Source of the DNA: Paracoccaceae bacterium
GTDB taxonomy: Bacteria; Pseudomonadota; Alphaproteobacteria; Rhodobacterales; Rhodobacteraceae
Length of the DNA: 35,631 bases
Reading direction: 5' to 3'
Assembly (NCBI GenBank): GCA_011620265.1
Contig: WOZM01000274.1
Span: 2,149-37,779 of the forward strand
Shown here: piece after piece, positions 1 through 35,631 of the stretch
Layout: each line of letters opens with the position of its first letter
Position numbering within the stretch: the first letter of the stretch is position 1
The notes under the pieces: model-generated
The model's input: only the letters and a program-made list of their open reading frames with translations
Database searches by the model: none
Told to the model about the DNA's origin: nothing
Translations under genes and position numbers: made by a program

Positions 1-741
1 CCGCGCGTCGGCGCCGAACTCGGCGGCCGAGACGAAGCCGACGCCGGCGCCGGAGGCGACGATCTCGCGCACCGCCTCGCGCCCCTCCGCCTCGATCGCC
101 GGGGCCAGCGTGACGCCGGCGGCGCGGGCGGCATCCTCGAGCTTGCGGCGGGTCTTCGACCCTTCCTCGCGCAGGACGAGCGGCAGGTCCTTCAACTCGG
201 CGAAGCTCAGCGATTTCCGCCCTGCCAGCGGGTGGGTCCGGGCGACGAAGGCGGTGATCGGGGTGGAATTGAGTTGCAGCGCCTCGATGTCGCGGCTTTC
301 GGGCAGGTCGCCGAGCACTCCGATATCGGCCTCGTAGCCGTGAAGGGCCGCCAGCACGCTCCCGGTATTGCCGGCGCGGACGGTGATCTTCACGCCCGGA
401 TGCCGGTCGCGGAAACGGGCGAGGATGTGGAGGAGGTGATGCGCGCTGTCGGCGACGATCCGCAGCGTCCCGGCCCGAAGCGCGCGGGATTCCGACAGGA
501 GGTCGAGCGCCTGCTGTTCGCTGTCGAAAAGCCGCCGCGTGATCTCCAGAAGCCGCTCGCCCTGCGGCGTCAGGCTCACCTGCTTCTTGTGGCGGTTGAA
601 GAGAAGGAGGTCGTATTCCTCCTCGAGCTTCCTGACCTGATCCGAGATCGCCGGCTGGGTCAGGTGCAGCGCCTCGGCCGCGCGGGAAAAGCCGCCCGAA
701 ATGGCGACGTAGTGGAAGGCGCGGAGCTGGACGTAGCGCAT
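1..741 (-). CDS. LysR-type transcriptional regulator, probable activator of the AEP operon (C-terminus cut by window edge)
   Basis: The minus-strand frame opens at ATG 741 and runs off the left edge without a stop, so only the first 247 residues are seen. The N-terminus (MRYVQLRAFHYVAISGGFSR) is the winged helix-turn-helix of LysR regulators: AAEALHLTQPAISDQVRKLE is the typical recognition region, followed by LFNRHKKQVSLTPQGE. The rest looks like the start of the effector-binding periplasmic-binding-like domain. A GGAAAG about 8 bases upstream can serve as ribosome binding site. The gene diverges from phnW across 135 bases, the usual arrangement for a LysR protein controlling its neighbour, so I infer that it senses AEP or a phosphonate intermediate and activates phnW-phnA-phnY-pbfA. 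Effector and target are inferred, not seen. Confidence 0.9.
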   Translation of the reverse strand, partial: MRYVQLRAFHYVAISGGFSRAAEALHLTQPAISDQVRKLEEEYDLLLFNRHKKQVSLTPQGERLLEITRRLFDSEQQALDLLSESRALRAGTLRIVADSAHHLLHILARFRDRHPGVKITVRAGNTGSVLAALHGYEADIGVLGDLPESRDIEALQLNSTPITAFVARTHPLAGRKSLSFAELKDLPLVLREEGSKTRRKLEDAARAAGVTLAPAIEAEGREAVREIVASGAGVGFVSAAEFGADAR

Positions 742-772
742 GGGCGGGGCTTTCCGACGGTTCTGCGACAAT

Positions 773-789
773 ATGAGTATAAAACTTAT
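773..789. promoter_or_regulatory. Candidate LysR operator between the regulator and phnW
   Basis: The AT-rich stretch in this otherwise GC-rich intergenic region contains an imperfect dyad, ATGAGT - 5 bases - ACTTAT, with 5 of 6 arm positions pairing. It fits the loose T-N11-A form of LysR boxes and lies 33-48 bases ahead of the regulator start and about 90 bases ahead of phnW. No clear sigma-70 promoter could be fixed for either gene. The assignment rests on position and symmetry only. Confidence 0.4.
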
Positions 790-876
790 GGATCAATCTA
801 AAATAACGATTTTACATATGGGTTTGGGCGTGGGACATGCGGGCCATCCCGTGCGTTCCGTCGAGGAGTTCCGCCG

Positions 877-2064
877 ATGCCGTCCCGCCCCGAACCGCTC
901 TCCGCGCCGAAGCTCGGCGAGCCTTATCTGCTGACGCCGGGGCCGCTCACCACGGCCTATGAGGTCAAGGAGGCGATGCTGCGCGACTGGGGCTCGTGGG
1001 ATGCCGATTTCCGGGCGATGACGAAGTCGGTCCGCGACCAGATCGTGGCGCTGGCCGGCGATACGAAGGGGGAGTTCACCTGCGTGCCCATGCAGGGCTC
1101 CGGCTCCTTCTCGGTCGAGGCGATGCTCGGGACCTTCGTGCCGAAGGACGGCAAGGTGCTGGTGCTGGCCAACGGCGCCTACGGGCTGCGGGCGGCCGAG
1201 ACGATGCGCTATCTCGGCCGCGCCCATACGCTGATCGACAAGGGCGACTACATGCCGCCGCGCGGCGACGAGGTCGCTGCCGCCCTCGACGCCGATCCCG
1301 CCATCACCCATGTGATCGCGATCCATTGCGAGACATCGTCCGGCATCCTGAACCCGGTCGCGGAGATTTCCGAGGCGGTCTATTCCCGGGGCCGCAAGCT
1401 CCTGATCGATTCCATGTCGGCCTTCGGCGCACTGCCCCTCGACGTGAACGAGATCCGCTACGAGGCGATGGTCTCTTCGGCCAACAAGTGCATCGAGGGC
1501 GTACCGGGCTTCGGCTTCGTCGTCGCGCGGAAGGCGGAGCTTGAGGCGGCGAAGGGCAACAGCCACTCGCTGGCGCTCGATCTTCATGCGCAGTGGGCCT
1601 ACATGGAGAAGACCGGCCAGTGGCGCTACACGCCGCCGACCCATGTCGTCGCGGCCTTCCTCGAAGCGCTGCGCCTTCATGCGGCGGAGGGCGGCGTCGC
1701 GGCGCGCGGCGCGCGCTATGCCCGCAACCGCGATGTGATGGTCGAGGGGATGCGGGGCCTTGGGTTCGAGACGCTGCTGAAGGATCGCTGGCTGTCGCCG
1801 ATCATCGTGACCTTCTTCTGCCCGGCCGATCCGAAATTCGACTTCTCCGACTTCTACGAGCGGATGAAGGCCAAGGGCTTCATCATCTATCCGGGCAAGC
1901 TGACGGTGGTGGAGTCGTTCCGCATCGGCTGCATCGGCCGGATGGACGAACATGTCATGCGCAAGGTCGTGCAGGCGGCGAAGGAGGCGCTGGCCGAGAT
2001 GGGCGTGACCTCCGCCGCGCCGCCCGAGGCGGCGCTGAGCGAACGTGCGAAACTCGCCGCCTGA
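877..2064 (+). CDS. phnW: 2-aminoethylphosphonate--pyruvate transaminase
   Basis: This 395-residue fold-type I PLP enzyme transfers the amino group of 2-aminoethylphosphonate to pyruvate, giving phosphonoacetaldehyde and alanine in the cytoplasm. The N-terminus carries the [10 protein letters not shown] motif of PhnW and related class V aminotransferases. Other visible landmarks are the PLP-ring aspartate D178 in [10 protein letters not shown], the Schiff-base lysine K204 in SSANKCIEG, and the C-terminal [18 protein letters not shown] segment typical of PhnW. Length matches the family, apart from a C-terminal tail of about 20 extra residues. The start has a GGAG at good spacing. It is the first gene of the phosphonate operon and is followed 34 bases later by phnA. 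The downstream enzymes define the route as the PhnW-PhnY-PhnA pathway rather than the PhnX phosphonatase route, since no phnX is present here. Confidence 0.95.
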
Positions 2065-2098
2065 GGCGGCCCCGGAATCCGAGACGGAAGGAAGACAA

Positions 2099-3349
2099 AT
2101 GACCGCCACCGCCCACGCGCCCGTCATGGCGAATGACCGCGCCTATCCCTGGCCGAAGGTTCCCGCCGTGGCCATCTGCCTTGACGGCTGCGAACCGGAA
2201 TATCTCGACGTCGCCATCGCCGAGGGGCTGATGCCGGTCCTGAAGCGGATGCGCGAGACGGGGACCGACCGGCGGGCGCATTCCGTCATCCCGTCCTTCA
2301 CCAACCCCAACAACCTCTCCATCGCCACCGGCCGTCCGCCGAGTGTCCACGGCATCTGCGGCAACTACCTTTACGAGCCGGAGACCGGGCAGGAAGTGAT
2401 GATGAACGACGTGCGGTTCCTGCGCGCGCCGACGGTGTTCTCGAAGTTCCACGAGGCCGGTGCCCGCGTCGCAGTCGTCACCGCCAAGGACAAGCTGCGC
2501 GCCCTTCTGGGGGCGGGCCTGAAGTTCGACGAGGACCGGGCGATCTGTTTTTCCTCGGAAAAGTCCGATCAGGCGACGAAGGCAGAGAATGGCATCGAGG
2601 ATGCGAGCGCATGGCTTGGGCGTCCGGTGCCGGAGGTCTATTCGGCCGGGCTGTCGGAGTTCGTCTTCGCCGCCGGCGTAAAGCTGCTGCGCGAATGGAA
2701 GCCGGACGTGATGTATCTGTCCACCACGGACTATGTGCAGCACAAATATGCCCCCGACCAGCAGGGCGCGAAGGACTTCTACAAGATGTTCGACCGCTAT
2801 CTGGGCGAGCTCGATGCGCTCGGGGCCGCCATCGTCGTCACCGCCGATCACGGCATGAAGCTCAAGCACAAGGCCGACGGCTCGCCCGCCGTGATCTATG
2901 TGCAGGACCTTCTCGACGAGTGGCTCGGCAAGGCCTCGGCAAGGGTGATCCTGCCGATCACCGACCCGTATGTCGTCCATCACGGCGCGCTCGGCTCCTT
3001 CGCCACGGCCTATCTGCCCGAGGGCGCCGACAGGGCCGATATCATGGCCCGCCTCGCGGCGCTGCCGGAGCTGATCCTTGTCGTGGACCGCGAGGAAGCG
3101 GTGAAGCGGTTCGAGCTGCCGGCCGACCGGATCGGCGATATCGTCATGATCTCGGGCGAGAACATGACCATCGGCACCTCGGCCCATCGCCACGACCTTG
3201 CCGCGCTGAAGGAGCCGCTGCGCTCCCACGGCGGGTTGACCGAGCAGGAGGTGCCCTTCATCGTCAACCGCAAGCTGGACCTGCCGAACGCGCCGGAGCT
3301 GCGCAACTTCGACGCCTTCTTCTTCGCCACGACGGCGGCGGCGCTCTGA
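2099..3349 (+). CDS. phnA: Phosphonoacetate hydrolase
   Basis: This 416-residue alkaline-phosphatase-superfamily enzyme cleaves the C-P bond of phosphonoacetate, giving acetate and phosphate with two metal ions. The expected ligands and nucleophile are all visible: D29 in [11 protein letters not shown], the catalytic threonine T68 in [11 protein letters not shown]212 and H216 in [10 protein letters not shown]251 and H252 in TADHGM, and H378 in LRSHGG. The frame also has an upstream ATG at 2045, but that one lies inside phnW. ATG 2099 is preceded by a strong purine-rich GGAAGGA and matches family N-termini. The gene sits 34 bases after phnW and directly before phnY. PhnA carries out the last, phosphate-releasing step of AEP degradation. 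All key residues are present, so the enzyme should be active. Confidence 0.95.
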
Positions 3350-3366
3350 CCATGAAGGACGCGAGC

Positions 3367-4815
3367 ATGACCAAGATCGAGGTCCGGCACGAAGGCATGC
3401 GGATCGGCGGCGAGACCGTCTTCACCGACAAGGTGATCGAGGTTCGCTATCCCTATACCGACGAGGTGGTGGGCACGGTCCCGGCGGGGACCGCCGAACA
3501 CGCCCGCAAGGCGTTCGAGATCGCGGCGAACTACCGCTCGAAGCTCACGCGCTACGAGCGCAGCCAGATCCTCAAGCGCGCGGGCGAGATCATTGGTGAG
3601 AGGCGGGACTACCTCGCCAGGTGGCTCGTGCTGGAGCTCGGCATATCGTGGCAGCACGCGGTCTACGAGACCAGGCGCGCCCAGGACGTCTACACCTTCG
3701 CCGCCGCCCAGGCGCTGCAGGATGACGGTCAGATCTTTTCCTGCGACCTGACCCACAACGGCAAGGACCGCAAGATCTACACCAAGCGCGAGCCGGTCCG
3801 CGCGATCAGCGCGATCACGCCCTTCAACCATCCCCTGAACATGGTCAGCCACAAGATCGCCCCGTCGATCGCCACCAACAACTGCATGGTCTGCAAGCCG
3901 ACCGAACTGACGCCGCTCACGGCGCTGACCCTCGCCGATATCCTCCATGAAGCCGGACTGCCGCCCGAGATGTTCCAGGTGGTGACCGGCTGGCCGCAGG
4001 ACATCGGCGAGGAGATGATCACCAACCCCAATATCGACATCATCACCTTCACCGGCGGGGTGGCGGTGGGCAAGCTGATCGCCGCGAAGGCGATCTACAA
4101 GCGACAGGCTCTGGAACTCGGGGGCAACGATCCGCTGATCGTGCTCAATGACCTGGACGACGCCGATCTGGAGAAGGCGGCGGCGATTGCGGTCGCCGGC
4201 GCGACGGGCAATTCCGGCCAGCGCTGCACGGCCGTCAAGCGCATACTCGTGCAGGAGAGCGTTGCCGACCGTTTCGTGCCCATGGTGCTGGAGAAGGCAA
4301 AGGCGCTGAGGTTCGGCGACCCGATGGATCCCGCGACCGAGCTTGGCTGCGTCATCAGCGCGAAGGCCGCCGAGCTTTTCGAAAGGCGCGTCTACATGGC
4401 CGCCGACCAGGGCGCCAGGGTGCTTTACGACCCCGGCCGCAAGGGCGCGCTCTTGCCGCCCATCGTCGTCGACCACGTTCCGCACGACTCGGAACTGGTG
4501 ATGGAGGAGACCTTCGGCCCCGTCATCCCCATCGTCCGGGTGCCGGATGACGACGCGGAGGTGATGCGGATTTCCAACTCCACCCCCTTCGGGCTTTCCT
4601 CGGGCGTCTGCACCAACGATTTCCGCCGCATGCAGGCCTATATCGAGGGGCTGAACGTCGGCACCGTGAACATCTGGGAACAGCCCGGCTACCGCATCGA
4701 GACCTCGCCCTTCGGCGGCATCAAGGACAGCGGCAACGGCATCAAGGAAGGCGTCACCGAGGCGATGAGGTTCTTCACCAATGTGAAGACCTATTCGCTG
4801 CCCTGGCCGCGTTGA
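3367..4815 (+). CDS. phnY: Phosphonoacetaldehyde dehydrogenase (NAD+-dependent)
   Basis: This 482-residue aldehyde dehydrogenase oxidises phosphonoacetaldehyde to phosphonoacetate, linking PhnW and PbfA to PhnA. The catalytic glutamate is E250 in LELGGNDP and the nucleophilic cysteine is C287 in [10 protein letters not shown]. The cofactor-binding TPFNHPLN and FTGGVAVGK motifs are also present. ALDH superfamily length and domain order are normal. Two close starts compete: ATG 3352, two bases after the phnA stop, and ATG 3367. I prefer 3367 because AAGGA lies about 7 bases upstream of it. Substrate specificity is inferred from the operon (phnW, phnA, pbfA) and from resemblance to the PhnY branch. 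The sequence alone would only say aldehyde dehydrogenase. Confidence 0.93.
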
Positions 4816-4830
4816 GCGGGTGGCGAGGCC

Positions 4831-4870
4831 GGGAGCCTCCGGCGGAGGTATTTGGGCCACAATGAAAGGG
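4831..4870 (+). repeat. Dispersed 40-base repeat, copy B, between phnY and pbfA
   Basis: This copy begins GGGAGCCTCCGGCGG, continues GGTATTTG and ends ATGAAAGGG. It matches copy A at 11287-11326 at 33 of 40 positions without gaps. Related copies are at 19811-19856 and, on the minus strand, 28738-28791. The 3' end, AAAGGG at 4865-4870, is spaced 6 bases from GTG 4877, which is in frame with pbfA, so it can act as the ribosome binding site of the next gene. Confidence 0.8.
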
Positions 4871-4906
4871 AAGGGCGTGATCAGCCATACCGAGGGCGAG
4901 TCCAAT

Positions 4907-6226
4907 ATGTCCGAGGCGCGGGCGGACTGGGCGGCGCGCCATCCGGACGCGGCGACGCGGGAACTTCTGTCGCGCGACGCGGGGGCGTTCCTGCACCAGT
5001 CGCTGTCCTCGCCGTGCCTTTCCACGATCGCGAAGGCGGAAGGCATCTGGATCGAGGATACGGCCGGGCGACGATACATGGATTTCCACGGCAATTCGGT
5101 CCATCATATCGGCTATGCCCATCCGCGTGTCGTGGCCGCGATCAAGGCGCAGCTCGACGCGTTGAGCTTCTCGCCGCGCCGGTTCACAAACGAAGTGTCG
5201 GTAGAACTGGCCGAGGCTCTGGCGGCGCTGGCGCCGGGCGATCTCGGCAAGGTCCTTTTCACCACCGGGGGGTCGGACGCGAACGAGGTGGCGCTGAGGC
5301 TCGCGCGGGCCGCGACGGGACGGTTCAAGACGCTGAGCTTCTGGGACGCCTTCCACGGCGCCGGGTTCGGCGCGTCGAGCGTCGGCGGCGAGGCGACGTT
5401 CCGCAGCGGCATCGCGGGGCCGCTCCTGCCGGGGGCCGAGCATGTCGCGCCGTTCAACTGCTATCGCTGCGCCTACGGTCATCCGGGACCGGAGGCCTGC
5501 GGCCTCGCCTGCGCGAAGATGGTGGACTACGTCCTGGAACGCGAAGGCGACGTTGCCGCCGTCATCGCCGAGCCGATGCGGGCCGTGCCCGTGGTGCCGC
5601 CGCCCGGCTTCTGGAAGGCGGTGCGGGCGGCCTGCGACCGGCACGGCGCGCTTCTGATCCTGGACGAGATCCCGACCGGGCTTGGCAAGACCGGAGCCAT
5701 GTTCGCCTTCGAGCATGACGAGGTGGTCCCCGATATCGTGACGCTCGGCAAGGCGCTCGGCGGGGGGATATTGCCGATCGCGGCCGTCGTGGCGCGGCGC
5801 GATCTCGACGTCTGCGGCGATTTCGCCATCGGCCACTATACCCATGAGAAGAACCCGGTGACCGCGCGGGCGGCTTTGGAAACGCTCGCCGTGATTCGCG
5901 AGGAGGGGCTTGTCCAGCGCGCGGCGGAGCTTGGCACCCATGCCCTGGAACGACTGCGCGCGGCGCTGGGCGATTGCCGGATCGTCGGGGACATCAGGGG
6001 ACGCGGCCTGATGTTCGGCATCGAGATCGTCGAGGATCGCGACAGCCGGCAGGCGGCGAAGGAGCGGGCGGAACGGATCTGTTACCGCTGCCTCGAGGCC
6101 GGTCTCAGTTTCAAGATCAGCGCCGGATGCGTCCTGACCCTGTCGCCGCCGCTGGTCATCGGGCGCGCGGATCTCGACCGGGCGCTCGACATCGTGGGCG
6201 AGGCGATCCGGGCCGAGGCGGCCTAG
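4907..6226 (+). CDS. pbfA: (R)-1-hydroxy-2-aminoethylphosphonate ammonia-lyase (class III aminotransferase fold)
   Basis: This 439-residue PLP protein has a class III aminotransferase fold: phosphate-binding TTGGSDANE near residue 120, PLP aspartate D253 in LILDEIPTG and Schiff-base lysine K282 in TLGKALGGG. In this operon the best match is PbfA, which removes ammonia from (R)-1-hydroxy-AEP to give phosphonoacetaldehyde. It would thus give PhnY a second supply beside PhnW. The YMDFHGNSVHHIGYAHP region near residue 58 fits the PbfA group as I recall it. Four cysteines (C185, C188, C198, C202) cluster in one loop. Two starts are possible: ATG 4907 with a weak GAGGG, or GTG 4877, ten codons upstream, which has a better-spaced AAAGGG. 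The gene ends in a CTAG shared with the convergent deoR-type gene. A true omega-amino-acid transaminase remains possible. Confidence 0.85.
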   Translation: MSEARADWAARHPDAATRELLSRDAGAFLHQSLSSPCLSTIAKAEGIWIEDTAGRRYMDFHGNSVHHIGYAHPRVVAAIKAQLDALSFSPRRFTNEVSVELAEALAALAPGDLGKVLFTTGGSDANEVALRLARAATGRFKTLSFWDAFHGAGFGASSVGGEATFRSGIAGPLLPGAEHVAPFNCYRCAYGHPGPEACGLACAKMVDYVLEREGDVAAVIAEPMRAVPVVPPPGFWKAVRAACDRHGALLILDEIPTGLGKTGAMFAFEHDEVVPDIVTLGKALGGGILPIAAVVARRDLDVCGDFAIGHYTHEKNPVTARAALETLAVIREEGLVQRAAELGTHALERLRAALGDCRIVGDIRGRGLMFGIEIVEDRDSRQAAKERAERICYRCLEAGLSFKISAGCVLTLSPPLVIGRADLDRALDIVGEAIRAEAA

Positions 6227-6978
6227 CCAGCCAGCGTCAGGGCCGTTCCCGTCGCTGCGAGCGCCGCGGTGATCTCGGGTGCTGGCGGCCGGTCGGTGAT
6301 CACCTCTCCGATACCGTCGAAACCGGCGACGCTGATCAGGCCGCGGCGGCCGAATTTCGAGTGATCGGTGACAACGACCCGGCGTTCGCCGCGCGACAGG
6401 ACGAGGCGGGCGAATTCCGCCTCTTCCAGCGCATAGTCCATCACCCCGGTCGCATCGACGGCGCCGGCGGAGATCACCGCATGGTGCACCGTGAAGCGGG
6501 CGATGAAGTCGAGGGCGGATTTGCCGAAGGCCGCGCCGGAATCGCTGCGCAGCTCTCCCCCCGCCATATAGACCCGGTTGCCATTCACCGTGGCGAGGGT
6601 TCGGGCGATGTCGGAGGAGTTGGTGACCACTGTCAGCCGCCGGTGTCCCACCAACTCGCGCGCGACGTAGCTCGTCGTCGTGCCGGTATCGAACATCACC
6701 GATTCGCCGTCGCGGATCGACGCCGCGACGGCGCGCGCGATCGCCTGCTTGGCGGCGGCATTCTCGCGCATTCGCTTCTGGAAGGGTGCCTCGCCGATCT
6801 GTCCGGCGAGGCCGACCGCGCCATGGACCCGCATCACCGCGCCGGTCTCGCTCAAGGGTCTCACGTCCCGCCGCACGGTTTCGAGCGAGACGCCGAGCTG
6901 GCGCGCCAGCGCCGAGATCGTCACCGTGCCCTCGGCCTCGAGGATCTTCAGGATGTCGGAATGGCGCTTGGACAGCAT
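6223..6978 (-). CDS. DeoR/GlpR-family transcriptional regulator
   Basis: This 251-residue regulator has the DeoR-type N-terminal helix-turn-helix (LSKRHSDILKILEAEGTVTI followed by SALARQLGVSLETVRRDVRPL) and a C-terminal sugar-phosphate-isomerase-like effector domain with the usual MFDTGTTTSYVAREL and VVTNSSDIAR segments. The start at ATG 6978 gives the canonical N-terminus and has GGAG 9 bases upstream. An in-frame ATG at 7032 would add 18 residues unlike the family. The gene converges on pbfA and their stop codons overlap in one CTAG. It diverges from the betaine-type transporter operon across about 220 bases, so that operon is its most likely target, with the phosphonate genes a second option. 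DeoR proteins usually sense phosphorylated metabolites; the effector here is unknown. Confidence 0.9.
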   Translation of the reverse strand: MLSKRHSDILKILEAEGTVTISALARQLGVSLETVRRDVRPLSETGAVMRVHGAVGLAGQIGEAPFQKRMRENAAAKQAIARAVAASIRDGESVMFDTGTTTSYVARELVGHRRLTVVTNSSDIARTLATVNGNRVYMAGGELRSDSGAAFGKSALDFIARFTVHHAVISAGAVDATGVMDYALEEAEFARLVLSRGERRVVVTDHSKFGRRGLISVAGFDGIGEVITDRPPAPEITAALAATGTALTLAG

Positions 6979-7018
6979 GATCACGGGCTCCGGCGATGGC
7001 GCGATCTTAGGCGAGATG

Positions 7019-7030
7019 GCGCACTTGCGC
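7019..7030. promoter_or_regulatory. Small perfect dyad in the deoR-type / transporter intergenic region
   Basis: GCGCA-CT-TGCGC is a perfect 5-2-5 inverted repeat about 40 bases upstream of the DeoR-type start and about 55 bases upstream of the candidate promoter of the transporter operon. It is a possible operator for the DeoR-type protein, but dyads this short are common by chance in GC-rich DNA. Confidence 0.25.
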
Positions 7031-7082
7031 AATTATCGGGCATGAAACGGGCACGAAAATCACAAAAAGCCACACAAGCCGA

Positions 7083-7112
7083 TTGACGGAATCACTTCGC
7101 TCGGCCCTACTT
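7083..7112 (+). promoter_or_regulatory. Candidate sigma-70 promoter of the betaine-type transporter operon
   Basis: TTGACG at 7083-7088 matches the -35 consensus at five of six positions. It is followed after 18 bases by CTACTT at 7107-7112 as a weak -10. It lies about 90 bases upstream of the binding-protein gene in an AT-richer stretch. Transcription would begin near 7120. Confidence 0.45.
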
Positions 7113-7129
7113 GGAGCCAGGGACGGGCA

Positions 7130-7181
7130 GGGCACGCTGACGGTGCCCCGGGAACGACCGTCCGAAGACCGGCGAAGCCGG
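7130..7181 (+). other. Two hairpins in the leader of the binding-protein gene
   Basis: GGGCAC (7130-7135) pairs with GTGCCC (7143-7148) around a 7-base loop, and CCGGC (7169-7173) pairs with GCCGG (7177-7181) around GAA. Both fall in the 80-base leader predicted from the candidate promoter. They may affect mRNA stability. I see no known riboswitch pattern. Confidence 0.35.
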
Positions 7182-7200
7182 CCGAACAGGGGGTTCACCA

Positions 7201-8163
7201 ATGTCCAAGACCAAATCGAAGATGTTCATCCGCGGGCTGGCGGTCTCCGCGCTGGCACTGACGGCCGGGGCCGCGATGGCCCAGGAATCCGCCGATCCGA
7301 TCAAGCTGACGCTGCATGACTGGACCGGGCAGCTGATCACCACCCGGCTGATGGGCGATATCCTGCAACAGGCGGGTTACAACGTCGAATATGTCCAGGC
7401 CGACTACCTCGCGCAGTTCGCCGGGCTCGAGACCGGCGATCTCGATGTCGCGATGGAGATGTGGGAGACGACGGGCCGCGAGGCGATGGACGCCGCCACC
7501 GCCACCGGCAAGGTCGAGAATTTCGGTCCGACCGGCATGAAGGCCAAGGAAGAGTGGTGGTATCCCACCTACATGAAGGAAAAATGCCCCGGCCTGCCGA
7601 ATTGGGAGGCCTTGAAGGACGCGGCCTGCGCCGAGGCGTTCTCGACGGCCGAGACCGCGCCGAAGGGCCGCTATCTTGGCGGGCCGGTAACATGGGGCGG
7701 GTTCGACGATGAGCGGGTCGAGGCGCTCGACCTGCCCTTCGAGGTGATTCATGCCGGCACCGACGCGGCCTTGTTCGCCGAGCTGGAAAGCGCCTATCAG
7801 CGCCAGGCGCCGATCATGCTCTGGATCTACGCGCCGCACTGGGCGCCGGCCAAGTATGAGGGCGAATGGGTCGAGTTCCCGGAATACACGGTGGAGTGCT
7901 ACAACGATCCGGCCTGGGGCTCGAACCCCGACATGGCCTATGATTGCGGCAAGCCCTTCGGCGAGATCTGGAAGGTCGGCTGGGCCGGGGTGAAGGACAA
8001 GTGGCCGGGCGCCTACGCAGCGATCAAGGCCTTCACCATCGACAACGACGAGATGGGCGCGATGATCACCGACGTCGATCTGAACGGCAAGACCGTGGAA
8101 GCGGTCGCCGACGAATGGATGGCCGCGAACGAGGGCCGCTGGAAGGGCTGGATCGGCCAGTAA
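7201..8163 (+). CDS. Glycine-betaine/quaternary-amine-type ABC transporter substrate-binding protein (OpuAC/ProX-like)
   Basis: This 320-residue periplasmic protein starts with a lysine-rich N-terminus and a hydrophobic stretch ending AAMAQE, a signal peptide with likely cleavage after AMA. The mature part resembles the OpuAC domain: DWTGQLITTRLMGDILQQAG at the start, an EMWETTG segment, and PIMLWIYAPHWAPAKYE in the second lobe. Tryptophans and tyrosines at these places (also EEWWYPTY) suit an aromatic cage for a quaternary ammonium group. Four cysteines (KCP, ACA, ECY, DCG) could form disulfides. It is the first gene of an operon with ATPase, permease, kinase-like and flavoprotein genes. The ligand is not determinable from sequence: glycine betaine, dimethylglycine or an N-methylated aminophosphonate are all compatible. 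Confidence 0.88.
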   Translation: MSKTKSKMFIRGLAVSALALTAGAAMAQESADPIKLTLHDWTGQLITTRLMGDILQQAGYNVEYVQADYLAQFAGLETGDLDVAMEMWETTGREAMDAATATGKVENFGPTGMKAKEEWWYPTYMKEKCPGLPNWEALKDAACAEAFSTAETAPKGRYLGGPVTWGGFDDERVEALDLPFEVIHAGTDAALFAELESAYQRQAPIMLWIYAPHWAPAKYEGEWVEFPEYTVECYNDPAWGSNPDMAYDCGKPFGEIWKVGWAGVKDKWPGAYAAIKAFTIDNDEMGAMITDVDLNGKTVEAVADEWMAANEGRWKGWIGQ

Positions 8164-8186
8164 TCCGGGTCCGGTCCTCCACCGAC

Positions 8187-8216
8187 CCCGTCCGCGCGGC
8201 TCCCGGCGCGGGCGGG
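8187..8216 (+). other. Intercistronic hairpin after the binding-protein gene
   Basis: CCCGTCCGCGC (8187-8197) pairs with GCGCGGGCGGG (8206-8216) over 11 base pairs including one G-T, with an 8-base loop. No T-run follows, so full termination is unlikely. Hairpins after a binding-protein gene commonly protect its transcript or attenuate downstream expression, so that binding protein exceeds ATPase and permease. Confidence 0.6.
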
Positions 8217-8242
8217 GCAACATCGCTCTGTCCGGACGCAAG

Positions 8243-9274
<1,032 letters not shown>

Positions 9275-9278
9275 GGCG

Positions 9279-11276
9279 ATGGCGGAGGCAATCCTTCCCC
9301 GCGCCCGGACTTGGCCCCGCTGGTCGGGTTGGGTATTGGCGCTGGGGCTCTTCCTTGTTCTCCGGGTCGCGGGCAAAGGCCTGGCGCCCTGGGCCTTCGA
9401 CTGGCCGAAGGCGCAGACGGTTCCGGTCGCGCGGTGGATCTCGGCCTTCACCAAATGGCTTCTGAACGAGGCGAGTTTCGGGCTCTTCACCTTCGCCGAG
9501 CTGACGCGCTTCATCGCGGCGGTGATCGACTTTCCCTACCGCATCGTCCTGTCGCTTCTGGCGACCGGGTTCCTCAAAGGGCAGGGCTCGGGGGCGGTGC
9601 AGATCCTGCCGCCGCTGGCCTGGATCGCGGTGATCGCGGTCTTCGCGCTGATCGGGGCCTGGGCCGGCGGGCGGCGGCTTGCGCTGCTGGTCGCCGCCTG
9701 CTTCACCTTCATCGCGATCTTCGGGCAATGGCAGAGCGCGATGGTAACGCTCGCCTCGATCCTCGTCGCGGTCCCTTTGGGCGTCGCCGGCGGGCTGATG
9801 CTCGGCATTCTCGCCTGGCGGAGCCCGCTCTTCGAGCGCCTGATCCGACCGGTCCTCGACCTCATGCAGACGATTCCGGTCTTCGCCTATCTGGTGCCGA
9901 TCCTCTTCCTCTTCGGCTTCGGCCCGACGGCGGCGGTGGTGGCGACGCTGATCTATGCGATGCCGCCGATGACGCGGGTGACGCAGCTCGCCTTGGCGCG
10001 GGTGCCGGGGGAGCTTGCGGATCTCGGCCACATGGTCGGCTGCACGCCGCGCCAGATGCTCTGGCGGGTGATGGTGCCCTCGGCGCGCGACGCGCTGATG
10101 GTGGGGGTCAACCAGGTGATCATGCTCAGCCTCAACATGGTGATCATCGCCTCGATGATCGGCGCGGGCGGGCTCGGCTTCGACGTTCTCGCGGCGCTCA
10201 GGCGGCTCGATTTCGGCGCCGGGCTCGAAGCCGGCTTCGCCATCGTGGCGCTTGCCGTGGCGCTCGACCGGCTGAGCCACGCGGCCGCGGCGCGGCAGGC
10301 AGGGAGCGTGCAGGGAGGTCCGGTGGCGCGGCATCCCTATCTCGCGGGGGCGCTCCTGACGGTCCTGATCGCCGCCATCCTCGGGCTGGTCGCACCGGCG
10401 GTGCAGACCTATCCGGCGGCATGGGAGCTTTCGACCGGCACCTTCTGGAGCCGGGTCGTCGAATGGATCAACGTCAACTTCTTCGACTTCCTCGAGGCGA
10501 TCAAGAACGCGGTTCTCCTCAACCTGCTCATCCCCTTCAAGCGCTTCCTTCTCGGCCTGCCCTGGGTCGGGGTCGCGGGGCTTCTGGCCTTCGCGGGCTG
10601 GCGGCTCGGCGGCTGGCGGCTGGCGGTTCTGACCGGGTCGCTCACCGTGCTGATCGCGGTCGCGGGATTGTGGGAAAAGGCGATGATCACCGTCTATCTC
10701 TGCGGCATCTCCACAGCGATCGCGATGCTGATCGGCCTGCCCGTCGGCATCCTCGCGGCCGAGCGCGACCGGCTCTGGACCGTCGTGCGGGCGGTCATCG
10801 ACACGCTGCAGACGCTGCCCTCCTTCGTCTATCTCATGCCGGCGGTGATGCTCTTCCGGGTCGGCGATTTCACCGCGATGATCGCGGTCGTGGCCTTCGC
10901 GGTGGCGCCGGCGATCCGCTACACGGTGCTGGGGCTGAAAGGCGTCGATCCGCGGCTGATCGAGGCGGGGCGGGCGATGGGCTGCACCGAGGGCCAGATC
11001 CTCCGGCGGATCCGGCTCAGGCTGGCGCTGCCGGAGATTCTTCTCGGCCTCAACCAGACGATCATGTTCGCGCTCTCGATGCTGGTCATCACGGCACTCG
11101 TCGGCACCCGCGACCTCGGGCAGGAGGTCTATATCGCGCTGACCAAGGCCGATCCGGGGCGCGGCCTTGTCGCGGGCCTCGCGGTCGCGTTCATCGCGAT
11201 CATCGCCGACCGGCTGATCCAGGCCGGAGCGCGGGCGGCGCGGGCGCGGCTCGGGCTCGGGGAGGGGGCGGCGTGA
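9279..11276 (+). CDS. Glycine-betaine-type ABC transporter permease, tandem duplication in one chain
   Basis: At 665 residues this inner-membrane protein is about twice the length of a ProW permease and contains two binding-protein-dependent permease domains. The first (about residues 145-330) has the coupling segment LADLGHMVGCTPRQMLWRVM. The second (about 460-655) repeats it as LIEAGRAMGCTEGQILRRI. Both halves have the PVFAYLVP / PSFVYLMP proline motif of the ProW family, so each half supplies one of the two membrane halves of the importer. Extra hydrophobic segments precede each domain. It lies 4 bases after the ATPase gene and is followed by a dispersed-repeat copy before the kinase-like gene. 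Fused ProW-like permeases of this form are known in alphaproteobacteria. Confidence 0.92.
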   Translation: MAEAILPRARTWPRWSGWVLALGLFLVLRVAGKGLAPWAFDWPKAQTVPVARWISAFTKWLLNEASFGLFTFAELTRFIAAVIDFPYRIVLSLLATGFLKGQGSGAVQILPPLAWIAVIAVFALIGAWAGGRRLALLVAACFTFIAIFGQWQSAMVTLASILVAVPLGVAGGLMLGILAWRSPLFERLIRPVLDLMQTIPVFAYLVPILFLFGFGPTAAVVATLIYAMPPMTRVTQLALARVPGELADLGHMVGCTPRQMLWRVMVPSARDALMVGVNQVIMLSLNMVIIASMIGAGGLGFDVLAALRRLDFGAGLEAGFAIVALAVALDRLSHAAAARQAGSVQGGPVARHPYLAGALLTVLIAAILGLVAPAVQTYPAAWELSTGTFWSRVVEWINVNFFDFLEAIKNAVLLNLLIPFKRFLLGLPWVGVAGLLAFAGWRLGGWRLAVLTGSLTVLIAVAGLWEKAMITVYLCGISTAIAMLIGLPVGILAAERDRLWTVVRAVIDTLQTLPSFVYLMPAVMLFRVGDFTAMIAVVAFAVAPAIRYTVLGLKGVDPRLIEAGRAMGCTEGQILRRIRLRLALPEILLGLNQTIMFALSMLVITALVGTRDLGQEVYIALTKADPGRGLVAGLAVAFIAIIADRLIQAGARAARARLGLGEGAA

Positions 11277-11286
11277 TGGAGAGGAC

Positions 11287-11326
11287 GGGAGCCTCCGGCG
11301 GGGATATTTGCGGCAAGATGAAGGGG
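11287..11326 (+). repeat. Dispersed 40-base repeat, copy A, between permease and kinase-like gene
   Basis: This copy has the same length as copy B at 4831-4870 and matches it at 33 of 40 positions. It begins GGGAGCCTCCGGCGG, has the core GATATTTGCGGCAAGATG and ends GAAGGGG. The AAGGGG at 11321-11326 lies 7 bases before ATG 11334, so the repeat supplies the ribosome binding site of the kinase-like gene. The 24-base core from 11301 matches copy C (19831-19854) at 23 positions. Confidence 0.85.
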
Positions 11327-11333
11327 CAGGGGC

Positions 11334-12221
11334 ATGACGGTTGACCATGTCCGGGCGCTGCCCTGCTGGGAGGGCGAGGTGACGGCGGAGCCGCTGACCG
11401 GCGGGCTGTCGAACGAAAGCTGGAAGGTCACCGATGCGGCCGGCGCGCATGTGGTGCGCTTCGGCGCGGATTTCCCGTTCCACCATGTCAGCCGCGCCAA
11501 CGAGGTGATGGCGGCGCGGGCGGCCCATGCGGCGGGCTTCGCGCCGGCGGTGGAATATGCCGCACCGGGGGTCATGGTCTCGGCCTTTGTCGCGGCGCGG
11601 ACCTGGGGCGCGGCGGAGGTCCGGGCCGATCCGGCGCGGGTGGGGCGGTTCCTGCGCGCCTTTCACGCGCGGATGCCGGGCGAGGTCTCGGGGCCGGGGG
11701 CGATCTTCTGGGTCTTCCACGTGATCCGCGACTATGCCCGGACGCTTGCGGCCAAGCGGAGCCGGTTCGCGGGCAGCCTGCCGCATCTGGTGCGGGTGGC
11801 GGCGGCGATGGAGGCGGCGCAGGTCGCGCTGCCCGTCATCTATGGCCATCACGATCTTCTGCCCGCGAATTTCCTCGAGGATGCGGCCGGGCGGCTCTGG
11901 CTCATCGACTACGAATATGCCGGTTTCGGCACCGCGATGTTCGACCTTGCCGGGGCCGCGTCGAATGCCGGGATGGGGGCGGAGGAGGCCGAGGCGCTTC
12001 TGACGGCCTATTTCGGCGCCGCGCCGGATGCCGCGATGCATCGGGCCTTCGACGCGATGCAATGCGCGAGCCTTGCGCGCGAGGCGATGTGGGCGATGGT
12101 CTCGGAGATCTTCCTCGCCGCGCTCGGGGCCGACTACGACGCCCATGCCCGCGACTATCTCGGCCGGCTCGACGCCGCGCTCGACCGCTACCAGTCCCTT
12201 TACGGAAAGATCACTCCATGA
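11334..12221 (+). CDS. Choline/ethanolamine-kinase-like phosphotransferase (APH fold)
   Basis: This 295-residue protein has the aminoglycoside-phosphotransferase/choline-kinase fold. Visible are the N-terminal GGLSNESWKV nucleotide-binding segment, the catalytic loop YGHHDLLPANFL (D174, N179) and the metal-binding aspartate D192 in LIDYEYAG, a form typical of choline kinases. It probably phosphorylates a hydroxylated amine in the cytoplasm, such as choline, ethanolamine or an analogue. Its stop overlaps the start of the flavoprotein gene (ATGA), and it lies downstream of a betaine-type importer. Why an apparently catabolic operon needs a kinase is not obvious; trapping the imported compound or phosphorylating an aminoalcohol is possible. 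The ATG at 11334 has a ribosome binding site provided by the upstream repeat. Confidence 0.85.
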   Translation: MTVDHVRALPCWEGEVTAEPLTGGLSNESWKVTDAAGAHVVRFGADFPFHHVSRANEVMAARAAHAAGFAPAVEYAAPGVMVSAFVAARTWGAAEVRADPARVGRFLRAFHARMPGEVSGPGAIFWVFHVIRDYARTLAAKRSRFAGSLPHLVRVAAAMEAAQVALPVIYGHHDLLPANFLEDAAGRLWLIDYEYAGFGTAMFDLAGAASNAGMGAEEAEALLTAYFGAAPDAAMHRAFDAMQCASLAREAMWAMVSEIFLAALGADYDAHARDYLGRLDAALDRYQSLYGKITP

Positions 12222-14656
12222 CCCTGCCTTCGCACGCCCGGATCGTCGTCATCGGCGGCGGCATCATCGGCTGTTCCACCGCCTATCACCTCGCGCGCGA
12301 CCACAAGGCGGAGGTAGTCCTGCTGGAGCAGGGCAGGCTCACCTCCGGCTCGACCTGGCATGCGGCGGGGCTGGTGGGCCAGCTTCGTTCCTCCGCCTCG
12401 ATCACCCGGGTGCTGAAATACTCGGTCGATCTCTACAAGGGACTGGCGGCGGAGACCGGGCTCGAGACCGGGTGGAAGATGACCGGCTGTCTCAGGCTCG
12501 CCACCAATGCCGACCGCTGGACCGAATACAAGCGGCTGGCCACGACGGCGCGGTCGTTCGGGATGGAGATGCATCTCGTCTCGCCGGCCGAGGTGAAGCG
12601 GATGTGGCCGCTGATGGAGGTGTCGGATCTGGTCGGCGCGAGCTGGCTGCCGACCGACGGGCAGGCCTCGCCCTCGGACATCACCCAATCGCTCGCCAGG
12701 GGCGCGCGGATGCACGGGGCGAAGATCGTCGAGGGCGTGCGGGTCACGGGCTTCGGCATGGCCGGGGGGCGCATCGCATCGGTGAAGACCTCGGCTGGCG
12801 AGATCGCCTGCGAGACGGTGGTGAACTGCGCCGGCCAGTGGGCGCGGCAGGTGGGGGCGATGGCCGGGATCAACGTGCCGCTGCAGCCGGTGAAGCACCA
12901 GTATGTCGTCACCGAGAAGATCGACGGCCTCGCCGCGGACGCGCCGACGCTGCGCGATCCCGACCGGCGGACCTATTTCAAGGAAGAGGTCGGCGGGCTG
13001 GTGATGGGCGGCTACGAGCCGAACCCGCAGCCCTGGACCACGGGCGACGTTCCGGACGACTGGGAATTCCGGCTCTTCGACGACGATTTCGATCATTTCG
13101 AGCAGCATATGGACGAGGCGATCGCCCGGGTTCCGGCGCTGGCGGAGGCCGGCGTGAAGCAGATGATCAACGGCCCGGAAAGCTTCACCCCGGACGGGAA
13201 CTTCATCCTCGGCGCGGCACCGGAATGCCCCAACATGTTCGTCGGCGCCGGCTTCAACGCCTTCGGCATCGCCAGCGGAGGCGGCGCCGGCTGGGTGCTC
13301 GCCGACTGGGTGGTGAACGGCGAGGCGCCGCTCGATCTCTGGACGGTCGACATCCGGCGCTTCGCGGGGATGCACCGCGACCGGCAATGGGTCGCGGACC
13401 GCACCCTCGAGGCCTACGGCAAGCATTACACGATCGGTTTCCCGCACGAGGAATACCAAAGCGGCCGGCCCCGGATCGTGTCGCCGCTTTACCAGCGGCT
13501 GAAGGCGCACCGGGCGGTCTTCGGCTCGAAGCTCGGCTGGGAGCGGCCGAACTGGTTCGCGCCCGAGGGGATGGCGCCGCAGGACGTCTATTCGATGGGA
13601 CGGCAGAACTGGTTCGGCCCGGTCGGCGGCGAGCACGCCCATGTGCGCGAGGCGGTCGGCATCTTCGACCAGTCGTCCTTCGCCAAATACGAGGTGACGG
13701 GGGCGGATGCGGCGCGCGCGCTCGACCATGTCTTCGCCGGCAACGTGGCGAAGGCGCCGGGGCGGCTGACCTATACCCAGGCGTTGAACTCGCGCGGCGG
13801 GATCGAATGCGACCTGACGGTGGCGCGGCTCGCCGAGGACCGGTTCTACATCGTCACCGGCACCGGATACCGGACCCATGACCTTGCCTGGATCTCGGAG
13901 CATCTGCCCCGGGGCGATGTGGCGATCCGCGACATCACCGAGGATTGGGGGGTGCTGTCGCTGATGGGGCCGAAGGCGCGCGCCGTGCTGGCGCGGGTGA
14001 CCGGGGCCGACGTGTCGAATGCGGGCTTTCCCTTCGGCCATGTGCGCGAGATCGGGGTCGCCGGGGCCGTCGTCCGGGCGCTCCGCGTGACCTATGTCGG
14101 CGAGCTTGGCTGGGAGCTTCACGTGCCGCTCGCCGCGACCGGGGCGGTCTTCGACGCGCTGATGGCGGCGGGGGCGGGCGAGGGGATCCGGCCGGTGGGC
14201 TACCGGGCGATCGAATCGCTCCGGCTGGAGAAGGGCTATCGCGCCTGGTCCTCCGATATCACCCCGAACGACACGCCCGACGAGGCGGGGCTCGGCTGGG
14301 CGGTGAAGATGCGCTCGAACGCCGACTTCATCGGCCGCAAGGCGCTCGAGGCGGCGGCGGGGCAGCCGTTGAAAAAGCGCCTCGCGGGGTTCACGCTCGA
14401 CGATCCCGCGGCGGTCCTCGTCGGGCGGGAGACGATCCTGCGGGACGGGGAGCCGGTGGGCTATCTCACCTCGGGGGGCTACGGCTACACGGTCGGCAAG
14501 AGCATCGGCTACGGCTATGTCCGCCATCCGGGGGGCGTCACGGACGACTTCCTGCGCGCGGGGCGCTACGATCTCGTCGTCGCCAACGAGGTCTTCCCGG
14601 CGAGGATCGGGATGGAACCGTTCTACGATCCGGGAAACCTGCGCGTCCGGTCCTGA
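12218..14656 (+). CDS. Dimethylglycine-dehydrogenase-like flavoprotein with GcvT folate domains
   Basis: This 812-residue protein joins an N-terminal FAD oxidoreductase of the DAO family to a C-terminal aminomethyltransferase (GcvT) module. The Rossmann motif is VIGGGIIGCSTAYHLA (residues 11-26). The STWHAAGL motif with H48 is where dimethylglycine and sarcosine dehydrogenases bind FAD covalently. The central FAO_M-like part is near residues 370-420, GcvT about 425-700 and GcvT_C about 720-805. Such enzymes remove N-methyl groups oxidatively and pass the formaldehyde unit to tetrahydrofolate. The start at ATG 12218 overlaps the kinase stop. In operon with a betaine-type importer, dimethylglycine or another N-methylated amine is the likely substrate. 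The nearby AEP genes make an N-methyl-aminophosphonate worth testing. Length and domains appear complete. Confidence 0.88.
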   Translation: MTLPSHARIVVIGGGIIGCSTAYHLARDHKAEVVLLEQGRLTSGSTWHAAGLVGQLRSSASITRVLKYSVDLYKGLAAETGLETGWKMTGCLRLATNADRWTEYKRLATTARSFGMEMHLVSPAEVKRMWPLMEVSDLVGASWLPTDGQASPSDITQSLARGARMHGAKIVEGVRVTGFGMAGGRIASVKTSAGEIACETVVNCAGQWARQVGAMAGINVPLQPVKHQYVVTEKIDGLAADAPTLRDPDRRTYFKEEVGGLVMGGYEPNPQPWTTGDVPDDWEFRLFDDDFDHFEQHMDEAIARVPALAEAGVKQMINGPESFTPDGNFILGAAPECPNMFVGAGFNAFGIASGGGAGWVLADWVVNGEAPLDLWTVDIRRFAGMHRDRQWVADRTLEAYGKHYTIGFPHEEYQSGRPRIVSPLYQRLKAHRAVFGSKLGWERPNWFAPEGMAPQDVYSMGRQNWFGPVGGEHAHVREAVGIFDQSSFAKYEVTGADAARALDHVFAGNVAKAPGRLTYTQALNSRGGIECDLTVARLAEDRFYIVTGTGYRTHDLAWISEHLPRGDVAIRDITEDWGVLSLMGPKARAVLARVTGADVSNAGFPFGHVREIGVAGAVVRALRVTYVGELGWELHVPLAATGAVFDALMAAGAGEGIRPVGYRAIESLRLEKGYRAWSSDITPNDTPDEAGLGWAVKMRSNADFIGRKALEAAAGQPLKKRLAGFTLDDPAAVLVGRETILRDGEPVGYLTSGGYGYTVGKSIGYGYVRHPGGVTDDFLRAGRYDLVVANEVFPARIGMEPFYDPGNLRVRS

Positions 14657-14728
14657 GGGCCCGCGCCGGTTTCCGTCAGGCCAGATTCGGATATACAATA
14701 GCGAATTGAATGCCTTGCGTGGCGTCGT

Positions 14729-16393
14729 TCAGGTTTTTGCCCGGCTCAGCCGGCTGGCGAGCAGGTCGCCGGTCTCCGACAGGATCGGATAGGCGATCAT
14801 GGTGAAGGCGGAGTTGACCTGCTTCAGCGCCCTCAGCGTCTCCTGGTGGATGTTCGAGGTCTCGATGCTCTCCGCAAGGCCCTGCTTCAGCCGGTCGAGA
14901 TGCGATCGCTGCAGGCGTTGCTCGATATCGCGGACATGGTCCTTTTCCCCGACGAGGGCGCGGGCGGCGTCGGGGTTGAGCGTCATGAGGACGTTCAGCC
15001 CGGATTGCGCGTTCGACAGGACGCGGTCGTGGAAGTCGCGGATCTCGCGCAAGCCGGCTTCGGAGAACGTGGCGCCGCTCTGGTCGAGCCGCCGGGCGAG
15101 GCCGAGCATCGTATCGGCGATGGCATTGCCGGCGCTTTCGAGATTGACCGCCATGTCGGCCAGTTCGAGCCCCCGGCGCGTCACGTCCTCGTCGTTCGAG
15201 CTCCGCTGCACTTTCGCGAGGTAAAGCTTTGTATCGATGTGCATCTTGTCGATTTCGGCTTCCTTGGCGCGGATCGCCGCGGCGGTCGCGTCGTTCCAGT
15301 CGTCATAGACCCCGATGACCGAGCGCAGCATCGCCTCCACGCCTTCGCCCATCTGCAGGATCTCGCGCGCGGCACAGGCCAGCGCCCGGTCGGGATGTGA
15401 AAGGGCCGCGGGATCGAGCGCGCTGACCCGCGACAGGTTCGCGGTCTCCGCCGGCGGCGTCACGAAGCGCGAGACGAGCTTCAGGACTGGGCCGACCACC
15501 GGCAGCGCCAGAAGGGCAAGCGCGAGGTTGAAGGCGAGGTGCAGGTTGATCACCTGTCGCGCCGACGTGGCGCCGAGAAGATCGAGGGGCGGCGCGAAGA
15601 CCGACAGGGCCAGAAGCGCCGCCGCCGCGCCGCCGCCCCTCAGCGCGAGGTTGGCGATCACCACGCGCCGCGCGGCGATGTCGGAACCGAGCGTCAGCAC
15701 ATAGGCGATGATCGTGCCGCCGAGATTGGCGCCGAGCACCATCGCGATGCCGGCGGTGACCGGCAACACGCCTTGCGCCGCGAGCGTCACGAACAACAGG
15801 ACCGCCGCGACCGAGGAATGCACCGCCCAGGCGAAGACCGCCCCGATGACGAAGGCGGTGACCGGATCGCCGCCGAGATAGCCCATCGCGGCGACCAGCC
15901 CGGCGCTGTCGCGCAAGGGTTCGGTCGCGGCCCGGATCATCGACAGCGACACGAAGATCAGCGCGAGGCCGATCAACACGCGGCCGGCCATCCGGTAGTC
16001 GCGGCTCTCGGCCTTGAGAAAGAGCGCGACCCCCGCCACAAGGAGCACCGGCACCAGCCAGTCGGCCCGGGCGAGCAGGATCTGCGCCACGATCGCCGAG
16101 CCGAGATCGGCGCCAAGGAGGATCGCGAGCCCCGCGACACCGGCGAGCGTGCCCGCCGCCACGAAGTTCGCTGTCAGGATGGCGACGGCGGTCGAGCTTT
16201 GCAGGACGATCGCCGCCGCGGTTCCGGTCAGCGCCGCAAGCAGCCGGTTCTCCGCCCCCCGCCGGAGAAGCCGGCGGAGCAGCACCGACCAGCCGCGCTC
16301 CACCCCGGTGCGCACGAGCCGCACCGCCCAGATCAGAAGGGCGGCGGCGCCGGCGACATTGAGCAGGAAAAGCAGCGGCGAGGGTTCGGGCAT
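14729..16393 (-). CDS. Na+/phosphate cotransporter with C-terminal PhoU-like domain
   Basis: This 554-residue inner-membrane protein resembles the NptA/PNaS (Na/Pi cotransporter II) family. The membrane part (about residues 1-320) has the two inverted repeats of the family. The first carries the hallmark QSSTA at 65-69; the second has the variant HSSVA at 192-196. Residues about 345-540 form a helical PhoU-like domain (repeated charged heptads, for example KEAEIDKMHIDTKLYL). It probably moves inorganic phosphate with sodium; export or efflux control has been proposed for related bacterial proteins. The gene converges on the flavoprotein gene and diverges from a LysR gene across a Pho-box-like sequence, which fits control by phosphate supply. 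The start at ATG 16393 has GGAC upstream. Confidence 0.9.
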   Translation of the reverse strand: MPEPSPLLFLLNVAGAAALLIWAVRLVRTGVERGWSVLLRRLLRRGAENRLLAALTGTAAAIVLQSSTAVAILTANFVAAGTLAGVAGLAILLGADLGSAIVAQILLARADWLVPVLLVAGVALFLKAESRDYRMAGRVLIGLALIFVSLSMIRAATEPLRDSAGLVAAMGYLGGDPVTAFVIGAVFAWAVHSSVAAVLLFVTLAAQGVLPVTAGIAMVLGANLGGTIIAYVLTLGSDIAARRVVIANLALRGGGAAAALLALSVFAPPLDLLGATSARQVINLHLAFNLALALLALPVVGPVLKLVSRFVTPPAETANLSRVSALDPAALSHPDRALACAAREILQMGEGVEAMLRSVIGVYDDWNDATAAAIRAKEAEIDKMHIDTKLYLAKVQRSSNDEDVTRRGLELADMAVNLESAGNAIADTMLGLARRLDQSGATFSEAGLREIRDFHDRVLSNAQSGLNVLMTLNPDAARALVGEKDHVRDIEQRLQRSHLDRLKQGLAESIETSNIHQETLRALKQVNSAFTMIAYPILSETGDLLASRLSRAKT

Positions 16394-16423
16394 TCTTGTC
16401 GTCCTTGTTCGACCGGGGTCATG

Positions 16424-16441
16424 TTGTCATAAAACCGTCAC
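16424..16441 (+). promoter_or_regulatory. Pho box (candidate PhoB binding site)
   Basis: TTGTCAT - AAAA - CCGTCAC is a 7-4-7 direct repeat close to the PhoB consensus CTGTCAT-AAAT-CTGTCAC (only the first base of one half and the second base of the other differ). It is 31-48 bases ahead of the Na+/phosphate cotransporter start and about 110 bases ahead of the LysR gene. In the plus direction TACAAT at 16450-16455 is a fitting -10. In the minus direction a TTGTAA - 17 - TATGAC promoter overlaps the box. Either or both genes may be PhoB-controlled. Confidence 0.65.
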
Positions 16442-16548
16442 ATAATGTTTACAATCCGCCGGGCGCCGTTCGCCGCCCTGTCTTCGGTCCTGTTGACTTC
16501 GCGGCGCCACGGCTTCAGGTGGTCGCGGGTGGCGCCGGGGAGGTGCGG

Positions 16549-17451
16549 ATGGCATTCACCATCAGACAGTTGCAGTTCTTCGTCGCGGCGGCCGAAAAGG
16601 CCAGCGTTTCCGGCGCGGCGCGGGCGCTTTCGATCTCGCAAAGCTCGATCACCGAGGCAATCCAGTCGCTGGAAGCCGATCTCGGGGTGACGCTCTTCGA
16701 GCGCCGCGCGCGCGGGCTCGACCTCACGCACAAGGGCTCGCTCTTCCTTCGCCACGCGACGCAGATCCTCGGCGACGTGTCGAACGCGCGGATGGCGTTC
16801 CGCGACGAGGCGGGGCAGATGGCGGGCAAGCTGTCGCTCGGCGTCACCTCGCTGGTTGCGGGCTATGTGCTTTCCGACATCCTGTCGCGGTTCCGCCGGG
16901 CCTGGCCCGAGGTGGAACTGTCGGCGATCGAGGACGACGGCGACTATCTCCAGCACCTCCTGATCGGCGGCGAACTCGACGTCGCGGTGATGCTGACCTC
17001 GTCGATCCGCGACCGCGCGGCGCTCCAGGTCGAGAGCCTGCTCGTCTCGCCCTACCGGCTCTGGCTGCCGCTCGGCCATCCTCTGACCGATGCCGAGGCG
17101 ATCGCCCTCGACCAGCTTGCCGGCGAACCGCTGATCCTCCTCACCGTCGACGAGATCGAGGAGAGCACGCGGCGGCTCATGGCGGCGCTTTCGGTCAAGC
17201 CCGACATCGCCTTCCGCACCCGCTCGGTCGAGGCGGTGCGGAGCCTCGTGGCGACCGGGGCAGGGGTGGCGCTCCTGCCGTCGCTCGTCTACCGGCCGTG
17301 GTCGCTCGAAGGCGACCGGATCGAGATCCGAGACGTGTCGGGCGACCTGCCCTCGGTGCAGGTCGGGCTCTGCTGGCGCAAGGGCGCGCCCTTGTCGCCG
17401 GTCGCGCGGGCCTTCGTCCGCGCGGCGCAGGGCGCGGTGCCGGAGCGCTGA
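16549..17451 (+). CDS. LysR-type transcriptional regulator
   Basis: This 300-residue regulator begins MAFTIRQLQFFVAAAEKAS with the LysR helix-turn-helix (VSGAARALSISQSSITEAI) and LTHKGSLFL beyond it, followed by a full effector-binding domain. The frame is open upstream to 16396, but ATG 16549 gives the canonical LysR N-terminus and has GGGGAGG before it. It lies upstream of, and co-directional with, the polyamine-type ABC operon, 165 bases away, so it may control that operon. It also diverges from the phosphate cotransporter, so it could respond to phosphate status. The effector cannot be told from sequence. Serine and alanine in the recognition helix are ordinary for the family. Confidence 0.92.
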   Translation: MAFTIRQLQFFVAAAEKASVSGAARALSISQSSITEAIQSLEADLGVTLFERRARGLDLTHKGSLFLRHATQILGDVSNARMAFRDEAGQMAGKLSLGVTSLVAGYVLSDILSRFRRAWPEVELSAIEDDGDYLQHLLIGGELDVAVMLTSSIRDRAALQVESLLVSPYRLWLPLGHPLTDAEAIALDQLAGEPLILLTVDEIEESTRRLMAALSVKPDIAFRTRSVEAVRSLVATGAGVALLPSLVYRPWSLEGDRIEIRDVSGDLPSVQVGLCWRKGAPLSPVARAFVRAAQGAVPER

Positions 17452-17472
17452 GGTATCGGCATGGCCGATACC
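17452..17472. promoter_or_regulatory. Perfect 9-bp inverted repeat directly after the LysR stop
   Basis: GGTATCGGC-ATG-GCCGATACC begins at the base after the LysR stop codon. The perfect 9-pair arms with a 3-base loop could form a terminator-like hairpin; the following bases are T-rich (CTTTCTTTT) but not an unbroken run. It could equally be a dimeric regulator site for the next operon. Confidence 0.6.
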
Positions 17473-17475
17473 ACC

Positions 17476-17491
17476 TATCTTTCTTTTGATA
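17476..17491. promoter_or_regulatory. Candidate operator upstream of polyamine-type operon
   Basis: TATC - 8 bases - GATA is a dyad in the AT-rich part of the 165-base gap between the LysR gene and the binding-protein gene. The size suits a LysR box. Support is positional only. Confidence 0.3.
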
Positions 17492-17616
17492 TTGCGAATG
17501 ATCCGGGCCGGTCACAGACTAGGGCCAGCTTGGCCCGCGCCGGGCGGTGCGGCCGCGCGCGCATCGGAGGGCGGCGCGGACAACAGAAAAAGACGTCAAC
17601 AGGAAGGTGCACTACC

Positions 17617-18768
17617 ATGAAAAGGCTGCTTGTTTCCACAACGATTCTCGCGTTTTCGGCGGCCACCGTCGCCTCGGCGCAGATGACGGCCGTGGGCGAC
17701 GGCGAGGGCCAGGTCGATATCGTCGCCTGGCCCGGCTATGTCGAGCGCGGCGAGACCGATGCCGCATTCGACTGGGTGACCAGGTTCGAGGAGGCGACGG
17801 GCTGCAAGGTCAACGTCAAGACCGCCAACACCTCGGACGAGATGGTGGCGCTGATGAACGAGGGCGGGTTCGACCTCGTGACCGCCTCCGGGGATGCCTC
17901 GCTGCGGCTCGTCGCCGGCAAGCGGGTACAGGCGATCAACACCGACCTCATCCCGTCCTGGGCGAATGTCGACGACCGGCTGAAGGACGCGTCCTGGTTC
18001 ACCGTGGACGGGGTCCATTACGGTGTGCCCTACCAGTGGGGGCCGAACGTCCTGATGTACAACACCGAGGTCTTCCCCGAGGCGCCGACCTCGTGGGCCG
18101 TGGTCTTCGAGCCGATGGACCTGCCGGACGGCAAGCCCAACAAGGGCCGGGTGCAGGCCTATGACGGGCCGATCCATATCGCCGATGCCGCGCAATACCT
18201 GATGGCGCACAAGCCCGAACTGGGCATCACCTCGCCCTATGAGCTGAACGAGGACCAGTACAAGGCCGCGCTTGATCTGCTGCGTCAGCAGCGCGAGCTT
18301 GTCAGCCGCTACTGGCATGACGCCTTCATCCAGATGGACGATTTCAAGAACGAGGGCGTCGTCGCCTCGGGCTCCTGGCCGTTCCAGGTGAACCTCCTCA
18401 AATCCGAAGGGCTGCCGATATCCTCGACAATCCCCGAGGAGGGGGCCACCGGCTGGGCCGACACCACGATGATGCATGTCGATGCCGCCCATCCGAACTG
18501 CGCCTACAAGTGGATGGAGCACACGCTGAGCTCGAACCTGCAATCCGACCTCTCGGTCTGGTTCGGCTCGAACCCGGTGACGCCGGCCTCCTGCACCGAT
18601 GGCTCGGGCGCGCAGACCGCCGAGGGCTGCACCGCGAACGGCATGGACGATTTCGAGAAGATCCGCTTCTGGACCACGCCGGTCGCGAACTGCGCGCAAG
18701 GCGAGGGCGCCTGCGTGCCCTATTACCGCTGGGTCTCGGACTATATCGGCGTGATCGGCGGCCGGTAG
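17617..18768 (+). CDS. Polyamine-type ABC transporter substrate-binding protein (PotD/PotF-like)
   Basis: This 383-residue periplasmic binding protein has a clear signal peptide (KRLLVSTTILAFSAATVASA, cleaved before QM). The mature start VDIVAWPGYVERGETD and the WVTRFEEATGCKV segment are typical of PotD-like proteins. It carries an aspartate/tryptophan-rich pocket region (PYQWGPNVLMYNTEVF, SWPFQVNLL). Six cysteines in the mature chain (GCK, NCA, SCT, GCT, NCA, ACV), four of them in the last 70 residues, suggest disulfide bonds not usual for PotD. It leads an operon with ATPase, two permeases and gamma-aminobutyraldehyde dehydrogenase, which points to putrescine or a related diamine. An AGGAAGG lies 10 bases before the ATG. 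Confidence 0.9.
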   Translation: MKRLLVSTTILAFSAATVASAQMTAVGDGEGQVDIVAWPGYVERGETDAAFDWVTRFEEATGCKVNVKTANTSDEMVALMNEGGFDLVTASGDASLRLVAGKRVQAINTDLIPSWANVDDRLKDASWFTVDGVHYGVPYQWGPNVLMYNTEVFPEAPTSWAVVFEPMDLPDGKPNKGRVQAYDGPIHIADAAQYLMAHKPELGITSPYELNEDQYKAALDLLRQQRELVSRYWHDAFIQMDDFKNEGVVASGSWPFQVNLLKSEGLPISSTIPEEGATGWADTTMMHVDAAHPNCAYKWMEHTLSSNLQSDLSVWFGSNPVTPASCTDGSGAQTAEGCTANGMDDFEKIRFWTTPVANCAQGEGACVPYYRWVSDYIGVIGGR

Positions 18769-18789
18769 GCGCGGACACCGGGGGCAGAG

Positions 18790-18915
18790 GCGCCCCCCAC
18801 CCCCATCCCCTCCCCACGGGGGGGGGGAGGGGAGCCGCCCGTCGCCCGTCCTTGCCACGCCCGCCCGCAGCGCCTCCCTCCCCCCCTCGAGGGGGAGGGA
18901 TGGGGAGGGGGGCGT
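18790..18915. repeat. GC-rich imperfect inverted-repeat element between binding-protein and ATPase genes
   Basis: The left end (18791-18815, CGCCCCCCACCCCCATCCCC then TCCCC) is nearly the reverse complement of the right end (18891-18915, GGGGGAGGGATGGGGAGGGG then GGCGT). Inner parts also pair: CCCC with the G10 run near 18818, and CCTCCC with GGGAGG around CTCGAG near 18889. The 170-base gap is otherwise empty. It looks like a REP- or MITE-type palindromic element; as RNA it would form strong hairpins separating binding-protein expression from the rest of the operon. Confidence 0.65.
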
Positions 18916-18937
18916 CACCCGAGCCAGTCGAGAGCCC

Positions 18938-19960
18938 ATGACCCCAGCCGTCGAATTCCAGTCCGTCTCGCGCCACTTCGGAACGGTGAAAGCCGTCGAC
19001 CGGGTGGACCTCGCCATCGCCGAAGGCGCGTTCTTCGCCATGCTCGGGCCGTCGGGCTCCGGCAAGACGACCTGCCTGAGGCTGATCTCGGGCTTCGAGA
19101 TGCCGAGCGCGGGCACGGTGCGGATCTTCGGCGAGGATATGGGCGCGGTGCCGCCCAACCGGCGCCACGTGAACACGGTCTTTCAGGACTACGCGCTCTT
19201 TCCGCACATGTCGGTGCGCGACAATGTCGGCTACGGGCTGATGGTCCGCGGGGTCGACCGGCGGGCGCGCCGGGCGAAGGCCGAGGAGATGCTGGCGCTC
19301 GTCAAGCTCGACGGATTCGGCGACCGCAAGCCCGCGCAGCTTTCGGGCGGGCAGCGGCAGCGGGTGGCGCTGGCCCGGGCGCTCGTCAACGAGCCGCGGG
19401 TACTCCTGCTGGATGAACCCTTGGGCGCGCTCGACCTGAAGCTTCGCGAGGCGATGCAGGATGAGTTGAAGTCCTTGCAGCAACGCCTTGGAATCACGTT
19501 TGTTTTCGTCACACACGATCAGGGGGAGGCGCTCTCCATGGCGGATCGGGTCGCGGTCTTCAACGAGGGCCGCGTGGCGCAGGTGGGCACGCCCGCCGAG
19601 ATCTACGAGCGGCCCGCGACACGGTTTGTCGCGGATTTCGTGGGCTCGTCCAACGTGCTGCCGCCCGAGATTACCGCGGCTGTCGGCGGGCCGCGTGCCT
19701 GGGCGAGCCTCAGGCCCGAGGCGATCCGGATTGCCTCCGAGGGGCGGCTGCGGGGCATTGTGACCGGCGCGCGCTATCTTGGCGCGGGCACCCGGATCGA
19801 GGTGTCGGCCGGGGCGCTGCCCCGGACCCCGGGATATTTGCCGCAAGATGAAGGCGGCATCGCGGTGCTGGTTCCGGCCGGACGCGCGGTTCCGGCGGTG
19901 GGCAGCGAGGTCGCGCTCGACTGGGACGAGGGCGCGCTGCATCTGATGGAGGGGGCATGA
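18938..19960 (+). CDS. Polyamine-type ABC transporter ATP-binding protein (PotA/PotG-like)
   Basis: This 340-residue ATPase has Walker A GPSGSGKTT (residues 37-45), Q-loop VFQDYALFPH, signature [15 protein letters not shown] (135-149), Walker [13 protein letters not shown] and switch histidine in FVTHDQGEAL. The C-terminal TOBE-type domain (about 240-340) is typical of the PotA/CysA group. Oddly, residues about 292-306 (AGALPRTPGYLPQDEGG region) are encoded by a copy of the dispersed repeat, so a stretch of the TOBE domain derives from an intergenic element. The frame stays intact. The stop overlaps the start of the first permease (ATGA). Confidence 0.93.
   Translation: MTPAVEFQSVSRHFGTVKAVDRVDLAIAEGAFFAMLGPSGSGKTTCLRLISGFEMPSAGTVRIFGEDMGAVPPNRRHVNTVFQDYALFPHMSVRDNVGYGLMVRGVDRRARRAKAEEMLALVKLDGFGDRKPAQLSGGQRQRVALARALVNEPRVLLLDEPLGALDLKLREAMQDELKSLQQRLGITFVFVTHDQGEALSMADRVAVFNEGRVAQVGTPAEIYERPATRFVADFVGSSNVLPPEITAAVGGPRAWASLRPEAIRIASEGRLRGIVTGARYLGAGTRIEVSAGALPRTPGYLPQDEGGIAVLVPAGRAVPAVGSEVALDWDEGALHLMEGA
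19811..19856 (+). repeat. Dispersed repeat, copy C, embedded in frame in the ATPase gene
   Basis: GGGGCGCTGCCCCGGACCCC is followed by GGGATATTTG, CCGCAAGATG and AAGG. The last 24 bases match copy A at 23 positions, while the left half matches the long variant seen in copy D (28738-28791, minus strand). It is translated as part of the C-terminal TOBE-type domain of the ATPase, about residues 292-306, with no frameshift. Confidence 0.8.
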
Positions 19961-20895
19961 CCGGGACCGCCGCCCATCCCGCGCGGGGGCCGGGTGATCG
20001 CCTGACCGGCCTTTTCTGGCGCCGGCCGAAGCTCCTGACCGCGCTCCTGATCGCGCCGCCGCTGCTGTGGCTCGGCGTCGTCTATGTCGGGTCGCTGGTC
20101 GCGCTCCTGATCCAGAGCTTCTATTCCATCGACCGGTTCTCCGGCATCGTCGTGAAGGAATTCACGCTGCGCACCTACGCAGAACTGCTGATCCCGTCGA
20201 ATTTCGACGTGATCGTGCGGACGGTGACGATGGCGGCGGCGGTGACGCTCGCCTCGGTCGTCGTGGCCTTCCCGGTCGCGTTCTTCGCGGCGCGGCATGC
20301 GAAGGGTCGCTGGAAGGCGGTGTTCTACCTCGGGATCATGCTGCCGTTGTGGTCGAGCTACCTCGTCAAGGTCTATGCCTGGAAGTTGATCCTGGCGAAG
20401 GAAGGCATCGTCACCTGGGCGGCCGAGGGGATCGGCGCGGGCAATCTCCTGAACGCGGTCCTGGCGCTGCCGGTCATCGGGGGGAATTCGCTTTCCACGA
20501 GCTATATCGGGACCTTCCTGGTCTTTCTTTACGTGTGGCTGCCGTACATGATCCTGCCGATGCAGGCCTCGCTCGAACGGGTGCCGACCTCGATGCTGGA
20601 GGCCTCGGCCGATCTCGGCGCGGGCGGCTGGCGGACCTTCCGGAGCGTGATCCTGCCCTTGGCGCTGCCGGGCGTGATCGCGGGGTCGATCTTCACCTTC
20701 TCGCTGACATTGGGCGACTACATCATTCCCCAGATCATCGGGTCGAGCCGGTTCTTCATCGGCCAGACGGTCTACAGCCTGCAAGGCACGGCCGGGAACA
20801 TCCCGCTCGCCGCCGCCTTCGCGGTCGTGCCGATCGCCATCATGCTGGTCTACCTGACCGTGGCGCGGAAGATGGGGGCCTTCGATGCCCTCTGA
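19957..20895 (+). CDS. Polyamine-type ABC transporter permease (PotB/PotH-like)
   Basis: This 312-residue inner-membrane permease has six or so hydrophobic segments and the coupling motif [25 protein letters not shown] (residues about 211-235), typical of binding-protein-dependent permeases. The N-terminal helix [18 protein letters not shown] and the long periplasmic loop after it are as in PotB/PotH. The start overlaps the ATPase stop and the end overlaps the next permease start by 11 bases, so the three are tightly co-translated. It forms the membrane channel together with the following permease. Confidence 0.93.
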
Positions 20896-21694
20896 CGCCC
20901 GCCCGCCCCTCGGCCTGACCCTCGGCGCCATCGCCGGCCTGGCCTTCCTGCACCTGCCGATCCTGATCATCTTCCTCTATGCCTTCACGACCGAGGAGCG
21001 GAGCTATCAGTTCCCGCCGCCGGGGCTGACGACGGAGTGGTTCGGCGTCGCCTGGAACCGGGCGGACATCTGGCCACCGCTTTACCTCTCGCTCAGGGTC
21101 GCGGCGATTTCCTCGGCGATGGCGCTGGTTCTCGGCACGCTCTGCGCCGCCGCGATGGCGCGGGCGAAGTTCTTCGGCCGCGACACGGTCTCGCTTCTTG
21201 TGGTGCTGCCGATCGCGCTGCCCGGGATCATCACCGGCATGTCGCTGCGCTCCGCCTTCGCCATCGGCGAGATCCCGTTCTCGACCTTCACCATCGTCCT
21301 CGGCCACGCGACCTTCTGCATCGTCATCGTCTACAACAACGCGGTGGCGCGGTTCCGCCGCCTCGGCCCCTCGATGCTCGAGGCCTCGGCCGATCTCGGC
21401 GCCAATTCGTTCCAGACCTTCCGGCACGTGATCCTGCCGAACCTCGGCTCGGCGCTGCTGGCCGGCGGGATGCTCGCCTTCGCGCTGTCGTTCGACGAGG
21501 TGATCGTGACGACCTTCACCGCCGGCCAGCAATCCACCCTGCCGATCTGGATGCTGAACGAACTGGTCCGGCCCCGGCAGCGGCCGGTGACCAATGTGGT
21601 GGCGATCGTCGTCTTCGTGGCGACCTTCCTGCCGATCCTTGCAGCCTATTACCTCACTCGCGGCGCCGAAGAGACCGCGGGCGGGGGCAAATGA
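20885..21694 (+). CDS. Polyamine-type ABC transporter permease (PotC/PotI-like)
   Basis: This 269-residue permease partners the preceding one. The first helix [20 protein letters not shown] is followed by the PotC-like AWNRADIW segment. The coupling motif [23 protein letters not shown] (about residues 166-188) matches that of the partner. It ends 13 bases before the aldehyde dehydrogenase start, in the same operon. Confidence 0.93.
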
Positions 21695-21707
21695 AAGGGA
21701 GAGCCCC

Positions 21708-23147
21708 ATGACGATGCAATTCGATACCAAGCTTTTGATCGGCGGCGCCTTCGAGCCGGGGCAGGAGCCGGGCGAGAAGGTGCTGAACCCGCGCACCGGC
21801 GCGCTGATCCTCGATCTGCCCGAGGCCTCGACCGATCAGGTGGACCGGGCCGTGGCGGCGGCGCGGGGCGCGTTCGCGGGCTGGTCGCGGACGACGCCGG
21901 GCGAACGCTCGGCCGCGCTGCTGGCCATCGCCGACCGGATCGAGGCCGAGGCCGACGGCTTCGCGGCGCTCGAGGCCTTGAACTGCGGCAAGCCGATCAA
22001 CGCGGCGCGGGGCGACGAGATTCCGGCCATCGTCGATTGCTTCCGCTTCTTCGCGGGCGCGGTGCGCTGCCAGCATGGCGCCATCGCCGGCGAATACCTC
22101 GCGGGCCACACCTCGATGATCCGCCGCGACGCGGTGGGCGTCGTCGCCTCCATCGCGCCCTGGAACTATCCCCTGATGATGATGGCCTGGAAGCTCGCGC
22201 CGGCCATCGGCGGCGGCAACACGGTGGTCTTCAAGCCCTCCGAGCAGACGCCGCTGACGGCGCTGAAGCTGGCGAGGATCCTTGCCGAGGTGCTGCCCGA
22301 GGGGGTCGTGAATGTCCTGCCGGGGCGAGGCGAGACGGTCGGCAACTACCTGATCCACCACCCCGGCGTCGACATGATCTCGCTCACGGGCGACGTGGCG
22401 ACCGGCAAGAAGATGCTGGATGCGGCGGCGAAGACGGTGAAGCGGACGCATCTCGAACTCGGCGGCAAGGCGCCGGTGGTGGTCTTCGACGACGCGGACA
22501 TTTCCGAGGTGGTCGAAGGGCTCAGGGCCTTCGGCTACTACAATGCGGGGCAGGATTGCACGGCGGCCTGCCGGATCTATGCGGGCAGGAAGGTCTACGA
22601 CAACCTCGTCGCCGACCTGACCGCCGCCGTCGCCACCATCCGGCTCGGCAACGCGGATGACACCACGAACGAGATCGGCCCCCTCATCTCGCTCCGCCAG
22701 CGCGACCGGGTGGCAAGCTTCGTCGAGCGCGCGCGCGAGCAGAACCATATCCATGTCACCACCGGCGGCGAGGTGACGGGCGAGGGCGGGTTCTACTACC
22801 GGCCCACGGTCGTCGCGGGCGCCCGGCAGACCGACGAGATCGTGCGGCGCGAGGTGTTCGGGCCGGTCGTCTCGGTCACGCCCTTCTCTGAGGTCGAGGA
22901 GGCGGTGAGCTGGGCCAATGACAGCGACTATGGCCTCGCCTCCTCGGTCTGGACCAGGGATGTCGGCCGGGCGATGGCGACGGCGGCGCGGCTGCGCTAC
23001 GGCTGCACCTGGATCAACACGCATTTCATGCTGGTGAACGAAATGCCGCATGGCGGGCTGAAGCAGTCGGGCTATGGCAAGGACATGAGCGCCTATGCGC
23101 TCGAGGATTACACCGTCGTCCGCCACGTCATGGTCAAGCACGGCTGA
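21708..23147 (+). CDS. patD: Gamma-aminobutyraldehyde dehydrogenase
   Basis: This 479-residue NAD+-dependent aldehyde dehydrogenase has catalytic cysteine C284 in [10 protein letters not shown] and general base E250 in HLELGGKAP, with the conserved PWNYP at 151-155 and C-terminal [12 protein letters not shown]. The whole sequence, including the [13 protein letters not shown] start, resembles the PatD/Prr (YdcW) group, which oxidises 4-aminobutyraldehyde from putrescine to GABA. Its place at the end of a polyamine-importer operon supports this. AAAGGGAGAG precedes ATG 21708. Betaine aldehyde or other aminoaldehydes may also be accepted. A putrescine transaminase or oxidase, which would feed it, is not in the window. 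Confidence 0.88.
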
Positions 23148-23150
23148 GGG

Positions 23151-23846
23151 TCAGGCGCCCGCGATCGCCCCGGCGATGAGCGCGGGCACGCGGGGCGCGG
23201 TGCCGAGGGGGGGCAGGGTGACGCCCTGGAAGCCGGCGGCGTGCAGGGCGGCCGGGATGTCGTCCTCCACATGGCCCCAGCGCGCAACGAAAAGCGGCAG
23301 GCAGAGCGCGCGGGGACCCGCGCCTTCGGCGACCTCGACAAGCTCCGGCGCTTCCTCGATGAAGCCGAGCCGGCTTTCGGCGAAGGTGAGCCGTGCCGTT
23401 ATCGCCGCCCGTAGCGCCCGCGCGGCGGCGGCCGGATGCGGGCTGCGGCCGGATCCGTGGGCGGCGAGGACGAGGGTCGTCTTCTCTGGCGTCCAGCCCC
23501 GGTGCGCCAGCGCGTCGGACAGCATCCCGACGGCAAGCTCGGCCGTTTCGGGCAACAGGCCGAAGGGTGTCAGCATGCGGGCTTCGGGCGCGCCGGCCTC
23601 GGCAAGCCGACGGGGAAGCAGCGTCCGGATGAACCAGCCGTCGGCCATGAAGAACGGAAAGATCAGCGCGTTTTCATGCGCTTGAACGGCAATCTTCAGG
23701 CTTTCCGGCGCGGCGAGAGTGGCTGAACCGACCGTCCAGCCCGGCAGGTGCCCCGCGACTTGCCGCGCCAGCGCCGCCAGTTCCACCTCTGGCGGGTCGG
23801 GGTCGGAGGGCTGCCCGTGGGCAACGATGATCGCGCGTCGTGTCAT
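23151..23846 (-). CDS. CbiX/sirohydrochlorin-chelatase-like protein
   Basis: This 231-residue minus-strand protein resembles the CbiX/SirB chelatase family, which inserts metal into sirohydrochlorin. It shows the metal-binding histidine signature twice: IIVAHGQPSD at the N-terminus and LVLAAHGSGRSPHP near residue 130, consistent with two chelatase-like halves. ATG 23846 gives the family N-terminus MTRRAIIVAHG; the frame is open further upstream without similarity. The length suits a two-domain CbiX-type protein. It converges on patD with only 3 bases between stops and lies downstream of modC, 35 bases away, so it may be co-transcribed with the mod operon. A metal-related role unrelated to cobalamin is possible, since no cobalamin or siroheme genes are adjacent. 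Confidence 0.78.
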   Translation of the reverse strand: MTRRAIIVAHGQPSDPDPPEVELAALARQVAGHLPGWTVGSATLAAPESLKIAVQAHENALIFPFFMADGWFIRTLLPRRLAEAGAPEARMLTPFGLLPETAELAVGMLSDALAHRGWTPEKTTLVLAAHGSGRSPHPAAAARALRAAITARLTFAESRLGFIEEAPELVEVAEGAGPRALCLPLFVARWGHVEDDIPAALHAAGFQGVTLPPLGTAPRVPALIAGAIAGA

Positions 23847-23881
23847 GCGGCCGAGCCTAGCGGATCGGCCGGGAAAGGCAA

Positions 23882-24943
23882 TCAGTCGCGTGCCAGCGCC
23901 ACGGTCTTCAGGACCGCGTGGCAGGGCACCCCCGGCGCCAGCCCGAGCGCCGCGGCCGAACGGCGGGTGATGCGCGCCCTGAGCAGTGTGCCGCCGCAAT
24001 CGAGGGCGATATCGGCGGAGGCGGGCCCGGCCCCGGCAACGGACCGCACCACGGCCGGCAGGATGTTGAGCGCGCTCAAGCCCTCGGGTCGCGCGCGCGA
24101 CAGCATCACGTCGCGGGCGCGGATGAATAGCCTGACCCGGGCGCCGGGCGCCCCGAGCCGCTCCGGCGTCAGGATCGTGCCGCCGGGGAAGGCGAGCGCG
24201 CAGAGCCCGTCCTCGGTCATCTCGGTGACTGTCGCGGCGATCAGGCTGCCCGGCTCCTCGCCGGCGAGGCCGGGGGCGAGCGCGGGATCGGTGAGGATCT
24301 CCGCTGTCGGCCCGAAGCCGGTGACGCGGCCCCCGGCGAGGGTCAGCATGTGCCCGGCCAGCCGCGCGACCTCGGAATGGCTGTGGCTGACATAGAGGAT
24401 CGGAACCTTCGCTTCGTCCCGCAACTCCTCGATATAGGGCAATATTTCCTGTCGCCTTGCGTGATCTAGGGCGGAGAGCGGTTCGTCCATGAGGATGAGG
24501 CGCGGCGCGGTCAGGAGCGCGCGGGCGAGCGCGACGCGCTGCGCCTCGCCGCCCGACAGGGTGTCCGGACGGCGCCCGGCAAGGGGCGCGAGGCCGAAGC
24601 GGTCGATCATGGCGGCAAGGGCGCCGGTCTGGCCGGCGCGGCGGGCCGCGTAGGCGAGGTTCGCCCGCACGTCGAGGTGGTCGAAGAGCCGCGGTTCCTG
24701 AAACACCGTCGCGACCCGGCGCCGGTGCGGCGGCACGAAGTGCCCGGCATCCTCCCAGGTCTCGCCGGCGAAGGCGACCCGGCCCGCGCCGCGTTCGAAC
24801 CCGGCGATCACGCGCAGCAGCGTCGACTTGCCCGCACCGCTCGGCCCGAAGAGGGCGGTGAGCCCGGAAAGCGGAACGAACCTGTCTATTTCAAGATTGA
24901 AATCAGGGTGTTGAAGGTTGATCCTGAGGTCGATCCGGGTCAT
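23882..24943 (-). CDS. modC: Molybdate ABC transporter ATP-binding protein
   Basis: This 353-residue ATPase has Walker A FGPSGAGKST (residues 32-41), signature [15 protein letters not shown], Walker [13 protein letters not shown] and switch histidine in VSHSHSEVARL. The last 70 residues (ALNILPAVVRSVAGAG onward) form the TOBE/Mop domain of ModC, which binds oxyanion. ATG 24943 overlaps the modB stop (ATGA). It is last in modABC. All motifs are intact. Tungstate transport cannot be excluded from sequence alone, but the ModE-type boxes upstream favour molybdate. Confidence 0.95.
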   Translation of the reverse strand: MTRIDLRINLQHPDFNLEIDRFVPLSGLTALFGPSGAGKSTLLRVIAGFERGAGRVAFAGETWEDAGHFVPPHRRRVATVFQEPRLFDHLDVRANLAYAARRAGQTGALAAMIDRFGLAPLAGRRPDTLSGGEAQRVALARALLTAPRLILMDEPLSALDHARRQEILPYIEELRDEAKVPILYVSHSHSEVARLAGHMLTLAGGRVTGFGPTAEILTDPALAPGLAGEEPGSLIAATVTEMTEDGLCALAFPGGTILTPERLGAPGARVRLFIRARDVMLSRARPEGLSALNILPAVVRSVAGAGPASADIALDCGGTLLRARITRRSAAALGLAPGVPCHAVLKTVALARD

Positions 24944-25620
24944 CGGCTTCCCCGTTTCCGGCCGCGCCCGTTCAGCACGTAGAGCGTCAGCAGGATCGCG
25001 AAGGACAGGCCAAGGAGCAGGCCCGAGAGCAAGTGCGCCGTGGCATAGTCGACAGTCTCGACCGCTTCGTAGATCGCGATGGAGATCACCCGGGTCTCGC
25101 CGGGGATATTGCCGCCGACCATGAGCACGACGCCGAACTCGCCGAGCGTATGCGCGAAGGTCAGGACCGCCGCCGTCAGGTAGCCGCGCAGCGACAGCGG
25201 TGCCGCGACGGTCAGGAACGCGTCCACCGGCGCGGCGCCGAGGCTCGCCGCCGCCTCCATCGGCGCGCGGCCGAGCGCGGTGAAGGCCGCCTGGAGCGGC
25301 TGGACGGTGAAGGGCAGCGAGTAGAAGAGCGAGGCGAGCACGAGGCCGGCGAAGGAGAAGGTGAGCGTGCCGCCGGTCGCCGACAGCCAGAAGGCGCCGA
25401 AGGGCGCGGCCGGGTTGAAGGCGAGGAGGAGGTAGAAGCCGAGCACCGTCGGCGGCAGCACCAGGGGCAGCGCGGTCACCGCCTCCACCACCGGCGCGAC
25501 GCGCGAACGGGTGCGCGACAGCCACCAGGCGAGCGGCGTGCCGAGGACGAGAAGCAGCGCTGTCACGATCGCGGCGAGCTTCAGCGTCAGCCAGAGCGGG
25601 GCGAGGTCGCCGAGGCTCAT
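24940..25620 (-). CDS. modB: Molybdate ABC transporter permease
   Basis: This 226-residue inner-membrane permease is of ModB length, with about five or six hydrophobic segments and the conserved AAASLGAAPVDAFLTVAAPLS coupling region, typical of the oxyanion permeases. The GEFGVVLMVGGNIPGETRVIS segment is a ModB hallmark. Its start overlaps the modA stop and its stop overlaps the modC start, each by four bases. Confidence 0.95.
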   Translation of the reverse strand: MSLGDLAPLWLTLKLAAIVTALLLVLGTPLAWWLSRTRSRVAPVVEAVTALPLVLPPTVLGFYLLLAFNPAAPFGAFWLSATGGTLTFSFAGLVLASLFYSLPFTVQPLQAAFTALGRAPMEAAASLGAAPVDAFLTVAAPLSLRGYLTAAVLTFAHTLGEFGVVLMVGGNIPGETRVISIAIYEAVETVDYATAHLLSGLLLGLSFAILLTLYVLNGRGRKRGSR

Positions 25621-26345
25621 GGTGCGGTCGCGTAGCCGAAGCGCGCGATCACCGGGGCGGCGGCCGCGGAGCGGAGATAGTCGAGGAATGCCGTCGCCGC
25701 CGGATTGCCCGCGCCATGCGCCAGCAGGACCGCATCCTGCCGGATCGGATCGTGATGGTCCGCCGGCACGATCCAGCTCGCGCCGCTGCCATCGGTCACG
25801 GCCGAGCCCGCGACAAAACCCAGCTCGGCCGCGCGCGAGGCGACAAGGGCGTAGGTCTGGCCGATGTTCTCGCCGGTGACGAGCCTGTCGGAAATGTCAG
25901 AAAGATTCAGGAAAGCAAGGGTTTGTTCTGCGGCCTTGCCATAGGGCGCAATCGCGGGATTGGCGACGGCCACATGGCGGGCGGCGCGCAGGGCGGCCAC
26001 CGGATCGCGGAGGTCAAGCGCGGGATCGGCGGACCACAGGACCAGTTGGCCCACCGCATAGGTGAAGCGGGTGTCGCCGTCCGCCACCCCCTCGGTCACG
26101 AGCCGTTCGGGCGTCGCCGCATCGGCGGCGAGAAAGACATCGAACGGGGCGCCGGCCTCGATCTGCGCCGCGAGCTTGCCGGTGGCGGCAGCGCTCACCT
26201 CGATCCGGTGTCCGGTCTCGGCCGCGAACCCCTCGGCCAGCGCATCCACCACCGGGCGGAAGTTGGTGGCAACGGCGACGAACGCGGTTTCGGCCCGGGC
26301 CTGAACCGCGAGCGCGAGGAGGAGGGCTGAGAGAAGAAGGCGCAT
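25617..26345 (-). CDS. modA: Molybdate ABC transporter substrate-binding protein
   Basis: This 242-residue periplasmic protein starts with a hydrophobic signal peptide (MRLLLSALLLALAVQARA). The mature chain has the ModA motifs AATNFRPV, EVSAAATGKLAAQIEAGAPFDVFLAAD, and a C-terminal DAVLLAHGAGNPAATAFLDYL segment. It captures molybdate in the periplasm. The first gene of the modABC operon on the minus strand, its ATG at 26345 lies just downstream of a promoter and a ModE box that reaches within 10 bases of the start codon. Confidence 0.95.
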   Translation of the reverse strand: MRLLLSALLLALAVQARAETAFVAVATNFRPVVDALAEGFAAETGHRIEVSAAATGKLAAQIEAGAPFDVFLAADAATPERLVTEGVADGDTRFTYAVGQLVLWSADPALDLRDPVAALRAARHVAVANPAIAPYGKAAEQTLAFLNLSDISDRLVTGENIGQTYALVASRAAELGFVAGSAVTDGSGASWIVPADHHDPIRQDAVLLAHGAGNPAATAFLDYLRSAAAAPVIARFGYATAP

Positions 26346-26355
26346 GCCGGGCTCC

Positions 26356-26379
26356 CGTTATGGTCAGTTGGAGATAACG
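26356..26379. promoter_or_regulatory. ModE-type operator 1, at the modA promoter
   Basis: CGTTAT - 12 bases - ATAACG is a perfect dyad with the arms and spacing of the Escherichia coli modA operator. It covers the -10 region and ends 10 bases ahead of the modA start, so bound ModE would block both the promoter and the ribosome binding region. Confidence 0.8.
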
Positions 26380-26400
26380 GCAGGAACCGCCGCGAGGCAA
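26372..26400 (-). promoter_or_regulatory. Candidate modABC promoter
   Basis: On the minus strand TTGCCT (26395-26400) is a four-of-six -35 match, 17 bases before TTATCT (26372-26377) as -10. The -35 lies between the two ModE boxes and the -10 lies inside box 1. The geometry fits repression by ModE when molybdate is plentiful. Confidence 0.55.
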
Positions 26401-26401
26401 G

Positions 26402-26425
26402 CGTTATTTCCGCGCGGGAATAACG
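26402..26425. promoter_or_regulatory. ModE-type operator 2, overlapping the modE stop codon
   Basis: A second exact CGTTAT - 12 - ATAACG dyad is centred 46 bases upstream of box 1 and covers the last codons and stop of modE. Two boxes with the same arms and same spacing are unlikely to be chance. They bracket the modA promoter and could allow cooperative binding. Confidence 0.75.
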
Positions 26426-26775
26426 GACATCGCGACCAGCGCCGCGATCTCGTCGGCAAGGGCCGCCCCGGCCTTGGCCTGCATGTCCCGGTAGAGCGCC
26501 AGAACCCGCCGCCCGGTCTCGGTCAACTCCGCCCCGCCATGCGCCGCGCCGCCGCGGCTGGCGCTGACCAGCGGATCCCGGAACATCGCGTTCAGCCCCT
26601 CGACGAGGCCCCAGGCACGCTTGTAGCTCATCCCCATCCGGCGGCCGGCGGCCGAGATCGAGCCGGTCTCGGCGATACCTTCGAGAAGGTCGGCCTTGCC
26701 CGGGCCGAGCCAGTCGCCACCATGGACGACAAGGCGGAGCTTCAGGCCGGGTGCGTTCCTTGGCGTTTTCGTCAT
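26404..26775 (-). CDS. modE: ModE-family winged-helix regulator without molybdate-binding domain
   Basis: This 123-residue protein has the N-terminal winged helix-turn-helix of ModE: GIAETGSISAAGRRMGMSYKRAWGLVEGL around residues 40-68, then the wing region GGAELTETGRRVLALYR. A full ModE continues with two Mop-type molybdate-binding domains, but this gene stops at about the end of the DNA-binding and dimer part. It must therefore either be constitutive, or sense molybdate through another protein, or not sense it at all. It lies 58 bases upstream of modA in the same direction, and a ModE box overlaps its stop codon. ATG 26775 gives a family-like N-terminus; an upstream ATG at 26793 adds six residues. 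Short ModE-type proteins of this kind are known in other bacteria. Confidence 0.85.
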   Translation of the reverse strand: MTKTPRNAPGLKLRLVVHGGDWLGPGKADLLEGIAETGSISAAGRRMGMSYKRAWGLVEGLNAMFRDPLVSASRGGAAHGGAELTETGRRVLALYRDMQAKAGAALADEIAALVAMSVIPARK

Positions 26776-26847
26776 GCTGCTTTCGAATCCCACCGGATCG
26801 CGTCATGCTACGGGGGCAGGGGCGGCAGGGAAAGGCGGAGGCGGCAG

Positions 26848-27315
26848 ATGCGCAAGGCCACGATCGCGGTCACGCAGTTCGCCTGCTCCCGGGATCTGCC
26901 GGACAATCTCGACCGGGCGGAGGCGATGGTGCGGCGGGCGGCCGGCGAGGGCGCCGAGATGCTGCTCTACCCGACCGCCATCGGTTCGGAGCCGCCGGCG
27001 CCGGGCTACGACAGCCAGCCGCATTGGGAAATGGCGATGCGCGGCCACGCGGCCGCGAACATCCTGCCCGTCGCCGCCTCCAACCGCATCGGCCGCGAGG
27101 TGCAGGAGGGGCGCGAGGTCACCTTCTACGGCGCGTCCTTCATCGCCGACCAGACCGGGCAGCTCGCCGCCACGGCGGGCCGCGACGCGGAGGCGGTGGC
27201 GCTGGCCAGCTTCGACCTCGACGGGATCCGCGACCTGCGCCGGAGCTGGGGTGTGTTCCGTGACCGTCGCCCGGATCTTTATGCGCCCCTTCAAGGCTTT
27301 GGCGGGCAAGGCTGA
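26848..27315 (+). pseudogene. aguB: N-carbamoylputrescine amidase remnant with in-frame deletion of the catalytic core
   Basis: The 155-residue frame starts and ends like AguB of the nitrilase superfamily. The N-terminus has TIAVTQFACSRDLPDNLDRA and the C-terminus has YPTAIGSEP, AASNRIGRE, FYGASFIAD and SWGVFRDRRPDLYAPL. A normal AguB is close to 290 residues. The first part (to about residue 40, GAEMLL) passes straight into YPTAIGSEP, so roughly 135 residues are missing between them. These would hold all three catalytic residues: Glu of the QELFE motif, Lys, and Cys of the GICWDQW motif. The reading frame is kept, so it is a non-functional remnant rather than a frameshift. The normal role is hydrolysis of N-carbamoylputrescine to putrescine in agmatine breakdown, fitting the polyamine neighbours. 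Confidence 0.85.
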
Positions 27316-27321
27316 CGCGGT

Positions 27322-28731
27322 TCAGAGGGTGGGCGGGCGCCGGTTCGGCCAGTCGGTCGCCCGGTGATAGGCATGGCCCATCGCGAGGATGGCCGCGTCC
27401 GCCCCGGTCGGACCGAAAAGCTGCATCCCCATCGGCAGGCCGCTCGCCCCGAACCCGGCCGGCAATGCGAGGCAGGGCAGCCCGATCAGGCTGACCGGCA
27501 CCACGATCTCCATCCAGCGGTGGTAGGTGTCCATCGGGCGGCCGTTGATCTCCCGCGGCCAGCGCCAGCCGGCCGGGAACGGCCAGACCTGCGCGGCCGG
27601 CAGCGCCAGCGCGTCGAACCGTTCGAAAAGCCGCGCCGCCCCGGCATACCAGCGCGAACGGATGACGCTCGCCGCATGGAGATCGGCGGCCGCAAGCCCG
27701 AGCCCCTGCTCGATCTCCCACAGGGTTTCGGGTTTCGTCAGGGCGCGCCGCGCCGGGTCCGACGCCAGCTCCGCCTTCGCCCCGGCATTCAGCATCGCCC
27801 GGAGCGTGGTCCACGAGCGCCACATCTCCTCGGCCGGGAAGGGCGGGGCGAGCGGCTCGACCACCGCGCCCTCCGCCTCGAAGACCGCAAGGGCGGCCTC
27901 GCAGAGACCGGCGATGCCCGGCTCCAGCGGATAGGCACCGCCCCAGTCGGCGAGCCAGCCGATCCGCCTGCCCGCGAGCGGCCGGTCGAGACCGGCGGCG
28001 AAATCCTCGGCGGGCCGGCCGAACGGGGTTTCGGGATTGGGACCGGCCAGGACGGTCAGCAGCCGGGCGACGTCCTCGGGACTGCGCCCCATCGGCCCTT
28101 CGGTGGACAGGGTCGCAAGGAACGTGTCGCCATCCGCATCCTGCGGCACGAGGCCCCAGCTCGGGCGGAAGCCGTAGACATTGCAGAAGGCGGCGGGATT
28201 GCGCAGCGACCCCATCATGTCCGACCCGTCGGCGACCGGCACCAGCCGCGCCGCCAGCGCCGCCGCCGCGCCGCCCGACGACCCGCCCGCACTCCGCGTC
28301 CGGTCATAGGGATTGAGCGTGGTGCCGTGCACCGGATTGAAGCTGTGCGAGCCATGCCCCCATTCCGGCGTATTGGTCTTGCCGATGAGGATGGCACCCG
28401 CCGCCTTCAGCCGGCGTGCGACGAGATCGTCGGCCTCCGGCACGAACTCGGCATGAAGCGGCGAGCCATAGGTCGTCCGGAGCCCCGCCGTCGCGACGAG
28501 GTCCTTCACCGCGACCGGCATCCCGTGAAGCCAACCCCGCCGGGGTGCGCGATCCGCCGCCGCGGCCTCTTCCAGAAGGTCCGCCCTCGGCCTCGGCGAG
28601 ACGATGGCGTTGATCTTCGGATTGACCGCCTCGATCCGGTCGAGAAAGGCCGCCATCACGGCGCGCGCCGAAACCGCCCCGCCCGCGATCCGCGCCGACA
28701 ACTCGGTCGCGCCCAGAGCGGTCAGGTCCAC
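27322..28731 (-). CDS. Amidase-signature family hydrolase 1, last gene of the second polyamine-type operon
   Basis: This 469-residue cytoplasmic hydrolase has the complete amidase-signature triad: K76 in PVAVKDL, cis-serine S151 in AGGSSGG, and nucleophile S175 in MMGSLRNPA, with the standard 24-residue gap between the serines. It should cleave a carboxamide; substrate unknown. The start codon is GTG 28731, preceded by AAGGGG 6 bases upstream from the dispersed repeat. It lies 88 bases after the second binding-protein gene on the minus strand and converges on the aguB remnant. Operon position suggests it acts on an imported amide or acylated polyamine. The sequence GSDMMGS differs from the usual GSDTGGS near the nucleophile. 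Confidence 0.9.
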   Translation of the reverse strand: MDLTALGATELSARIAGGAVSARAVMAAFLDRIEAVNPKINAIVSPRPRADLLEEAAAADRAPRRGWLHGMPVAVKDLVATAGLRTTYGSPLHAEFVPEADDLVARRLKAAGAILIGKTNTPEWGHGSHSFNPVHGTTLNPYDRTRSAGGSSGGAAAALAARLVPVADGSDMMGSLRNPAAFCNVYGFRPSWGLVPQDADGDTFLATLSTEGPMGRSPEDVARLLTVLAGPNPETPFGRPAEDFAAGLDRPLAGRRIGWLADWGGAYPLEPGIAGLCEAALAVFEAEGAVVEPLAPPFPAEEMWRSWTTLRAMLNAGAKAELASDPARRALTKPETLWEIEQGLGLAAADLHAASVIRSRWYAGAARLFERFDALALPAAQVWPFPAGWRWPREINGRPMDTYHRWMEIVVPVSLIGLPCLALPAGFGASGLPMGMQLFGPTGADAAILAMGHAYHRATDWPNRRPPTL

Positions 28732-28737
28732 CGCTTT

Positions 28738-28791
28738 CCCCTTCTTCGTTGCCCAAATACCCTGGGGGGTCCGGGGGGCAACGCCCCCCGG
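28738..28791 (-). repeat. Dispersed repeat, copy D (long variant), upstream of amidase 1
   Basis: Read on the minus strand it has the hairpin CCGGGGGGC-GTT-GCCCCCCGG, then CGGACCCCCC, GGGTATTTG, and ends with GAAGAAGGGG. The hairpin has perfect 9-base arms at 28771-28779 and 28783-28791. The final AAGGGG (28738-28743) lies 6 bases before the GTG of amidase 1. It combines the left arm type of copy C with the ribosome-binding tail of copies A and B. Confidence 0.8.
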
Positions 28792-28796
28792 CGGAT

Positions 28797-28814
28797 CGGG
28801 CGCGCAAGCGCCCG
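28797..28814 (-). terminator. Hairpin after the second binding-protein gene
   Basis: CGGGCGC (28797-28803) pairs with GCGCCCG (28808-28814) around a 4-base loop, directly after the binding-protein stop at 28820 on the minus strand. There is no T-run, so it may only slow transcription or shield the mRNA end. The repeat hairpin at 28771-28791 follows it. Confidence 0.45.
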
Positions 28815-28819
28815 AAACC

Positions 28820-29845
28820 TCACTTCTGCAACTCGGTCCAGATCGCCGTGTAGTAGCCCTGCGCCGTCGGCGAGCAGGTCGGCAGGAACTTGCCGGCGGC
28901 CTTGAACTCCTCTGGAATGATGATCTCCGGCGCGGTCTTCATGTCCTCCGGCATGAAGGCGTCCGACCCGCTGATGCCGTTCGCATAGCGCGCGAAAGAC
29001 GAGATCAGCGCGGCATTTTCAGGCACCATGATGAAGTCGAGGAACTTGTACGCTTCCTCGACGTTCTGGGCGTCCGACAGGAGCATCACCTGATCCATCC
29101 AGAGCGGAAATCCTTCCTTGGGATAACCGTAGACGATATCCGGGTTTGCCAGACGCGCGCGGAAGATCGCGCCGTTCCAGTAGACCGATGCCATCACATC
29201 GTTGGCAGCCATCTTTTCGGTCATGCCGTAGTCCATCGACAGCCATTTCGGTTTGGCTTCGAGCAGCGCATCGCGCACCTTCTTCAGGACCTCGGTATCC
29301 TCGGTGCAAGGCTCGCCGCCTTCGTACATGATCGCCAGCGACAGGACGTCGTTCATCTCGGGCGTCACGTTCACCTTGCCCACCAGTTCCTCCGGCGGAT
29401 CCATGAAGATGGCCGAGGTGTTGATGTCGCCCGAATAGGCGGTCTTGTTCACCGCGACGCCGGTCGACCCCCACTGCCACGGCACCGAGAACTTCCGGCC
29501 CGGATCGTAAGAGACGTCCATCCATTCGGGCGCGATGTTGCCGTGATTGGACAGCTTTGACAGGTCCAGTTCCTGCGCGAGGCCCTTTTCGACATAGATC
29601 TGGACGTAGTTTGCCGACGGCACGACGAGGTCGAAGCCGTGACCGCCCGCCTCGATCTTCGCAAGCGCTGTGTCGTTGGAATCGTAGTCAGTGATCGTGA
29701 CCTTGATGCCGGTTTCCGCCTCGAATTTCGAGATCAGTTCGGGATTTGTGTAGTCGCCCCAGTTGAAGAGCTGCAATGTGCCCTCGGCGTGGGCGAGCGA
29801 TGTCGACACCATCATCATGGCCACGGCTGAAAGGTACTTTCTCAT
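28820..29845 (-). CDS. Polyamine-type ABC transporter substrate-binding protein (PotD/PotF-like), system 2
   Basis: This 341-residue periplasmic protein starts with a signal peptide (MRKYLSAVAMMMVSTSLAHA, cleaved before EGT). The mature start LQLFNWGDYTNPELISKFEAETGIKV is nearly the textbook PotD/PotF N-terminus. Other family segments are GHGFDLVVPSANYVQIYVEKG and FSVPWQWGSTGVAVNK. Two cysteines (PCT, TCS) may form a disulfide. It is the fourth gene of its operon, after ATPase and two permeases, and ahead of an amidase. Ribosome binding site AGGGAG is 6 bases before ATG. Ligand probably spermidine, putrescine or a related compound. Confidence 0.93.
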   Translation of the reverse strand: MRKYLSAVAMMMVSTSLAHAEGTLQLFNWGDYTNPELISKFEAETGIKVTITDYDSNDTALAKIEAGGHGFDLVVPSANYVQIYVEKGLAQELDLSKLSNHGNIAPEWMDVSYDPGRKFSVPWQWGSTGVAVNKTAYSGDINTSAIFMDPPEELVGKVNVTPEMNDVLSLAIMYEGGEPCTEDTEVLKKVRDALLEAKPKWLSMDYGMTEKMAANDVMASVYWNGAIFRARLANPDIVYGYPKEGFPLWMDQVMLLSDAQNVEEAYKFLDFIMVPENAALISSFARYANGISGSDAFMPEDMKTAPEIIIPEEFKAAGKFLPTCSPTAQGYYTAIWTELQK

Positions 29846-29865
29846 TTTTTACTCCCTGTTGGTTG

Positions 29866-30669
29866 TCAGTCTTTTTTGCGCGTCAGAAAGAAGAACGCCG
29901 TCAGGAGGACGACGGTCAGGACGAGCAGCACCGTCGAGATGGCATTCACCTCGCTGGTGACCTGGCGCCGGATCTGTCCAAGCATGTAGGTTGGAAGCGT
30001 ATCCTGCCCCGCGGATTTAACAAACACCGTTATAACAACATCGTCGAGCGATGTGACAAAGGCCAGCATCAGACCCGCGATCATCCCCGGTGCCAGAAGC
30101 GGCAGAGTCACGCGGCGGAACGTCTGCCACGGCGAGGCATAGAGGTCGGCCGCCGCTGTTTCGAGTGTCAGGTCCATCCCTTCAAGCCGCGCGCGGATCG
30201 GCAGATAGGCAAAGGGTATGCAGAACGCCGAATGCGCCGCTATCAGGTAGCCGAGCCCTTGATAGCCCGTCGCCACCTTGATCGACGCAAAGAAGATCAG
30301 GAGCGCCACCGCCGTCACGATTTCGGGCACCATGAGGGGCTGGTTGATCATGACATAGATGAATGTCTGGCCCTTGAACGCCTTGCGCCGCGTCGTTCCG
30401 AGCGCGGCCATCGTCGCCGCGACCGTTGCCACCACCGAGGCGCAGCTTGCGATGACAAGCGAGCGGACGGTGACCTCCTTCACCTGCTGGTTCGCCCAGG
30501 CGCGCGCGTACCAGTCGAGGGTGAAGCCTTCCCAGACGGCAACCGATTTGCCCGAGTTGAACGAGTAGAGCACCAGCATGAGGATCGGCAGGTACAGGGC
30601 GGCGAAAACCAGCAGCGCCATCGTGCTGAAACCGGGAAGCCGCGAGACCGAGAACGCTTTGTTAGCCAT
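29866..30669 (-). CDS. Polyamine-type ABC transporter permease (PotC/PotI-like), system 2
   Basis: This 267-residue permease has the PotC/PotI features: LPGFSTMALLVFAALYLPILMLVLYSF at the start, WYARAWANQQVKEVTVRSLVIA, and the coupling motif ETAAADLYASPWQTFRRVTLPLLAPG. ATG 30669 is chosen because it gives the MANKAFSVSRLPG start; it overlaps the partner permease by 8 bases. The alternative upstream in-frame start at 30705 would add 12 basic residues and overlap the partner further. It ends 20 bases before the binding-protein gene. Confidence 0.93.
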   Translation of the reverse strand: MANKAFSVSRLPGFSTMALLVFAALYLPILMLVLYSFNSGKSVAVWEGFTLDWYARAWANQQVKEVTVRSLVIASCASVVATVAATMAALGTTRRKAFKGQTFIYVMINQPLMVPEIVTAVALLIFFASIKVATGYQGLGYLIAAHSAFCIPFAYLPIRARLEGMDLTLETAAADLYASPWQTFRRVTLPLLAPGMIAGLMLAFVTSLDDVVITVFVKSAGQDTLPTYMLGQIRRQVTSEVNAISTVLLVLTVVLLTAFFFLTRKKD

Positions 30670-31570
30670 CGGTCTTCTCCGGTGCCGTGACGCGCACATA
30701 GACAAGAAGCGTCAGGGCCACGATGACAAGCAGCAGGACCGACAGCGACGCGCCGAGTGGCCAGTTCCGACCCTGACCGAATTGCAGGTCGATGAAATTG
30801 CCGATCATCATCTGTCGTCCGCCCCCGAGAATGCGCGGCGTGACATAGGCGCCGAGCGACGGGATGAAGACGAGGATCGAGCCTGCGACGATGCCGGGCC
30901 TGACGATGGGCAGGATGATCCTGCGAAGGACCTGCCAGCGGCTCGCATAAAGGTCGTATCCCGCCTCGAGGAGCCTCAGGTCGAAGCGATCGATCGCGGC
31001 AAAGAGCGGAAGCACCATCAGCGGCAGGTAGACATAGGTCATCCCGATGAAGACGGCCGTGTCCGTATAGATGATGTTGATCGGCGTCTCGATGAGTCCG
31101 GCCTTTATCAGAACGGTGTTCAGCAATCCTTCATTGCGGATGATCTGGTTGATCGCGAAGGTCCGGATCAGCAGGTTCGTCCAGAACGGGATCGTGATCA
31201 GGAACAGCCAGAGCGCTCGGGACGCCGGCGGCCGCATCGCGATGAACCACGCCGTCGGGAACCCGACGATGAAGGTGAAGATGGTCGTCAGGATGGACAG
31301 CTTCACCGACCGCCAGAAGATCGTCAGATGCGCGTCCGCAAGCTTCAGCGTGTTGTCGAAGATATCCCGCGTGAACAGAATCCCCCGCCATGCATCGGTT
31401 GAGAACTGCCATTCGACGTTGCCGTATTTTCCGGGCGTCAGGAAGGAATAGACGAACATGATCATGAGGGGGCCTGTCGCGGCCAGCGTCAGGATGACGA
31501 GCGCAGGCGTGGACAGCAGCCAGGCATTGCGGGCTGCCCGCGTGTTCTGCCGGTTCTCGCTGGTGCTCAC
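30662..31570 (-). CDS. Polyamine-type ABC transporter permease (PotB/PotH-like), system 2
   Basis: This 302-residue permease starts at GTG 31570, 2 bases after the ATPase stop. The first helix WLLSTPALVILTLAATGPLMIMFVYSF and the LLEAGYDLYASRWQVLRRIILPIVRPG coupling motif are typical of PotB/PotH. It overlaps the next permease by 8 bases and probably pairs with it to form the channel. Confidence 0.93.
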   Translation of the reverse strand: MSTSENRQNTRAARNAWLLSTPALVILTLAATGPLMIMFVYSFLTPGKYGNVEWQFSTDAWRGILFTRDIFDNTLKLADAHLTIFWRSVKLSILTTIFTFIVGFPTAWFIAMRPPASRALWLFLITIPFWTNLLIRTFAINQIIRNEGLLNTVLIKAGLIETPINIIYTDTAVFIGMTYVYLPLMVLPLFAAIDRFDLRLLEAGYDLYASRWQVLRRIILPIVRPGIVAGSILVFIPSLGAYVTPRILGGGRQMMIGNFIDLQFGQGRNWPLGASLSVLLLVIVALTLLVYVRVTAPEKTDG

Positions 31571-31572
31571 TC

Positions 31573-32640
31573 TCAGTCCTCCAGAACCTGGACCGCGCCC
31601 GGCGCGAAGCTGATGCCGACGACGGCGCCCGGCTTCGGCTCGCCGGCCCCGTCGGGATCGGTCTGCTGGCGCGCGACAAGCTCGGTCCCGTCGAGCAGCT
31701 TCAGGTGCACATGGCTGTCGGTGCCGAAATAGACCGAATGGCTGACCGTGGCCGAAAGCGCGCCGGCCATGCCCTGCGGCACCAGCCTGAGATGCTCCGG
31801 CCGGACGGCGAGGGTGGCCGCGCCATCGGCACGGCTCTGGCCGATCTTCAGCTCGACCCCGCCCGCCAGATGGGCGGCCCCGCCACGGATCCGCGCCGGA
31901 ATGAAATTCGTCTCGCCGATGAAATCGGCGACGAAGCGGTTGGTCGGACGGGCGTAGATCTCGCGCGGGGAGCCGATCTGAAGAATGCGACCGCCCGACA
32001 TCACGCCGATCCGGTCGGACATGGTCAGCGCCTCTTCCTGGTCGTGGGTGACGAAGACGAAGGTGATGCCGGTCTCGAGCTGGAGCCGCTTCAGTTCGCC
32101 CTGCATCTCCTTGCGGAGCTTCAGGTCGAGCGCCGAGAGCGGCTCGTCGAGCAGGAGCACCTTCGGCTTCGGCGCAAGGGCCCGGGCCAGCGCCACGCGC
32201 TGCTGCTGGCCGCCCGAAAGCTGCGCCGTCTTGCGCCCCGCCATCGCCTCGAGCTTGACCAGCGCCAGCATCTCGGCCGTGCGCTGCTCGACCTCGGCCT
32301 TCGGACGGCCGAGCATCTCGAGGCCGAAACCGATATTCTCGGCGACGCTGAGATGCGGGAAGAGCGCGTAGCTCTGAAAGACCGTGTTCACCGGCCGCCT
32401 GTTCGGCGGCAGGTCGGTGATGTCCTGACCGTCCAGAAGGATCGTGCCCGAGGTCGGGCTGTCGAAACCGGCGATCAGCCGCAGGAGCGTGGTCTTGCCG
32501 CAGCCCGACGGGCCGAGAAGCGTGAAGAATTCCCCCTGCCGGATCGCGACCGAGACCGTGTCGAGGGCGCGGACCGCCCCGGCACCCTGGCCGAACTCCT
32601 TGACCGCGTCGCGGGCTTCGACGGCATAGGTGTCTGTCAC
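31573..32640 (-). CDS. Polyamine-type ABC transporter ATP-binding protein (PotA/PotG-like), system 2
   Basis: This 355-residue ATPase starts at GTG 32640. Walker [13 protein letters not shown]-loop [10 protein letters not shown], signature [15 protein letters not shown], Walker [13 protein letters not shown] and switch [11 protein letters not shown] are all intact, and the C-terminal TOBE-type domain is complete ([10 protein letters not shown] end). It is the first gene of a minus-strand operon, ATPase-permease-permease-binding protein-amidase. A near-ideal AGGGAC lies 9 bases before the start. It belongs to the same PotA/PotG group as the system 1 ATPase but is a separate copy. Confidence 0.94.
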
Positions 32641-32726
32641 TCTGCGGTCCCTCCCCAGGTGGGCGTCAGAATTTGATCATTTGGCGGTTTGAGCATCGCG
32701 CCTTTCCCGATGGTCGACGAAGGCGA

Positions 32727-32742
32727 CGTTTGTTGTCAAACG
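32727..32742. promoter_or_regulatory. Palindromic operator candidate with embedded -35 element
   Basis: CGTTTG-TTGT-CAAACG is a perfect 6-4-6 dyad 87-102 bases upstream of the ATPase GTG. On the minus strand it contains a consensus TTGACA -35 hexamer (32734-32739); the best -10 18 bases further is the weak GACCAT. A repressor bound here would cover the promoter. No matching regulator gene is adjacent. Confidence 0.5.
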
Positions 32743-32787
32743 ATTCCTCCGATCCCTGTTTCCCGGTCCGGCCTCAAGCTGCATTGA

Positions 32788-34251
32788 TCAAATCCCTTTC
32801 GGCCCCGCCCCGGCGCGCGCTGCCGGCGGCCGCCGCCCGGCCCAGGGGCGGGCGGTTTCCAGCTCGGCCGAGAGCGCGATCAGTTCCTCGTCGGCGCCGA
32901 AGCGCGCGGCAAGGTGAATGCCGATCGGCAGGCCCTCGGCGGTCCAGTAAAGCGGCAGCGACGCGGCCGGCTGGCCCGAGGCGTTGAAGGCGGCGCAGAA
33001 GGGGGAATAGTCGAAGACCATCCCCGCGCCCATCCGGTAGTCGACATAGTCCCTGCCGGCATGGGAAAACCGCCCGACCATCGCCGGCGGCTCGGCCAGC
33101 GTCGCGGTCAGGAGCATGTCCCATCCGTCGAAAAACCCAGCCATTTCGCGGCCATAGGCGTGGATCTTGCCAACCGACTCAAGGTAGTCGGCGCCCGAGA
33201 TCGTGGCGGCATAGTCGAGGGTGGAGCGGCTCACCTCCTCGACATCGTCGGGGCCAAGCGCGCGGCCCTTCGCGGCGAGCGCCTTGCGGATGCCGAGCGC
33301 CGTGCCGCAGCCGACGATCTTCGTCCAGGCGGCCATCATGCCCTTGGTGTCGGCGCCGGGCCGGGCGGGTTCGACCGCATGCCCGAGGCTTTCGAGAAGC
33401 GCCGCCGCGTCGCGCACCGCGTCGCGGCAGTCGGGGTGGATCGCCTCGCCGGTCAGCGTCGTCTCGCAGAGCGCGATCCGCAGCCGGCGCGGCGGTCGGG
33501 CGATCGCCGCCCGGTAGCCCTTGCCGAGGGGCGGCGCCCAGTAGGGCGCGCCGGGATCGGCACCTTCGCAGGCGTCGAGCAGCACCGCGCTGTCGCGGAC
33601 CGAGCGGGTGAGGAAGCCGTCGATCGCCATTCCCGCCCAGCCTTCGCCGGCATAGGGCCCGTCCGGCAGCCGCGCCCGCGTCGCCTTGAAGCCGTAGAGC
33701 CCGCAGCACGAGGCCGGGATCCGCACCGACCCGCCGCCATCCGACCCGTGCGCGGCCGGCACGATCCCCGCCGCCACGGCGGCCCCGGCGCCGCCCGACG
33801 ATCCGCCCGGCGTGCGGGCGAGGTCCCAGGGATTGCGCGTCGGCCCGCCATGGATCGCCGCCTCGGTCGCAGGGCCGACCCCGCCCTCGGGCGAGGTGGT
33901 GCGCCCGAAGGTCACGACGCCGGTCGCGCGGATGCGCTCGAAGATCGCGCTGTCGAGCCGGTAGCGCGTGTTCGCCAGCAGCCGCGAGCCGTTATGCGAG
34001 GGGAAGTCCACCGCCTCGCAGCCGAGGTCCTTCAAGAGGAAGGGCACGCCGCGAAGCGGCCCGTCGGGCAGGCCGGCCGCGATGGCGGCGCGGGCCTTCT
34101 CCTCCTGCATCAGCACCACGGCGTTGAGGGCGGGGTTGCGCGCCGCGACCCGGTCGAGCGCCGCGTCGAGCAACTCGCCCGCCGAAACGGCGCCATTCGC
34201 GACCGCCGCCGCCATCGCGGTCGCATCCCAGTCGTCGTATTCCGCGATCAT
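32788..34251 (-). CDS. Amidase-signature family hydrolase 2
   Basis: This 487-residue hydrolase has the amidase-signature triad K74 in FLLKDLG, S151 in PGGSSGG and S175 in GGGSVRIPA, again 24 residues apart. ATG 34251 is preceded by GGGGGCGG; in-frame ATG codons at 34272 and 34386 have weaker sites, and the latter would add 45 unrelated residues. The C-terminal part has [22 protein letters not shown], a family-conserved segment. It is on the same strand as the polyamine operon but 147 bases upstream of it, separated by the candidate operator and promoter, so it likely forms its own unit. The N-terminus diverges from clpP. Substrate unknown. Confidence 0.9.
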
Positions 34252-34446
34252 CTGCCGCCCCCAAGCCGCCATCCGAGGCCAGTTAGACACAGCAGGCCGG
34301 CTTCGGCAATCGCCTGGGCGCCGGAGAGGGGCGCACCCCCGCCGCGCGAAGGCAGAGCGGCCCTTGCAGCCCCCGGCGCGCGTCACTAAGACAAGGGTAA
34401 GGTTCTGTGCATAAGCATTTCACCCGGGAACAGCGACAGGCGGACG

Positions 34447-35079
34447 ATGATGAAAGACCCCTATGATCTCTACATGAACACCCTCGTGCCGATGGTCGTC
34501 GAGCAGACCTCGCGCGGGGAACGGGCCTATGACATCTATTCGCGCCTGCTGAAGGAGCGGATCATCTTCCTCTCCGGTCCGGTCCACGACGGCATGTCGA
34601 CTCTGATCTGCGCCCAGCTTCTCTTCCTCGAGGCGGAAAACCCGTCGAAAGAGATCGCGATGTACATCAACTCGCCCGGCGGCGTGGTGACGAGCGGCCT
34701 CTCGATCTACGACACGATGCAGTATATCCGGCCGAAGGTCTCGACCCTCGTCATCGGCCAGGCGGCCTCGATGGGCTCGCTTCTGCTGACGGCGGGCGAG
34801 AAGGGCATGCGCTTCAGCCTGCCGAACAGCCGGATCATGGTGCACCAGCCCTCGGGCGGCTATCAGGGCCAGGCGACGGACATCATGATCCACGCCCAGG
34901 AGACCCAGAAGCTCAAGGACCGGCTCAACGACATCTATCACAAGCACACCGGCCAGCCGGTGAAGAAGGTCGAGGCGGCGCTGGAGCGTGACAACTTCAT
35001 GTCGCCCGAGGATGCCAGGGACTGGGGTCTGATCGACGAGATTCTCGCCGCCCGTCCCGGCGAAGACGCGAAGAAGTGA
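34447..35079 (+). CDS. clpP: ATP-dependent Clp protease proteolytic subunit
   Basis: This 210-residue serine protease has the full catalytic triad: S108 in GQAASMGS, H133 in [10 protein letters not shown] and D182 in [15 protein letters not shown]. The 14-mer formed by ClpP works with ClpX or ClpA in cytosolic protein breakdown. Length matches the family, and clpX follows 134 bases downstream as in most bacteria. ATG 34447 and ATG 34450 are adjacent; either is possible. Upstream, 195 bases separate it from the divergent amidase 2 gene and hold no promoter that I can fix with confidence. Confidence 0.98.
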
Positions 35080-35105
35080 CCGGAACCGCCCGCACCCGTG
35101 ACGCG

Positions 35106-35152
35106 GGGCAGGGTATTTTGGCATTGTGATGAGATGGTGCCTGCCCTAATCT
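35106..35152 (+). promoter_or_regulatory. clpP-clpX intergenic dyad and weak promoter candidate
   Basis: GGGCAGG (35106-35112) can pair with CCTGCCC (35140-35146) across a 27-base loop. Inside it TTGTGA (35124-35129) is followed after 17 bases by TAATCT (35147-35152), a weak sigma-70-like promoter for clpX. Both are suggestions; clpP and clpX may also be co-transcribed. Confidence 0.3.
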
Positions 35153-35213
35153 CGTCAAAAAGGGCATTCACGAAGACGATGAACGAATTGCGAACAGGCC
35201 GCAGAGGGTGACG

Positions 35214-35631
35214 ATGGCGAACAATTCAGGCAGCGACAGCAAGAACACGCTCTACTGTTCTTTCTGCGGAAAGAGCCAGCACGAGGTGCGCAAGCTGATC
35301 GCTGGCCCGACAGTCTTCATCTGCGATGAATGCGTCGAGCTCTGCATGGACATCATCCGCGAGGAGACGAAGTCGACCGGTCTGAAATCGACCGACGGCG
35401 TGCCGACGCCGCGCGACATCTGCAAGGTACTGGACGACTATGTCATCGGTCAGGAACATGCCAAGCGCGTGCTCTCCGTCGCCGTCCACAACCACTACAA
35501 GCGGTTGAACCACGCCTCGAAATCCGCCGATATCGAGCTGGCGAAGTCGAACATCCTGCTGATCGGCCCGACCGGTTGCGGCAAGACGCTTCTGGCGCAG
35601 ACGCTCGCGCGCATCCTCGACGTGCCCTTCA
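35214..35631 (+). CDS. clpX: ATP-dependent Clp protease ATP-binding subunit (C-terminus cut by window edge)
   Basis: The first 139 residues are visible. The N-terminal C4 zinc-binding domain has C15, C18, C37 and C40 (YCSFCGKSQ and FICDECVEL), and the AAA+ domain begins with [19 protein letters not shown] and Walker A GPTGCGKT (118-125). ClpX unfolds substrates for ClpP. The gene continues past the window end. The start at ATG 35214 has AGAGGGTG upstream. Confidence 0.98.

Follow-up and report, generated by a model that had tools for sequence, protein, structure and literature searches.

The locus considered here raises the question of what is represented by a short open reading frame that codes for the two ends of an N-carbamoylputrescine amidase (AguB) and for nothing of its middle. 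It lies in a stretch of 35,631 nucleotides (the window) of contig WOZM01000274.1 from a Paracoccaceae bacterium (GCA_011620265.1), whose genome is a draft of 309 contigs and 3.9 Mb, 95.5% complete. The original prediction, made from the DNA letters without database searches, held that the gene had lost its catalytic core by an in-frame deletion between two sites coding for Gly-Ala (GA), and that the event may be recent. We propose that this account is very probably right: one in-frame deletion, 402 bp long and at short homology, would have produced a recent, catalytically dead null allele of aguB.

The short frame and its intact orthologues

The AguB model TIGR03381 aligns with the 155-residue product in two stretches that correspond to the two model ends only and reach 175.4 bits in total, against a curated cut-off of 410.25 bits. 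In the best stretch, residues 34-147 align with positions 165-278 of the 279 in the model, and the N-terminal piece was located on positions 2-37 in the genome scan. The Pfam family CN_hydrolase gives 62.7 bits, with its best match over residues 29-132. Of the 22 genomes of the genus, 11 have an AguB that extends over 277 or more of the 279 model positions, ten of these above the cut-off. The original prediction had proposed a comparison with the closest relatives, and three of them (G021, G013 and G016) carry an intact aguB between the same neighbours, which supports the view that the core was lost from a formerly complete gene. The C-terminal part shares 88% identity over 125 residues with the syntenic intact gene of G021, whose product has 289 residues vs 155 in the window.

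In these three genomes aguB is flanked on one side by modE-like, modABC and CbiX-like genes (names from ORF reading) and on the other by the amidase and the genes of the polyamine-type transporter (Table 1). The binding protein of this transporter is PotF/PotD-like but falls below the cut-offs of those models. Within the cluster, the potD-like gene (28820-29845) is 71% identical with that of G021 vs 89-91% with those of G013 and G016, and the potA-like gene (31573-32640) is 92% identical with that of G021 vs 81-82% with those of G013 and G016, a contrast that may be a sign of allele exchange. Elsewhere in the window, a second polyamine-type ABC transporter and an aldehyde dehydrogenase (names from ORF reading) lie at 17461-23147, with 87-95% identity to G021 and G016. 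The interval 877-6226 looks like an aminoethylphosphonate breakdown run (PhnW-like, PhnA-like and PhnY-like products and an aminotransferase), and it is followed at 6223-7032 by a DeoR-type regulator; these assignments are putative and come from ORF reading.

Table 1. Features of the aguB locus, in window coordinates.
Feature	Position	Strand	Description
Probable ModE-N-type regulator	26404..26793	-	Conserved, flanks aguB opposite the amidase; name from sequence reading only
Short aguB ORF	26848-27315	+	155 codons + stop
aguB N-terminal part, left of the deletion	26848..26949	+	34 codons; aligns with residues 1-34 of intact relatives
Deletion junction GGCGCC	26950..26955	+	Codons 35-36, Gly-Ala; 402 bp of relatives absent here
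aguB C-terminal part, right of the deletion	26956..27315	+	119 codons + stop; TIGR03381 positions 165-278
Intact amidase adjoining aguB	27322..28731	-	PRK07486 subfamily, 703 bits vs cut-off 465; also neighbours intact aguB in relatives
Polyamine-type ABC transporter (substrate-binding protein, two permeases, ATPase)	28820..32640	-	Conserved neighbours; permease and ATPase names from ORF reading

Extent of the deletion and homology at its ends

All 14 relatives measured, hand-picked from 81 extracted genes, have 134 codons (402 bp) from the first GA or GG to the second GA; in the window the distance is 0. Six of the eleven genus loci (L035, L037, L039, L041-L043) are absent from the extraction and hence from this count; each of them covers at least 277 of the 279 TIGR03381 positions. 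The original estimate of about 135 residues missing between two conserved ends was right. It had also held that all three catalytic residues were gone, and the interval absent here does contain, in the three syntenic relatives, Glu43, Lys116, a pair of Glu starting at 126, and Cys153. In our own alignment these residues are equivalent to Glu48, Lys121, Glu132 and Cys158 of the Medicago enzyme (CPA), whose roles are described in PMC4812014. The residues AIGSE are kept, and by the same kind of alignment they include the equivalent of the substrate-orienting Glu187 of Medicago CPA (PMC4812014).

The junction preserves the reading frame and matches the register of the protein alignment. Comparison with the relatives assigns codons 33-34 to the left type and all codons from 37 on to the right type, so the crossover would fall within GGCGCC at 26950-26955, inside the interval of about 26950-26970 first put forward. 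In the 14 relatives, the exact run common to both sites is 3-8 bases long and 10-16 of 24 positions are identical; the similarity had to be measured in relatives, since the ancestral left copy of the window strain is lost. Against a background of all in-frame pairs some 300-500 bases apart in the same gene, the 24-base similarity is unusual in 11 of the 14 relatives (fraction of pairs as alike 0.0002-0.041) and not clearly so in the other three (0.085-0.30); taken by themselves, the exact shared runs often do not exceed background length. This similarity fits a deletion at short homology. Of the recombination between two similar GA sites originally proposed, the location of the break thus holds, but the shared sequence amounts to only 3-8 exact bases and is not clearly above background in 3 of 14 relatives; recombination between the two GA-coding sites is plausible, not proven.

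Second copies, short homologues and competing explanations

A full-length aguB elsewhere in the genome, which the original prediction had suggested looking for, was not found in the draft assembly, and neither was the missing core (309 contigs, 95.5% complete). The 133-residue core of G021 has as its best match in the source genome a paralogue (35% identity, E 2.3e-10), compared with E values of at most 1e-72 in four control genomes, among them G021 itself, the source of the query. A second functional copy, which would speak against a pseudogene, was accordingly not found within this draft. The source genome codes for five other CN_hydrolase proteins, four of which match the AguB model at 39-82 bits; a substitute AguB among them was rejected, with at most 82 bits vs the cut-off of 410. 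A near-identical plasmid copy was also sought: nine records matched, none of them covering 80% of the query, and eight of the nine matches fell under a gene annotated as an amidase.

The same frame could belong to a family of short homologues, conserved in many genomes, which the original prediction had named as the outcome that would tell against decay. A match in one piece to residues 1-155 was found in no genome besides its own, either among 22 genomes of the genus (14 with a match) or among 394 of the family (126 with a match). The latter result applies to the matches listed, weak ones left out, with at most nine candidates scored per genome, among which any one-piece match should rank at the top; and the query has no core, therefore the search could not favour full-length genes. 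In public loci, the Glu, Lys and Cys motifs stand in one frame in 80 of 80 (the best 80 of 105 relatives); of the eleven genus loci the same motif test missed three (L042-L044), each of which spans positions 1-277 of the 279 in the model. A further genome of this species was not found, and a limited search of the open literature found no paper announcing an AguB without its core. That the frame represents a natural short family of nitrilase-like proteins, with no damaged AguB involved, is so improbable as to be negligible: nothing was found in its favour, the intact gene stands at the same place in three relatives, and the idea is already refuted within the collections searched.

With regard to age, 54 of the retained positions show conservation in 90% or more of 38 relatives (those aligned, out of 75 usable references), and every one of them is unchanged in the window; this is not a strong sign, because 11 intact relatives put to the same test deviate at only 0-3 of 54-55 positions. 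The dN/dS ratio to G021 is 0.077 in the C-terminal part (112 codons) and 0.63 in the N-terminal part (34 codons, few changes), where 4 nonsynonymous and 1 synonymous changes fall on the window branch vs 5 and 4 on the G021 branch; this surplus of amino-acid changes is not significant (p 0.58). With 23 ambiguous sites set aside, the window branch has 6 nonsynonymous and 8 synonymous changes that are unambiguous, and the G021 branch 6 and 15, respectively (p 0.48). If the G021 ratio is taken as constrained, the neutral share of the window branch is estimated at about 0.14, with an upper bound of 0.42. A significant relaxation of selection is seen neither in dN/dS nor in the branch counts. Because of these ratios, counts and the neutral-share estimate, it can be surmised that the deletion occurred late on the branch or that the remaining protein is still constrained; either fits. 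The unchanged positions, the low C-terminal ratio and the small neutral share all support the recent event originally suggested.

The absence of significant decay beyond the deletion would equally fit a fault of assembly or library, or a short protein that has been retained, and both have to be weighed. It is conceivable that the organism has a full-length aguB and that 402 bp of it were lost through a chimeric read or an assembly mis-join, and the draft state of the genome, in 309 contigs, lends this some colour. However, no exact run longer than 8 bases is shared by the two sites in any of the 14 relatives, and short-read assemblers use word lengths above this; moreover, the missing core was found on no other contig, and the junction keeps both the frame and the register of the protein. 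We consider an artefact unlikely.

We give still less credence to the proposal of a folded half nitrilase, in which the short protein would be retained for some non-catalytic role, such as polyamine binding or pairing with a partner. The open frame, the 54 conserved positions and the low C-terminal dN/dS are in its favour, as is an alignment-guided structure model that is compact (mean pLDDT 85.9, pTM 0.78). This model is nevertheless biased, its alignment consisting, apart from the query, of 38 full-length relatives; the model built without an alignment is poor (mean pLDDT 48.0), and the guided model fits poorly on its best PDB matches, which are 24 chains of Medicago CPA (query TM 0.54-0.63, rmsd 6.9-8.7 A). 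The predicted structures may thus be regarded as weak evidence either way. Furthermore, the low dN/dS could be explained by constraint before the deletion, and the short form was seen in one genome only across the genus, family and public collections. A more specific version, in which the nitrilase fold has two comparable strand-helix-strand units, one of them excised by the deletion at matching positions to leave a compact 155-residue half nitrilase, still selected for a new non-catalytic role such as polyamine binding, appears marginally less probable again.

We favour the single deletion. In the window lineage, an in-frame loss of 402 bp would have joined two short similar stretches of aguB, which encode Gly-Ala at the ends of two comparable helices, and would have removed codons 35-168 (or 36-169) with Glu43, Lys116, the second conserved Glu and Cys153. 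Short-homology recombination or slippage is the probable cause, and the deletion is presumably present in the organism and not in the assembly. Close relatives have intact orthologues and the essential residues are lost here, the combination by which a pseudogene is recognised; the 155-residue product is presumably unable to run the nitrilase-type reaction, and the gene would be a young pseudogene with an open frame. The loss of aguB is real but ordinary, one more gene loss at short homology. As a cleanly bounded example, with both break points at similar coding motifs within one enzyme, it has limited value.

Pathway context and relation to known systems

Agmatine deiminase (PF04371, aguA), which the original prediction had also suggested looking for, was not found in the draft source genome. 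It is found in 3 of the 22 genus genomes, all three among the eleven with a full-length aguB. Its absence is no part of the decay, because the other eight of these eleven have no match to it either; some of the aguA-negative genus genomes are incomplete drafts, G016 being 77% complete. In public loci, agmatine deiminase lies within the stretch examined in 40 of 80 (the best 80 of 105 relatives), a count that rests on two sound queries, and it is absent from that stretch in the twelve nearest relatives (L071-L082) and in L087. Most likely, therefore, aguA was already missing before aguB suffered its deletion. In the source genome, two proteins exceed the cut-off for agmatinase, and two others belong to the ornithine/arginine decarboxylase family.

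AguB, or its remnant in the window (26848-34386), stands beside the amidase and the polyamine-type ABC transporter without aguA in L151, L152, L153, L071 and L073 as well. Where the substrate of AguB comes from in a clade that keeps it next to these genes and has no agmatine deiminase is a testable question; it is a guess that N-carbamoylputrescine reaches these cells by uptake.

AguY was considered as a substitute activity because an amidase adjoins the damaged aguB. According to PMC12283126, AguY is an unrelated amidase that also hydrolyses N-carbamoylputrescine, its two assayed proteins have 568 and 584 aa, and its genes adjoin aguA. The amidase in the window has 469 aa, belongs to the PRK07486 subfamily and occurs in a genome without aguA; on these three traits, all of which mismatch, the neighbour was rejected as an AguY. 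With N-carbamoylputrescine amidase itself (TIGR03381; Medicago CPA structures 5H8I-5H8L), the window product shares both ends and an orthologous locus. It differs in having lost 134 residues with the catalytic set: at 175 bits against a cut-off of 410 it falls outside AguB by score, and it does so again by the catalytic Glu-Lys-Cys and second Glu, all within the missing interval, whereas by common descent, seen in the synteny with G021, G013 and G016 and in the alignment of the remaining parts, it belongs to AguB. In-frame deletion pseudogenes can arise at short direct repeats. The window gene resembles such pseudogenes in its one contiguous deletion between short similar sequences, with the frame left open, and no notable difference is apparent; its two sites probably encode Gly-Ala at comparable ends of helices in the nitrilase fold.
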